From positions 1 through 54,769 of the forward strand of contig JAACDG010000070.1 of assembly GCA_009937025.1 (NCBI GenBank): a stretch of DNA of 54,769 bases, read 5' to 3'. This stretch comes from Methanobacteriota archaeon (GTDB lineage: Archaea > Thermoplasmatota > Poseidoniia > Poseidoniales > Poseidoniaceae). Of the stretch, positions 1-54,769 are shown piece after piece (positions within the stretch are counted from its first letter, which is position 1; each line of letters begins with the position of its first letter). The notes under the pieces are model-generated. The model saw only the letters and a list, made by a program, of their open reading frames with translations. It was not told the origin of the DNA and searched no databases. The translations under genes were made by a program, and so were the position numbers.

Positions 1-185
1 CACACACCATATGAGTAACCCTTCGGTATCTAATTCATGCCAATTCGGCTTCCACAGAAAACCGCCTCCTCAGGGACGGTTCTCCTCAGCCCTTCCCCCG
101 ATACATGGCGTACCAGGGTGCTTAAGCATCCTCCCGACTTACCACCTCTATATCAACGAATCGGTATGAGCACCGGAGAATACCC
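1..185 (-). ncRNA. Probable structured non-coding RNA, 5' part only
   Basis: No convincing protein is encoded here, yet the sequence is much more GC-rich than the AT-rich spacer beside it. Read on the minus strand it forms several good hairpins. One has the arms CCCUGGUAC and GUAUCGGGG at about 95-118, nine pairs around a GCCAU loop. Another has the arms GAGAACCG and CGGUUUUC at about 60-87, with three more pairs inside. There is also a small CGGU/ACCG hairpin near 162-175. T-rich TATA-like stretches lie just upstream, at 254-262 and about 200-215. I could not find the GGAAAGUC core of RNase P RNA, the GGAA-loop helix 8 of SRP RNA, or the conserved 5S core. SRP RNA is still possible because its helix 8 would lie beyond the window edge. 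The identity and the strand are inference. Confidence 0.35.
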
Positions 186-291
186 GTAAAAAATGAACTG
201 TAAAAAGCATCATTGCTCTCCATTTGACTGTTGTAAAAATTTCTCATTCTCATGTATAAATTAAGGGCTAATTTTCAACCGATTTTCTCTT

Positions 292-298
292 AAAAAAA
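292..298 (-). terminator. T-tract, possible transcription terminator
   Basis: Seven T in a row on the minus strand lie about 40 bases after the stop of the zinc-ribbon/TPR gene, in very AT-rich DNA. Archaeal RNA polymerase commonly terminates at such T-runs. No strong hairpin precedes it. The rest of 186-336 is AT-rich spacer, with a TATA-like TTTATA (minus strand, about 254-262) that could serve the RNA candidate downstream. Confidence 0.4.
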
Positions 299-336
299 GG
301 CAAAATATTCTCATGAAATATACTCAAAATCGAGAA

Positions 337-1689
337 TTAATATTTCAATTTTAGCAGATTTGAGCGGATTGTTTCATCCTGTTGAACAAGATTGAGTATT
401 TTTACGGCCTGTCCACTTTCCCCAAGACTGACTAAAGATGCAGCTTCTAAATTTGCACTTTCAGAAGTCTTTGAATGGCTTTTCTCAAACATGTTAAGCA
501 GCGATAGAGCCTTCTCAGCACGTCCGCTTACAAGTAAAGCATGCGCTAAGTTGAGCAGTATTGTGGGGTTGGTTGGTGAGGTTTTTGCCGCCTCACGAAG
601 GGCAAGAATTGACGATTCAAATTGTGTTGAAGCAAGTTGTTGCACCTCAAGGTCCGTACTCTTCGCCATGACCAATGCACGTTGAAGCAATGCAAGACCA
701 TAATTGTTGAACACCGCAGAATCACCCGGCATTTTTGCAGCCATTTTTTGGAAAGCAATAGCAGCTTGAGCCCAAGATTCTTGACCGATGGCATAGAACC
801 CTTCAGCCAATGTATCTTCCAATTCAGGGAGGCCATCCAATCGAACGCCTATTGCCTTTGCAGGGTGAAGGTCAAGTGAAATAACTCCCGAATCTGGATG
901 TAAATCTTCACTGCTTGTCGTGTGAAGATATGCTTCATGGTGTTCATCAGTCGTGTGAACAACTTCGACAACTTCATCGTCCATTGCATAAATTTGTTCC
1001 ATGTCAACAGGTGAAGCATCAATACGCCACATATCAGGCACCTCTTCAAATGATGAGGGAACCTCTACTGGTTCTACAACCGAGTTCAGTGGGGCGAGAT
1101 CAACCGCAGCAATCCGCATAGGCTCTGGCTCCATGATTGTAGGTGAAGATTGAGGTTCAACGACTATTTCTGGAAGATTGACCATTACAGGTGCTTCGTC
1201 AAAGACAGCGGATTCAGAAGGGTGGGGAATTTGCGTTGCATCCTGTTGGCCCATTGCCGCAGTTTGAACAACTTCTTCCGGTGCGACCACTTCTTCAGCA
1301 ACCCTTGGTTCAATGGGCTTGGACTCGGATGCACTTGTGTGTTCACTGATGAGTGGTAGGGCTTCTTCAGTTTCATCAAATGGCATACCTCCAGAATAAC
1401 TACCGACACCAAATGGTAGACGTGAAATATGTGTGTTCGACTCTCCAGAATACCCAAACGGTAGGGCCCCTCCTGCCGTAGTGGATGTTTCCTCTTCTGA
1501 TTCAGTAGGTGCTTCGATTCCTTCGAGTTCATACCAAGAAGCAACAGCTTCATCCAGACCAGGCACTTCGCTAGGTAGCGTGGTTGTATCACCATCTTCC
1601 ATGGTCAAATCTACGAGAAGTAGACTCCCGCATGCAGGACATGCAGAACCTCCAAGCGAAAGTAATCCACATATTTTACACTCAAACAT
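337..1689 (-). CDS. Zinc-ribbon and TPR-repeat protein
   Basis: This is a 450-residue cytoplasmic protein of unknown role. It opens with a zinc ribbon (CxxC at residues 4-7 and CPAC at 17-20). A long acidic, Pro/Glu/Ser-rich and probably disordered region follows to about residue 270. It ends with helical repeats of TPR type, about 280-450, containing segments such as GLALLQRALVMAK and ALLVSGRAEKALSLL. The ATG at 1689 is preferred over an upstream in-frame start at 1776. It puts the zinc ribbon at the N-terminus, has GAGG a few bases upstream, and avoids overlap with the antiporter gene that ends at 1745. TPRs usually mediate protein-protein contacts, so an adaptor role is likely but unproven. 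No enzymatic motif is visible. Confidence 0.75.
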   Translation of the reverse strand: MFECKICGLLSLGGSACPACGSLLLVDLTMEDGDTTTLPSEVPGLDEAVASWYELEGIEAPTESEEETSTTAGGALPFGYSGESNTHISRLPFGVGSYSGGMPFDETEEALPLISEHTSASESKPIEPRVAEEVVAPEEVVQTAAMGQQDATQIPHPSESAVFDEAPVMVNLPEIVVEPQSSPTIMEPEPMRIAAVDLAPLNSVVEPVEVPSSFEEVPDMWRIDASPVDMEQIYAMDDEVVEVVHTTDEHHEAYLHTTSSEDLHPDSGVISLDLHPAKAIGVRLDGLPELEDTLAEGFYAIGQESWAQAAIAFQKMAAKMPGDSAVFNNYGLALLQRALVMAKSTDLEVQQLASTQFESSILALREAAKTSPTNPTILLNLAHALLVSGRAEKALSLLNMFEKSHSKTSESANLEAASLVSLGESGQAVKILNLVQQDETIRSNLLKLKY

Positions 1690-1744
1690 GCACTGCCTCG
1701 GTACAACTAACGGGGTTAAGCACTTCAAATCAACGCTTCTGAGT

Positions 1745-3475
1745 TCATTCCTCAGAGTCAGAACGACCAGGGACATGGCGTGCCACGATGTCGACTAGAT
1801 TGTCGACAGCATCCATAAATTCCTCCGCATCATTGTCAACCAAGGAATCTGCGAAGTTCTTACCCTTCGAGCGGCCTCGGGCTACTTGCCAAATGATGCC
1901 AAACAGAGCCACTCCGATACAAACGAGTTTCCATACTGTCGCACCACCATCAGCACCCACGACATAGACGAGAATCATATAGAAAGACACGATTGTAGTT
2001 GTCAAGATCATAATTGGGAATCCGGCTTTGAAAAATTCATTAAATGAAATTGGGTAACCTGCTTCTTCAGCCATACCGGCTGTTACTACATTTGCTGAAG
2101 CGCCGATGAGCGTTCCATTACCCCCCAAACAAGCACCGAAGGCAAGCGCCCAAATCATTGGGCCAAGGTCGATGTTGAGGTCGTAAGCAATTTGCATGAC
2201 GACGGGTATCATCGTCGCGGTATATGGAATATTATCGATGAAAGCAGATGCAATTGCAGAAACCCAAAGGATGATTAAAACAGCTGCAGCGAGACGAACG
2301 TCATCTCCTTCTGCATCGGTTCCAAACATAGCAATACCTTTTGTCACATTGTCGCCAATAAACGTGATGACCCCTAGGAATCCAAGAGCGCCTATGAGGA
2401 CAAAAAGACCTGCAAAGAAGAGCAAGGTTGACCATTCTACGTGCTCGAGAGGTGCTTCCAATTCATGTCGATCTGTTGCCAGAAGCATAATTACAGCACC
2501 GACTAAAGCAATCCAAGAAACGGCAATGTGAGTGATTGGGTGGAGGAAGAAGTTCAGTACGACAAGGAACAAGATGGCCCCACTGACCTTGAGCATTGCC
2601 GCGTCTTTAATCCCATACTTTGATTCCAGTTCTGCAATATCTCGGATACGGCTTCCAGAAAATTCTTCTGCGTAAAACCACTTGAGAAACATGAAACTCG
2701 GCACCACGGTCATCAAAATACCTGGTGCCATTTCGATAATGAAATCGTTGAAATTTACTCCGGCACTTGCTAGGTCAGGATAACCGGCTTTCTCTATTGC
2801 AGCGGCTGAAAGACCTGAACCAATCATGATATTTGGCGGGTCACCGATCATGGTTGCTGCACCGCCAATATTCGAAAACAAGACTTCGGAAATGAGCAAA
2901 GGTATTGGCTTTATGTCAAGTACTTTAGCCAACTGAATAGTGACTGGAGTGAGCAGGAGCATCGTTGTAACATTATCTAAAAATGCAGAAAGGACAGCAG
3001 TGACGCTGCACAAAATAACAACGAGCGTCCATACCGAACCGCCGCTCTTTTTGTATGCTTGAACTGCAAACCATTCAAACAAACCAGTATGTGAAAGTAT
3101 TCCTACCATCACCATCATTCCGAGAAGGAGGCCGATTGTTTCCCAATCGATGAGCGTCGTGGCTTCTCCAAGAGTAAAGGCTTGTTCCGAGTAAAAGCCA
3201 AGAGCAATAATTGCAAGTAATCCACCAACTGCAGCGGCAAGTGTCCTGTGAACAATTTCAGTGATAATGAGTGCATACACGCCAAGTAAAATTCCTAAGC
3301 CGACCAGAATGGCTTGCGAATTTTCGATAGGTTGAAACGAAGCAGATGCCGAACCGCCACCTCCTGCCATAGAGGAAGTGGTAAACATCATAGTCCCAGT
3401 AAACGCTAACAGCCCGAGTCCAATGTATTGGGAGATGTGCCGACGGTTTCCACCAAGTACAATACTTGCCTTCAT
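1745..3475 (-). CDS. nhaD: NhaD/ArsB-type sodium:proton antiporter
   Basis: This is a polytopic membrane protein of the ion transporter superfamily (SLC13/ArsB/NhaD), about 576 residues with a dozen hydrophobic segments. The two inverted halves each show the family's re-entrant signatures. The first has DNVTTMLLLTPV and then GGAATMIGDPPNIMIG. The second has DNIPYTATMIPV and then GGNGTLIGASANVVTAG. The resemblance is closest to NhaD Na+/H+ antiporters, which expel sodium using the proton gradient; that would suit a marine cell. It is longer than the usual roughly 480 residues because of an N-terminal hydrophobic segment with a Gly/Ser stretch and a charged C-terminal tail. The ATG at 3475 is chosen; a GTG two codons upstream (3481) is possible. 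Substrate assignment within the superfamily is an inference. Confidence 0.85.
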   Translation of the reverse strand: MKASIVLGGNRRHISQYIGLGLLAFTGTMMFTTSSMAGGGGSASASFQPIENSQAILVGLGILLGVYALIITEIVHRTLAAAVGGLLAIIALGFYSEQAFTLGEATTLIDWETIGLLLGMMVMVGILSHTGLFEWFAVQAYKKSGGSVWTLVVILCSVTAVLSAFLDNVTTMLLLTPVTIQLAKVLDIKPIPLLISEVLFSNIGGAATMIGDPPNIMIGSGLSAAAIEKAGYPDLASAGVNFNDFIIEMAPGILMTVVPSFMFLKWFYAEEFSGSRIRDIAELESKYGIKDAAMLKVSGAILFLVVLNFFLHPITHIAVSWIALVGAVIMLLATDRHELEAPLEHVEWSTLLFFAGLFVLIGALGFLGVITFIGDNVTKGIAMFGTDAEGDDVRLAAAVLIILWVSAIASAFIDNIPYTATMIPVVMQIAYDLNIDLGPMIWALAFGACLGGNGTLIGASANVVTAGMAEEAGYPISFNEFFKAGFPIMILTTTIVSFYMILVYVVGADGGATVWKLVCIGVALFGIIWQVARGRSKGKNFADSLVDNDAEEFMDAVDNLVDIVARHVPGRSDSEE

Positions 3476-3525
3476 GAACACGCCTAATTAAATCATCATT
3501 TGAGTATTTCCTTGATAGCGCTTGC

Positions 3526-3792
3526 CTAACGCCAAAGAACGCCGACATTTCCTCGAGCCAAAACGACAATAGAATTCGTCTCTTCAGCCAAATGAGACCA
3601 TACATTTGCAATGTCTTTTCGTTCAAACAAACCTCGGTTTATTTTGATTTTTACCAAACTACGTTTTTGTAATTGTGCATCGATTTCCGAAATTAGAGTT
3701 TCAGTAATCCCAGACTTCCCAACACGGATACTGGGTTGGAATTCGCGCGACATAGCCTCTCGACGAATAGATTCTGGGATGTCCTTAGCCAT
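3526..3792 (-). CDS. CRM-domain (CRS1/YhbY) RNA-binding protein
   Basis: This 88-residue protein is a single CRM/YhbY domain. Members bind structured RNA, and the bacterial homologue associates with pre-50S ribosomes. Diagnostic parts are the N-terminal PSIRVGKSGITETLISEID helix-strand region and the LVKIKINRG strand. The end, TNSIVVLARGNVGVLWR, matches the family's last strands; typical members have a Gly-containing RNA-contact loop in the middle. The ATG at 3792 follows GGAAGG in the leader. A TTG at 3801 would add three residues. The gene lies between the RNase P subunit gene and the antiporter gene on the same strand. An RNA-processing neighbourhood of this kind recurs in archaea. Confidence 0.85.
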   Translation of the reverse strand: MAKDIPESIRREAMSREFQPSIRVGKSGITETLISEIDAQLQKRSLVKIKINRGLFERKDIANVWSHLAEETNSIVVLARGNVGVLWR

Positions 3793-3855
3793 GATAACCA
3801 AACCTTCCGAGTCGCCACTTGTTCATGTAGGTGACCGTTGTTCATGCTACCAAAT

Positions 3856-4203
3856 TCATGGATTCTGTATACGGTGATGTTGAGGGCCACCACCGTATCT
3901 CCGGATACTTGAACATTCTAAGCAGGTAACAACACGTTGACCTGCTAAAATTCGAACACGAATATTTTCGCCATACCGATGGGGTGCCAGGCAACGTCGG
4001 CAGAACAAGTGTCGGGCCTTTGACGGTATTGGGAGGCGATGTCGTTGAGATATCTTGACTAAATGTTGTGCGCTTGAAAGAACGATTTGTTCATCGTATT
4101 GCGAAGGGTTTTCGAGTATATTAATGAGCCGAACTTGGCTTGAACGGGCAATTGCTCGTCGGTCGATTTTACTTTGACGACGACGGTTGTTTCGAGAACT
4201 CAA
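3856..4203 (-). CDS. rnp4: RNase P protein component 4 (Rpr2/Rpp21)
   Basis: This 115-residue basic protein belongs to the Rpr2/Rpp21/SNM1 family. With Rpp29 it forms the dimer that stabilises the specificity side of archaeal RNase P during 5' maturation of pre-tRNA. The N-terminus is Arg/Lys-rich and helical. The C-terminal half carries a zinc ribbon with the four expected cysteines in FCRRCLAPHRYGENIRVR and VVTCLECSSIRRYGG. Length and cysteine spacing are normal for the family. It starts 9 bases after the adk stop and is followed by the CRM-domain gene, so co-transcription is likely. Confidence 0.9.
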   Translation of the reverse strand: MSSRNNRRRQSKIDRRAIARSSQVRLINILENPSQYDEQIVLSSAQHLVKISQRHRLPIPSKARHLFCRRCLAPHRYGENIRVRILAGQRVVTCLECSSIRRYGGGPQHHRIQNP

Positions 4204-4212
4204 ACCCTCACC

Positions 4213-4842
4213 TCATTGATTTAATGCGACAAGAATATCTCCCGTTATCTCATCGATTGCACGGTCGCCATTTACTGCGTGGAAGATTCCTTTTGAGCGG
4301 TACCAGTCGGCGAGAGGTGAGGTTTGTTCGTGATAGGCGCCAAGACGTGAATTCACGGTTGTTTCGTTATCGTCAGCTCGTCTTTTCTCTTGCCATTGAC
4401 CACAATTACACCCACCACTTGCAACTGGATTGAAGGTGTCGTGATAGACACTGCCGCAACCTGCACACGAGTATCGCCCACAGATTCGCTCGACGATTCT
4501 CTCATCAGGAACTTCAATCGCAATAACATGCGTGACAGATGTGATTCCAGCCAAGGCTTCTGCTTGTGGAATAGTTCGAGGAAATCCATCAAACATGACG
4601 CCATTGGCTGCATCAGGCTCGAGGATTCGATCCTTGATCAAGTCGATGATGACTGCGTCAGGAACCAATTGCCCAGATTCCATGAATCCTTTCGCTACCA
4701 TACCAGTTTCTGTTCCTGCTTTGACTGCAGCACGTAACATATCGCCAGTAGAGACTTGAGGTAAACCAGTAGCGACCATGATTCTTTCTGCTTGAGTGCC
4801 TTTTCCAGCACCGGGTGGTCCAAACAATACAATACTGCTCAT
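4213..4842 (-). CDS. adk: Adenylate kinase, bacterial type
   Basis: This is cytoplasmic adenylate kinase, which interconverts AMP plus ATP with two ADP. It has 209 residues, the length of the long-LID bacterial form. Visible motifs are the P-loop GPPGAGKGT (8-16), the AMP-binding VSTGDMLR (30-37), GFPRT (86-90), and the RADD...RL...Y series after the LID. The LID has cysteines at about 126, 129, 145 and 147, so a zinc-binding LID is likely. The second pair is CNC rather than the usual CxxC or CxxD. Most archaea also or instead use the unrelated AdkA; this one belongs to the bacterial/eukaryotic family and may have been acquired. It lies directly upstream of the RNase P subunit gene. Confidence 0.93.
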   Translation of the reverse strand: MSSIVLFGPPGAGKGTQAERIMVATGLPQVSTGDMLRAAVKAGTETGMVAKGFMESGQLVPDAVIIDLIKDRILEPDAANGVMFDGFPRTIPQAEALAGITSVTHVIAIEVPDERIVERICGRYSCAGCGSVYHDTFNPVASGGCNCGQWQEKRRADDNETTVNSRLGAYHEQTSPLADWYRSKGIFHAVNGDRAIDEITGDILVALNQ

Positions 4843-4887
4843 GACACGCCCTAGTGGTGCATCATATTAGAGATACGCCCCGGAAAG

Positions 4888-7800
4888 TTACTGCCGGTCT
4901 AACCATTGTTGGCCATAATGTTGCCACTGTTCCATTGTCCAACCTTCGGGCAATCCAGATGCTGGCAAAGGCGGACCTATCGAAGGTGCTGGCTCTTGAA
5001 GAGCAACAGGTGTTGGCATTGGCATCGGTTGTGGAATTGGAAGTAATGGCAGAGCCTTCGGTGGCATTCCTGCTGGAGGGAGTCCTTGTGGCATTGGGAG
5101 TGGCTTGAGAGATGCTGCTCCAGGTGGAAGCCCCATAGGTACGGCAGCAGGAGCAGTTGGCAAAGGCATTTGCAACGATTGAGCAAGCGCCGCTGCAATT
5201 TCATCAGACGATACTTCTCCACTCGCTATTTCATCAACAGCGTATCCAATGTCCAAAGCATCATCTCTTCGAGTGCCAAGATGATCTGGATTGACAAAGG
5301 CATCCGGTGCCACAAGTTCTTCTCCAGAGTCAGTTAATTCACCACTCTTTTTCATTCGTAGGGCTAGTACGACTGCACCTATGATGACAACACCTACCAA
5401 CGGCAAGGAAAGATAAAGTGGTAAGAAACTGAACAATCCTTTTGTCCCGGTCGCAGAATCGACAGATGATTCAATGGACAATGTTCCATAAACCGAATCT
5501 CCTGAATTCAATGTTATGGTCGTCATGACCTTTCCTTTTTGGGCGTTTTCGCTTGGTGTAAGTTCGACAACAAGAATTAGAACTTCGCCAACTGCAATTG
5601 AATCAACATTATTTGGTGTGCATGAAACAGACCAAGCCTTGGAAAGGTTACCATCTGCGTCTAAAACTTCACTGAGGACATCACCGCTTAACGGCACATT
5701 TCCGTCGTTTCGAATGACAATATTTTGACGGACAGTTTCTTCTCTTGAAACAAGGATAAACGGAGTGATGCTGGCATCCTCAACCGTAATATTCGCAAAG
5801 GATGATGCAAGAACTGAGACTTTGACGGACACTGAATATTGAATCATGCGCCCATCGTTATATCCAGATGCTGTGACAACCAATTCGAACGCCTCGGAAG
5901 TTGCAGGTGCATTGGCAGGAGGAATAAACCCAAGACGTACTGTTCGATTCTCTCTTGGCTCGAGATAGTTGCTTGGGTTTGCAAAACCGACTGTCCAACC
6001 ATCAGGAGCAAGTCCATTGCTCCAATTTAGCGTCAATGGAGCGTTACCTGTATTCGTAACGTTAAATTCTCCGAAGGAAAAGTCTGAGGAAATAACGGTT
6101 TCAATAACGCCAGATTCAGGACCGGTTAATTCCATTGAAAGGTCGTCTTTCACCTTGAGAACGGTCGTATTCGAAACAAATTGCTGGGCATTGAGTTCCG
6201 TCCGTATGACGAAATTATTTGTTTCGCCTTCCTCGGCAACGGGTGGTACTCCCAATACAAAATTGACTGTTGTAACTTCTCCGCCGGCCAAAGTAAGAGA
6301 AATCTGGCGACTGTCGAGTTGATCTTGATACTTGACCTGAATCGGCCAAAGAGGGTTGGAGGGTTGTATTATTACATCCAAATCTATTGCGGTATTGCCA
6401 GTGTTTTCAACAGTTAGATTGAGTGAAACTTGTTCGCCTGTATCAACCATGCAATTCCGATTGATTGCTGAAGGGCCAATTGGTCCGAGGTCATCATACA
6501 AATCTCCTTCAAAAGATTCCTGAGGAAGTACCAAGACATCAACGGATTGAGTAAAATTCATTTCAGCATCATTTTGTGAATTGACCCAACACGTTACTGT
6601 ATCGGTCGAACCAGAAACAGGAGCACCGTTAGAAACAGGGGGGACAAAGATGCGAATATACATAGGAAGAGACTCTTTGATGTTCAAAGGTTCAAATTCA
6701 AGTGTCGAAGAATTCGATGAGCCAAGCATAACTTGCCAACGATTTTCAGAGGTGCAAGATACGACATACTGCCCAGGAGTATTTCCAATGTTCATCACGG
6801 AGATAACGAAACCTGTTGAGTCTCCTGGTGCTGCAGATAAACCGCTTATTCCTGCTGCGCCAATGTTGACTGCATTCACTTCGGGAACAACGATGGTTAC
6901 ACGTTGTGTGTGAGATACAGTAGGTTGTGCCTGATATCGAGCGATGATATCAACAACAAAAGTTCCTGCCCGTGCATAACGAGGCGCAGAAGAATCAGAC
7001 AAGTCTGCATATTCATTCTCAAGGTGAACTGTAAGCATCTTGAAATCGCCTTCTTCACCTTGTCCTTCCACAATGTAAGGGCCAATCTCAGAAACCGTCT
7101 TGGTCCAATAATCTTCAGGAGCAAGTAAGAAATCGGGTCGCCCCGGTTGAGGCATTTGTACATTGGTTACCGAAAGAGTAACACTTTGTTGGCCTGTTCC
7201 TTCATGAAGAATGTGTATTGGAATATCAATGCCAGTGTCATTGAGTACATCGAAGACTTTCATTGCTGAATCTGCCCGTGCTTCCGGTGTCGTTGGGGCA
7301 ATTCCTGAGGCATCTAAAGCGACAACACGGACCCCAAGAGCTGTTACTTCTATGTCTTGAGTCCACACATTGTTGTTTACACCATTGACACCATCGTTCA
7401 TTTCTGGTACTTGATTGAGCGTATCAATACTGAGTCGTAATGAATGAGTGCCTGTTGAAGTAAACTGATGCTGAAGTAAAAACGAATCAACAATTCCTGG
7501 CCCAAGTCCTGGGCGGTCAGCATCGAATAATGTTTCATTCGTAGTAAGGTCTTCAAGGGTAACATGGAAGGTTCCAGAGGATAAAGTACCTTGATTAATC
7601 CAACCTAATTGTAAGGTGATTAAATCATTCTTGAGTGGTTCTTGTGATGAAGGAACGATGCTTCCATTATATGTTGCCAAATCGGATTGTGGGTTTGATG
7701 TAGCATTCGCAACCAAAACGAGTCCAAAGGATTGGGTGGTGCCTCCTCGATGCATTACTTTAACCTGCCATTGCCCAGATGCAGTAAGAACGCCTGGTGC

Positions 7801-9837
7801 AACTTTAATCCGTTCGACATTGTTGATGGTATCAGCAACACCACCTGTTGTCGAAAAGCCAGATGTGAAATCGTTACCAAGCCACTCGTTTCCAGATGGG
7901 TCAACGAGAATCAAATCCAAGTCATTCACCAATCGAGAATTCGCTTGAGCAGCGTTTGCACTCCCCTCCTCATCAGACCATACCAGCGTCATATCAATTC
8001 CATGACTTGGGTCAAGAGTAAATGCATAGAGTAATCCAAATCCAGCATCCAATTGTTTGTTGTGATCGATGAAAGTATCCAGAGGGGTTGCTCCATCCAT
8101 TGGTAAAACCGTTCTTTCAAGGTCGATTTGACCCCATCCTTCGAGAGCGTTTGGAATATCAGGAGCTCCCAAATCCGTTGCTCCATTGATGACAACTGCT
8201 TTGATTAAAGCTGCAGAGGGGGAGTTAATTCCCAGTTCCTCGCGCAAGAATTCACGCACAAGTGCTGTTGCTCCTCCAGCAATGGCAGTCGCATGTGAAG
8301 AACCAGAGAGCGACATGTAAAGACTACTACCGTCGGAATGTGTACCTGTGCCACATCCAAATCCAGTGGGGGATTTGGCTTCTTCTGCAAGTCCCGAACA
8401 AATGTCCATTCCCGGGGCAACAATGTCAGGCTTAATTCGACCATCGAGGCTTGGCCCTTGGCTCGAGATATTAGAAACACTGCCGGTTAATGCACCGGTA
8501 TGAGTTGTCCCAACTGCAAGAACGTTTTTCGCGGTTGCTGGAGCAGATACTTGAGACGACCCTTGGCTACCCCGGTCTCCAACTGAGAAGAGAGGTAGAA
8601 CAGTATTTTTGTCACTTACAAGCAAATCTACAGAACGTGAATCAGCGGTATAATGCCCATAATTTCCATTTGAGCCCCAAGCATTGATGGCGATACGAGC
8701 AGTTTTCTGTTCTGCATCGTTAAGTAAGTCGTAGATTGAACCAAGCCGACCAAAAACTCCGGTTGGGTCGTGTTCAAGTGCATACATGACGAGGTTAGCA
8801 GCAGGTGCAATACCTTGTGCTGATGTATCACCTGAGCCATCTCCAAGAGCGGAAAGAGTAACGTGGGTTCCATGCCCAGTATTGGTATCGGACGGTGAAG
8901 GGTCAAGTCCAAATTGGGTGTAAACACCTGCAACTCGACCGACGATATCAGGGTGATCTTGGTCCAACCCTGTATCTGTAATGGCAATTGTTTCACCAGA
9001 GCCGTCAAGAGTGAAAGGCGCATTTGTGGCGATACCAGTTTGGCCAATTATAGCACCAGCAACTGCATTGTGCAGGACAAGACCCGTTGTTGGCTCGGTC
9101 CAAATAATACGACCATCGTGCATGATATTGTTGAGAAGAAGTGATTGGAATTGAGAGTCAAAGTGTATTTCACACAATCCTACACCGCACCATGCCTCAT
9201 TCGCACCCATTTTGACTAAGTCGAGACTGAGGGTGTCAAAACCTCCGATAGCAAGGTCAGATGAAGGCACGAGTGCCAAATGGGTTACTGATGATGGTTC
9301 GAGAAGCGAGGAATGTATTCGCCAACCAGGGTGCTGTACGCCAGCCCAACGTACACGTTCATCGTTTTGTAACTCTTCAAGAGATGAGAGAGGGGGTGAA
9401 GCGAGGCGAATGAGCCAGCCTTCATCGGCAATAAAGTCCAAAGGCGTGATGGAATATTCCTTCACCAGTTGCTCAAGAACGACACCATCATGCTGATGCA
9501 ATTGAATCAATGCAAGAGCCGATTGAGCCGGGTCGTTCAGGTCCGTATATTGTGAATGCAAGTTTGGGCCATCAGAAACCAAAGGGTCAAATTCGCCGGA
9601 TTGGAGACGCAAAATCCCACTTGATGGACGCAATTCTACATCCAAAATGGGGATAGGTTCTGCTCGGTTCCAAAGAGTTGTAGCAAGTTCAAGGCGTTCC
9701 GATTGTGAAGTCTTGTTTGGCTCATCGAGTTGTAAATCCAAGACAGGAGTTGGCTCGGATTGGAGAACTGGACTTAGAGAAGTCAGTAACAGCAAGAAGA
9801 GCATCAAAACTGGGCGCCGCATTTCTTGCATGGTCAT
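4888..9837 (-). CDS. Giant membrane-anchored subtilisin-like serine protease
   Basis: This is a 1,649-residue exported protease of the S8 subtilase family. It has an N-terminal signal peptide (Leu-rich core about 8-25) and a propeptide-like region. The catalytic domain has Asp in ITDTGLDQDHPDI (about 290), His in GHGTHV (about 322) and Ser in SLSGSSHAT (about 515). A beta-sandwich about 590-710 resembles the C-terminal domain of KP-43-type subtilases. Several Ig-like/CARDB-type beta domains follow with NxS/T sequons. One membrane span lies near 1470-1500. A Pro/Met-rich cytoplasmic tail ends in GLPEGWTMEQWQHYG. Start codons at 9837, 9831 and 9822 are all possible. The likely role is degrading or processing proteins at the cell surface. 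Its tail motif recurs in two other proteins of this window. Confidence 0.88.
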   Translation of the reverse strand: MTMQEMRRPVLMLFLLLLTSLSPVLQSEPTPVLDLQLDEPNKTSQSERLELATTLWNRAEPIPILDVELRPSSGILRLQSGEFDPLVSDGPNLHSQYTDLNDPAQSALALIQLHQHDGVVLEQLVKEYSITPLDFIADEGWLIRLASPPLSSLEELQNDERVRWAGVQHPGWRIHSSLLEPSSVTHLALVPSSDLAIGGFDTLSLDLVKMGANEAWCGVGLCEIHFDSQFQSLLLNNIMHDGRIIWTEPTTGLVLHNAVAGAIIGQTGIATNAPFTLDGSGETIAITDTGLDQDHPDIVGRVAGVYTQFGLDPSPSDTNTGHGTHVTLSALGDGSGDTSAQGIAPAANLVMYALEHDPTGVFGRLGSIYDLLNDAEQKTARIAINAWGSNGNYGHYTADSRSVDLLVSDKNTVLPLFSVGDRGSQGSSQVSAPATAKNVLAVGTTHTGALTGSVSNISSQGPSLDGRIKPDIVAPGMDICSGLAEEAKSPTGFGCGTGTHSDGSSLYMSLSGSSHATAIAGGATALVREFLREELGINSPSAALIKAVVINGATDLGAPDIPNALEGWGQIDLERTVLPMDGATPLDTFIDHNKQLDAGFGLLYAFTLDPSHGIDMTLVWSDEEGSANAAQANSRLVNDLDLILVDPSGNEWLGNDFTSGFSTTGGVADTINNVERIKVAPGVLTASGQWQVKVMHRGGTTQSFGLVLVANATSNPQSDLATYNGSIVPSSQEPLKNDLITLQLGWINQGTLSSGTFHVTLEDLTTNETLFDADRPGLGPGIVDSFLLQHQFTSTGTHSLRLSIDTLNQVPEMNDGVNGVNNNVWTQDIEVTALGVRVVALDASGIAPTTPEARADSAMKVFDVLNDTGIDIPIHILHEGTGQQSVTLSVTNVQMPQPGRPDFLLAPEDYWTKTVSEIGPYIVEGQGEEGDFKMLTVHLENEYADLSDSSAPRYARAGTFVVDIIARYQAQPTVSHTQRVTIVVPEVNAVNIGAAGISGLSAAPGDSTGFVISVMNIGNTPGQYVVSCTSENRWQVMLGSSNSSTLEFEPLNIKESLPMYIRIFVPPVSNGAPVSGSTDTVTCWVNSQNDAEMNFTQSVDVLVLPQESFEGDLYDDLGPIGPSAINRNCMVDTGEQVSLNLTVENTGNTAIDLDVIIQPSNPLWPIQVKYQDQLDSRQISLTLAGGEVTTVNFVLGVPPVAEEGETNNFVIRTELNAQQFVSNTTVLKVKDDLSMELTGPESGVIETVISSDFSFGEFNVTNTGNAPLTLNWSNGLAPDGWTVGFANPSNYLEPRENRTVRLGFIPPANAPATSEAFELVVTASGYNDGRMIQYSVSVKVSVLASSFANITVEDASITPFILVSREETVRQNIVIRNDGNVPLSGDVLSEVLDADGNLSKAWSVSCTPNNVDSIAVGEVLILVVELTPSENAQKGKVMTTITLNSGDSVYGTLSIESSVDSATGTKGLFSFLPLYLSLPLVGVVIIGAVVLALRMKKSGELTDSGEELVAPDAFVNPDHLGTRRDDALDIGYAVDEIASGEVSSDEIAAALAQSLQMPLPTAPAAVPMGLPPGAASLKPLPMPQGLPPAGMPPKALPLLPIPQPMPMPTPVALQEPAPSIGPPLPASGLPEGWTMEQWQHYGQQWLDRQ

Positions 9838-9895
9838 TCGTACTACCCTGCCCTTTTCAAAACGCCCCTTGGCTGTGCCCTATGGGGCACACAAA

Positions 9896-10933
9896 TCAAA
9901 GATTATTGTACTTTGAAATCGCTGCATCAGTTTTGTTTACTGAAACCAACCAGTCCTCTTCAATTCCGGTCAAGGCCCGAATGGCATCGACATTTTCAGG
10001 AATTACATCAGATTCCTGGTGAATGGCTTGGAAATAGTACAATGTATTCCCTTCGAGTTTAACTCCGTCTTCCCAGATGAAAATTTCATGCAAGTCGCCC
10101 CATTTTCGCCCAATATCTCGAGCAAATTCCATCACTTCTGCTGTCGTGGTAATTCCAGTCTCAGCCCCGTTCATAATGACTAAACGTGGATTGCTTGACC
10201 ACATTTTGAGAATTGATTCAGTCGTCAGCCCATGACCCTCAGGCAAACTCGCCGTAATCACGTGAACGTGCATGATTGTCGTTGGAACAGCAACTGCCAT
10301 TGAATTAATTTGAATTTCTGGCTTCACAGTCATCACATCCGGACCATGGTGCGATGGCACTTTGAGGACAGGCTTGATAGCATTAATCGGGCCTTTGCTT
10401 GAGTCTCCGGGATCTGCGGCTCTCCGAATCATTGTGCATTCAACTTTCAGTTCGCCACAGTGCTCATACAATGGAACCAATGTTCGAGAGAGTCCAGTGG
10501 TATTGCAGGAAACAACACGAGTACCTTGCACATTCAAATTCTCCCTATGGTTTGCAGATGAGGTGTATGACATACCAGTCATTGCATGTTTCTCACCACC
10601 TTGGAATATCCACTTAACGCCTGCTTGGTCATAGGTTTCCTTGTTTGAAGCACCGACTTTTCCAGGTGAACAGTCGACAACAATGTCTGCAATTTTGAGT
10701 AAATCGGATAATCCCCCATGACATGTGTATCCTGCATCTGCGAAAGAAGCGATTCGCTCTGCATCATCGAATGTGCAGTAAAGCGGGTAGCCTTTACGAA
10801 CTGCTAAGTCGCAACCAAACGCTGGACGTGTTTTAGTAACTCCCACAATTTCCATATCGTCTTGAGCGTCGACTGCATCTGCAACTCGCTTTCCGATTGT
10901 ACCGTATCCGTTAATAGCCACCTTGATTGTCAT
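9896..10933 (-). CDS. gap: Archaeal type II glyceraldehyde-3-phosphate dehydrogenase
   Basis: This enzyme oxidises and phosphorylates glyceraldehyde 3-phosphate to 1,3-bisphosphoglycerate with NAD(P)+, or runs in reverse for gluconeogenesis. The Rossmann fingerprint AINGYGTIGKRVADAV opens the protein. VDCSPGKVG and FQGGEKH are typical of the archaeal family. The nucleophilic cysteine sits in SCNTTGL near residue 142, as in characterised archaeal enzymes. The length (345) is normal. The ATG at 10933 is chosen because it sits directly before the first beta strand; a TTG at 10942 adds three residues. It is transcribed divergently from the GXGXG gene. Confidence 0.95.
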   Translation of the reverse strand: MTIKVAINGYGTIGKRVADAVDAQDDMEIVGVTKTRPAFGCDLAVRKGYPLYCTFDDAERIASFADAGYTCHGGLSDLLKIADIVVDCSPGKVGASNKETYDQAGVKWIFQGGEKHAMTGMSYTSSANHRENLNVQGTRVVSCNTTGLSRTLVPLYEHCGELKVECTMIRRAADPGDSSKGPINAIKPVLKVPSHHGPDVMTVKPEIQINSMAVAVPTTIMHVHVITASLPEGHGLTTESILKMWSSNPRLVIMNGAETGITTTAEVMEFARDIGRKWGDLHEIFIWEDGVKLEGNTLYYFQAIHQESDVIPENVDAIRALTGIEEDWLVSVNKTDAAISKYNNL

Positions 10934-11064
10934 GGTTCTCAATATACCTGCCTTTGAAGACCCTCTATTAACACATCGTTGAAACGGTGAAAAATATCAT
11001 GGCGGTTTTAACGCTCATACGAAACCTCAATAATTCTACATTTGACACGGGAGGCTATTTGGAT

Positions 11065-12669
11065 ATGGAGCAACAGCCGAGCATCATGGCCGAACCACGA
11101 GAGGTTGTTGAACGCTCTTTCAATATCAACAAGAAACTCGGCCCCAGATTGATTGAAGCAGCCAAACAGGATGCAATTCTTCGCATTGGTTGGACCAGTG
11201 CAGGGGACCCGGTTCCGAAGAACGGAGAACTTGGCCTATGTCCGAACTTGCCTGCAGGTTCTCGAATGCGTGCCCTTGGAATTCTCGGCTCTTGGGTCGC
11301 TGCTTTTGGTAGCGGCGGTCGATTCACAATACAAGGCGATGTAGGTTCTTTCCTCGGTGCCGGAAATCGTGGAAATATCATCGTGTGTGAGCAGCTCGCA
11401 GGAAATTACACGGGTTATGCAATGCGTAGCGGAGAAATTAGTGTATTGGATGGTGTTGGCGATGATGCGGGTGCTATGATGAGTGGTGGATTGTTAATGA
11501 TTCGAGGTTCTGTTGGCGACCGTGTTGGAGGTGGAATGAAAGATGGAATCATTGTCATCCATGGAGATGTTGGCCGCAACCCAGGCGCTGGTATGACCGG
11601 TGGGAAAATTATCATCAATGGCCGATACCCAAGCCGACTTCCTTCAGGGGTAGAACAAAGACTTCTCACAGCTGCAGAAGTCAAATCAATTAATTCTCAA
11701 CTCGGAAATGAAGATATGGAAATTCCAAAAGATGCTGCATGTTTGGTGCCTTCAGAACGTCTTTACATCGAGCAAACTGAAATTCCAGTTTCTTCATCAG
11801 ATTTGTCAAGCATAGGTTTGGTTGCTGGAGATTTGCATCATACAGCACCTTACCAAACCTGCGACATTGCTGTATTGATACCTGAAAAGAGTGAGGAAAA
11901 AGACCCACTCGCATTCCCTTTACCGCTTCTCCCAGTAATTTCGAGTGGTGAATTGCTCCATCCCGCCAATCAAGAGGAATTCGACGTTGCCCAAATTCTA
12001 GCAAAACAACCGTTCATCACTCGAGAACAACCACGACGAATAGATTTATCACTCATCGATACTTCTAATTTAGCAGATGCCCCGGAACTTTTGGAAAACA
12101 GCAGCGGAATGGTTGTCGACCTCGACGACTTACCTGCAATGAATTCTGAAGAAATTGATGGATTTATCGTTGCTACTCGAACCCTCCTAGGGATGAAAAA
12201 ACCTATTTCTTTCCTCAACTCAATATCAAGAGTTGAATCACTGCATGTTCGCTCGTCCCACCATGAAATTGATTTGGCAATAAGTAGAATTGAAGACGGT
12301 TCGGGCATTGCCGAGGCTGCTGCCCTCCCAATGATTGGACGGTCAACTAAATCTCATTTATCAGGCTCTGCAACTCAAACTGGAATACTCCTTGGACTCT
12401 CAGCCAGTGGTCAAGATTTAGCAATTTTACGGGCTTCCGGCATCGAAATGATTTGCTGTGAAGTCCCTATGCAGGACCCTCAAGATTTAGCACATTGGCT
12501 ACAGAGTGTTGGAGATGAATTAACGGCTATTCTTCGACGACTTGGCTTAGATTCTATCGAACAACTTCAACGCCAACATCTACGGGCCCTTGACTACGAA
12601 ACCGCTTCTATCAGTGGATTGCGTCTCGTTGGATATGACCGGCCATTGCCACACTGGTTCGCACGCTGA
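11065..12669 (+). CDS. GXGXG-domain protein with degenerate glutamate-synthase FMN-like region
   Basis: From the ATG at 11065 the protein has 534 residues. That start is chosen because GGGAGG lies 9 bases upstream; in-frame GTG and ATG codons at 10987 and 10999 lack such a site. Residues about 60-190 are a right-handed GXGXG beta-helix, as in the C-terminal domain of glutamate synthase large subunit and in FwdC. Repeats such as GDVGSFLGAG, GVGDDAGAMMSGG and GDVGRNPGAGMTGG are visible. The region about 300-530 resembles the end of the glutamate synthase FMN barrel (DGSGIAEAA, GLSASGQDLAILRASG, then a helix like LTAILRRLGLDSIEQL). The usual FMN and Fe-S cysteine signatures are not seen, so catalysis is doubtful. 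It lies 9 bases before pheT. The function is uncertain. Confidence 0.7.
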   Translation: MEQQPSIMAEPREVVERSFNINKKLGPRLIEAAKQDAILRIGWTSAGDPVPKNGELGLCPNLPAGSRMRALGILGSWVAAFGSGGRFTIQGDVGSFLGAGNRGNIIVCEQLAGNYTGYAMRSGEISVLDGVGDDAGAMMSGGLLMIRGSVGDRVGGGMKDGIIVIHGDVGRNPGAGMTGGKIIINGRYPSRLPSGVEQRLLTAAEVKSINSQLGNEDMEIPKDAACLVPSERLYIEQTEIPVSSSDLSSIGLVAGDLHHTAPYQTCDIAVLIPEKSEEKDPLAFPLPLLPVISSGELLHPANQEEFDVAQILAKQPFITREQPRRIDLSLIDTSNLADAPELLENSSGMVVDLDDLPAMNSEEIDGFIVATRTLLGMKKPISFLNSISRVESLHVRSSHHEIDLAISRIEDGSGIAEAAALPMIGRSTKSHLSGSATQTGILLGLSASGQDLAILRASGIEMICCEVPMQDPQDLAHWLQSVGDELTAILRRLGLDSIEQLQRQHLRALDYETASISGLRLVGYDRPLPHWFAR

Positions 12670-12678
12670 GGTGAAAGA

Positions 12679-14427
12679 ATGCCAACAATATCCATCGAAC
12701 AAAAATTACTGAGCCAACTTTTGGCCCGCCATGGTTTACAACATGATGTTGAACAAATGGCCTCTCAATTACCATTACTTGGCACTGATATTGATACCTG
12801 TGATGAAAGCACACTCGACATTGAGATTTTTCCCGACCGCCCCGACCTCTTGTCAGGAGAAACTCTGGCCAAAGCGATTCGGCCCTTTTTGCATGGTGCT
12901 AAAAGTGAACCAAGTCTAAACGTAGAAAAGGGTGCAATCCAAATGCACGTCGACTCAGCACTTGAACACATTCGCCCAGTCATATTGGGTGCAGTAGTCC
13001 GAAATGTCGAAACTGGAACGAATGCAGAAGAAAAAGATGAATTTATCAAAGCACTCATGGAACACCAAGAAAAATTGCATTTCGCCTTGGGACGTGGTCG
13101 TAGAAGGGCTTCTATTGGCGTACATGACCTCGCTAAAATCGCTCCACCATTCTATGTAAAAGCGGCACCAGGCTCAACCAGTTTTTGCCCCTTAGCCATG
13201 ACTGAAGAATTAACTCTAGATGAGATATTATCCACTCACCCGAAAGGAATGGATTATGCACATTTGCTTGAAGGGATGGAATCCTATCCAGTTATTTTCG
13301 ATTCGAACAACGAGGTTCTTTCCTTCCCACCAATCATCAATGGCAATCATACTACTGTAAGTCATGCTACATCCGATTTCTTCATCGATGTCACAGGCTG
13401 GGATCGTCGTGCTTGCGAATCGAGCCTCATGCTTATAGCGCTGCAATTGGCCGAACGTGGAGGTCAAATTGAATCGGTTGAAGTCTCTGGTTATGATGGA
13501 AAAATCGAACACCTCCCCATAGCACATCCAATTGAACATCAGGTCACTCAACGGCTTCTTGATGGATTATTAGGCCGAAACCTTACCGATGAAGAAATAA
13601 GTGCTTCAATCAACAGAATGGGTGGTGAATATTTGGGACGAATTCCGGCTACAGAATTCACATCAACAACCGTAACTAAAATGTCTGATGTAGTTGAAGG
13701 CGATTCAATTCTCACTTTTGCAATGCCTCGATGGAGATTTGATATCCTCCACCCGGTTGACTTGGTAGAAGATGTTGCTATTGGACATGGGTATGAGGAT
13801 TTGGGTAATGATGTACCCAAAGCACCACTTACCGCAGTACCACGTGGCGACACGCACATTCGACGCCGACTTCGAGAATCGCTCCAAGGACTTGGTTTCA
13901 TGCAGATTCAATCTTTAACATTGTCAAATGATTTTGACCAATTTGAGGCAATGCGCTGGCCACCAATGGGAGAAGTTACTCGGATTACAAATCCCATCAC
14001 AATTGACCACACATTACTTCGCCAATATCTCCTTCCAGGACTCTTCCGACTCATGGCATCAAACCGCCATCATGATTTGCCCCAAGCGGTCTATGAATTA
14101 GGAACGGTTATTCGCGACCACAAAAATGGAGATCGCTTTGCCTTCCTCGTCGCTGAACAAGGCGGAGGGTTTGCAGCAATCCGTGGACGAATTCAAGCTC
14201 TCTTAAGGGACATGGGCGCAACAGAATATACGATTAAACCATTGAAAGGTACAATGGGCCCTTGGCTTACTGGCCGTTGCGCTAAAGTCGTCATCAATGA
14301 TGTTCATGTCGGCTGCTTTGGGGAGATGGACCCCGCAGTGAGTGCACAATACGAGTTACGCGTGCCTTTGAACGGGGCCGAGTTCGACATCGTTGCTTTA
14401 CGATCTGTACTTCCAGACCCTGTTTAG
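12679..14427 (+). CDS. pheT: Phenylalanyl-tRNA synthetase beta subunit, archaeal type
   Basis: This is the beta chain of the alpha2-beta2 enzyme that charges tRNA-Phe. The 582 residues match the archaeal/eukaryotic form, which is shorter than the bacterial beta chain and lacks its N-terminal EMAP-like domain. The opening region with DIEIFPDRPDLLSGE, the B3/B4 core about 90-270 with GRGRRRASIGVHD and the DVTGWD segment, and the B5 and catalytic-like domain (PRWRFDILHPVDLVEDVAIGHGYE split around residue 355) are all recognisable. A strong GAGGTGA ribosome-binding site sits just before the ATG, 9 bases after the upstream gene. The alpha-subunit gene pheS is not in this window. The stop is tail-to-tail with the next minus-strand gene, one base apart. 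Confidence 0.95.
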   Translation: MPTISIEQKLLSQLLARHGLQHDVEQMASQLPLLGTDIDTCDESTLDIEIFPDRPDLLSGETLAKAIRPFLHGAKSEPSLNVEKGAIQMHVDSALEHIRPVILGAVVRNVETGTNAEEKDEFIKALMEHQEKLHFALGRGRRRASIGVHDLAKIAPPFYVKAAPGSTSFCPLAMTEELTLDEILSTHPKGMDYAHLLEGMESYPVIFDSNNEVLSFPPIINGNHTTVSHATSDFFIDVTGWDRRACESSLMLIALQLAERGGQIESVEVSGYDGKIEHLPIAHPIEHQVTQRLLDGLLGRNLTDEEISASINRMGGEYLGRIPATEFTSTTVTKMSDVVEGDSILTFAMPRWRFDILHPVDLVEDVAIGHGYEDLGNDVPKAPLTAVPRGDTHIRRRLRESLQGLGFMQIQSLTLSNDFDQFEAMRWPPMGEVTRITNPITIDHTLLRQYLLPGLFRLMASNRHHDLPQAVYELGTVIRDHKNGDRFAFLVAEQGGGFAAIRGRIQALLRDMGATEYTIKPLKGTMGPWLTGRCAKVVINDVHVGCFGEMDPAVSAQYELRVPLNGAEFDIVALRSVLPDPV

Positions 14428-14428
14428 A

Positions 14429-14800
14429 TTAGTATGGAGCATACGTACCATCAGACTTTTTCTGATGGGGGACTGAGTCAAATCGGCCATCGGCAAATTG
14501 TTTGTAGTGATATCCATCAGTATGATGAATCCATGTGAACTTTTCAACAGCAGCAGGGGTTGTTGCCGAATCAATGATTCCTTCATAGAATTGAGATTGT
14601 TCTTCAGCACGTTTCACAGTTGTAGCACCGTTGCCAAAAAGAGAGACTGCTGCTTTGTAATCCACTGATTCACGATGGGAATTATCCGCCAATACTTCTT
14701 GGCTGGGATCCGCATCTTTACGATAAACAATCGGTTCAGGTTCAGGTTCATCAAGCATCAGCGGTTGCTTCTTTTTCCCAAAGGGCCAAAGGGGTGGCAT
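14429..14800 (-). CDS. Hypothetical protein, small and charged
   Basis: No family is recognised for this 123-residue soluble protein. It has a Pro/Lys start (PPLWPFGKKKQPLML), an acidic linker (DEPEPEPIV), and a C-terminal part rich in Tyr, His and Asp (TWIHHTDGYHYKQFADGRFD). The ATG at 14800 is preferred. It follows GGAAAGGT directly and leaves room for the divergent signal-peptide gene at 14894, whereas an upstream start at 14932 would overlap that gene. It ends one base from the pheT stop. Confidence 0.55.
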   Translation of the reverse strand: MPPLWPFGKKKQPLMLDEPEPEPIVYRKDADPSQEVLADNSHRESVDYKAAVSLFGNGATTVKRAEEQSQFYEGIIDSATTPAAVEKFTWIHHTDGYHYKQFADGRFDSVPHQKKSDGTYAPY

Positions 14801-14893
14801 ACCTTTCCGAGATTCATCTGCTTCATGAAGACTACGAACATCTGCGATGCATACATTGAGTGATGTTGAAGTGCATGATGATATGGACGGGTT

Positions 14894-17320
14894 ATGCGCA
14901 GAGTGTTCATTGTGATGATCCTCCTGCTGCATTCAACGGTAGCGGTTGCTGTTGCAGGTGCTGATTCTTCATCGACACATCCTCGTAGCAGTGAATTGGA
15001 CGTGATTGGGCTCAACCAAATTACACTTCACCAAAATGAATTGGTAGAAGTCTTGTTCACACTGCACAACATTGGTGAAGATGATGATTTCTATTCCTTT
15101 GAACTCGAGTCGGAAGTGAGTGGCTTGAATGCAACAGGTTTGCCGCACACTAAATTCGTTGAAAGCGGATATCTTCGGCAAGTGAAATTTAATCTGACCT
15201 CTGATGCAACTACACCTTTCGGGGTGTATAATTTTTCATTGAACTTTACCTCTCAAAACGACCAAAATTGGCATCAAATCGAAACGTTTCAAGCCCTTGT
15301 GGCGCCTTATTCAAATCTCAACTTTGGGGTGTCGGGAATCTCATCATTTATCGTCACACCAGGAACAAGAACTTCTGTTGCCATGAACATTACAAACAAT
15401 GCCACATTAGAAGATGATATCACCTTCAACTTGTATTCTCAAACGGGGTGGAATTGGGGGTGGACAATGGATTCTACCGAAGGCGTCAACGCATTTGAAA
15501 CGCTCCAACCGGATTCATTGACGTATGTATTTTTGTGGATAGACGTCCCCCCAATTATCGATGGGGCTCCACTTGCAAATACTGGGCCACGATTTCAATT
15601 GAAAGCCGTATCTGGCATAGATGGTGCGATATCACAATGGTCTTTTGACCTTTTAATGGATGATTTCTACAATGTTTCTATTGATTCAGGTGGCGACAAT
15701 CTCTTGCTCAAACCTGGAGGGAATGATCGAATCCCCATCTCTGTTCGAAACACGGGTAATACGCCAAACTTGGTCAATATTACGCTGGAAGCAGTATCTG
15801 AAAATGGTGAGCCAATCGTTGGCATCCCAATCAGTGACAGAATTACATATGAGGGTTGGACAATGGCTCTTTTCGGAGGATTAGAAGGAAATATGCTCCA
15901 ACCAAATGAATCGAGAACTCTTGAAATTGGATTCCAAGCGCCACTGGAATATTCAGGGGACATCGATGTTCGTTTGCGCATCTTTGCCAGCGGTGCGCTT
16001 GCTCGAATGCAAACGATAGATGTCAGCGCATCCATTGATTGGCAGCGAAGTGGGTCTGTGCAATTGCTTACAGATTCATGCCAGTATTTGTTACCAAATG
16101 AAACGTGTGATGCACGTGTTTCAATAGAGAACTCAGGAAATGCGGTTGATAGTTATGAATTCACAATAATACAGGTACCTACATTTGTTGAAGCAGAACT
16201 TCTTCTCTCAACGACTGAAATTGAACCAAATGGTATTGTCGAACTCACTTTGCTTAACATCACTGCAAATGCATCTGCTTATGCTTTTGAATTAGATGAT
16301 GTCGTTGTAGAAATTCGATTACTTAACACAGATACTCTCGTTGGAATTGCTCGAATACCGGTAAAAATAGCTCCAGTTATCAAATGGGTATTCACCGATA
16401 TCGTTGAAGAAATTGACAACCAAGGGCGTCTATCAATCGCCATGACTCTTCGAAATGAAGGGAATACTGCTGACGGTTTATTGGTTCAATTGCAATCATC
16501 ACATTCGACAGACATGTCGTTTATTCCTCCCTTCATAGCCATCTATGAAGAAGACATTGAGTACCCTCGTTCCTTCGAAGTAAGTGATATTCCTATCGGC
16601 TATAATTTCACTGTTCGTGCTTGGGTTGATTTACCAATCGACCAACTGAGTAACGGCACGGTATGGGTTAACACGAGTGTTCGTTCACAATTTGAGCCAA
16701 GTACTCTCTTTACCTACACCTGTCAAGGGGATTACAAAGGAATACCTTGGCAAGAAACAGAGGTGGATGATTCCTTTGACTTTGCTGCTGCACTCAATAC
16801 CGGCTGGGATTTTTTCAAGGCATGGTTTTTGATGTTCTGTGCAGTTTTGTTTTCTGGAGCCATTATTTACAAATCGATTACTGCCCGTAATCAAAGGAAT
16901 CTTGAACAAAAGCAACTCGAGGAATTGTATCGTGAAAAAGAACCTGAAGTTGTTGGGGACTGGATGGATAAATTCAGTGCAACAGATAAACAAGTGCCTG
17001 AAGATACTGCTCTGAAGGTTCATCCAGACCATTTCCAGGAGGCTTTCCAAAATCGAGCAGGAACATACAAGCCGGTCAGTGAGCCGGTCAATCCTGCACT
17101 CACTCAGGCAGCCAATACGGTGTTAGATTTTCATAGTTCGAACGAGTTGCGTTCTTCAGCGGATTCCTTGCTCGAAGATATCCAATCCGGAAAAGTTTCA
17201 GTTCCGCATGAAGGGAATGAAACTCTCAAAACTACTGCACTGGATACGGATGAAACGAAATCTGTTGAATCACAATCGGTTCCTCTCCCGAACACCGAAA
17301 ATGATGACCTCGATATTTAG
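14894..17320 (+). CDS. Secreted single-span membrane protein with beta-sandwich ectodomain
   Basis: This 808-residue protein is exported and anchored. A signal peptide covers about residues 1-22 (FIVMILLLHSTVAVAVAGA). A long ectodomain made of repeated CARDB/Ig-like beta domains carries recurrent NIG/NTGN/NSGN motifs, for example ISVRNTGNTPN, and many NxS/T sequons. A membrane span lies near 630-655 (FKAWFLMFCAVLFSGAII). A helical, charged cytoplasmic tail of about 150 residues follows. The tail does not end in the GWTxxQW motif found in other surface proteins here. rnhB starts 8 bases downstream, so the two may be co-transcribed. Its ligand is unknown. Confidence 0.8.
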   Translation: MRRVFIVMILLLHSTVAVAVAGADSSSTHPRSSELDVIGLNQITLHQNELVEVLFTLHNIGEDDDFYSFELESEVSGLNATGLPHTKFVESGYLRQVKFNLTSDATTPFGVYNFSLNFTSQNDQNWHQIETFQALVAPYSNLNFGVSGISSFIVTPGTRTSVAMNITNNATLEDDITFNLYSQTGWNWGWTMDSTEGVNAFETLQPDSLTYVFLWIDVPPIIDGAPLANTGPRFQLKAVSGIDGAISQWSFDLLMDDFYNVSIDSGGDNLLLKPGGNDRIPISVRNTGNTPNLVNITLEAVSENGEPIVGIPISDRITYEGWTMALFGGLEGNMLQPNESRTLEIGFQAPLEYSGDIDVRLRIFASGALARMQTIDVSASIDWQRSGSVQLLTDSCQYLLPNETCDARVSIENSGNAVDSYEFTIIQVPTFVEAELLLSTTEIEPNGIVELTLLNITANASAYAFELDDVVVEIRLLNTDTLVGIARIPVKIAPVIKWVFTDIVEEIDNQGRLSIAMTLRNEGNTADGLLVQLQSSHSTDMSFIPPFIAIYEEDIEYPRSFEVSDIPIGYNFTVRAWVDLPIDQLSNGTVWVNTSVRSQFEPSTLFTYTCQGDYKGIPWQETEVDDSFDFAAALNTGWDFFKAWFLMFCAVLFSGAIIYKSITARNQRNLEQKQLEELYREKEPEVVGDWMDKFSATDKQVPEDTALKVHPDHFQEAFQNRAGTYKPVSEPVNPALTQAANTVLDFHSSNELRSSADSLLEDIQSGKVSVPHEGNETLKTTALDTDETKSVESQSVPLPNTENDDLDI

Positions 17321-17328
17321 GTGAAGTC

Positions 17329-18051
17329 ATGTGGCATGTGGGTATCGATGAGGCGGGAAGAGGGCCTGTTCTGGGTCCACTTGTCGTAGGTGCCGTAGCA
17401 ATGCCATCGGCTGACCTCGAAATGTTGGTTGAACACGGCGTCAAGGATTCGAAAGATTTGACGCATAAGAAACGGGTGGAATTAGTGGACTGGTTTTATG
17501 TCCAAGCCAAGGAACGTGGTTGGAAATTCTCATTGATTGTCTGTCAAGCTGAACGTGTCGACCATGGTGTTCAAACCACTGGATTAAATGTACTTGAGGT
17601 CGAACTTTTTTCCGAAGCTTTGATTGAAATACGACAACAAGTGAAGGAACCACTTACGGTATTGAACGATGCTTGTGACGTGAATGAGCAGCGATTCACT
17701 GACCGAATAGCGGCTCGGATGCCACAATGGCCTTGGGATGATTCATCTATTCATTCAGAACACAAAGCCGACTCTACATATCCAATTGTTGGGATGGCAA
17801 GTATTCTGGCAAAGGTTCAACGAGACATACAAATTCAACAAATTACAGATGAAATCGGACATCCGCTGGGTTCGGGTTATCCAAGTGATCCAAAGACAAA
17901 GGCAGCCTTAGCCATGCTCCTGCTTGAATCAACTCCACATCCGGAACTCCGCTGGTCGTGGAAGACCGTGTCTCGTGCTTGGATGGAGATGTATGGTGTT
18001 GAACCGCCAAAACGCCCTTTTACTGTACAAAATCAAAAAACCCTTTTTTGA
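17329..18051 (+). CDS. rnhB: Ribonuclease HII
   Basis: This enzyme cleaves the RNA strand of RNA/DNA hybrids and removes misincorporated ribonucleotides. It has 240 residues. The active-site start IDEAGRGPVLGPLVVGAV places the DEAGRG motif at residues 7-12. VKDSKDLT, the acidic NDACDVNEQRF strand, HKADSTYPIVGMASILAKV with the conserved His and Lys, and GSGYPSDPKT all match archaeal RNase HII in order. GGTGA precedes the ATG, 8 bases after the upstream surface-protein gene. gltX follows. Confidence 0.95.
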   Translation: MWHVGIDEAGRGPVLGPLVVGAVAMPSADLEMLVEHGVKDSKDLTHKKRVELVDWFYVQAKERGWKFSLIVCQAERVDHGVQTTGLNVLEVELFSEALIEIRQQVKEPLTVLNDACDVNEQRFTDRIAARMPQWPWDDSSIHSEHKADSTYPIVGMASILAKVQRDIQIQQITDEIGHPLGSGYPSDPKTKAALAMLLLESTPHPELRWSWKTVSRAWMEMYGVEPPKRPFTVQNQKTLF

Positions 18052-18114
18052 CATAATAGGCGCTCATCAAGCGAGCAGTTGATGAAGCAAAGGCTACAGG
18101 AAAGGTTGAGCCCC

Positions 18115-19827
18115 ATGACTTGGACACCCGATGAAGAAACGCTCACCGCTTTCCGGCACCTTGCTTTGCAAAATGCAATTGAATACGAAGGAAAGGCTGC
18201 CCCAGGTTCTGTCATTGGCCGACTTATGGGGAGTCGAAGTGACTTGCGAGAGCACGGAAAAATCATTTCACCTCTCATCGCTAAAGCAGTGGCAGAGGCG
18301 AATAAAATGGCAGCGGAACAAGGTATTGCTGCTCTGCAAGCAATCTTAGAAGTCGAAGCACCACATCTTCTCGAAAAACGAGAAAAGAAGGAACGTCGAG
18401 AAGGTCTTCCCGAACTCAAAAATGCTGTTAAAGGGAAAGTCGTACTTCGCTTTGCCCCAAATCCAAACGGTCCACTTTCATTTGGCCATGCCCGTGGGAT
18501 TGTCATCAATGGAAATTATGCGAAGGAATGGGATGGGGAATTGATTCTTCGATTCGATGATACCGATACGGTTGTCAAGCCACCGCTACCAGAAGCTTAT
18601 CTGCAAATTCCTGAAGAAGCAGAATGGTTACTTGGTTTCAAACCTCACCGAATAGTCATTGCAAGTGAACAAATGCCGCACTATTATGAACATGCAGTCT
18701 TAATGTTGGAAAGAGGCTTTGGTTATGTCTGCCAATGCAGCGGTGAAGCATTCAAGGAATATAGAGTCAGCAAAACTGAGTGTCCATGTAGAGCGAATGA
18801 TGTTGAGTTAAACCTCGAACTATGGAGCAAAATGACAGATGGCACTTTCGTCCCTGGCGATGCTGTCGTTCGAGTGAAAACAGCAATGGATTTGAAAAAT
18901 CCTGCCCTCCGTGATTGGCCTGCTTTGCGAATTCAAAATACGCAAGAGCACCCACATCCACGCAAATCTATTGGCTCCAAATACCGTGTTTGGCCGCTGC
19001 TTGATTTCCAAAGTGCTGTTGAAGATTATATCCAGGGTGTAACTCATATTATTCGAGGAAAAGACCTCATGGATTCAACTCGTAAGCAAACTTTGCTCTA
19101 TCAGCACTTTGGCTGGACATACCCCGAAACGATGTATTGGGGCCGAGTTAAAGTCCATGAATGGGGTGGTTTTTCAACCTCGCAAATGCGAAGAGACATA
19201 GAGGCGGGATTGTTTTCCGGATGGGATGACCCAAGGTTACCCACATTGACTGCTCTGCGAAAAAGAGGCATAACAGCCAAAGCCCTACGAGATTTTTGGG
19301 TGGAATTAGGTGTGACTCAAAAAGACATTTCAGTTCCACTTTCAACACTCTTTTCTCACAATACCAAAAGTATCGATGATGATGCACCTCGTCTTGCTTT
19401 CATTCGCCAACCTGAAAAATTGCATCTGGAGGGCGAACACCCTTCGAATGTGAGTGTTGAAGTTCATCCAAACCATTCCAGTCGGGGTATGAGAACTTTC
19501 GATGTTTCGAATAAAGCCATTTGGATTGAGCATGAAGATGCTGTCAAAAACGAAGTGCGTCTGAAAGGATTTTCAAACATTGAAATCAACGGCAATCTTG
19601 CTGGAATTGGCTCGATTGAGCGAAACGACCGACGGCCAATCATACATTGGATTCCAGATACAAATGCCACCCCTGCTGTTCTTCTTGTAGCCGAAGATGG
19701 TGAAATAAAAAGATTCGAGGGGTTGATGGAAGCACACACATATCCAGCCGGAACGATGGTCCAACTCGAACGTATTGGATACGCTCGAATCATAGATAAT
19801 TCAACGCTCATCTTCACTCATTCGTGA
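18115..19827 (+). CDS. gltX: Glutamyl-tRNA synthetase, archaeal type
   Basis: This class I synthetase charges tRNA-Glu; in many archaea it also supplies the Glu-tRNA-Gln used by an amidotransferase. An N-terminal helical region of about 100 residues is typical of the archaeal/eukaryotic branch. The HIGH-type motif appears as PNPNGPLSFGHARG. A zinc knuckle (CQCSGEAF and CPCRAN) is present. The second signature region has FSTSQMRRDIEAGLFSGWDD. The C-terminal beta-barrel domain is present. The ATG at 18115 is chosen because GGAAAGG precedes it and the next residues (MTWTPDEETLTAF) match the usual start; in-frame TTG/ATG codons at 18079-18082 are alternatives. Confidence 0.94.
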   Translation: MTWTPDEETLTAFRHLALQNAIEYEGKAAPGSVIGRLMGSRSDLREHGKIISPLIAKAVAEANKMAAEQGIAALQAILEVEAPHLLEKREKKERREGLPELKNAVKGKVVLRFAPNPNGPLSFGHARGIVINGNYAKEWDGELILRFDDTDTVVKPPLPEAYLQIPEEAEWLLGFKPHRIVIASEQMPHYYEHAVLMLERGFGYVCQCSGEAFKEYRVSKTECPCRANDVELNLELWSKMTDGTFVPGDAVVRVKTAMDLKNPALRDWPALRIQNTQEHPHPRKSIGSKYRVWPLLDFQSAVEDYIQGVTHIIRGKDLMDSTRKQTLLYQHFGWTYPETMYWGRVKVHEWGGFSTSQMRRDIEAGLFSGWDDPRLPTLTALRKRGITAKALRDFWVELGVTQKDISVPLSTLFSHNTKSIDDDAPRLAFIRQPEKLHLEGEHPSNVSVEVHPNHSSRGMRTFDVSNKAIWIEHEDAVKNEVRLKGFSNIEINGNLAGIGSIERNDRRPIIHWIPDTNATPAVLLVAEDGEIKRFEGLMEAHTYPAGTMVQLERIGYARIIDNSTLIFTHS

Positions 19828-19885
19828 ATGTTGACCCAAGGGAAGAATCATAGGACAAAACTCTAACCGGAAAGCAGTGGCGAGT

Positions 19886-20296
19886 ATGTCGAAGACAGTA
19901 GCAGATTTGAAACTTGATGATGAACACATGACCATTGGCATCGACGACTCGATGGCTGAGGCCTCAAGACGATTATTGACGATATCAGGTGGAATCCTTG
20001 TCGTTCTCGACGATGATTCAAAAACGAAAGGCGTCATTGGACAGCGCCAATTCCTCAAAGCCTTTGCAGAGAATATTGATTCGAATGAGGCTAAATGTTC
20101 AGAGTGGATGGAAATGGATTTCCTTGAAGTTCAACTTAACCAGACTCTCAAATCAGTTCTCGCAGATATTCAAGAAAGAGCACCACAAGCCGTTGTTGCG
20201 GTACAAGAAGATGGTGAATTTGCAGGTTATTTTTCACCGACAGACTACCAAGAAGCGACGAGAATTGTTAGTTCTCTCAAAGGGCTCAACCTTTGA
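19886..20296 (+). CDS. CBS-domain pair protein
   Basis: This 136-residue cytoplasmic protein consists of two divergent CBS motifs. The first has SMAEASRRLLTISGGILVVLDDDSKTKG in two parts, and the second has LKSVLADIQERAPQAVVAV followed by FAGYFSPTD. CBS pairs bind adenosyl nucleotides and act as regulatory sensors, but this protein has no attached effector domain, so its partner is unknown. A GTG at 19877 would add three residues. Its stop lies directly against the stop of the convergent zinc-ribbon membrane protein gene. Confidence 0.75.
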   Translation: MSKTVADLKLDDEHMTIGIDDSMAEASRRLLTISGGILVVLDDDSKTKGVIGQRQFLKAFAENIDSNEAKCSEWMEMDFLEVQLNQTLKSVLADIQERAPQAVVAVQEDGEFAGYFSPTDYQEATRIVSSLKGLNL

Positions 20297-22345
20297 TTAG
20301 GCTACAATTTTGATTACCCGTTCGCAACCAACACATGCGAATCGCAAAGGCCTTTGTTGACTCATGATAGGATTCGGAGTTGAACAAGCAGGACATGGTA
20401 TGACGGGTGTGCTCAGCGTCATGGCTTCTTGAACCAATTCGGTCCTTGAACGGGGGCTTGTAACTGCTGTAACCCACCAGATCATAACTGCCATAGCAAC
20501 TGCCCCACCAACGAAAGGTGGTTGATAGCCAAAGAAATGGATGAGAACAACAAGTGGGACCAAGACAAGTTCAACATACACAATCTTTCTTTGCCGGTTT
20601 TTCGTCAGTTTCAAAGCCACCAGGAATCCAAATCCAAGGCCAAAGATGACCAAGAGAAGTAACGGGAGTGGACTGTGAATTGGATCCTTGGTTGGAGTTG
20701 CTGTGAATTTGAATTTATCATCTTGACCGATATCATCGCCTTTCACTTCAAATATTTCCCCCCAAGGCAAGCGCGAATGGCTGAGTGATACAGATTCACC
20801 GGGGTCCATTGTGGCACCTGCGAAAGAACTCATTGCAGAAGATGTTCCGCTCAACGAAAGTGTATATCCACTCCATAACGGAGAAGGTTGGGCTGTAATG
20901 AAATTTTCAAAAAGAGAAACGCGTTCTCCATTGGGAATGATTATTGTCGACGAGATAATCAATGTGATTGGGTGGTTCACCACATTTGCCTCACCATTCA
21001 AGTCAACATCAACATCGAAAGTGTTGAAATCTTTTGTTTGAGCTCCGAGTAAATCTTCCACTTCAAAACCAAGCCCTACTCCAAGGTAATAAGCAGCCAA
21101 ACCTGCACCATTTGTACTCAACATTTGACGTTCAAATTCGTTAACTTCTGTGTCTTCAATAGTACGACTCACACGTTGTTCATCGCCGACGCTTCCTGCA
21201 TCGAAACTTTTCAGGACATCGGTAAGTGGTGTTACTTCATCTCCAAGATGGTCCATTCCCCATCGCATCCAAAAAGCCATTTCTCCACCGATCTCAATTC
21301 GTGTTTGACGTTCAAGTTCAAGACCTTCATCCGAAGATACAAGTGAAAACGTTCCAGTGATAGTAAGTGGACTTCCATCTCCAGTGGTCTTCAAAGGTTC
21401 ATCGGGTGGATAATAGGTTCCTGTTCCACCGTTCGAGTCAAATGTTTCGATTTCAAAAGAGGTCGAACCAGAGAGTGAAGCACCTCCGGTCTCGAGCGTG
21501 AGGCGGGTTTCAACTGACACTGTTTCAATACCTCCTGCTGCACCCTCCCAGGTCCAAGTAACACGAACACCATCTCCTTGAGAAGTTTCAATTGGATCAC
21601 CAGTAAGTATCGTCGTCCCTACCAACATTTCAAGAGATTCAGATTTTGAAAGAATGTCCATGCCCCAATTTGAATTGATAACGACTGAGAAATACACTTC
21701 AGAGCCTTCAACTTCTGGCTCAAGTAGGGTCAGGTCAAAGAGTGGAATATCCGCCTCAAGAGTTGAATCACTTTCTTCCGAACCCCACTTAAACTCCAAC
21801 ATCGCATCGCCAGTAGGCAATGAAAAGACGACTGTACTAGCAGTGAGCGTAAGTTCAATAAGCCCATTATTAGAAATTGCAGTTTCATCAACATCGATAT
21901 CCAAGGTTAGTGTCCCAGTACCTTGGCCGAGGAAGGAATTTCCCGGTTCTGTTGAAGCACTGAAAGTCTGACTTCCAATCTTCAAAGTAGCCGTTGCATT
22001 GACTTGTGCACTTGCTGCATCACTCACTTCGTATTGAATCGAAACTTTCCAGGTATGGGCAGGAACTGTACCCGGCCAGACATGAGGCAACACCCATTTT
22101 CCAACCGTTTCTTCTGAAGTAACTGCATTTGCAATGGTTGCAGTGGTGGTCGTATCAGTCAAATCTTGAGAAAAAGGCGACATGGAACCCGCTGAAGCAG
22201 AGCCCAGTAAATGCAATTCCACTTCAGCAGAGTCGCAACATACAACTGTATCTTCAGCAGTTGCATCGCCAATAAAGGAATCAACCAAAGGCGTCATCAT
22301 CGAAGCAATGAAAATCAAAACAAATACGAATGGACGTACAGTCAT
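20297..22345 (-). CDS. Secreted multi-span protein with C-terminal zinc ribbon
   Basis: This 682-residue protein is lineage-specific by appearance. A signal peptide opens it (VRPFVFVLIFIASMMTPLVDS). An Asp/Thr/Ser-rich beta-structured ectodomain of about 500 residues follows. Three membrane spans lie near the C-terminus, at PLPLLLLVIFGLGFGFLVAL, VYVELVLVPLVVLIHFFGY and VGGAVAMAVMIWWVTAV. The cytoplasmic end is a zinc ribbon, CPAC...CVGC. The ATG at 22345 is chosen over 22381 because GGAGAAG lies just upstream and the signal peptide then begins directly. A zinc ribbon joined to a surface protein suggests a cytoplasmic protein contact, but the function is unknown. Confidence 0.75.
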   Translation of the reverse strand: MTVRPFVFVLIFIASMMTPLVDSFIGDATAEDTVVCCDSAEVELHLLGSASAGSMSPFSQDLTDTTTTATIANAVTSEETVGKWVLPHVWPGTVPAHTWKVSIQYEVSDAASAQVNATATLKIGSQTFSASTEPGNSFLGQGTGTLTLDIDVDETAISNNGLIELTLTASTVVFSLPTGDAMLEFKWGSEESDSTLEADIPLFDLTLLEPEVEGSEVYFSVVINSNWGMDILSKSESLEMLVGTTILTGDPIETSQGDGVRVTWTWEGAAGGIETVSVETRLTLETGGASLSGSTSFEIETFDSNGGTGTYYPPDEPLKTTGDGSPLTITGTFSLVSSDEGLELERQTRIEIGGEMAFWMRWGMDHLGDEVTPLTDVLKSFDAGSVGDEQRVSRTIEDTEVNEFERQMLSTNGAGLAAYYLGVGLGFEVEDLLGAQTKDFNTFDVDVDLNGEANVVNHPITLIISSTIIIPNGERVSLFENFITAQPSPLWSGYTLSLSGTSSAMSSFAGATMDPGESVSLSHSRLPWGEIFEVKGDDIGQDDKFKFTATPTKDPIHSPLPLLLLVIFGLGFGFLVALKLTKNRQRKIVYVELVLVPLVVLIHFFGYQPPFVGGAVAMAVMIWWVTAVTSPRSRTELVQEAMTLSTPVIPCPACSTPNPIMSQQRPLRFACVGCERVIKIVA

Positions 22346-22414
22346 TACTTCTCCTCGAGTCGAACCCAGCGCGCATGGCACATAAGCGAAGCGCTTTGCC
22401 GACTACAGAGAGCC

Positions 22415-22765
22415 TCAAATTGCCTTCTCGAGAAGTGCGCCAAGTTCCTTTTCGAAAAGAGAAACGACGGCTTCACCAACTTCACCTTGTAAATCATCAG
22501 GCAAGAGGCGTAAGCCAAGCCGGGTTGCTGCTCGGGTCGCTTTCAATTCTGCATATACAGTTCGTGCTTTGGTATGGAAATAATAGGCAACTGCTTCCTT
22601 AATTTCTGCCTTAAGTTCAGGGTCCTCATCGACTTTACTTCGGATGTGAGTTTTGAGTTCATCCTTGACCAAATCACGAAATGCTTCGATAACTAAATCT
22701 TCAGTTGACATCAAATCTTGGACTTGGTCTCGAATACTACCGGTAAGCAATCGTTCAATGGCCAT
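22415..22765 (-). CDS. Hypothetical small helical protein
   Basis: This 116-residue protein is predicted almost wholly alpha-helical and charged. There are no cysteines, signal peptide or membrane span. Segments such as LVIEAFRDLVKDELKTHIR and VVSLFEKELGALLEKAI look amphipathic, so oligomerisation or coiled-coil contact is plausible. It lies 25 bases downstream of the RecJ-like gene, in the slot where euryarchaeal rps15 operons often carry a small Pcc1 gene. I see no Pcc1 resemblance. The family is not recognised. Confidence 0.65.
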   Translation of the reverse strand: MAIERLLTGSIRDQVQDLMSTEDLVIEAFRDLVKDELKTHIRSKVDEDPELKAEIKEAVAYYFHTKARTVYAELKATRAATRLGLRLLPDDLQGEVGEAVVSLFEKELGALLEKAI

Positions 22766-22790
22766 GACAATCCCAGAGTGTTATGAGGTT

Positions 22791-23795
22791 TCAACCCGTC
22801 GATGGCTCAGATTGAAAGAGTAAACCTGTTTTGAGAAAAGAATCGGCCAATTTTGAAGCGTGGGTTTTGGCTTTAAGCGCATCACTTGGCCATGCTTTCT
22901 CCGCCAAATGGACTTGGCTCATAACATCGATATCTGAAGTTCCAATCATTAACCGATGCCAAACAAGTTCTTCGAGTCGAGGTGTGGAGAGAGAAGAATT
23001 TTCTAGAGTCGGAAGAATCAATTCACTCAAAGCTGATGAACGAGATGTGACATCCATTTTCATCCACCCTTTTTGCAATCTCGATAACATTCGTTCGGAG
23101 AGGTCGGGAATCATTCCTGGAGCAGGTGATGGCACTTCTGGAAGCGGAACCATTCGAAAAGAGCCTTCGTCTCGCAAATGGTCTCGTATGGCTGTATGAA
23201 TCGCGTCAAATGTGGTATCCAAGGCTTCACGTAACCAAAGTCCCGTACCAGCAAATGGCCGCAATAAACGTACTTTTTGGCCATTTGGAACCAATTCTGC
23301 TGCTAATGCTGCACATTGTGCAACAACATCTAGTGCCCCACGTCGCTCAGATTGATTTGCTCCCAAACGTACCACGACCGATAGCGGTGTGATGTGAATA
23401 TATTCTGTTTCGGGAAGTTCATTCATCTCCCAGGTGTCTTCGAAAGGAGCAATAAATATCAGTAAACCATCCTGAATGTTTTCAGGTTGTGCTCGTTCAT
23501 CCCGGGGTAGAGATTTGTGTGAAGGGAGAAAACGGCGCCGATACTTCACTCCAGTATCGAGAAAGGCAGATTCTAACATCGAAAGGGAAAGAAGTCCAGA
23601 TAAATCTGCAGGAGCATGAATATGAACCATGGAGGCATCTCTAATTTGCTTTGAAAGGTTCTGTATTCTTTCTTTAACCTCAGAGAAGGATGAAATGAGA
23701 AGTAAGTCGTTCATTGCCCCACCGATTGATTCGAGGAGGTTACCATTGATGAAGTCTCCACATGAGGTGGGACGAAGCAATGAATGAGAACTCAC
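22791..23795 (-). CDS. RecJ/DHH-like protein, apparently inactive
   Basis: The position directly after rps15 is where many euryarchaea encode a RecJ-like DHH protein, and the N-terminal fold agrees. A strand ends in VHIHAPADLSGLLSLSMLESA, where active RecJ/GAN proteins have HxDxDG followed by a helix. The first Asp and the Gly are replaced here, and no DHH motif is evident. Later segments (LLIFIAPFED, YIHITPLSVVVRLG) fit the alternating strands of the DHH core. The protein could be a structural, Cdc45-like paralogue of the replisome rather than a nuclease; this is inference. The GTG start at 23795 overlaps the rps15 stop by four bases (GTGA). An internal ATG at 23714 is an alternative. Confidence 0.55.
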   Translation of the reverse strand: MSSHSLLRPTSCGDFINGNLLESIGGAMNDLLLISSFSEVKERIQNLSKQIRDASMVHIHAPADLSGLLSLSMLESAFLDTGVKYRRRFLPSHKSLPRDERAQPENIQDGLLIFIAPFEDTWEMNELPETEYIHITPLSVVVRLGANQSERRGALDVVAQCAALAAELVPNGQKVRLLRPFAGTGLWLREALDTTFDAIHTAIRDHLRDEGSFRMVPLPEVPSPAPGMIPDLSERMLSRLQKGWMKMDVTSRSSALSELILPTLENSSLSTPRLEELVWHRLMIGTSDIDVMSQVHLAEKAWPSDALKAKTHASKLADSFLKTGLLFQSEPSTG

Positions 23796-24250
23796 TCTAC
23801 CATGAGGCGGAGTTCATCACGCTTGTAGCGCCATTCAGATGGCAAGCGGCCCTCTGATTTGTAATAATTTGAAAGGCGACGGATTTTTGCTTCCGTGATT
23901 TCGAGAGAACGCTTGTTGTGAAGGTCCTTGTGGTTTCCACTTCCAAGATGGTTGATAATTCCAACAGCTTGTTGCATGAGGTTCATCATATCTTCAGGAT
24001 AAGTCCCGCCAATGTTGTTTTCTGCCAAAACTCTTGCAATACGCTTGCCAATGACAAGACGGACGCTTGGAACGGCATGTTTGTCTCGAAGAATAGTGCC
24101 AATGACTGCAGAGGAATGTCCTTCCTTTCCGAGGTCAATGATGAGTTGAGTTACCGCTGCAGCATCTGTGTTTGACCCCTCTGGTGCTTCGTCGACATGG
24201 GGCTTACTTGACCCACTTTTTCCTTTTCGAGACTTATACATACGTGCCAT
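23792..24250 (-). CDS. rps15: 30S ribosomal protein S15 (archaeal, S13e-like)
   Basis: This ribosomal protein binds 16S rRNA in the central domain of the small subunit. At 152 residues it has the archaeal/eukaryotic length, with an N-terminal extension absent from bacterial S15. The extension starts ARMYKSRKGKSGSSKP. The HSSAVIGTILRDKHAVPSVR region and the C-terminal helices with LHNKRSLEITEAKIRRLSNYY are strongly diagnostic. A leader of about 50-110 bases with an inverted repeat precedes the ATG, and the RecJ-like gene overlaps its stop. Confidence 0.96.
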   Translation of the reverse strand: MARMYKSRKGKSGSSKPHVDEAPEGSNTDAAAVTQLIIDLGKEGHSSAVIGTILRDKHAVPSVRLVIGKRIARVLAENNIGGTYPEDMMNLMQQAVGIINHLGSGNHKDLHNKRSLEITEAKIRRLSNYYKSEGRLPSEWRYKRDELRLMVE

Positions 24251-24364
24251 AAGGACAACTCCAAGGAAAACGGCGACTTGTCGCCCCTTCTTAACCGCTC
24301 CGCTTCATCCAAGCGCTTTGAGAATCAAATATTCGATGGATGGCGAGCCATACAGTCCACTAAA
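24251..24364 (-). promoter_or_regulatory. rps15 leader with promoter-like site and inverted repeat
   Basis: Between the arcS stop and the rps15 ATG there is a TATA-like AATATTTGATT preceded by CGAA (minus strand, 24323-24336). It would place transcription start near 24300. The leader then contains the perfect inverted repeat GGCGAC-AA-GTCGCC (24272-24285). As RNA that is a five-pair stem with a CAAG loop, ending about 20 bases before the start. A second short repeat, CGCTT...AAGCG, lies at 24301-24315. TTGGAG acts as a likely ribosome-binding site. The hairpin could regulate translation or be chance. Confidence 0.35.
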
Positions 24365-26140
24365 CTACAAGCGTTGATGTGATTTTGCTAACCGGCCGGG
24401 AGTGGTTGGCCATTCCCATCCCGGGGCATTTGCACGAGCAAGGCCAATGACAGTACCGCCTTGATAAACAAGTAAATCTGAACCTGCGCGAAGAGTCGGG
24501 TCGAACGATTTGATCAAGGCTCCAAAGATATCTCCCTTCCACACAACATCAGGATGAAGATGGACTTCAGGAAGTGCGTTGAGTTCAGCAAGTGTTGGAA
24601 TGACTGCCTTGGGAAGGGAAAAACCACTTCGTTCAATCGACCAAAGTGCCATTTGTGTTTGACCATCCTCCAAACGATAACGCGGTGGTTTTCCTCGAAC
24701 CTTCAAACCCTCAAGCCAAGCATCACTTTTCATTTGTTTTCGAGCAATACTGGCAAAGTTATCGAGAAGAATTTTCTCAGTTTTTCTACCTCGTGCACTG
24801 AACGCATCAACTGCACTGCGCACGGTCTCTGTCAAACGTTCAAGTGCACCATGGGACCCTGCAGAATCCCCTTGGCGCGTGTCGATAATTTCAATCGAAT
24901 CATGCGTGAATTCAATACCTGAGTGGTTGATAATTCGCTGGTACTTATGTCGGTGAACCAGTGATTTGAACATGCGTTGTATGCGGGCCAATTCATCACC
25001 TGTCCAGTCCCCAGTAACCGGGACATCATAGTGGCCTGCTGGCCAAGCCTCTTCCAAATCTCGAGGGACCAATCCCAGAGGAGAAGTAACCATGACTTCA
25101 TGACAAGCACTGGTCCCAATTGCACGAATAAAACGTCCATGAGATTTCGAAAGTCGATATGGCTTACGTGCAGAACATGGGAGAAGTATGAGGATAGAAT
25201 CCAAACCAGTCGGCGCCTGATATTCAGTGGAGATGAAAGATTCCCAATCTGAAATAATCGGGTCAGACTGAATCGAAACCGAATGGCAAGGGAATGTGAA
25301 ATCAACAGCAACATGTGAAGAAAGAAGTCCTGGCATATTTTGACACAAGATGTCGTGCCGACGAAGATGTTCGACCAAGCGAGGGCTGGTGAGTGATTGG
25401 CGGTCTGCAAGAGAACGCATTTGGTCTGAAACCAGTGCTCCTCGAACTGCAGCAATAGCATTTTTCCAGTGTGAAATCTGAGCGTCCATGTCTGCAGTTT
25501 CGTTCATTGAGTCAACAACATGTCTCGGTCCCTGTTCAGTGAGAAGAACTCCTGCTGCAGCTGCTTGACGTGAACGTGCCAAATCAAACAAATCAACACC
25601 AAACCATGTCAGCACAGCGAGATTATCGGGGCCGCCAAGACCGGGAGTCCAAAGAAGCGCCCCTGGGAATCGGCGTTTGAGGGTCGTAATCGCTTCAACT
25701 AATCTACCAGGCTGAGCAGCGAGTTGAATGGCATCAACAAGAACCACAACGTCCGGGTTCAGTGTTGTATCGGTTAAAGTCGCATCATGGTTCAGTCGTT
25801 GCCAAGAGACAGGTAAAACTTGAGCGGTTCCAGCGGGCTCGCCAGCATCCGCTTCATCCAGAGAAGGAGGGAGGACATGGCCAATCGAAACGCTCCACTT
25901 TGGTGAAGGTTCAAGAAAATCTGGCGGGGAAAGTGGCAACCGTGATTCAAAAGTCAGCGTAGCTGGGATTTTGTCGTTTGTTGCAGAGCGGAAAGGAGCA
26001 AAATGTGCATCAATATCTTCATCACCATCGAGCAAAACGAGTGCTGGTGTTGATGCGACTGGATTTTTCCTATCTCCGAGCGCCCAGAGCCGAGCAAAGC
26101 GATAACGCGCCGTAACGGTTCGACCCAGCCCTGCCTCCAT
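24365..26140 (-). CDS. arcS: Archaeosine synthase (ArcS, TgtA2 family)
   Basis: ArcS acts on preQ0 at position 15 of archaeal tRNA, adding lysine on the way to archaeosine. The N-terminal part, to about residue 310, resembles a tRNA-guanine transglycosylase barrel without its usual catalytic set (LLWTPGLGGPDNLAVLTWFG, GVDLFDLARS). The middle holds the ArcS hallmark PCSARKPYRLSKSH. The last 80 residues form a PUA domain (DVVWKGDIFGALIKSFDPTL and GGTVIGLARA). Those three parts in this order are specific to ArcS. The start is uncertain: ATG codons at 26140, 26158 and 26173 are in frame, and 26140 best fits the family's first strand. No tgtA or RaSEA gene lies nearby. Confidence 0.9.
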   Translation of the reverse strand: MEAGLGRTVTARYRFARLWALGDRKNPVASTPALVLLDGDEDIDAHFAPFRSATNDKIPATLTFESRLPLSPPDFLEPSPKWSVSIGHVLPPSLDEADAGEPAGTAQVLPVSWQRLNHDATLTDTTLNPDVVVLVDAIQLAAQPGRLVEAITTLKRRFPGALLWTPGLGGPDNLAVLTWFGVDLFDLARSRQAAAAGVLLTEQGPRHVVDSMNETADMDAQISHWKNAIAAVRGALVSDQMRSLADRQSLTSPRLVEHLRRHDILCQNMPGLLSSHVAVDFTFPCHSVSIQSDPIISDWESFISTEYQAPTGLDSILILLPCSARKPYRLSKSHGRFIRAIGTSACHEVMVTSPLGLVPRDLEEAWPAGHYDVPVTGDWTGDELARIQRMFKSLVHRHKYQRIINHSGIEFTHDSIEIIDTRQGDSAGSHGALERLTETVRSAVDAFSARGRKTEKILLDNFASIARKQMKSDAWLEGLKVRGKPPRYRLEDGQTQMALWSIERSGFSLPKAVIPTLAELNALPEVHLHPDVVWKGDIFGALIKSFDPTLRAGSDLLVYQGGTVIGLARANAPGWEWPTTPGRLAKSHQRL

Positions 26141-26224
26141 GGACAGGCCAAAAGCCATTGCTTCTTCAAGCATTGGACACCATGCAAGGCCTAAGTTCAA
26201 AGCAAATACTTTGCAGGCAATGTC

Positions 26225-28465
26225 ATGGACGGGGGAAGAGATGGATACACTTTTTCCTCCAGCGTTGCGATGGCATTGCTTTTCACAGTGATTATGTTGA
26301 GTCCTCTCGCCACTTCTTCGGCGGAAGATTCCCCTTCATCTACAACCCTCATCGATGGACGTATTGCTGGTTTTCAGGCTGAACCATCTGTAGATTATAC
26401 CCGAGATTGGATGGTAGAAGAGGGTGAATGGTTGAGCCTGAATCTTGATTGCAATCAATGTCAAGCCCAACTCACCCTTGATGGAAATACAACGACCAGT
26501 TCTTCGGGAATCACGCTACAAGCTGAAAGCAACGGCGCTGTACAGTTGGTTATTTCTTCGACTATCCAAGAATATGTTTCTTTCTCACTCGTAGAAAATA
26601 TACATGAAGATTTTAGCCACCTCCGCCCGTCCCCAACTGAAAACATTACGTTTGTAACGAGCAAATATTGCAATGACGTTCTGACGTGTATCAACCCAAC
26701 ACAGGGCAATCTCGATGGAATTCCACATGGCGAATACAATTCAAGTGATTACATTCGCGGTATTCTCGAACTGTCAACACCTGAATATATTCCTCTCGAA
26801 GTAGCCGCTGGAGATACACTTGAACTTCAATTTGTACATACGACGGATGAAATTTCATTGTCAGTCTATTTTCAAAATACCACATCTGAACACCTACACG
26901 AACAAACTCTTGAGCAATCACTTGGACTGGTAGCAAATGTTGCTGGTGATGCAAAACTCTGGCACTTTTCTGAAGATGGACGAGTTTTGGTTAAAGTTGA
27001 AAGTGGTGGAGTGGATACTGCATGGGTTCTCAAAAAAATGATGTATGAAAATCATTATTCCAATACGCTCATTGAAAGTCATGACAATCTCAAGTTAGTT
27101 GGCCACTCCTCTACATCAGCGACTATCGAAATGAACGATACTCAGAAATTCACTCTCGAAGCATTTCATACTTCACCTCGACTCCAAATTGACCAATTAG
27201 TTAGCGGCACATGGATAAACGGCCAATTCCAAAACATGACGGCTGAACAAGCAACAGTCTTCTATCCTTATCCAAACATCAGCGCAGTCCGAATCCATGC
27301 TGACTCTCCAGTCCATTGGATTGAGATTGAAGTTTCAGACATATCAGACCTCCACTCTGGTGAAGAGGCACCGTCCTATCGCCCTTCAACAGCCGCGAGT
27401 GTCAATACATCATGGCCTCTCATGCCGATGCAATCAGCACCACTTCAGGCTGAATTGACGCTTTCTATACATGATACTGCAGATGTCTATCGTTTTGAGA
27501 TTGAAGGATGGGATGAATCGGAACATCTTGTTCAAATCTTAGTCGAAGGAAGTAACATCGAATCTCTTCAACTTGAATTGTGGAGTCTTGATCAGGAATC
27601 TTGGGAGGTCGTTGAATCAAAACAAGCTATGTTTTCAAATGGTAAAATTCAACTTGCAGTCGAAGTAAGTAGAGGAACTCACTTTTTCCGTGTATCACTG
27701 CTCGATTCTGTCAATCACACTCAACATTCTTGGGGAGAAGAAGTACCAAGCATTTCTTACTTTTTGTCTTCAGGATACACACTCATTGATGAAGGGGATG
27801 AACCCTATTTCCCCCCTGATGAAAATGCTGAGAAGTGGGGGGTTCGTGCTCGATTCTTCCTTGGTGCCTTGTTCCTTATTCCAGTTGCTTTCTTGGTGAT
27901 TCAGCAATATCGAACAAAGAGGACTGCACAACAACTTCTACTCAAATCCGAACAATTGGTTTGGTTCAAAAGCCAAATGGATTCTGGAAAATTCACACCA
28001 CAGCAATCTCGTAAAAGTTTGGCGAATGCACTTCAAGCCATTACACTTCTCAATTGGGAAGAGGCAAACAAGGCTTGGGGGAAAACAGACCTCGAATACC
28101 GTACAGAAAATATTGCCTTGGCTGTATGGAAGCTCGACCGCCGGATGGCTGGACATGAGGGGGCTGTCCCACTCATGGTCGGCGTTCATATCGTTGAAGG
28201 CAATTGGGATTTAGCAGCCTTGCGGTTCGATGCACCTGTTGGACAAGCATGGAAGGTTGAGCGTGTCGAACCACGGTTCCTGCACCGTGGGGAAGAAGTA
28301 TTCTTGGATACTATGGCGAAAGGAAATCGGACCTTTATCATGGCTGAATTAAGCGGTGGGGCAACTTCTGTTGATATCGAACTCAATGGCCGATTAGAAG
28401 GAGAACCAAGTGCAGCACGAATTCCATCTACACTCATGCTTGAGAGTGCCAATGAAGAGGAATGA
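26225..28465 (+). CDS. Secreted single-span protein with structured cytoplasmic tail
   Basis: This is a 746-residue surface protein. A signal peptide lies at about 10-33 (VAMALLFTVIMLSPLATSSA). An ectodomain of about 500 residues with many NxS/T sites and beta-rich stretches follows. One membrane span sits near 535-555 (FFLGALFLIPVAFLVIQQY). The cytoplasmic part is a helical segment (LLKSEQLVWFKSQMDSGKF, NALQAITLLNWEEANKAW) and then a probable beta-sandwich (VHIVEGNWDLAALRFDAPVG, LSGGATSVDIELNGRLEG). A folded cytoplasmic domain of this size is unlike the disordered tails of its neighbours and suggests a signalling or docking role. The family is not recognised. It is transcribed divergently from arcS. 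Confidence 0.78.
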   Translation: MDGGRDGYTFSSSVAMALLFTVIMLSPLATSSAEDSPSSTTLIDGRIAGFQAEPSVDYTRDWMVEEGEWLSLNLDCNQCQAQLTLDGNTTTSSSGITLQAESNGAVQLVISSTIQEYVSFSLVENIHEDFSHLRPSPTENITFVTSKYCNDVLTCINPTQGNLDGIPHGEYNSSDYIRGILELSTPEYIPLEVAAGDTLELQFVHTTDEISLSVYFQNTTSEHLHEQTLEQSLGLVANVAGDAKLWHFSEDGRVLVKVESGGVDTAWVLKKMMYENHYSNTLIESHDNLKLVGHSSTSATIEMNDTQKFTLEAFHTSPRLQIDQLVSGTWINGQFQNMTAEQATVFYPYPNISAVRIHADSPVHWIEIEVSDISDLHSGEEAPSYRPSTAASVNTSWPLMPMQSAPLQAELTLSIHDTADVYRFEIEGWDESEHLVQILVEGSNIESLQLELWSLDQESWEVVESKQAMFSNGKIQLAVEVSRGTHFFRVSLLDSVNHTQHSWGEEVPSISYFLSSGYTLIDEGDEPYFPPDENAEKWGVRARFFLGALFLIPVAFLVIQQYRTKRTAQQLLLKSEQLVWFKSQMDSGKFTPQQSRKSLANALQAITLLNWEEANKAWGKTDLEYRTENIALAVWKLDRRMAGHEGAVPLMVGVHIVEGNWDLAALRFDAPVGQAWKVERVEPRFLHRGEEVFLDTMAKGNRTFIMAELSGGATSVDIELNGRLEGEPSAARIPSTLMLESANEEE

Positions 28466-28476
28466 AAAGTTACTCT

Positions 28477-28701
28477 TCATTCAGTTGCTTTACTTGCATT
28501 TGCTTGGAAGACTGTTAATTCAATGGTGATGTTGACTTCTTCCTCGTTATCGTTTTGACCTGGGATCGGTGATGATGCCCAGGATAAGATTTGTAATGGC
28601 AGCAACAGGAGCGAGGGATTCCTGTGCCATGACTGACCCTCTTTGTTCCATCCATATAATTCATTTCCGAAAGATAGGGTGCAGAAAGGATTTTCTTTCA
28701 T
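28477..28701 (-). CDS. Possible small membrane protein coupled to upstream gene
   Basis: This 74-residue reading frame starts with an ATG that overlaps the stop of the thrombospondin-repeat gene by four bases (ATGA), the usual arrangement for translational coupling in this window. It otherwise occupies a gap with no other gene. It shows an aromatic start (CTLSFGNELYGWNKEGQSW), one hydrophobic stretch (LLLLPLQILSWASS) and an acidic end. No family is recognised. The overlap and the lack of any competing frame argue for a real gene; its short length argues for caution. Confidence 0.42.
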   Translation of the reverse strand: MKENPFCTLSFGNELYGWNKEGQSWHRNPSLLLLPLQILSWASSPIPGQNDNEEEVNITIELTVFQANASKATE

Positions 28702-31463
28702 TCACGATTCTTAAGGTAATCTTCGCCATACCAAGCCCATTGGTCCATTGTCCAGCCAGCAGGAAGGCCTTCAGGGGGCAAAGGCGGAGTTGATGGGACA
28801 ACGGGAGCGGTGAACTGAACTGGAGCGTTCACGAGAGGAGGACTGTTCAGTGCATTGGATGGACTTCGACGACTCATCAGAGCAAAACCAACGAGCACCA
28901 TGAAAACAACTCCGAAGGCCACCAGAATAAATGTGGTAGGGAAGGACGAATCTTTCGAAGCAAGATGCCGTGAAGCATCCAGTGGGAAAGCGTCTGCTTC
29001 ATCTGACCAACCATCTCCGTCGCCATCAGGGCAACCGATGAGGTCTTGTTGAGAAGTCCCAGCGACTTCAGGACAATCATCACTCATATTCGTGCCGTTT
29101 TGGTCGGGATATCCGTCCTCATCGGAATCTGACCAAAATCGTTCATCGCTCGGGAAGATATCGAGATTATCATCCCAACCATCACCATCTGTATCAGGGC
29201 AGCCTAGACGTTGTTCACTTGAGAGACCAAAAAGTCCAGGGCAAGCATCGGGTAAATCGCCTGTTATTGAATCTCCATAACCATCTTGGTCAGCATCGAG
29301 GTGTTGAGTTGCGTCGTTTGGGAAAGCATCGATGGCATCTGACCATCCATCGCCATCTGTATCAAGACATCCAAAGACATCTTCTGATGAATTTCCTTCA
29401 ATCATTGGACAAGCATCGGGTTGAAATCCATCCGCAGCATCCCCGTAACCATCACCATCTTGGTCAGCATGCTGAGTGCTGTATGTAGTGAAGGCGTCAG
29501 CCCCTGAAGCCACAGTCCAATCCGCATCCGGATTAGACCAACCATCTCCATCTGAATCAATACAGCCAAGGCGGTCTTCTGTAGAGGTGCCTGGAACTGA
29601 TACACAGGAATCACCCTCAAATCCATTGATTTCATCTCCAAAACCATCACCATCAAGGTCGGACCATTGAGTTGCCTCGGCAGGGAATTCATCAACTAAA
29701 TCTGAATAACCGTCGTCATCCCAATCAGCGCAACCTATGAGGGTCCCTGCATCGCTGGTACCAGCATTTACTGGACAGTCATCAATACTGTCGGAAAAGC
29801 CATCATTGTCGTCATCAAGGTCTTCTGAGATATCTTCACAACCGTCTTGGTCGAGGTCATTGGTGGTGGAAGAAAAGAAAGAGGATGGGCTTGTTGGACA
29901 GAGGTCCATTTCGACGGATGAAATACTACAGAACCAAAACCCTTCAGATATTGATGCATCACAAATACGGTCGTTATCATCATCATAGTCTTCTCCAGAA
30001 TCTCTGCAACCATCGAAGTCATAATCGGAGGATGTGGTCGAAGTCCATCCAAGGTCGCCGGTCGCACAATAGTCTACAGAATCAAAAACACCGTCGTTAT
30101 CATCATCGGAGTCTTCGGTGAGGTCGGCACAACCGTCCGTATCATGGTCTGTTGCCGAAGAAGAAATCCAACTCAAATTACCAATATTACAGTCATCGGC
30201 AAGGTCAAGGATACCATCGTCGTCATCATCATCATCACACACATCTCCAAGTGCATCGCCATCGTAATTGGCTTGAGAAGGATTAGCGATCAATGGGCAA
30301 TTATCAACATCATCTCCAATTCCATCTCCATCTTCATCCATAAAGGGGTCGATTCGAACGACTTCATCTTGGCCATTATCGACGTAGTAGAGATGACCAT
30401 TTGGACCAATTTCAAGACCCATTATGGATGATGCTGTGGTTTGAATCGTATCGGCCACTGAAGCACTTTTTCCATCGGAATTCAGGTCATATGCAACGAT
30501 CTTTCCATTACCATTGAGGGAAACAAAGAGTTGGTCGCCATCAAGAGCGATTCCTGAAGGTCGGTTGAGCCCAGAGGCCAAAACACCCCATTCAATTCCA
30601 GTAATGCTTGAATATTCTTCAAGTGGTTCCAATCGTGATGAATCGCTCATGATGTCCTGAGTATTGTATGATGTATCATCGGTATTGACCCATAACACAC
30701 GGTTTGCTCCCGCATCTGCGATGTAAAGAATTCCTGAATCTTGGTCCAAAATCATGTGTCCGGGAACTCCAAAAGAATGTGTGAGCTGAACATCGACATA
30801 TCGACGAACAATTCCATCCGAGTGGTCGTCATAGCCTGTGTCATGGTCCATTTGGAAATCATAATACACGAGTTCCCCGTAATAGCCATCATTGTACCAA
30901 TATTTGTTGGCAGAGTCGTGAGCAATACCAACCCCATATGGAGATTCATGATTCATATCAATATGACTGCCAAGAAGACCATTGCCATTGTTTTGATTTT
31001 CCACCGCAAAGTGATTCAATGAAGATGGCCACAATGTTGGACCCATGAAATTGTTCGGCGCGCCTTGACCGCAAAATGTATTTCGCGTTTCTTGGGCAGA
31101 ACCCCATTGCCAATCGAATTCGGGATGATATGCCCCAAATGCAATTGAACTTACTTCTTCGAGGAAATGATTTCGATTCGAATCTTGACGATTCTGGGAA
31201 GTTTGGTTTTCAAGCCCTGTGTTTTGGACAATCGTTATGCTGTCTGTTGCTCGGTTAGCCACCCATAATTCGTTTGCTCGACCAGGATGGAATTCCAAAT
31301 CACGTGGGTCAGAAAGGGCATCGGAGGAGTCTGCTATGACCACTTCATCGAAGCCTACACCAAATTGAGATACAACCGGTGCATCTTTTGAAGCAAAGGC
31401 ATGTGAAGGAATAGAAAAAAGCAGAAGGCTTAGGAGAATTATGCCGATTTGCTTATTCATCAT
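28698..31463 (-). CDS. Membrane-anchored beta-propeller and thrombospondin type 3 repeat protein
   Basis: The protein has about 921 residues from the ATG at 31463 (31460 is equally possible). A signal peptide (IGIILLSLLLFSIPSHAFA) comes first. An NHL-like beta-propeller, about residues 30-370, follows with motifs such as LNRPSGIALDGDQLFVS and MGLEIGPNGHLYYVDNG. Then come about ten calcium-binding thrombospondin type 3-like repeats of the form DxDGDGxxDxxD. Near the C-terminus lie one membrane span (FILVAFGVVFMVLVGFALM), a Pro-rich linker and the end motif GLPAGWTMDQWAWYG. The signal-first start is preferred over 31559. A TATA-like TTTAATAA lies about 40 bases upstream. The likely role is a calcium-stiffened surface protein; its ligand is unknown. 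Confidence 0.83.
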   Translation of the reverse strand: MMNKQIGIILLSLLLFSIPSHAFASKDAPVVSQFGVGFDEVVIADSSDALSDPRDLEFHPGRANELWVANRATDSITIVQNTGLENQTSQNRQDSNRNHFLEEVSSIAFGAYHPEFDWQWGSAQETRNTFCGQGAPNNFMGPTLWPSSLNHFAVENQNNGNGLLGSHIDMNHESPYGVGIAHDSANKYWYNDGYYGELVYYDFQMDHDTGYDDHSDGIVRRYVDVQLTHSFGVPGHMILDQDSGILYIADAGANRVLWVNTDDTSYNTQDIMSDSSRLEPLEEYSSITGIEWGVLASGLNRPSGIALDGDQLFVSLNGNGKIVAYDLNSDGKSASVADTIQTTASSIMGLEIGPNGHLYYVDNGQDEVVRIDPFMDEDGDGIGDDVDNCPLIANPSQANYDGDALGDVCDDDDDDDGILDLADDCNIGNLSWISSSATDHDTDGCADLTEDSDDDNDGVFDSVDYCATGDLGWTSTTSSDYDFDGCRDSGEDYDDDNDRICDASISEGFWFCSISSVEMDLCPTSPSSFFSSTTNDLDQDGCEDISEDLDDDNDGFSDSIDDCPVNAGTSDAGTLIGCADWDDDGYSDLVDEFPAEATQWSDLDGDGFGDEINGFEGDSCVSVPGTSTEDRLGCIDSDGDGWSNPDADWTVASGADAFTTYSTQHADQDGDGYGDAADGFQPDACPMIEGNSSEDVFGCLDTDGDGWSDAIDAFPNDATQHLDADQDGYGDSITGDLPDACPGLFGLSSEQRLGCPDTDGDGWDDNLDIFPSDERFWSDSDEDGYPDQNGTNMSDDCPEVAGTSQQDLIGCPDGDGDGWSDEADAFPLDASRHLASKDSSFPTTFILVAFGVVFMVLVGFALMSRRSPSNALNSPPLVNAPVQFTAPVVPSTPPLPPEGLPAGWTMDQWAWYGEDYLKNRE
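28970..30345 (-). repeat. Tandem Asp-rich calcium-loop repeats (thrombospondin type 3-like)
   Basis: Within the propeller protein gene, units of about 90-130 bases repeat about ten times. Each encodes DxDGDG loops followed by D(A/E)FP or a Cys-containing loop. Early units have two-cysteine TSP3-type loops (DNCPLIANPSQ, DDCPVNAG). Later units alternate ACPxxxG and GCxDxDGDGW. The repeats are diverged in DNA sequence but regular in protein. Such loops bind calcium in thrombospondins and in OmpA-like proteins. Confidence 0.75.
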
Positions 31464-31601
31464 GTCAATCCGAAAATGCACTGTGCTTTGATACCTTTCA
31501 TTATTAAATCTAAATGACATCAATAACAATCCTTCCAAAGAGACTACTTCCGACCCCATTCACATTGGAATTCTCGCTAATAATTGATTGAAAGTAGGGG
31601 A

Positions 31602-31615
31602 CGAAACTTTAACTA
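31602..31615 (+). promoter_or_regulatory. Promoter for a probably leaderless transcript
   Basis: CGAAAC followed by TTTAACTA (BRE-like plus TATA-like) lies with its centre about 25-27 bases before the ATG at 31637. That spacing would start the transcript at or next to the start codon. No ribosome-binding site is seen before this ATG, which agrees with a leaderless message. Confidence 0.5.
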
Positions 31616-31636
31616 AAACTCTTCTCCGAAGTATAT

Positions 31637-32248
31637 ATGAAGTTATCAATGAAGATTTTTATTGTATCTTCAGCTCTTTCCTTTTTGCTCTCGAGTATAG
31701 GAATGGTATTACTTGTTTCATTCGCTTCTGAAGAAGAAAATATCGCAGTATCAGGCTCAGCACCTGGTGAACTCCGCTTTGAAGGTTCAACATTCCAATA
31801 TTATGACATCTATGCTGAGGATGCAGAGATTTCTATCGAGTTAGGCAATTTTAGTTACGACTCTCAATACACCTATGTCAAGATGTGCACTGTTGAGGAT
31901 GAACAAGTTCCTGCGTGTGGTTCGATGAAGGGCTCACAAACATTTGTAGGGACACTTACTGTGGGTGCAGGGGATAATGGAATTCTTGTATTGAACCTTG
32001 AAGGAAGTGGCGAAGTTAGTATTGTCGAAACTTCTGTCGGAAGTATTGCTGGAATAATGCTATTGCTTTGTGGGGGATTCTGTTTCTTCCCGCTTCTGGT
32101 CTTGATTTCAGCAATAAAGGCCTTCAGTGGTGATTCAGAGAAGCAAGTCGTTGCAGTTGAGCAAGATTCGGAAACCGAACAGTTGGAACCTGAGGATGAG
32201 GTTTCCGAATCACACAAAACCAATTTTCCGACAAATGCTCAAAAATGA
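31637..32248 (+). CDS. Hypothetical two-span membrane protein
   Basis: This 203-residue protein has an N-terminal hydrophobic segment (FIVSSALSFLLSSIGMVLLVSF). A small beta-rich outside domain of about 90 residues follows, with two cysteines (KMCTVEDEQVPACG) that could form a disulphide. A second span is rich in Cys, Phe and Leu (GIMLLLCGGFCFFPLLVLIS). The tail is short and acidic (SETEQLEPEDEVSESH). The family is not recognised. It is flanked by convergent dnaJ and the divergent propeller gene, and its promoter is discussed separately. Confidence 0.72.
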   Translation: MKLSMKIFIVSSALSFLLSSIGMVLLVSFASEEENIAVSGSAPGELRFEGSTFQYYDIYAEDAEISIELGNFSYDSQYTYVKMCTVEDEQVPACGSMKGSQTFVGTLTVGAGDNGILVLNLEGSGEVSIVETSVGSIAGIMLLLCGGFCFFPLLVLISAIKAFSGDSEKQVVAVEQDSETEQLEPEDEVSESHKTNFPTNAQK

Positions 32249-32267
32249 ATGAACCATCAGTGAAACA

Positions 32268-33395
32268 TTAATTTCGACGCTCTTTAGCATCGTCTTTTAT
32301 TCGTTCAAGAAGGTCTTTAGGAGCGAGAACTTCTTTCAATTCTTGAAGAGATTTCTTTGATTTCTTATCGACCTTTTTCGGCATATGTAATTTGAGAAGA
32401 ACAATGACATCACCACGTCCGGAACCTCTGCTACGAGGCAATCCGCGCTTTTTGATTTCAATTGTGTCTCCCGAATTCGAATATGGAGGGATTTTGACAA
32501 TCAAGTCTTTGCCATCGATATGCTCGAGGTTCACACTTGACCCAAGTACCAAGTCGGAATAACCAAGAGGCAGAGACATGATTAAATCAGAATTCGAACG
32601 TTCGAACCATTGATGCTGGTCAACATCGATTTCGATGAAAAGGTCTCCATCCTCTCCTTTGCCATTTGGTGCTGGTTCACCTTTCCCACGCATGCGAAGA
32701 CGGGTTCCTGCTTCAGCACCTGCTGGAATATTGAATCGTAATGTAGATGTTTTGATTTCTTTTCCGTTGCCACGGCAAGGGCTGCACCGCTCAACAATTT
32801 GATGTCCTGTACCATCGCATGTTGGGCAATCACGAACGACATCTTGAACGAAGGGTCCAACTTGTCGCCTCATTCGAACTCGACCTTGCCCACTGCAATC
32901 ACCACAGTCAGAAATTGCTCCATCTTTGGCTCCAGTCCCTGCACAGAGAGTGCAAGCCACAGGTAATTCAACTTCCACTTCTTCAGTGCTTCCTCGGTAG
33001 ATTCTCTCTAAATCCACTGTATGGAACATCCGAATATCGCTGCCTCGGCGTCGAGAACGACGCCCTCCGCCACCACCACCGCCAAATATATTTGAAAAGA
33101 AATCCCCTCCAAGTATATCTTCAAGATTGATATTGAAGCCTCCGCCTCCAAATCCTCCGAACGGTGAACCTGAAGGTCCGCTGTGTCCAAATCGGTCGTA
33201 TTGAGCGCGCTTTTCGTCATCAGAAAGAACAGCATAGGCTTCTTGAATTTCCTTAAACATATCCTCAGCATTATCTTCTTCGCTTCGGTCGGGATGGTAC
33301 TTCCGGGCGAGGCTGCGGAACGCATTTTTCAGATCAGATGAAGTCGCATCTTTGGCGACACCTAAGACCTCATAATAATCCCGCTTTTCCGACAT
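32268..33395 (-). CDS. dnaJ: Chaperone DnaJ (Hsp40)
   Basis: This is a type I J-protein, which stimulates Hsp70 (DnaK) ATPase and delivers unfolded clients. The J domain covers residues 1-70 with YHPDRS carrying the HPD tripeptide. A Gly/Phe-rich linker follows (GGFGGGGFN, IFGGGGGGG). The zinc-finger region has four CxxCxGxG-type repeats (CTLCAGTG, CGDCSGQG, CPTCDGTG, CSPCRGNG), and the C-terminal substrate domains are complete. Length is normal at 375 residues. The ATG at 33395 is chosen; a GTG at 33404 adds three residues. dnaK and grpE are not next to it. The DnaK system in archaea is generally of bacterial origin. Confidence 0.95.
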   Translation of the reverse strand: MSEKRDYYEVLGVAKDATSSDLKNAFRSLARKYHPDRSEEDNAEDMFKEIQEAYAVLSDDEKRAQYDRFGHSGPSGSPFGGFGGGGFNINLEDILGGDFFSNIFGGGGGGGRRSRRRGSDIRMFHTVDLERIYRGSTEEVEVELPVACTLCAGTGAKDGAISDCGDCSGQGRVRMRRQVGPFVQDVVRDCPTCDGTGHQIVERCSPCRGNGKEIKTSTLRFNIPAGAEAGTRLRMRGKGEPAPNGKGEDGDLFIEIDVDQHQWFERSNSDLIMSLPLGYSDLVLGSSVNLEHIDGKDLIVKIPPYSNSGDTIEIKKRGLPRSRGSGRGDVIVLLKLHMPKKVDKKSKKSLQELKEVLAPKDLLERIKDDAKERRN

Positions 33396-33462
33396 TGCAC
33401 TCACCGAACAAAACGAGGGGATTCAACGACCTCTTTGAACATCTCGCATGAAAACACTCTTC

Positions 33463-34449
33463 TCACGCATCAAGGCCGCATTGAAGACAAAATGGTTCAG
33501 ACTGAGGAATTGCGGCATTACAACCCCGACATAACGTGCCAGTTGGTGATTGAATCACTTCAGTTGGTTGTGTTGTTTCAAATTGAGGAACCGAAATCAT
33601 AGCCATGGATTCGATGCTTTCAGAAGAGTTTTCAGCAGGTGAATTCGAATCCCACGCATAGGTTTTGGCAATTTCGGATTGAGATTCAGTGGCAACAGCA
33701 ACTTCCGTTTCCGACATGACGGAGTCAATCCCACCATCATCACTCATCGAGGTGATTTTCAATTCAACATCATTACGGGGCGTCTCGGTTCTCATTGGAG
33801 CGACCGGTCGTTGAGCGATAACAGGGTCTGCATTTGCTGCAGCCCGTAGACTTGCTCGTCGCTTTTCTTCACGTCGTTCGACTGAATCTCCTCGGCCGAA
33901 TATTCGATTTATTGCATCGAGGAAGGAGTCCATCGGTGAGTTCTTTCGCGTCGCTCCAATGGTTGAATCAACAAATTCGTCATCAAAAGTTTCATCACCG
34001 GAAATCCTGCGATTCGCCTTACGGATGCGTTCTGATTCAAGCAGAAGGTCAACTTCGACTTTCTCATCTTCATCAAGTTCGAGTTCTGGTGATTCTTTAT
34101 CAAATGATGAAACCTGTTGCTGAAGGGCTCTTTCACCCTCTGGACTGAGATTACTGTCAAGAGGAACATTGGTTTGCCAAACTCCATCTTCTTCCGCCTG
34201 GTATACTTTTTTCATCGATTTCATTGCTTTCGAACGATGAAATTCATGGTCGCGAACAGTACGGGTTTTTCGAAACAAAACTACGCCGATTACCAAGCCA
34301 ATTCCATACCAGCCATACATGAGGTTCGGTTCAATCTCAAACATTTTTTTAAGTGGAGTAACTGTAAAATGTGTTACGCCCATGAGGAGTAAAGGCAAGA
34401 CTGCAACGCCTCGAGCAATTACAGTACGTTCTGATGCCATAATACTCAT
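33463..34449 (-). CDS. Two-span membrane protein with C-terminal zinc ribbon
   Basis: This protein has about 328 residues. Two membrane segments lie close to the N-terminus (VIARGVAVLPLLLMGVTHFTV and LMYGWYGIGLVIGVVLF). A long charged, probably disordered cytoplasmic region follows. The end is a zinc ribbon, CRGCNAAIPQSEPFCLQCG. The ATG at 34449 lies two bases after GAGG; an ATG three codons later (34440) has better spacing to that site and is a real alternative. It is the third protein here joining a zinc ribbon to a long low-complexity linker. The family is not recognised. It lies 18 bases downstream of the glycosyltransferase gene on the same strand. Confidence 0.68.
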   Translation of the reverse strand: MSIMASERTVIARGVAVLPLLLMGVTHFTVTPLKKMFEIEPNLMYGWYGIGLVIGVVLFRKTRTVRDHEFHRSKAMKSMKKVYQAEEDGVWQTNVPLDSNLSPEGERALQQQVSSFDKESPELELDEDEKVEVDLLLESERIRKANRRISGDETFDDEFVDSTIGATRKNSPMDSFLDAINRIFGRGDSVERREEKRRASLRAAANADPVIAQRPVAPMRTETPRNDVELKITSMSDDGGIDSVMSETEVAVATESQSEIAKTYAWDSNSPAENSSESIESMAMISVPQFETTQPTEVIQSPTGTLCRGCNAAIPQSEPFCLQCGLDA

Positions 34450-34503
34450 CCCTCGCTCTAATCCGATACTCAAGTATGTTGTCATCCATTGTACGAATCA
34501 ATA

Positions 34504-35535
34504 TCATCGGTCTTTAGGTGCTCGACCTTTTCGGAGAAGTCCATCGATTAGCCCTATCGAAAAACTGGAATGAAGCATGAAGAGACAAAGCGGCACACCG
34601 GCAAGAGAGGATATGTGTTTTGAAAAAAGACTACATCGGACCCCTTCGAAGAGGAGTACTGCAGCATAACAACCCGGAAGGAGCAAAGCAAAGGTTGGTT
34701 GAAAAAAAGAAAATGCAAGTGTTGCTAACAATCCGAACCACGGCAAAAACTCTCTCCAACTGATTCGCTTGGGATGTTTTCTTAAAATTTTCATCCGCCA
34801 AAAACCATATCTATGGCCCATTTTCCACCACTTCATAAGACCCGAACGCTTTACCATATGCACCGAAGTAGCAGGTGTACGATGCAGTGCGAAACCCGCC
34901 TCAATAAGACGCATAGAAAGGTCGCTATCTTGACTCGTAATGTACGTTGTATCCCAACCACCTATCTGTTCCAATGCCGAACGGGAATGCATGGCAAAAG
35001 CAGGGGTATTTGTCGGCCCCGAAGCGGTGAAGTTGTCAAATTGCCCACTCCCACTTCCTAAAGGCGAGGAAAGTGTTCCTTCAATCCATGATTCGACCAT
35101 CCCATGGTCTCCTTTTCGGGGTTTGACGCGTGTTCCAACAGCTGCTAATGGAGCAGTTGATGAAGATTCAATACGTTTCCATTCCTCCATACGTATTTCT
35201 AAATGGTCTGCATCAACTGTCGAATGGCCAATCAGTTCCACGGTGAACTGGACCGAATCAGGAAGGAGTGAAAGTGCCAAATTCCGTGCGTCAGCAACAT
35301 ATTTTTGAGGGTTTGAATGCAACTCAATAACTGGTCCGTTAACCTTTTTACTTCGTTTAATGGCTTTGGATACTTCGACTTGAGTTGTATCGGTAGACCC
35401 ACCATCCAATACCAACACGATATGTTGTTCTGCTGGCAAAGTTTGAGCAATGAGCGAATCTAAACATTCCCCGATATGCGATGCTTCATTGAAGACCGGA
35501 ATAACCGATGCTATCAACGGCTGTCCATCACTCAT
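34504..35535 (-). CDS. Family 2 glycosyltransferase, membrane-bound
   Basis: This 343-residue enzyme transfers a sugar from a nucleotide donor to an unidentified acceptor. The GT-A domain opens with SVIPVFNEASHIGECLDSL and LVLDGGSTDTT. The metal/donor region reads HSTVDADH, and the acceptor-side motif is SQDSDLSMRL, followed by GHRYGFWRM. Two or three membrane segments occupy the last 100 residues (PWFGLLATLAFSFFQPTFALLL and PLCLFMLHSSFSIGLI). The layout is that of ExoA-like polysaccharide glycosyltransferases. A role in glycosylating the many surface proteins of this window is attractive but unproven. Confidence 0.87.
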   Translation of the reverse strand: MSDGQPLIASVIPVFNEASHIGECLDSLIAQTLPAEQHIVLVLDGGSTDTTQVEVSKAIKRSKKVNGPVIELHSNPQKYVADARNLALSLLPDSVQFTVELIGHSTVDADHLEIRMEEWKRIESSSTAPLAAVGTRVKPRKGDHGMVESWIEGTLSSPLGSGSGQFDNFTASGPTNTPAFAMHSRSALEQIGGWDTTYITSQDSDLSMRLIEAGFALHRTPATSVHMVKRSGLMKWWKMGHRYGFWRMKILRKHPKRISWREFLPWFGLLATLAFSFFQPTFALLLPGCYAAVLLFEGVRCSLFSKHISSLAGVPLCLFMLHSSFSIGLIDGLLRKGRAPKDR

Positions 35536-35576
35536 AGTCTTGCCAACATGGCTTTGACTTTCACCTCTTCGCCCCT

Positions 35577-35589
35577 TTTCTCGAAGAAA
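35577..35589. promoter_or_regulatory. Inverted repeat between divergent genes
   Basis: TTTCT-CGA-AGAAA forms a perfect 5-base inverted repeat with a 3-base centre. It sits between the divergent glycosyltransferase and COG1325 genes, about 20 bases from the second start. It could be an operator, but short palindromes of this kind also occur by chance. Confidence 0.2.
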
Positions 35590-35609
35590 GGCATGTTCAT
35601 GTGCAAGTG

Positions 35610-36140
35610 ATGGCTGGCGAGTTCATGCAAGAGCCTATGCTTCGCCTCAACGGTGTTAATGAAAACTTGCGTATCCTCATAGAAACGGTATTAGAAGGCG
35701 CAGACTCCCCACAAAAAGTAAAGGGAGCCCTCCTCGAGATTTTTCCTGAATTCCCTTTTGGAAAAGAATCCGCTGAACCCATGCTCGGAAAGGCGAGCAA
35801 TGAGACCTGGTCCGGTGAGAAGGTCTCCCTTGAGACCTTTCTGAAATTACTCCATGACCAAAGAATTCTCGATACAGCATTGGATGCAATGACGGTAAAT
35901 TTTGATGGCAAGAAAACTCAATTCAGTCTCCTACGACAAGCGGCCATTGTTGGGAAAGTTGCTTTCCCTTTGTCAAATGAACAACCACTTGGTGGAGTCA
36001 TAACCATCACCTTACAAGGTGAAAATCTCGCTGATTGGCTTGAAGCAGCGACATGGCATAAGGGACGAGATATCGCCCCACGTTCAATTAAGGATGAACA
36101 TTCAATGGACGAAGATGGTGAAGCAGTCACATGGTTGTAG
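35610..36140 (+). CDS. COG1325 (DUF54) RNA-binding protein, predicted exosome-associated
   Basis: This protein of about 176 residues matches archaeal COG1325/PF01877, described as RNA-binding proteins predicted to be linked to the exosome. Family features in order are ILIETVLEGADSPQKVKGAL with the following LFPE-like EIFPEF, the LLHDQRILDTALDAM helix, FSLLRQAAIVGKVAF, and PLGGVITITLQG with a trailing DWLE. The start is ambiguous: ATG codons at 35610, 35625 and 35637 are in frame, and the family usually begins shortly before the first strand. Its 3' end overlaps the convergent fusion gene by 14 bases. The function is inferred only from the family. Confidence 0.72.
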   Translation: MAGEFMQEPMLRLNGVNENLRILIETVLEGADSPQKVKGALLEIFPEFPFGKESAEPMLGKASNETWSGEKVSLETFLKLLHDQRILDTALDAMTVNFDGKKTQFSLLRQAAIVGKVAFPLSNEQPLGGVITITLQGENLADWLEAATWHKGRDIAPRSIKDEHSMDEDGEAVTWL

Positions 36141-37173
36141 ACAGGTAATCTGTTTGTTTCATCCATTCGACAACTGCTCGGTCATTTCCGAGCCAATCAA
36201 TGGGCAATGACTCAGAGAGCGTCCTCCATGCAATTGCATCGTGTGCAGTCCACTCAGCCTTGTTCTCGAAATTTGGTTGTTCACCAAGAAATGATGTTGG
36301 TAAAATGTGAAGAGAAATGTCGATGTGTTCAAGTGCGTGGTACCAAGTTCCAACAGGATGTTTACACACAACATGCCATCCAAACTCTTCCTTCATCTCA
36401 CGCTCTAATGCCTGAATCATAGACTCATCACCCTCGATTTTCCCTCCAGGGAATTCCCATTTACCAGCATGGCTCTGATTCGGTGCGCGTCGAGCAACAA
36501 AGTAGTGTTCATTACGAGTTATGAGGGCGCCGGCAACAGATAGAACTGGCCTGAACATCATTCTTTGTAGGACTTCATGAACAAAAGAAAGAGCAGAGGG
36601 AAGGGGACAATTTTCATGCGAAGGAAGATGGAGGAAAAAACATGGAGTGGTCAACTCGTCATGTACTGCTGTTTCGGCAAGAGCCGAAAGGGTTCGATAC
36701 AGCGTTTCGTTGCAGAGGAAGGTTCCAGCGTCAGTTGAAATCTCACACTCAATTGGCCAAGTCCGCGTCATCCACGATTTTATCGGGGCTTTGACCGAAA
36801 GGTCTCCCTGCCCAGTGATTTCTTGTTCGAGGATTTGTCGACCGCTGTTGTCAGGTATTCGCATTTCAATTCGGTCTTGGGCACGTGTTTCCAATCTGGG
36901 TATCGTACAGGTTTCACACAACCCAACATGAAGAATTGCATCCCATTCTATCCCCTGCTGAATCGAGGTAGAAATTTCAACCGAACCTGGCTGATCGACT
37001 GTGAGAATACGTGTGTCGATTGAGGCATCAAGTGGTTCGACACTGTGCTCACGGATATCTGACCATGGGTCATTCAACAGAAGGCGGTCTGGTAATGCTT
37101 CAACCAGTTCGCTGGAAATATTCCGAAGATGCCCTCCAAACGGCTCAAAACCGGTCACCAATATCCGAACCAT
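36127..37173 (-). CDS. Pyroglutamyl-peptidase-like and Nudix hydrolase fusion
   Basis: Two enzymes are joined in 348 residues. Residues 1-205 match peptidase C15, which removes N-terminal pyroglutamate. They show TGFEPFGGHLRN, an acidic region LETRAQDRIE, the nucleophile in STDAGTFLCNETLY and the catalytic His in FFLHLPSHE. Residues about 215-348 are a MutT-type Nudix domain with the intact box GKIEGDESMIQALE then REMKEEFGW. A VARRAP...AGKWEFPGG lead-in is typical of MutT/CTP-pyrophosphohydrolase proteins. No frameshift or stop separates the halves, and a single ATG at 37173 serves both. The combination is unusual. A shared pathway (repair or salvage of damaged small molecules) would be speculation. 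Confidence 0.87.
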   Translation of the reverse strand: MVRILVTGFEPFGGHLRNISSELVEALPDRLLLNDPWSDIREHSVEPLDASIDTRILTVDQPGSVEISTSIQQGIEWDAILHVGLCETCTIPRLETRAQDRIEMRIPDNSGRQILEQEITGQGDLSVKAPIKSWMTRTWPIECEISTDAGTFLCNETLYRTLSALAETAVHDELTTPCFFLHLPSHENCPLPSALSFVHEVLQRMMFRPVLSVAGALITRNEHYFVARRAPNQSHAGKWEFPGGKIEGDESMIQALEREMKEEFGWHVVCKHPVGTWYHALEHIDISLHILPTSFLGEQPNFENKAEWTAHDAIAWRTLSESLPIDWLGNDRAVVEWMKQTDYLSTTM

Positions 37174-37267
37174 GGTACTGCCTTGCCGAGGGGGTTTTTG
37201 ATACCCTTGCCGCTTGACCTCCCGTCATGTTGACAAATAAGGACCAACACGACAGTCTGCGGGGGGC

Positions 37268-37609
37268 ATGGAAATAGAATCTGAATTGACCGTTACTCTT
37301 CCCGCTGAAGAGAAGAGCGGGGTACTTGAATGGCGACCCATTCGATTAGTACGAGCTATCTGGAAAGAAATCACATTTGGAGTAGGGGCATGGGGAACAT
37401 TACGTCCGTTGATAACTGCACTTCTTGCTGCGGTTCCATTCCTTTTCCTTGGCCAACATTTTAATCGTCAACATCGCAGAGGATTTGACTGGACATTACT
37501 GCAAATACCCCTTGCCTTAACGGTCGTTCTTTGGGTGGGGTTGTGGGGCTATTCCATTTTTGATGCGTGGAAAGAAGCAACACAAAAAGTAGCTGCGCAA
37601 CAGGATTAA
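37268..37609 (+). CDS. Hypothetical two-span membrane protein
   Basis: This 113-residue protein has an acidic N-terminus and two membrane segments (LRPLITALLAAVPFLFLG and LLQIPLALTVVLWVGLWGY) separated by a basic loop (HFNRQHRRGFD). The C-terminus is short and cytoplasmic. GGGGGG and similar G-rich bases precede the ATG. The stop overlaps the convergent metalloprotease gene by four bases. The family is not recognised. Confidence 0.68.
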   Translation: MEIESELTVTLPAEEKSGVLEWRPIRLVRAIWKEITFGVGAWGTLRPLITALLAAVPFLFLGQHFNRQHRRGFDWTLLQIPLALTVVLWVGLWGYSIFDAWKEATQKVAAQQD

Positions 37610-38397
37610 GGCCGCCATAACTGGTCTGTACATGGAATTGAACCGTCTGCTAAACCTTGTAAATCCTGTTTATCATTAATGTCAAATTCAGTTGGTAAAT
37701 CATTGTCAAAGAAATTTGCGATGCTTGAAGATTCAACAGCCCAGTACATCACTGAATCTTCATTATTCGAATGGTGTGGATGTTCGCTGTCTTCATGGTC
37801 AACTGGTGAAGTATAGACTATATTCACCAAGCCCAAGAGATGTCCAATCTCATGAACAAGAACGCTGTTTTCGATTTTTTCTGCAGATGGCCTCCGAAAA
37901 ATATTCTCGGCATCGTCGATTGAATCTTTGAAGATCGAAACGGTTGATGCATCAACAGCCACACCAAGAACACTTGAATCCTCATATGTGCCTGCAGGGA
38001 ATATGGCTTGCCAATACAGTGTTGAACCTTCTCTTGGGTCATTCGCTTTTTCATCCCAACTCATCGTACGGACATCTTCAGAACTCCATACTGCATCGTT
38101 TTCGAAATTTGTTTCAGTGAACACAAAGTCAATGCCCTGAGGTTTATCGCAGACGGATTCCAATCGTTGTTTTAGCAAATCTGTCGAAGAAGTTTCAGGT
38201 CTGTATCCGGGTTCGTAATCGATTTCTACAACCATTGAGGTATAGGTTGAGTCATCAAGGCAAGCCAATGTCAAGCCGCCGGGAATTCCGTGATTTAATC
38301 CCAAATCCCCAAGGTCATCTACTCCCAAACAACCGGAAAGTGTAGGTGTAAGGAGGACTGTGATGATTGCTAAACAGACATGGACGCCTCTCTTCAT
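37606..38397 (-). CDS. Lipoprotein zinc metalloprotease (HExxH type)
   Basis: This 263-residue exported protein has a lipoprotein signal peptide ending in the lipobox LSGC (Cys near residue 23), so it is probably tethered to the membrane by lipid. The zinc site is HEIGHLLGLVN, a metzincin-like helix with Asn where the third His or Asp ligand usually lies. A His/Asp-rich segment follows (DHEDSEHPHH) and may supply the third ligand. SVMYW then looks like a Met-turn. This HExGHxxGLVN plus HxDxxHxxH layout seems to be a family trait rather than a defect. It is the last gene of the minus-strand block with the two giant exported proteins, 37 bases from the preceding gene. Confidence 0.78.
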   Translation of the reverse strand: MKRGVHVCLAIITVLLTPTLSGCLGVDDLGDLGLNHGIPGGLTLACLDDSTYTSMVVEIDYEPGYRPETSSTDLLKQRLESVCDKPQGIDFVFTETNFENDAVWSSEDVRTMSWDEKANDPREGSTLYWQAIFPAGTYEDSSVLGVAVDASTVSIFKDSIDDAENIFRRPSAEKIENSVLVHEIGHLLGLVNIVYTSPVDHEDSEHPHHSNNEDSVMYWAVESSSIANFFDNDLPTEFDINDKQDLQGLADGSIPCTDQLWRP

Positions 38398-38434
38398 GGT
38401 ATGCGGTAGAGGTGGTTATTTTCAAACCCACTGT

Positions 38435-38887
38435 TTACCAGTCTTCTGGAATCTCAAGAGGAGAGAATAATTGTCCAGGGCCTTTGGCCTTTGACAACTG
38501 AGTTCGAGAGAGGGCCTCCCATGGACGAAGTGCCAGCAACCCCTCTGCTAATGATGCATCAATCTCTACGAGTGTTACGCGAATGAGTGTTGCCAAAATA
38601 TCCATTCGGTCAGCATCGATTATCTTGAAAATTTTTTCTAAGTCAAATGTAAACTCATTGCCATCATCATCTGGAGTTTCAATCACCCATGGGTGTGTAA
38701 CCGTATCAGGGAATTCTTGCTGAGTCGCAGTAATGTGTTCGTCTAATGAACGGGAAAGGCCCGCTATGTGCTTACTTAAGACAAGGCTCACTTCGATTAA
38801 TGGCATGTTCAATTGGTTGATGAGGTTGACCATGCGTTCTTGCAAAGTCACCATACCATCTATGGCCGAAGCCTTCTCGTTCGTCAT
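38435..38887 (-). CDS. Hypothetical cytoplasmic helical protein
   Basis: This 150-residue protein has no signal peptide, cysteine motif or membrane span. The first half is helical (LQERMVNLINQLNMPLIEVSLVL). A short DDDGNEFTF turn follows, and then helices with ILATLIRVTLVEIDASL. It starts 9 bases after the stop of the giant anchored protein gene and precedes the metalloprotease gene, so it probably belongs to the same transcript. That makes a cytoplasmic partner of the surface complex plausible. The family is not recognised. Confidence 0.65.
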   Translation of the reverse strand: MTNEKASAIDGMVTLQERMVNLINQLNMPLIEVSLVLSKHIAGLSRSLDEHITATQQEFPDTVTHPWVIETPDDDGNEFTFDLEKIFKIIDADRMDILATLIRVTLVEIDASLAEGLLALRPWEALSRTQLSKAKGPGQLFSPLEIPEDW

Positions 38888-38896
38888 CTCAACAAC

Positions 38897-41800
38897 TCAC
38901 TTTTTCATTGCTTCAACGTATTGCCAGCCAAAGTGGTTCCATTGGTCTTGGGTCCATCCCTGAGGCAGTCCAGTCGGTGGAATTGGAGGTGGAGCCGGTG
39001 TTGTAACTACAGGTTTTGGCTGCGCTATTGGTGCAGGAGACGCTTGTGGTAGTGGAAGGGCCAAGCCAGGCGGAGGAGGTAAATTTTCATCGATATCAGG
39101 TAATGTTTTCGAGTGATTAAGTTCATCGAGAACTTCAGCAGTTTGGTCTTCTGCACCGCCTTCAAGTTCACCTTCACGGATTCGGCGATTCATGACTAAG
39201 AGCCACATGGCAAGGCTCAGAGAGAGCAATGCAATCAGATAGAGAACGATACTAAACGTTCCTTGCTGTGCTTGAAGGGCAAGAGCCTCCCCGTCACGGA
39301 TAGTCTGCTCTTTCACCAGCAATGGGTCGAGCGTCTTACGGTCCATTTCAACTTCATCAACAAGGACTAAAAGTCGGAATTCAATACTTTCACCAGCCTC
39401 GACATTGGCGATTGTTGGGAGTGTTCCTGTAATAACTGCGCCCGCTGTAGCAACCAAGTCCACCCGTGCTGTGTCTTCCCAGAAACCACCGTCAACTGCA
39501 CGCTGTAAGACAAAGGCTACATCGCCTTTCCCACCGAGATTACGAACTTCAAAGTTAAGTTCGACGGATTGTTGAGTTATTGGACTTGGGTCATCCCAAG
39601 ATAAAGAACTGGTGGCGGCATTCAAATCAATACTTGGCCCTAGAAGAGCTAATGACCAAGAGGCAATAGGTTGGGAAAGCGAGTTTCCAAGCGTGTTGAA
39701 AGGATTACCTGCTGAATCAGAACCAGAAACCCAAACATCCACCATATAGGACGGCAATAATGTCGTTGCTCCTGCATCGGTGAGGTCGAGTGTACCTGTC
39801 CAGAAAAATTGCTGCTCGAAAGGAGTCGTGTCCGGCAAAGGCATACTGCCCCGAGAAATTTCTGCTTCTCCTGCTCGAACACGATAATGCAAAACGGCAG
39901 GCTCATCAAGCGCAAAGCCATGGTCGTCAATTGTTTCAAGCATAACTAACAAGTCTCCACAAGCCCCAATTGACAACTCTGAACCTGCTGAAACTTCATC
40001 CAAAGCAACAGTTGCAATCGTTGGACGAGAACTGTCGACTGCAAGACGTACACGTTGTAGCGTAGGTGTTTCATCCATAGCTAAACCAGGTAAATCATCC
40101 AGTTCGAGACGGAGGTCGAGGTGGCCAGAAGGAACAGAGGGTATCAAGAGGTCGAGGCTAAACTCTCCATCTCCACGGGTAGAAGTTTTCCAGGTGTTAT
40201 CATAATCTCCAAAGACCACATCAAATGCACCCGCCGGAGCAGGTGTTTCATCTTCGGAAAAGAGAACTCGACCATTAACTCGTAATGCTTGTCCTGCACC
40301 AATCAACGTCTCTTCGAATTCAGGATTATAGTGGTTTGTTCCATCTCGAAGTTCTACAGCACGAATATGCCCCTCCATGGTATCAAATCTGAAATCGTTG
40401 TCAAGACTCCAAGCATCGTTTCCTAAACCAGCAGTAGCTTCGAAACAAGGTGTTTCTTCACCTTCATTACATGGCAAATCAGTAACAAGGATTTTTGGAA
40501 TAATTTTACTTATCCCATTTGTATCAAAGGATTCAGGGAATGTCCATGTTAATTGGAAACGTGCCAAGATTTTGATGATGCTGTTGTTATTTTCATCTAA
40601 ATCTACACTTGAATACAGATTTGAAACTGCTATATTGGCTGAACCAGACTCCATAACCGCAACAGGGTTCCCATCTGGTCCTTTCATCAAGGAAATGAAG
40701 ACTGAAGTTTCATCGTCATTAAAATTGCCACCAAGTGCGAGTTGAATATACTGGATATCTTGCCATCCATTCCGGTCGGAAAGAACAATTTGAGCAGTAT
40801 AAGGGATTCCTGGGTGCAATGGTGCTTGGTCATCATGCCCAAGAATTGTGGAATTATCAAGGTCGAGTTCAGGCTCAAATTCAACGCGTATTTGGTATGT
40901 ACCCAAATCATTATCCCAATTTGGAACTTCTTCTCCAGGCACATATCCGCATGCGATATTGCTGTCAGGACAGACGGGTCCACCACCCATTGCAATGGCA
41001 TTGTCTTGAGCGTCTTTACCGGTGATAAAGTAGGATACTCGTTGACCATGTTGAAGCATTGAATCATCGATGAGACCGTCAAAAATATGCATTCCACCGG
41101 CTTGAGTATCGGGGGATGTGAGGATTTTCATTTCATATTCGTCTGAATTTGGCAGGCCATCAAAATTATAATCGCTGCAGCCAAGAGATTCACTTGCTTT
41201 ACAACCAATCCAGTAATTGAGAGTCAATTGGTTTGGAGGGTCAACCGAATCTTGAACGAAGATACTCACTGCTTGGCCTCCAGGCGCAGGAGGTCCCGCA
41301 TGTCGTTCACTTCCATCACCCGGGGTCGAGGACAACACAAGAGGAGAATTACCATCCAAAACCAGTCGGATTGTATTGTATCCTGGGTTCGAATAAACTG
41401 AACCGTTCTGCATTTGTATTGCTTCGACGTAGAAGATCATTCCACCTGGAGAGGATTCCAGTGGAGACTGGAACGTAATATTGTATTCTCCAAACGCAGG
41501 GTTTTGTTCTTGTGCCAGAAGAATCGGTTCGCCTATTGGAACTCCGTCATATGTGACATTTTGTCCTAATATGCGCAAGAAGAATTGTCCTGCAAGTGGA
41601 GTAAGTTGAGAATTCTGGAAATAGATTCCTCCTGTGAAAGAGAGATTAAATCCACCTCGAACCCAATCTTGAGAATACAATTCTCTACCTGTTTCTTCAA
41701 AGACTCGCAAGCCATCGAGTTGAATATCATTTTCTACTGTTATGTCCAAATCTTCAGTTTCCCATGCAGCGACTGCTTGACCTAAGTCATCTTCGACCGT

Positions 41801-44302
41801 GATAAGTGCCTGCATTTTAAATTCATCATCCCAAGTCCAATTCACGGAAACTGGTATACGTATTGAGACTATACCATTGGAGTCTGTTGTCGATGTACAA
41901 TTTGCTGTATCGAATTGGACGATACCTCCCGCATCGCTGACAACCGAACATGTATCTCCACGTTGCCAATCAAATGCAGGGTTTTCCCCATAGGAATTGT
42001 TCAGTGCAATAAGAGACTCAGTTACTCGGTCGACATCATCGCCCGGTGCGATACGTACCTGTAAATTACGAGAGACACCGTCTGGAGAGAGAAGACCCCC
42101 CTCCAATGATGCATCAATCGCACGGGTTTGCATCTTGTAAGCAATATCGATGTTCGAGATTTTAACTCTGCCCGAAGTTGCTGCTTTCACAGCGATTGGG
42201 ATGAGCACATCTCCATCACCGTTTTGTGGAATATGTGAATTAAACGCTTGAACAAGTGTAGGTTGGTTCTTCACATCGACATTCACTACTGAATTATCAC
42301 TGGCGACCACCGCTGATTCATTGAGGAAGAGGAGAGACTCCCAATCCCAAATTAAATCGTTCCCGATGTCTAATTTCGGGCGGTCAGGGTAACCTTCCTC
42401 ATATTCCATCACAATCGAATCAATAAGAGGGGATAAAGTAACATCTGTGGTTGACAAACTGACAGCATATCGAATCGTATCTCCTGCTTCAGTTGATGGA
42501 AAACTGACTTCCTGATTATTTAATGCAGGAAGCCAAGTAGAACCGTTATCATTTGAAACTTGAACAATCATGGATGTGCCCGAGGGAATATCTGCGACCC
42601 AATTAGGCCTTACTTTACCGACTTTAGTGCCCGTATTATGGGGCGGTGAAGTCCAACTACCTGTCGGGGCATATTCAGTTGAATATTCAACATCCACCCA
42701 CCATGAAACTGCAGTGGAACCAATTAACTGCGCTTTCCAAACTAATTCAGTTCCGGGGTAGTCAAAGTGAATAGTAGAATTCGAAGTAACAGATTCCCAA
42801 TGAGTGCCATTGTCAGCCGAGACCCAGTAATCGACACGGTCTCCGATGGATGCTGCAGACCAATAGGTTTGCATATTTACACTCAAAATTGGGTCTCCTG
42901 ATTCAGTAACAGGTCCAAACCATGTTGTCGTTCCTGGGGCTGGAGTTGTTTTGTATTGCCATCCAGTACCATATTCTCGATAATATAATGTTGCTGAGGA
43001 CCATGTCGAGTATCCACAGTCAACAGTCACGAATCGTGTACCGTCGAATTGAAGTCCATACCCTAGAGCAGAAAGCAAACGTGTTCCCGATTGAGGAACC
43101 AGCGAAGTCGAAGTTCCGGAAATAGTCCAAGCTTCGAGTTGATCTTTGTCTTGACTGGAAGAACCCTTTTGGCAACGCATGAAGAATGTGCTTTCATTGA
43201 CTTCTAAGCCACGAACTTGTTGGCCAGTTTTACCACATTCCCATGAACTACCGGATGAAGAGGAAAAGGAAAACATGTCTTGTCCACGGGTATATTGCCC
43301 ATCGGCTTGGTCTCCAAAGGTGTAAGGCACAATTCGGCGTTGGGCGTTATGAACAATCCAAACCTCTTCTGTATCTCGGTCATAAGCAATGGCGGTATAG
43401 TCGGAATATTGCGGTGAAACATCATATGAATCAATACATTTCCAAGTATCGTCCCTCGAAATATCCATCTCAAGAACACGGTGATATTGTGTCGGAGCAG
43501 ATGAAGAGTAGTGGTAACGGTAGCCAGAAAGAATAGCGAACATTCGTTCATCATCGGTAATGGTCCAATCTCGGAAACCATAACTACCATAGTATGAACT
43601 TGAATGTAAATTTGGAAGAGTGCACTGTCCTTGATCTAAAGTTATAACCGATTCTTTCGTTGCATTATTTGGATAAAGTCGATGAACGATGTTGTGGAAA
43701 GAAGATGAACTCCACGTTGACATGAAAAGCCAATCATGGTGTTTGAGAATTGCACCTTGACCTTGTTTCATGAGGCCGGATGAAGTCTTGAGCGCTTGTT
43801 GTGAAAATCTGTTTTCAGTTGAGTTTGAGGTGTGTGGTTGGCGAACTGCATAGGAGCCATTGTCAAGCCATGCATCGGAAGCAGAATGTTCAACTTCATC
43901 GTAACCATGTGGGAAAAATGTTGTTGAACGATTGGAAAAGGCAAGACTCAAATCACCACTTCGCGCATCAGTTGCTGAAGTTGAACCTTCAATCCATTCA
44001 TCTCGATCATCGGTTACGGTTTGACTCCATCCGGTAGCAGAGGCGCCAGAAAGCGTCATTGAAACATCGGTAACCAATGCCCCCTTGGGCAGTGAAATCA
44101 TAGCCCCAGTATCGGGGTTTGCACCTTGATACAGTGCAACATATTCACTTGAACCATCATGAAGGGAATAGATATGTCTCGAGACTCCACCTGCCTCTGC
44201 AGAACCAACAACAACATCGGCCATCGGCCCCATAGGTGCTAAAACCATGATGAAAAAGAGCACGAACATTATTCCGCGGCCGTTCGATAATTCGTTCTGC
44301 AT
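38897..44302 (-). CDS. Giant membrane-anchored ectodomain protein with GWTxxQW tail
   Basis: From the ATG at 44302 the protein has 1,801 residues. A signal peptide is present (GIMFVLFFIMVLAPMGPMA). The ectodomain first looks like a beta-propeller or sheet-rich region with many Ser, Trp and Tyr (to about 480). Repeated Ig/fibronectin-like beta domains then run to about 1670, including FSEDETPAPAGAFDVVFGD-type units. A single span (IVLYLIALLSLSLAMWLLVM) leads to an acidic and Pro-rich tail ending GLPQGWTQDQWNHFG. A start at 44374 overlaps the upstream stop by four bases (ATGA). The 44302 ATG has a G-rich site before it and gives a normal-length signal peptide. The role is probably surface adhesion or scaffold. 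Confidence 0.82.
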   Translation of the reverse strand: MQNELSNGRGIMFVLFFIMVLAPMGPMADVVVGSAEAGGVSRHIYSLHDGSSEYVALYQGANPDTGAMISLPKGALVTDVSMTLSGASATGWSQTVTDDRDEWIEGSTSATDARSGDLSLAFSNRSTTFFPHGYDEVEHSASDAWLDNGSYAVRQPHTSNSTENRFSQQALKTSSGLMKQGQGAILKHHDWLFMSTWSSSSFHNIVHRLYPNNATKESVITLDQGQCTLPNLHSSSYYGSYGFRDWTITDDERMFAILSGYRYHYSSSAPTQYHRVLEMDISRDDTWKCIDSYDVSPQYSDYTAIAYDRDTEEVWIVHNAQRRIVPYTFGDQADGQYTRGQDMFSFSSSSGSSWECGKTGQQVRGLEVNESTFFMRCQKGSSSQDKDQLEAWTISGTSTSLVPQSGTRLLSALGYGLQFDGTRFVTVDCGYSTWSSATLYYREYGTGWQYKTTPAPGTTTWFGPVTESGDPILSVNMQTYWSAASIGDRVDYWVSADNGTHWESVTSNSTIHFDYPGTELVWKAQLIGSTAVSWWVDVEYSTEYAPTGSWTSPPHNTGTKVGKVRPNWVADIPSGTSMIVQVSNDNGSTWLPALNNQEVSFPSTEAGDTIRYAVSLSTTDVTLSPLIDSIVMEYEEGYPDRPKLDIGNDLIWDWESLLFLNESAVVASDNSVVNVDVKNQPTLVQAFNSHIPQNGDGDVLIPIAVKAATSGRVKISNIDIAYKMQTRAIDASLEGGLLSPDGVSRNLQVRIAPGDDVDRVTESLIALNNSYGENPAFDWQRGDTCSVVSDAGGIVQFDTANCTSTTDSNGIVSIRIPVSVNWTWDDEFKMQALITVEDDLGQAVAAWETEDLDITVENDIQLDGLRVFEETGRELYSQDWVRGGFNLSFTGGIYFQNSQLTPLAGQFFLRILGQNVTYDGVPIGEPILLAQEQNPAFGEYNITFQSPLESSPGGMIFYVEAIQMQNGSVYSNPGYNTIRLVLDGNSPLVLSSTPGDGSERHAGPPAPGGQAVSIFVQDSVDPPNQLTLNYWIGCKASESLGCSDYNFDGLPNSDEYEMKILTSPDTQAGGMHIFDGLIDDSMLQHGQRVSYFITGKDAQDNAIAMGGGPVCPDSNIACGYVPGEEVPNWDNDLGTYQIRVEFEPELDLDNSTILGHDDQAPLHPGIPYTAQIVLSDRNGWQDIQYIQLALGGNFNDDETSVFISLMKGPDGNPVAVMESGSANIAVSNLYSSVDLDENNNSIIKILARFQLTWTFPESFDTNGISKIIPKILVTDLPCNEGEETPCFEATAGLGNDAWSLDNDFRFDTMEGHIRAVELRDGTNHYNPEFEETLIGAGQALRVNGRVLFSEDETPAPAGAFDVVFGDYDNTWKTSTRGDGEFSLDLLIPSVPSGHLDLRLELDDLPGLAMDETPTLQRVRLAVDSSRPTIATVALDEVSAGSELSIGACGDLLVMLETIDDHGFALDEPAVLHYRVRAGEAEISRGSMPLPDTTPFEQQFFWTGTLDLTDAGATTLLPSYMVDVWVSGSDSAGNPFNTLGNSLSQPIASWSLALLGPSIDLNAATSSLSWDDPSPITQQSVELNFEVRNLGGKGDVAFVLQRAVDGGFWEDTARVDLVATAGAVITGTLPTIANVEAGESIEFRLLVLVDEVEMDRKTLDPLLVKEQTIRDGEALALQAQQGTFSIVLYLIALLSLSLAMWLLVMNRRIREGELEGGAEDQTAEVLDELNHSKTLPDIDENLPPPPGLALPLPQASPAPIAQPKPVVTTPAPPPIPPTGLPQGWTQDQWNHFGWQYVEAMKK

Positions 44303-44370
44303 GCCTGCCCCCCCATACAGGCTTAGGACCTTTGGTCTTTGAACCATGCGGATACCGGTGAGACGTAAAA

Positions 44371-47300
44371 TCATCCAGTTTGACGAGAATCATAGCGTAG
44401 AGGCGATGAGTCGCCACGGATGCCGTCTTGCTCATCATCATGCACCTCGAACCAATCTACCATCCAATCACCGTCTGTATCCCAATTGGTTGGGTCCGTT
44501 CCTTCCGCAATGTGGTCATTGTCTAAATCAAGTATATACCAACCGAATTCGTGTTCCCCAACTGCTCGAACTGGAGATGTGTCGGGTGAACCAACATAGT
44601 AAATATCCCAAGCATCTGTTCTGTTACCTGCCATCAGAACTTCATCATCGCTTGAATCAAGAACAAGGAAGTTGGTATCTTTGTCGTCGACCAGGTAGGC
44701 AAAGCGTATATCATTCGCAAAGGATTTGTCCAGCTTCATGTAATTTTCAGTACTTGTGCCAGAGGAATCGATTTTCAAAAGAGCAGCTCGTAATTGCCAC
44801 CATTCCAGTACGATTTCACCATCATAAATCATGCCACTAAGGCGAACAGCATTCGGAGACGAAAGATCTGAGTCTGTAATACCATAGAATTCTTGGAAAT
44901 TCGTATATGGCTCATACACACATCCAGCACCGCTACAGTCCCAGTTTCCATCTTGGTCGGGATCGTAATTTGCATCAACCGGGTCTGCAGGATTCAAAGT
45001 AAACCAAGAGGAAGAAAAATCAGGGCGAGAAAGAATTCCACCGGCGCCTTGTTGGGATAATGGCAAACAGGAACTTGTGTCTGTAGAACAAGCGCCACCA
45101 GTCGCAGCATCAATCCAAATCACTTGAATTTGTAACAAAGAACTGTAATTATCATTTGATTCATTCCACCCTCTCGAATATTCATACCAGTCAGGCAGCA
45201 TGTCTCCATCCGAATCGTTGTCACTTGGATTGATTCCATACTTGAAAACTTCACGTCCATCTGACAAATTGAAATCTTGTTCGTGGTAGACTACCACGCC
45301 ATTGGATACAACGGTCGAATAAGACACACTGTCGCTGTCCGAATCATTTGAATCCGGACGTGTTTGATTGTCCCATTCCATCCAATTTGTGAATGGTAAA
45401 TCTCCGAGACCAGATTGAATAATTGACGAACCTGGGGAAAATACCCGGCCCGACCAAGTTCCTTGCTCGGCAGGTTGGTCGAATACTGTGCGGTCATACC
45501 AACCATCATGGTCTCCATCATAATCTACATCCCACGGATTCAATGGGTTCGCAGCCCAATGGTTGATTGTAGTTACATCTTCCATTCCATAGAGTGCAAA
45601 GCAATATTCCCAGCCATCTTCGATTCCATCAGAGTCCGAATCGACATTTGTTGGGTCAGCAATTCCGAGTAAAGTTCGATTAAAGTTGTCTTCATTGTAC
45701 TCATTAATCATCTCCATACGGTCAGCACTTGATTGACTCTTTGAAGTAAAATCAGTATAGAGCGCTTGCTGTGCTTGTTGCGGTGATAATCCGAGTTCTT
45801 CCATGTAAGCATCCATGGCATCATCTCCGAAATTGATAATTCCATCTGCAACAGGAACTGAGAAACGCTCAGTGTATTTACCATATGTGCGTGATTCCCA
45901 TTCACGTAAATTCGAGAAACGTTCATCCATAGAAATATTGCCATCACCGTCGCAGTCGAAACTATCCCCATCTGTGTCAAGGTTGACATCACTGTCGATA
46001 AGTGGGTTCATGCTCCAACGGTTTTGCTCTAAGTCCCACTCGGTAAACCAGTATTCAAACCCGTCATACATTCCATCATCATCAGTATCTGGATTGGTTG
46101 GGTCTGACATGCCAAGAAGTGTCGAAAGAATTGCATTTGGAGGAACTCCTGCCTGCCAATCGTTGAAATCACTTAACAAACGCTTACCTCGAGTTTCTTT
46201 GGTAATGAGAATATTAAACACTCGTTGAGCCTTTTCTGTTGGTTGTTGAGCATCTCCATCAATGTGCAGAAGTGGGGCATCAGAAGGATGGTCTAATCCA
46301 TTGACTGGCGCCTCGATTGCGATAGCAAACTCTTGACTATCCGTGAGACCATCGCCATCACCATCAAACCCTCCATCACCCGGTACAAGCGGGTTGAGTG
46401 TCCAAGTTTCGGCGGTCAAATTCCACGATGTGAACAATTGCTCAATTCCATCGATCATACCATCGCCATCTGTGTCAACATTATTCGGGTCCGAAGTCCA
46501 TCCCGTCAAATTTACTTGGTCAGAAGTGATGAAAGAGCCAAAAGAGAATTCAACAGTATTTCCAGGCCATTGTTGCAGGGCAAACGCAGAACCAACCGTC
46601 GTTACAAACCATTGCGGTGATGACCGGTTCTGGTCGGTTTCACTGTATTCCGGTGCGATTGCATTGTATTCCTCCCAATTGGCCATTCCGTCATCATCGG
46701 CGTCTTCCCATCGGTCTGCAGGGTCCAAAGGATTCAGAGTCCATGCATCCTCGAGAACATTCCACCGAGCAAACCAAACTTCCCAGCCATCAGGCATTCC
46801 ATCTGAATCTGAATCTGCATTCAACGGGTCTGAAGACCCGACGTCGGTCAGGGACTGAAGGGCCGTAACCGAACCAGAGGCTCGTTCTCCAAAGTTTGCT
46901 TCAGGGATTCCAAACGAGCTAACATTGATGAATAAATCAGTGGAAAATCCTTGTGGGATAGGCACACCATCGAGTGTTTGATTCCCATTAAAAAGGTCAG
47001 AACGAATGTGGAATTCAAGATAGTTTACAAAGGCTTCAGAATCTTCCAAGACTCCATTGTGATTGATATCATAACCATCACCATCGGGATTTGCAAAGAG
47101 ATCAGATGCGTTGAGTGGATTCACACCTTGCCGTGATGGGTCCCAAGTACAGGAGCCACCGGATTCCCAACCGTCCGGCAATGTATCACCATCTGAATCA
47201 ATATTATTTGGGTCTGGCTCAAACCACTCGAGACTTGAGTTAATCGTTTCACCATGTGATTCGAGCAAGAGGCCTTCGATGGCTGCACCACGGACAAGCG

Positions 47301-50124
47301 ACCATTGGTATTCACATAGATTTGCGAGACCGTCGCGGTCCGCATCCCAAAATGCGTCTTCAGCACGATTAGGGTCAAGTGTCCAATTATTTCCTCCGGT
47401 AAATGAAGAGCCAACCCAGCGACGGTGCTCAATTTCCCAACCATCGGGCATACCATCTTGGTCGCTGTCGAAATTTGTCGGGTCCGTGCCTCGGTCGTTG
47501 CTTGAAAGACCCAGATACGTGGCATTTGCTGCTTGACCTGCTGCATCATCACAAATATATTCCATTTGGACGGTATAGTGGCACCAAAGAGTTGAGTTTT
47601 CATAGAAGAAGCCGAAATATTCGTTTCCATCTCCTAAGCCATCCCCATCGCTGTCGCCGACACGAGGATTAGTGGAATTGTAACCATTTGGGGTTTGGCT
47701 GACAAATCTATATTCATCCAAATTTGTCCAAAGTCGTTCTAAAAAGCCATCACCAGATTGGTCAAGGTCGATGCCATCTCCGTCGGTATCAAAAATCGAA
47801 TCCCAAGGATCTGTTGGATCCAATCCATTGGCAACCTCCCAACCATCAGGCATTCCGTCGTTATCGGAATCATTCGCGCCTGGATTCATCAATTCAAGAT
47901 TTGCATATTGTCCTGGTGATGAACCCGTGAAGATGGTCGTATTGCCGTCGAGAGTCAAGGTTTGGAGTGCGACGATTTCACCAAATACTGCTTCCTGTTT
48001 CTGGAATCCGTATACGGCAGAATAATCGCCTGAAATAGCCCACAAGCCCTTGTCTGAACCAACGAGAATTTCATCTCCAGTTGGAAGAAGAGAATGGATG
48101 TTATTGTAGTCGCGAATATATCGGCCATCGATACCCGGATGTTCGAGTAAACCGCTGTGAGAAATTGTATTATCAACGAGGTGGAGCATATGGACGCCTG
48201 AAGGAGTTCCAAACCACAAGACCTGTGCATTGCTTGAAGTCGGCCCGTCAAGAGTCATACTCCGTACTTCAGCAGGATTCGCTACTGTTCCAAGAGAAAG
48301 TGAGCGCAATTCATCGATTGCTGTAGGAAATGGTGTTGATTCAGGAGTGTAATAAAACCTCCACGTTGGTTCAAAAGCACCACGAGCGGTCGTCGTTTCG
48401 CCAATGATCAAGCCTCTATCTGTGCCGACATACAGTGTGTTGTTCCCCCCACCTGCAGAACCATGTGCAATTCCTGTAACCTTTGCATTTGATTGACTCA
48501 AAGCGGTTTGCAGTCCAATAGCAATTTCATATTGTTGTGCAATTTGAGAAGAGGAAGAAATCTCGAATACAGAACCTTCACCGGCTTGACCTAATCCAAG
48601 AATATGTTTGTTTTGCCCTTCAATATTCAAAAGGGTGAGCGCAAAAATTTCTTCTGAAAGAGACCATGCCCATGTTTCAAGAGGACCAAGGTCGCCATCT
48701 GCTTGAAGTGGAGCAATCGCAATACCCACGTTTGTAGCAATCGCTAATGCGAAACTAGAATCTTGGATGGATAGAAGGGTTGAATCGTGTAATTCTACGC
48801 CTTGAGGCATCCAATGGTCGGAACTCGACATCTCTTCATAATTGAAAACCGTCAAACCATACCGCGTAGTAGCATAGAGCATTGAACCATCTTCATCAAG
48901 GTCGCGTATGTCATGATGAATGAGACTCATATCATCTGCTGTTGCAACAAAACTCAACGGGAAAAATTGATGTGTATTTTCTTGATTTCCAAGTGAAACC
49001 GATTTCATACCGGGCAACACAGAATTGCCATTATCCTCGTGAACAAAATATTCTTCCAATGTTGAAAGTGATTCTCCAAGGGCAAGAGCTGTCAACGTCC
49101 GACTGACGTCAGGAGATATGCCGCCATCACGGTTGGCATCCCAGCCATCCAAGTCAGGGTCAAGCAAGGCATTGGTGCGATTAAGTGGTTCAAGACCAAA
49201 ATGAACTTCCCAACCGTCAGGAATTCCATCGCCGAATGAAGGGAATAGGCGACGAATCGAAAATCCATCCCAATGGTAGCGGTCCGAATCTGCGAGCAGC
49301 GGGTCGGTTCCAAGCCAAAGGTCTTCGTCAATGACCATGGTAGCGTTTTCAGTACAAGCAGAGAGTAAATTCTCGAATGTCGCATTTGGACCGGTCGGAA
49401 TAAATGGCCAGTTCTTGAACACAGAGCCCTCTGGTAGACTTGCCGAACACCACATTCCATCCAATTCCGTCGTATGATTTAACGGCGCTCCATGAATATA
49501 TTCTTCCGGTGAGGAATAACGTTCCGTCGTCGACAAAACTCCATCTCTATTGACGTCGAAACCATCCTCGTCGGGGTCGTCATAAAGATCTGAACCATTG
49601 AGAGGGTCAAAGTTTTGGCATTCATATTTCAATGAAAAGATGTTGAAACCACCAACTCTCTCACACATGTAAGCTTCATACCCGTCAGGCATTCCATCGC
49701 CATCCGTATCTGCAATTCGAGGATCCAGGTAGCTCCGTTCACCTTCGTTGTCAACTGTGCCTGTGAGCCCACGTGGAAATCCAGGGGCTGTACAATTTGC
49801 TGGATATGGCCAACAATACTCCTCTGTAGCATTCAAACCATCACGGTCAAAATCAACAAAAGCATCCGAGGCATTGTTACTGTTCATGCCCTGCATAACA
49901 ACTGCACGACCATCAACAGAACTCCAATTCATCCATTCTTCAAAGAGGTTTTCGTGGACATCGGGAATTTTATCTCCATCGCTATCGGTGGAAGGTGGTT
50001 TAGAACCGTCAGTGGTATCTGGATGTAGATTTGATACCGATGAAACAGCCGGAAATTGTGACATAAACACTAGACTTGCAACAACTGCAAGAGTAGTTAG
50101 AAGAGTGGTTAAACTTCGACGCAT
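44371..50124 (-). CDS. Giant secreted calcium-binding repeat protein with beta-propeller
   Basis: This protein of about 1,917 residues has a signal peptide (TTLLTTLAVVASLVFMSQFPA) but no membrane span at its end, so it should be released or held by a partner. Repeats of the form DSDxDGMPDGWE, each with a following N(P/D)xDAxxDxDxDG element, occur a dozen or more times; these are thrombospondin type 3/EF-loop-like calcium sites. A beta-propeller about 370-730 interrupts them (LYATTRYGLTVFN, TLYVGTDRGLIIGE, ILVGSDKGLWAISG). The ATG at 50124 is chosen because the signal peptide starts there and the longer frame to 50325 would run into the opposite gene. Its stop overlaps the next gene's possible ATG. 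The two are likely made together. Confidence 0.82.
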   Translation of the reverse strand: MRRSLTTLLTTLAVVASLVFMSQFPAVSSVSNLHPDTTDGSKPPSTDSDGDKIPDVHENLFEEWMNWSSVDGRAVVMQGMNSNNASDAFVDFDRDGLNATEEYCWPYPANCTAPGFPRGLTGTVDNEGERSYLDPRIADTDGDGMPDGYEAYMCERVGGFNIFSLKYECQNFDPLNGSDLYDDPDEDGFDVNRDGVLSTTERYSSPEEYIHGAPLNHTTELDGMWCSASLPEGSVFKNWPFIPTGPNATFENLLSACTENATMVIDEDLWLGTDPLLADSDRYHWDGFSIRRLFPSFGDGIPDGWEVHFGLEPLNRTNALLDPDLDGWDANRDGGISPDVSRTLTALALGESLSTLEEYFVHEDNGNSVLPGMKSVSLGNQENTHQFFPLSFVATADDMSLIHHDIRDLDEDGSMLYATTRYGLTVFNYEEMSSSDHWMPQGVELHDSTLLSIQDSSFALAIATNVGIAIAPLQADGDLGPLETWAWSLSEEIFALTLLNIEGQNKHILGLGQAGEGSVFEISSSSQIAQQYEIAIGLQTALSQSNAKVTGIAHGSAGGGNNTLYVGTDRGLIIGETTTARGAFEPTWRFYYTPESTPFPTAIDELRSLSLGTVANPAEVRSMTLDGPTSSNAQVLWFGTPSGVHMLHLVDNTISHSGLLEHPGIDGRYIRDYNNIHSLLPTGDEILVGSDKGLWAISGDYSAVYGFQKQEAVFGEIVALQTLTLDGNTTIFTGSSPGQYANLELMNPGANDSDNDGMPDGWEVANGLDPTDPWDSIFDTDGDGIDLDQSGDGFLERLWTNLDEYRFVSQTPNGYNSTNPRVGDSDGDGLGDGNEYFGFFYENSTLWCHYTVQMEYICDDAAGQAANATYLGLSSNDRGTDPTNFDSDQDGMPDGWEIEHRRWVGSSFTGGNNWTLDPNRAEDAFWDADRDGLANLCEYQWSLVRGAAIEGLLLESHGETINSSLEWFEPDPNNIDSDGDTLPDGWESGGSCTWDPSRQGVNPLNASDLFANPDGDGYDINHNGVLEDSEAFVNYLEFHIRSDLFNGNQTLDGVPIPQGFSTDLFINVSSFGIPEANFGERASGSVTALQSLTDVGSSDPLNADSDSDGMPDGWEVWFARWNVLEDAWTLNPLDPADRWEDADDDGMANWEEYNAIAPEYSETDQNRSSPQWFVTTVGSAFALQQWPGNTVEFSFGSFITSDQVNLTGWTSDPNNVDTDGDGMIDGIEQLFTSWNLTAETWTLNPLVPGDGGFDGDGDGLTDSQEFAIAIEAPVNGLDHPSDAPLLHIDGDAQQPTEKAQRVFNILITKETRGKRLLSDFNDWQAGVPPNAILSTLLGMSDPTNPDTDDDGMYDGFEYWFTEWDLEQNRWSMNPLIDSDVNLDTDGDSFDCDGDGNISMDERFSNLREWESRTYGKYTERFSVPVADGIINFGDDAMDAYMEELGLSPQQAQQALYTDFTSKSQSSADRMEMINEYNEDNFNRTLLGIADPTNVDSDSDGIEDGWEYCFALYGMEDVTTINHWAANPLNPWDVDYDGDHDGWYDRTVFDQPAEQGTWSGRVFSPGSSIIQSGLGDLPFTNWMEWDNQTRPDSNDSDSDSVSYSTVVSNGVVVYHEQDFNLSDGREVFKYGINPSDNDSDGDMLPDWYEYSRGWNESNDNYSSLLQIQVIWIDAATGGACSTDTSSCLPLSQQGAGGILSRPDFSSSWFTLNPADPVDANYDPDQDGNWDCSGAGCVYEPYTNFQEFYGITDSDLSSPNAVRLSGMIYDGEIVLEWWQLRAALLKIDSSGTSTENYMKLDKSFANDIRFAYLVDDKDTNFLVLDSSDDEVLMAGNRTDAWDIYYVGSPDTSPVRAVGEHEFGWYILDLDNDHIAEGTDPTNWDTDGDWMVDWFEVHDDEQDGIRGDSSPLRYDSRQTG

Positions 50125-50357
50125 TTTGTGACCTGCCTGCAAAGCATACGCTTCGCAAGTGAGCAACCCTCTCAAGCCACTTATGAGGATGATGGAGCGA
50201 TGTTCGGACAAGTCATCATTCATTGACTGCAAAAAATCCATCCAAACCATCGAATATTGAGCGTCGAATCTTAAGAGAAAGTGGGCGAATTCAAGAATTG
50301 CAACGAAGTTATGCGGTTTCTTCAAAGGCCGCTCGCGACCGGTGGATGTTGATTGAG

Positions 50358-51176
50358 ATGGTCATGACGCTAACGCACCTTGGTACAGGCAGTCGCGGGA
50401 ACGCGACTTTGCTTGAAACCGAACATGCAAAAGTGTTGATTGACCAAGGTTTCAGCGGAGCACAACTCGAGAAAAGACTTGGACGATTGAACATTCATCC
50501 GACAGATATCGATTATATCTTCATCAGCCACCATCATGGAGACCATGGCGGCGGTGCTGCTGTCGTGCAAAAACGTTGGAAGATGAAGGTGCAAGCAAAT
50601 CATCGAACCGCAGAAGAACTCGGCTTACTTCCTGAATTGACCCATAACTTTGAATCTCTCGACATGATTCATGTTAGCCAAGACCTCGCCATCCTACCAG
50701 TCCCAGTACCCCATTCGGGAGCAGATAATGTCGCGTTCATAGCCAGCCATAACGGGGGGCGTGCCGCAGTGATAACTGACTTGGGATCTTGGACTGATGA
50801 ATTGGTCACCCACGTACGGGGTTGTGAACACATTGCCATCGAAGCAAATTATGACCATGACAGGCTAATGAATGGACCTTACCCCTACTCCCTTAAAGAC
50901 AGAATTAGCGGCCGTGGGGGACACTTGTCAAATGAACAAACGGGTAGGTTTCTTGCCCAAGTATGCACTCCCGCTACCAAGAGCATTTCATTAACCCACC
51001 TTTCAGAAAAAAATAACCAACCGCATCTCGCTGAATCAACAGTGTTGTACCATATCGATGGAATCTTTTCGGGAGACATTACAATCTCTCTCCAAGATGG
51101 TCCTGAAGACTCCCATTATATTGGCAGAACAGTACATGCAAATGATGCTGAGTTCGTTCACTCGAAGAAACAGTAA
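50358..51176 (+). CDS. Metallo-beta-lactamase-fold hydrolase (YycJ/WalJ-like)
   Basis: This protein of about 272 residues is a metal-dependent hydrolase. It begins MTLTHLGTGSRGNATLLE, the usual first strand of the family. The zinc motif SHHHGDHGGG, PVPHSGADNVAF, the acidic ITDLGSW and the final LTHLSEKNN supply the expected metal ligands. The closest recognisable relatives are YycJ/WalJ-type exonuclease-like proteins; the substrate is not deducible. In-frame ATGs at 50346, 50358 and 50364 are all near the first strand. A frame extending back to 50223 would add 45 residues unlike the family. The gene is divergent from the giant secreted protein gene; the roughly 230-base gap holds no clear promoter element that I could assign. 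Confidence 0.85.
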   Translation: MVMTLTHLGTGSRGNATLLETEHAKVLIDQGFSGAQLEKRLGRLNIHPTDIDYIFISHHHGDHGGGAAVVQKRWKMKVQANHRTAEELGLLPELTHNFESLDMIHVSQDLAILPVPVPHSGADNVAFIASHNGGRAAVITDLGSWTDELVTHVRGCEHIAIEANYDHDRLMNGPYPYSLKDRISGRGGHLSNEQTGRFLAQVCTPATKSISLTHLSEKNNQPHLAESTVLYHIDGIFSGDITISLQDGPEDSHYIGRTVHANDAEFVHSKKQ

Positions 51177-51186
51177 TTCCTCAAAT

Positions 51187-51207
51187 CACCCCCCTAAGGG
51201 GGGGGTG
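51187..51207. terminator. GC-only hairpin after the hydrolase gene
   Basis: CACCCCCC and GGGGGGTG can pair across a short TAAGG loop, giving an 8-pair stem almost wholly of G-C. It starts 10 bases after the hydrolase stop and ends 17 bases before the first pilin-like gene's ATG. There is no T-run after it. It could stop or slow transcription, protect the 3' end, or shape the pilin operon leader. Confidence 0.4.
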
Positions 51208-51224
51208 CGAGGGTCAATTGCTAA

Positions 51225-52310
51225 ATGATGCCGAAGTGTGTGCCGACTGTGAACGCACAAGCAAGCACTGTTTTGCGCCCGTCCCTCCGTCGGGACCAAA
51301 GGGCAGTAAGCGAAGTGCTTGGAGTCATCATGATGCTGGCCATGGTCATCACAATCATGGGAGGGGTTTGGGTCTTTTTGAGCCCTTATGTTTCCGATTT
51401 TGAAGACAATACAAATTGGAACAGTGCAAACGGAATTGCTGAGCGATTTCAAGACCGAATCGATGTTGCAGGAAGTGCACCAAATGGGACGGGCATTCGA
51501 CATACACTTGCTCTACAGTCGACCATGATTCAACCGATTGAAAAAGTCGAAACTTGGACGATTGCTGCTGATTTGACACCTTACGATTCGGTGGTTGTAC
51601 GTGATGTGAACAGTACGGCATTTGGTATTATGTCAATGAATGAAACTGCACGCAGCATCACGATTGAATCCGAACTGGGCATGGAAAGTTATCTCTTCGA
51701 AGCATCTCACTTAGAGGTCATCGTGAACCACACATCATCTCAGCAACATTGGCGGTCAGTTACGGTTTATGATGCGGATGGAAATGCAATTCACCGAAGC
51801 GTAACCTATCTTATCTCAGGCATTCAGATATCAACATTCTTGGGAATGGGAGAGCATGAGATTGCTTTGATGAATGACGCCCGTGTTGAACGTTTTCCGA
51901 ATGAGCCCTGGAAAGTCTCCCAATTTCCAAATATTGAAATCGATACTTTGGTCAATGGTGAACTCCGTCTTTCCTTAGTCCTTAATGATGTTCGAATTAA
52001 TGGCACACTCGGTTCGGGGAGCAGGGTCGGCATGAACATGCTTTCACTTGGCCCAATGACCTTGTTTACTGGACAAGCATACAATGTGAAATTCACAGTT
52101 GTTAACTCTCTTAATGACTTGATTACCCCTCAATACCATGACCGATTTTTGGAGGAATATACACTGAACAGGGCCTCTGGAACTTTGGATTCCTATATCG
52201 GCTATGCGCCTTACATGAGAGCAAGTGGCGCTGACGGATTTACTGTGGAAACGCAAGGGGCACAACTGTTCTTAGAAGTCGATGTTAAACGCGTGGAGGT
52301 CTCCAGATGA
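51225..52310 (+). CDS. Class III signal peptide (type IV pilin-like) protein, first of three
   Basis: The 361 residues include a prepilin-type leader. RRDQRAVSEVLGVIMMLAMV has the basic residues, the Ala cleavage site and the hydrophobic helix of archaeal pilins; the SEVLGVI core is typical of them. A beta-rich head of about 300 residues with NxS/T sequons follows. It is larger than ordinary archaeal pilins. The N-terminal leader of about 27 residues from the ATG at 51225 is somewhat long; a TTG at 51273 would give a more usual length. The next gene starts within its stop (ATGA), so the pair is coupled. It is probably processed by an archaeal prepilin peptidase. Confidence 0.82.
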   Translation: MMPKCVPTVNAQASTVLRPSLRRDQRAVSEVLGVIMMLAMVITIMGGVWVFLSPYVSDFEDNTNWNSANGIAERFQDRIDVAGSAPNGTGIRHTLALQSTMIQPIEKVETWTIAADLTPYDSVVVRDVNSTAFGIMSMNETARSITIESELGMESYLFEASHLEVIVNHTSSQQHWRSVTVYDADGNAIHRSVTYLISGIQISTFLGMGEHEIALMNDARVERFPNEPWKVSQFPNIEIDTLVNGELRLSLVLNDVRINGTLGSGSRVGMNMLSLGPMTLFTGQAYNVKFTVVNSLNDLITPQYHDRFLEEYTLNRASGTLDSYIGYAPYMRASGADGFTVETQGAQLFLEVDVKRVEVSR

Positions 52311-54517
52311 GGTCCACTTTACAGCGAGATGAACATGCAGTTTCAGCTGCTGTTGCTACTGTCCTACTGTTTGGTGGAGTTTTGTCAATCATTGCAATGA
52401 TGATGGTATCAATGATTCCGGTTATTGAAGAACTCGAAGGCTCAATCGAACGGCATGATATGTCCTCACAAATGTCTCTTCTCGCACATCAAACATCAGC
52501 ACTTAGCGAAACTGGAATGCCTGGTGATTCAACTGAAATCGAATTGATTCCAGTCGATGGCACCCTGAATTGGGACATGATGCAATCAAGCATGTGGTAT
52601 TCAGCCACATGGGCTGATGAAACGAGTTTTCGCGTGCAAGGAGCTTTGGATTATGATGATGCATTCAGTATCCGACATCCTGAATCAATGAATACTGCAG
52701 TATGTATCGATGACCTTCGACTTGGGCCAGCAAACCCATACATATTCACCATACCCGAATGGGTGGAAAGTGTGTCGATGACAGCATCGCCTGGACTTGC
52801 ACTTCCACTCGGTCCAATCGATATCGATATTTGGAATCAATCGACGAAGATTTCAGAGGTTGAACTTATGGTTGATGGAATGTTTACGTTGGACACAAGT
52901 TCTTCAGGCGAAATTGCAATCCACTCGTCTCACCAACTCCACCTACTGATTTCCACAGGTGTAGGGGGTACTGCACTTATGCAGGCAAACGATCCAAGTC
53001 CGATAGATTCCACAGGTACTTCTTGGTCCCTTCCTCTTCCAAGTGGGACCAATCAGATTCATGTTGTGAGTGAAGTGGCGAATCAAATTACGATTACGAA
53101 CCAAACATCAACTTCATACTATGCTTTGCCATCGAATCAAAACCGTGTTGGCGTCACATTCAGTCATCAACTCACACTCGACGCCACTGAAGTCGTACAT
53201 GTTACGACAAGTTCTCCTTCACGTTTGATTCTTCAAACAACCCTCGATACAGATGTTGGACAAATTGCATGGCCAAGTGTCGATGGCCAGTATCTTGGAC
53301 ATTCATTCATAGCACCGTCTCTTGAAGGTGAGGTCGTCTTCACGAACCCTGGCCAAAACAGTGTGACGGTTACATGGAGAGGTGGCGGTGTTTCTGTAGC
53401 ACCAAACCAAAGTATGGTTTTTGATTGGCCACCTGCAGATATCAACGGTGCTCCAATGCTGGATGCAAATGGCGACCTGTTTGTATCATGGAGGGCACAT
53501 ACCAATGGCTCAGGCATGCAAGTTGTTCCGGCTGATGACACTGGTGCATTATCTGGTAAAGACCATTCATTCCATGTTGATGGAATTAGTGCCAGTCAAA
53601 TTCACCTCGCACGGGCAGGAACTTCTGCTGAATGGAACATGACCGGAAGTACGATTGCCAATGGTACTCTTTTTGATGAACAAACCCAATCCACATTAGA
53701 CATCAACCAAGGTACAAGTCAAATGGAACTTGAAGCCGGTCATGCCCTACGATTGTACCATTTACGAGGCCAAGATGGTCTGATGCAAATACATCATGAT
53801 GGTGCACAACGTTGCCTGTCCATCGGTGTTCAAGCAAGCGGTTGGATTACCACGCAACTGCCATGGGAATCAATGGGTGGAAGAAGTCAAGTCGATCTGA
53901 AAAATGCTTGGAAGAGCGGCACCCACCCAGCGAGTATGCAAATTACACTCATTGGTGTTGAAGGAGCCTCTACACATGCGAATTTAGGAACTGTCTGGGG
54001 ATTCCACCTATCGAGACTCAGTTACCAATTCTCATCTTCTATCGTTGGGATGGAAGTAGCCTATGTAGGCGGTGCTGTGGTGACCAACCATCCTGAATTT
54101 GAATCATACATTGTTGTCCCACCATCAGACAGAGGTGGTCCTGGGCCGAGATTTGCCGCAACTATACCCTCACTTCATCCAACACAGAACAGCGTGAGTG
54201 GAGCAGGTTCAATGAACTTAGATATTGAATTAGTTGACCGTTCATCGCTTGCTTCTGCAACAGCATTTGAGGTTCGACGAGGATGGTCAAACCCCTATGG
54301 AGTGGCGATAGCGGATGCCTCGGCTGACGGACTGGAATCAAGTGAAGATTGGACTATTTATCCTGGGCGTATCGACTTGCTTACCGATTATGTAGGATGG
54401 GTTCCTGACCCGTCATACGCTACATCCGAAGCAGTCTGGCATACCAATGGAGAACCGATTCAATTTACCCTTCAAATGGCGGCATTGAATGCACATATGA
54501 CGGAGGCGATTTCATGA
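52307..54517 (+). CDS. Giant pilin-like protein, second of three
   Basis: The 736 residues begin with another class III leader. RDEHAVSAAVATVLLFGGVL has the basic/acidic charge cluster, the Ala cleavage site and a long hydrophobic helix. The rest is a large beta-rich, Ser/Thr-rich ectodomain with NxS/T sites (for example NQSTK, NQTS, NGSG). That is far larger than a pilus subunit and closer to a tip adhesin. It overlaps the preceding gene (ATGA at 52307-52310) and is overlapped by the next (54514-54517). The arrangement suggests a minor or tip subunit with a head for binding. The ligand is unknown. Confidence 0.8.
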   Translation: MRSTLQRDEHAVSAAVATVLLFGGVLSIIAMMMVSMIPVIEELEGSIERHDMSSQMSLLAHQTSALSETGMPGDSTEIELIPVDGTLNWDMMQSSMWYSATWADETSFRVQGALDYDDAFSIRHPESMNTAVCIDDLRLGPANPYIFTIPEWVESVSMTASPGLALPLGPIDIDIWNQSTKISEVELMVDGMFTLDTSSSGEIAIHSSHQLHLLISTGVGGTALMQANDPSPIDSTGTSWSLPLPSGTNQIHVVSEVANQITITNQTSTSYYALPSNQNRVGVTFSHQLTLDATEVVHVTTSSPSRLILQTTLDTDVGQIAWPSVDGQYLGHSFIAPSLEGEVVFTNPGQNSVTVTWRGGGVSVAPNQSMVFDWPPADINGAPMLDANGDLFVSWRAHTNGSGMQVVPADDTGALSGKDHSFHVDGISASQIHLARAGTSAEWNMTGSTIANGTLFDEQTQSTLDINQGTSQMELEAGHALRLYHLRGQDGLMQIHHDGAQRCLSIGVQASGWITTQLPWESMGGRSQVDLKNAWKSGTHPASMQITLIGVEGASTHANLGTVWGFHLSRLSYQFSSSIVGMEVAYVGGAVVTNHPEFESYIVVPPSDRGGPGPRFAATIPSLHPTQNSVSGAGSMNLDIELVDRSSLASATAFEVRRGWSNPYGVAIADASADGLESSEDWTIYPGRIDLLTDYVGWVPDPSYATSEAVWHTNGEPIQFTLQMAALNAHMTEAIS

Positions 54518-54769
54518 GATGCCATGAATTGAAGCAAGACCAACGTGCTGCAGCAACAGAATTGGGGTACATTTTTACTTTCCTTCTTGGGGTGCTGCTT
54601 CTCACAATGTTCAGTCTGTGGGCGTATGAAATTGAAACTGCAACACGTGAACGTTGGAATGAAAATGCAATTCAATCGAACATGGATGACCTCGCTGCTG
54701 CCGTGGAAAGAGCTGATGAAGCAAGTCGAATGGGTTCAGTTGATTATGCCGAAAAAGTAGTTTGGCGAC
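54514..54769 (+). CDS. Pilin-like protein, third of three, cut by window end
   Basis: An ATG overlapping the previous stop (ATGA) opens a frame that runs off the window. It starts MRCHELKQDQRAAATELGY and continues with a hydrophobic helix (IFTFLLGVLLLTMFSLWAY), a class III leader and stalk like those of the two genes upstream. An acidic helix then begins. Only 85 codons are visible. Coupling to its neighbours makes it a third subunit of one filament. Confidence 0.75.
   Translation, partial: MRCHELKQDQRAAATELGYIFTFLLGVLLLTMFSLWAYEIETATRERWNENAIQSNMDDLAAAVERADEASRMGSVDYAEKVVWR

Follow-up and report, generated by a model that had tools for sequence, protein, structure and literature searches.

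A C-terminal module of about 28 residues, PP[LIV]PxxGLPxGW[TS]x[ED]QWxx[YF]Gxx[YW][LI], usually closes surface proteins whose external regions represent about ten unrelated architectures, and it is both order-wide in and limited to the Poseidoniales. This tail, which follows a membrane span and is predicted to lie in the cytosol, could act as a small docking module through which surface enzymes and adhesins are brought together, a reading that we regard as evenly poised between right and wrong. The analysis began from a window of 54,769 nucleotides (the whole stretch of DNA that was analysed), which belongs to a genome of 1.88 Mb that is 83% complete.

The shared ending and its bearers

A sequence-only reading of the window had described one and the same ending on three giant proteins with unrelated outside domains. 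The ending is indeed present in all three on the reverse strand, as read from the window translation: GLPEGWTMEQWQHYGQQWLDRQ in a surface subtilase (4891-4956), GLPAGWTMDQWAWYGEDYLKNRE in a TSP3-repeat protein (28701-28769) and GLPQGWTQDQWNHFGWQYVEAMKK in a giant ectodomain protein (38900-38971), each directly followed by the stop (Table 1). By hydropathy, the three proteins have one layout: a hydrophobic N-terminus leads into a very long external portion, and a single C-terminal span is followed by basic residues, a Pro-rich linker and, last, the common tail. The outside parts show no mutual similarity (BLASTP, E<=1e-3). The three bearers were correctly picked, but they are an undercount, as the genome encodes 11 proteins with the canonical tail and one with a divergent tandem (doubled) copy.

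When the tails are aligned, conservation reaches about seven residues upstream of GLP (PP[LIV]Pxx); P, G, L, P, G, W, Q, W and G are invariant within the module, and T and Y are nearly so. In a permissive profile scan of six genomes, true members scored E values of 6e-19 to 1e-9 and the next match stood at 0.06 or worse, a gap that makes membership independent of the threshold. The motif is far beyond chance.

Table 1. Coordinates of tail-bearing proteins and their features, given for the window unless a locus is named
Feature	Coordinates	Strand	Evidence
Surface subtilase, 1649 aa, tail-bearing	4888..9837	-	ORF and translation; Peptidase_S8 E=4e-38; two hydrophobic spans, N-terminal and C-terminal
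Subtilase, predicted C-terminal membrane span, residues 1474-1492, then RMKK	5362..5418	-	hydropathy 2.53
Subtilase, tail module PPLPASGLPEGWTMEQWQHYGQQWLDRQ plus one preceding residue; GLP starts at 4956	4891..4977	-	profile E=6.8e-18
TSP3-repeat protein, 953 aa, tail-bearing	28698..31559	-	TSP_3 E=2.5e-5, 0.7 bit below curated cut-off; MtsC-like TSP3 E=1e-17
TSP3-repeat protein, predicted C-terminal membrane span, residues 877-895	28875..28931	-	hydropathy 2.88
TSP3-repeat protein, tail module PPLPPEGLPAGWTMDQWAWYGEDYLKNRE plus one preceding residue; GLP starts at 28769	28701..28790	-	profile E=2.8e-17
Giant ectodomain protein, 1825 aa, tail-bearing	38897..44374	-	ORF and translation; no Pfam domain above cut-off
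Giant ectodomain protein, predicted C-terminal span, residues 1709-1727, then basic residues	39194..39250	-	hydropathy 2.61
Giant ectodomain protein, tail module PPPIPPTGLPQGWTQDQWNHFGWQYVEAMKK; GLP starts at 38971	38900..38992	-	E=9e-9; hydropathy
Tandem-module bearer	L029 5951-11203	+	divergent doubled module
Tandem-module bearer	L176 9928-15216	-	divergent doubled module

Across bearers, the ectodomains comprise a subtilase, TSP3 repeats, an arylsulfotransferase-like domain, PKD/CARDB repeats, LamG with PA14, and several without a Pfam match. Those of the window's own genome are mutually unrelated at E<=1e-3 (BLASTP), save for one paralogue pair and one shared TSP3 stretch.

Two further features of the window were recorded. 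A giant Asp-rich repeat protein (44371-50325, reverse strand), for which no C-terminal span is predicted, is encoded directly upstream of the giant tail-bearing protein, and the overlap of its stop with the first ATG of the latter suggests that the two form a coupled pair. At 51225-54768 on the forward strand, three consecutive genes encode proteins that start with a short charged leader and continue into a hydrophobic stretch (RDQRAVSEVLG..., RDEHAVSAAVA... and QDQRAAATELG...), and these starts resemble archaeal pilin-type signal peptides.

Distribution

Poseidoniales, as Marine Group II (MGII), have been described as the most abundant planktonic archaea in ocean surface waters (PMC6461757), and a further source describes the group as yet uncultivated (PMC9723583). 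In a first draw of genomes from the phylum, all 81 Poseidoniales were positive for the module (42 from the window's own family and 39 from the second family), and none of 211 other genomes was, including six from the sister family of the class. A second draw gave 317 positives among 318 Poseidoniales and none among 72 others, and the single motif-negative Poseidoniales genome is 67% complete; the genomes sampled are mostly incomplete metagenome assemblies. Copy number averages about 10 per genome in the window's own genus, where one single-contig genome (G015) has 10, and ranges from 1 to 7 in the second family, in which all 11 sampled genera carry the module. Going by the titles of matching loci, the window's own family is probably the Poseidoniaceae and the second family the Thalassarchaeaceae. 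Beyond the phylum, the distribution comes from one scan across 84,980 species, in which the best 80 loci among the matches listed bear titles of Poseidoniales, MGII or, in general terms, Euryarchaeota/Thermoplasmatota, and weaker matches elsewhere are possible. A viral or phage origin was considered and rejected, with none of 47 pattern-matching stretches on viral contigs confirmed and no match among phage records.

Position, topology and predicted shape

A membrane span is predicted by hydropathy 32-148 residues (median 73) before the motif in 144 of 144 distinct tails, and the protein ends a median of 25 residues from GLP. The N-terminus is hydrophobic in 103 of the 107 full-length bearers. 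Compared with the residues that precede the span, those that follow it carry a higher net charge in 104 of the 144 tails and a lower one in 31, a bias that is consistent with a cytosolic tail, where topology is predicted from hydropathy and charge only and both signal peptides and spans are judged by hydropathy alone. The 144 tails were picked by match score, and so are biased towards good matches; the counter-check is a permissive scan of five Poseidoniales genomes, which returned no convincing soluble or internal copy, just as none was present among 143 retrieved reading frames. The earlier caveat that the motif might turn up widely in soluble proteins or at internal positions was thus not borne out. 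The main exception to strictly terminal placement is the second gene of an adjacent PKD paralogue pair, whose product continues for 30-60 further residues to a conserved LLDDLD[LF].

This acidic type of ending was also looked at by itself. The whole genome contains just two instances of DDLD[LIF] followed by a stop, both in type I membrane proteins, namely an 808-aa protein in the window (14894-17320, forward strand) and the PKD paralogue (L024 3581-7327, reverse strand), whose orthologues keep LLDDLD[LF] downstream of the GLP module. The acidic ending is a candidate for a second tail signal, less common than the first. Another anchoring style is seen in the same neighbourhood as a tail-bearing gene, where an adjoining gene encodes a surface protein of about 850 aa that ends just past its span with MGRRD or DRRD (L028 3533-6112, reverse strand; L168 6739-9267, forward strand).

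AlphaFold modelling from 40 tails predicts an extended Pro segment followed by one helix (residues 24-37 of 38) and no strand, with a pLDDT of about 90 from residue 11 onward, and the invariant residues would fit a helix that, in this predicted fold, is N-capped by Thr and has an aromatic face. The tandem module belongs to a LamG/PA14 family of about 1750 aa that ends in IPEGWTxEQYxxWLxGPxPEGWxxxQW; it was found in 31 of 36 genomes of the window's own family at E<=1e-11 and in none of the second family at that level, and it is predicted to form a helical hairpin (pLDDT 90.5). Foldseek found no match in the PDB to the single or the tandem model, which is weak evidence given that both are very short.

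Selection and loss

Second-family relatives of the subtilase, family 1, family 18 and the TSP3 protein also bear the tail, and for at least these four the module therefore predates the split between the two families. Among the 11 copies in the window's own genome, the invariant Gly, Leu, Pro and Thr are each encoded by four different codons, and selection therefore acts at the protein level. The same codon variation rules out recent DNA copying or gene conversion.

The module has been cleanly lost in one lineage. In the Thalassarchaeaceae genus g9, family-1 orthologues with about 30% identity over the entire ectodomain terminate immediately behind the Pro-rich linker and lack the module, and the same genomes retain it on other proteins; the module is therefore detachable. 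This is a natural tail deletion, and it shows that the tail is dispensable for some bearers. Gain of the tail could not be timed in the sister family, because no credible orthologue of the family-1 ectodomain was found in 12 of its genomes; the first 70 residues of the family-1 protein alone made too weak a query. Taken with the position after the span, the unrelated ectodomains and the clade-wide conservation, this loss supports the proposal of the sequence-only reading that a conserved, recognised signal sits at the inside C-terminus.

In a separate observation, a second conserved and predicted-cytosolic stretch, VANSMYGGAxxIFQQP, was noted in the linker of family 18 and of second-family members of family 1 (L022 1406-4843, forward; L174 6842-10285, forward; L182 8178-11651, reverse; L222-L225). 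The ectodomains of these two families are unrelated, and the stretch is retained even where the GLP module has been lost.

A candidate docking module and its alternatives

In the mechanism that we favour, the flexible Pro-rich linker of type I membrane proteins would serve as a tether that keeps the module at the cytosolic face, with the extended PP[LIV]PxxGLPxGW segment leading into a Thr-capped helix, one face of which would carry W, Y, G, W/Y and L. We infer that it would bind one common cytosolic or inner-membrane partner, such that one module would have one reader and many bearers, and that ectodomains serving different ends, such as proteolysis, arylsulfotransferase-like activity or adhesion, would be kept or gathered in the same place or assembly. 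Sorting, docking and controlled release had all been suggested from the sequence; docking is the best remaining option, no result pointed to controlled release, and sorting in the archaeosortase or sortase sense is not supported, with the motif on the predicted cytosolic side and no exosortase above cut-off in the Poseidoniales sampled.

The suggested search for a co-occurring partner gene family came back empty: no gene family adjoins more than one ectodomain family, except around the adjacent PKD paralogue pair and cluster-split members, and each ectodomain family has its own conserved neighbour genes. Phylogenetic profiling was likewise uninformative, because essentially every Poseidoniales genome has the motif (only one of 318 is negative, and that one is incomplete) and presence or absence cannot single out a partner.

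The main rival to docking is self-association, in which the aromatic helices of different surface proteins would bind one another and cluster them in the absence of an adaptor; we hold this to be unlikely. A conserved family with two divergent tandem modules and a confidently predicted hairpin is what would be expected if modules can pair. The tail also stays constant while its bearers differ, and its conserved W, Y and G share one face of the helix. However, the tandem repeats are shorter and diverged, their model shows intramolecular packing only, and a test of the SHOCT domain, which is C-terminal and about as short, showed no oligomerisation (PMC3581485). It is rather improbable that the tail is an export, insertion or quality-control signal, through which a chaperone, protease or insertion factor would read the cytosolic end and license very long secreted proteins. 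Such a role would suit a C-terminal tag, which is made last, and bearers that are nearly all very long (about 800-1800 aa), but bearers of only about 375 aa exist (L028, L168 and L184), the tail is absent from both the 1959-aa secreted neighbour (44371-50325) and the 808-aa type I protein (14894-17320), and the family-1 orthologues of g9 do without it.

Quite improbable, in our estimate, is a regulated-release or degradation tag, whose end would recruit a protease for shedding or breakdown of the protein; degron activity is conceivable for an aromatic C-terminus, but the module need not be terminal, as seen in the PKD paralogue family, and the bearers have no linked gene family in common. Docking specifically to the archaellum or its motor is very doubtful: Rinke and colleagues proposed an adhesive role for the flagella operon of this order (PMC6461757), but the operon occurs in only half of the Thalassarchaeaceae genera (PMC6461757) and the module in every genus of that family that was sampled.

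The module marks a set of surface proteins that the Poseidoniales treat alike, which makes the search for one common partner practical, and it offers an annotation tag for many hypothetical giant proteins. Being present in nearly all Poseidoniales genomes and not found in the sampled relatives, it touches on how MGII organise proteolysis and attachment. To our knowledge, many unrelated ectodomains sharing one cytosolic recognition tail would, if true, be unusual among prokaryotes.

Comparison with known systems

Searches of Pfam, NCBIfam and the PDB gave no family match above cut-off for the module, and hmmscan of 11 tails against Pfam, within the HMMER filters, gave none at E<=10; a described domain family with known function, which had been held to count against a novel signal, was thus not found in Pfam or NCBIfam. 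In the open literature searched, neither the string GWTMEQW nor a description of the tail was found.

One likeness in overall logic is to the PGF-CTERM, PEP-CTERM, MYXO-CTERM and LPXTG tags, where, as here, a short C-terminal signature recurs on numerous secreted proteins that are unrelated to one another and that each combine an N-terminal signal with a single C-terminal span. In archaeosortase-type tags, however, the order is motif, span and short basic end (PMC11980579), whereas in the Poseidoniales the signature follows the span and a linker of 32-148 residues, is predicted to be cytosolic and has no basic end; the motif lay behind the span in all 144 tails. In addition, Exosortase_EpsH (PF09721) was absent above cut-off from 24 Poseidoniaceae and 15 Thalassarchaeaceae genomes, with a positive control in M. 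jannaschii. A sorting tag of the archaeosortase, exosortase or rhombosortase type is accordingly most improbable, and it was rejected on topology and on the lack of an exosortase above cut-off. Exosortase homologues above cut-off do occur in two sister-family genomes (G295 and G298), with none in the Poseidoniales sampled.

Some small domains resemble the module in part. The start of WW domains is similar (LPxGW/LPEGW), with weak PDB matches to Itchy (E=0.7) and a Yorkie homolog (E=1.7), but the likeness ends after 9-11 residues and the rest of the module is predicted to be helical; a WW domain is marked by a three-stranded sheet with two conserved Trp and a C-terminal Pro, and the module gave no Pfam match and no predicted strand. 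Tandem tails gave weak hmmscan matches to the MbtH-like family (PF03621) in 9 of 25 members (best E=0.003), at 17.3 bits against a curated cut-off of 27, and unlike that family they are predicted to be all-helical and sit on membrane-protein tails rather than being free-standing. The SHOCT domain (PF09851), which comprises about 30 residues, lies mostly within 50 residues of the C-terminus and occurs in many architectures (PMC3581485), is similar in size and in its predominantly C-terminal location, and a G-x-T-x-E-x-aromatic resemblance can be seen by eye. SHOCT differs in having two helices, whereas the single module has one predicted helix and an extended Pro segment and only the tandem form has two; the tails gave no SHOCT profile match at E<=10, and the module, confined to a single archaeal order, is in every case preceded by a membrane span.

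A further parallel, offered as a works-like comparison with no claim of homology or sequence relation, is with the tails of the apicomplexan adhesins TRAP and MIC2, type I proteins with varied ectodomains in which a short cytosolic end with a critical Trp provides the link to machinery inside the cell (PMC2688672). In TRAP the tail is acidic and its penultimate residue is Trp, whereas the Poseidoniales tail consists of a Pro segment and a helix with two to three Trp; in both, a type I topology (here from hydropathy) is combined with a Trp-bearing, predicted cytosolic end common to different ectodomains. By extension, and more tentatively than for docking itself, an order-specific cytosolic tail-docking system might gather giant exoenzymes and adhesins through one mini-domain into an organised attachment-and-digestion surface, and might thus be a prokaryotic counterpart of adaptor-read receptor tails.

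Follow-up and report, generated by a model that had tools for sequence, protein, structure and literature searches.

Introduction

Bacterial minor-pilin tip complexes, such as PilVWX-FimU/PilY1 and GspH-I-J-K, are encoded by small operons of several pilin-like genes, and one member has an oversized head and lacks the acidic residue near its N-terminus. In archaea, pilin sets that are encoded in trans are known (PMC4858521, PMC12448462). In the euryarchaeal 'Clade 2' pili (Haloferax PilB3/PilA; Makarova et al. 2016, PMC4858521) the ATPase and TadC genes are located apart from the pilin genes, two TadC genes and stand-alone PilA pilins are present, and a minor pilin family of variable length (arCOG02911; ~250-550 aa, all-beta) is added. 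The CdiP pilus of Cuniculiplasma divulgatum (Thermoplasmatales; PMC12448462) has two ATPases and split platform genes, and its pilins are encoded ~500 kb from this machinery.

Here, we analysed a stretch of 54,769 nucleotides (the window) from a Marine Group II archaeon (Poseidoniaceae), which belongs to the same phylum as C. divulgatum. Three overlapping genes, named P1, P2 and P3, are located at the end of the window. Their products most likely make up the minor or tip part of a type IV pilus, the motor genes of which are located elsewhere in the genome; such parts are familiar, but their arrangement here is unusual. It shares with the 'Clade 2' pili the separation of pilins from ATPase and TadC, the two TadC genes and the stand-alone PilA pilins, and the additional minor-type pilins can be likened to arCOG02911 by description; unlike there, three minor-type pilins are encoded in a fixed order with overlaps and at a distance from the machine, and P2 has 736 aa. 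Two ATPases, split platform genes and pilins encoded away from this machinery are found here as in CdiP, but for the latter one major and one minor pilin and no large-headed trio were reported. The resemblance to the bacterial tip complexes is one of organisation rather than sequence, in operon size and in having one oversized member, and the likeness in the acidic residue is weak, since archaeal PilA proteins also lack it.

Results

Three overlapping genes at the end of the window

The source genome has a size of 1.88 Mb and is 83% complete; the named organisms nearest to it are Candidatus Poseidoniaceae (Marine Group II), among them Poseidonia alphae and the isolate MG-II with the chromosome record CM001443.1. 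The features of the locus are:

50358-51176, + strand: gene encoding an MBL-fold hydrolase, 272 aa (Lactamase_B_2 and Lactamase_B over cut-off)
51225-52310, + strand: P1, open reading frame of 361 aa
51225-51305, + strand: predicted class III-type leader of P1, 27 codons (alignments, conservation profile)
52307-54517, + strand: P2, open reading frame of 736 aa
52754-53836, + strand: variable insert in the head of P2, ~residues 150-510 (per-block identity)
54514-54769, + strand: 5' part of P3, 85 of ~156 aa, open at the contig end

A preliminary description of this DNA had reported three pilin-like genes at 51225-54769 that overlap by ATGA, the second encoding 736 residues. Indeed, ATGA is read at the P1/P2 and at the P2/P3 junction and the length of P2 was confirmed. 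The window is the entire contig and ends at 54769 inside P3, which is therefore truncated; in intact relatives P3 has 151-159 aa where the start is clear. Since dN (~0.07-0.12) is far below dS (1 to >2) against close relatives, P1, P2 and P3 are real genes. Of 80 contigs that were fetched independently, 74 contain the complete set in the order P1-P2-P3, nearly all with identical overlaps.

Predicted pilin-type N-termini and beta-rich heads

Cleavage was predicted between Ala27 and Val28 in P1 (R-A/V-S-E-V-L-G; mature start VSEVLGVIMMLAMV), Ala11 and Val12 in P2 (H-A/V-S-A-A-V-A-T-V-L-L-F) and Ala12 and Ala13 in P3 (R-A/A-A-T-E-L-G-Y; mature start AATELGYIFTFLLG). The classical class III motif has a strict K/R at position -2. 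This residue is present in P1 and P3 of the window and is replaced by His in P2; the genome's own Pilin_N-family pilin PilA1 is also devoid of it (DEA/VSP). Class III leaders had been claimed for all three proteins: pilin-type N-termini are predicted throughout, and the strict K/R is found only in P1 and P3.

In all three proteins, few parts are as well conserved as the hydrophobic helix that follows the leader; in contrast to this downstream segment, the leader of P1 is poorly conserved. AlphaFold2 models have a helix from residue 23 to 83 and then an all-beta head in P1 (mean pLDDT 72) and a helix from residue 9 to 69 and then a large all-beta head in P2 (mean pLDDT 82, pTM 0.82); a continuous N-terminal helix of ~60 residues with a beta-rich head is the architecture of pilins. 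Because the leader is variable, the hydrophobic segment highly conserved and the long helix continuous, the predicted N-termini of P1-P3 appear to be pilin-type rather than Sec-type.

None of the three reached the cut-off of a curated pilin profile. P1 scored just below that of Pilin_N (23.6 bits, cut-off 25.2) and the N-terminus of P2 just below that of DUF7289 (26.0 bits, cut-off 27), each through its N-terminal helix, and P3 matched DUF7266 weakly (12.1 bits, cut-off 27.6); the head of the 736-aa protein lies outside these families. The three nearest solved relatives of P1 by sequence are archaeal pilins, all of them very weak N-terminal matches; the solved archaeal PilA2 (8gi2) gave a weak N-terminal match to P1. 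The scores below cut-off, together with the missing K/R in P2, would agree with P1-P3 being ordinary Sec-exported or single-pass membrane proteins that resemble pilins incidentally; this is extremely unlikely, since the hydrophobic segment is highly conserved within a ~60-residue helix, unlike a discarded Sec h-region, and pilin-like genes of other lineages belong to pilus operons, as described below.

Residues 1-150 and 510-736 of P2 are conserved and residues ~150-510 are strongly variable. Per-block identity to the window was 0.28-0.61 within the insert, compared with 0.57-0.78 on its N-terminal side and mostly 0.60-0.87 on its C-terminal side. Two cysteines, Cys133 and Cys503, are invariant. 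The head of P2 matched no Pfam family, the P2 profile matched no PDB sequence, and Foldseek searches of the PDB with the heads of P1 and P2 gave no confident fold, only scattered unrelated beta proteins with low TM-scores. The missing acidic residue near the N-terminus was considered as a sign that P2 is a cap and set aside, as the genome's own PilA proteins lack one too.

P3 is the last gene of the set in relatives

The preliminary description placed the trio at the beginning of an operon extending past the end of the window and proposed to look for ATPase and platform genes downstream. In relatives with long enough contigs, P3 is the last gene of the set. It is abutted by a convergent gene encoding an AAA/TPR MalT-like STAND regulator (median gap 0 bp, 82 loci), beyond which genes encoding a beta-helix/Ig surface protein and a subtilase are located. 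The genome's own ATPases of pilus and archaellum, its platform proteins and its ArlH had no homologue in 1.5 Mb around 80 copies of the trio. With no ATPase or platform gene nearby and P3 in last place, the trio does not open a longer pilus operon, and a continuation past the contig end was ruled out from these relatives.

Upstream, the MBL-fold hydrolase gene is encoded on the strand of P1 in 73 of 73 scorable loci with a median gap of 45 bp. It is probably co-transcribed with the trio; the hydrolase is not itself a pilus part. A GC-rich hairpin at 51187-51210 (CACCCCCC TAA GGGGGGGGTG) lies between this gene and P1 and may represent an RNA element or serve as a terminator. The divergent neighbour at 44371-50325 (- strand), which is kept beside the trio in relatives, encodes a protein of nearly 2,000 aa with many Asp-containing repeats that by eye are thrombospondin type-3-like.

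Pilus machinery elsewhere in the genome

A search of the genome revealed three full ATPase/platform sets, which are an archaellum (contig C126), an ATPase-TadC-TadC set (C106) and an ATPase with split TadC (C34); a fourth, divergent T2SSE-family ATPase is encoded on C154. PilA-type pilins over the Pilin_N cut-off are encoded on C33 and C163. An A24-type prepilin peptidase is encoded on contig C160 of G000: PF01478 alone missed this gene, but a weak match was pursued and PF06847 identified it (37.0 bits, cut-off 29.9). The preliminary description had made its pilus reading depend on a secretion ATPase or platform gene nearby or elsewhere in the genome, and the C106 and C34 sets contain such genes, so that this refuting condition does not apply. 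Its view of the products as pilin-like and of the trio as a minor/tip-type set is supported, with secretion ATPases, platform proteins and a prepilin peptidase encoded elsewhere in the genome.

Two small overlapping pilin-like genes (L190:3196-4085; EEAQVHILEMLTLFW, DAGQMLLATGVVLL), which gave no Pfam match, close the C106 operon in a relative whose contigs are longer. In genus g7, a prepilin peptidase gene is clustered with genes encoding a pilin-like protein, KaiC-like ATPases and a PilA-type pilin (L193:8613-12482), which suggests a regulated pilus locus. Contig C107 of G000 (L197:1-11727) encodes a giant protein of >3,900 aa, ~4,500 in relatives (e.g. L191:4659-12095), which is conserved across several genera. 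At its C-terminal end, a transmembrane segment and an acidic linker lead into a complete PilA-like pilin (AVSPVIATILMVAITV), which gives the protein the look of an adhesin fused ahead of a pilin.

Similar pilin genes adjoin C106-type machines outside Poseidoniales

A P2 profile was run over 390 genomes of the phylum. Full-length P2 was restricted to Poseidoniales; nine genomes outside the order matched in the N-terminal region only, and all nine loci were read. In three genomes of a sister order of the same class, genes encoding a P1-like (347-362 aa) and a P3-like protein (~160 aa) directly precede a C106-type ATPase, which is followed by a pair of C106-type TadC genes and by two small genes that are pilin-like and resemble those at the end of the C106 operon. 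These ATPases scored 644-651 bits against C106, 188 against C34 and 236-244 against FlaI. The alignment of P1 with the P1-like protein of the sister order spanned 293 columns (E 2.5e-5, probability 75%), that of P3 with its counterpart the N-terminus only. Similarity to the operon-borne pilins of the other lineages is mostly limited to the N-terminal helix; P1 is the exception, with a weak alignment across most of the protein.

Two genomes of family f16 have a C106-type ATPase-TadC-TadC operon with a P1-like gene (597 or 1190 aa) and a P2-like gene behind it. Of the P1-like proteins, the one with 1190 aa matches Pilin_N and Laminin_G_3, a lectin domain, over cut-off, and one of the two P2-like proteins passes the DUF7289 cut-off. 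The loci with large-headed pilins in this other family of the phylum are:

L263:7628-16801: ATPase-TadC-TadC, then large-headed pilin-like proteins
L265:1-8025: ATPase-TadC-TadC, then large-headed pilin-like proteins (597 and 1190 aa in the two loci)

Two tandem ATPases are seen in L265. The remaining four of the nine loci have pilin pairs, clusters or a lone pilin, and no ATPase in the stretch read. Two lineages independently link such pilin sets to a C106-type machine, and oversized pilin heads recur in this phylum.

The trio could also be served only by the ATPase/split-TadC machine of C34 and not by C106. C34 has the same genus distribution as the trio and a PilA2 gene lies ~6 kb from it in G003 and ~5-7 kb in other genomes, but the operons of the other lineages that carry P1-, P2- or P3-like genes are C106-type by a wide score margin, and we regard service by C34 alone as improbable.

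Distribution in Poseidoniales

The distribution was surveyed in 156 genomes of the order. P2 was found in 77 of the 78 genomes of the family of the window, and the trio is fixed in Poseidoniaceae and in four genera of the sister family. In the latter, the trio, C106 and C34 are all present in g5, g7, g9 and g21. Pilin_N matches over cut-off were found in 12/12 trio-positive and in 0/8 trio-negative genomes. In an rpoB tree, one or two loss events explain presence and absence of the trio in the sister family, and genomes shrank at the same time. Co-occurrence statistics were therefore not taken as proof; since the co-occurrence of the trio with C106, C34 and PilA reflects essentially one co-loss, it does not distinguish C106 from C34.

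That the losses of the trio track the machines and PilA also bears on a surface complex without a filament, similar to a bindosome, in which the proteins would be processed by the peptidase, anchored in the membrane and held together by their pilin helices, with P2 as binding or sensing head. A stand-alone cassette without its own ATPase, the large heads, the conserved order, the upstream hydrolase and the adjoining genes for secreted proteins (subtilase, beta-helix/Ig protein) would fit such a complex. The parallel losses argue against it, as do the related genes within ATPase-TadC-TadC operons of two other lineages, and we consider it unlikely, though less so than service by C34 alone.

This genome encodes an archaellum, as do nearly all genomes of the family, and P1-P3 might be accessory archaellum subunits, e.g. 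minor archaellins. However, the genera of the sister family that have an archaellum are g4, g5, g9 and g20, so that g4 and g20 have an archaellum without the trio and g7 and g21 the trio without an archaellum. This double dissociation shows that the archaellum is not an obligatory partner of the trio, and it was rejected as such. Moreover, no match to an archaellin family over cut-off was obtained and no archaellum gene was found near the trio in the 1.5 Mb around the 80 copies, which makes a role as archaellum subunits very unlikely.

Discussion

Taken together, P1-P3 probably are a detached minor/tip pilin cassette of a type IV pilus that is assembled in trans by a C106-type machine. Against this stands that the trio lies apart from machine genes in all Poseidoniales genomes examined. 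The similarity to operon-borne pilins that is mostly limited to the N-terminal helix, the profile scores just under cut-off and the essentially single co-loss in the sister family speak against it as well. The best reading is that the trio was separated from the machine operon within Poseidoniales and that P2 was enlarged. We infer processing, assembly in trans, tip position and adhesion as follows. The precursors would insert into the membrane via their hydrophobic N-termini, and the A24-type prepilin peptidase (C160) would remove the short leaders. A C106-type PilB ATPase and two TadC platform proteins, encoded elsewhere, would then assemble P1-P3 by way of the N-terminal helices, and major pilins of the PilA type, encoded at other loci, would probably be included. 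The large variable beta head of P2 would be displayed outside, most likely at the tip, as an adhesin or cap; a tip adhesin is plausible.

Marine Group II, which have not been cultured, outnumber all other archaea in surface waters. Their adhesion has been attributed to the archaellum, thrombospondin-type proteins and flotillins (PMC6461757, PMC6336850, PMC6864105). In the papers on Marine Group II that were consulted, these three of which discuss archaella, we found no description of a type IV pilus, and literature searches gave nothing on DUF7289 or on class III peptides in Marine Group II.

The combination of trio, C106 and C34 sets, PilA genes and prepilin peptidase points to a type IV pilus in Poseidoniaceae and in early branches of the sister family. 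If this pilus exists, P2 is a concrete candidate for a surface-contact protein. It is possible, though rather doubtful, that these archaea have a full but dispersed PilA-type pilus besides the archaellum, to which the literature ascribes attachment to particles, and that this pilus, with P2 as large tip protein carrying a ~350-residue lineage-variable insert, would be their true attachment organelle for algae or particles.
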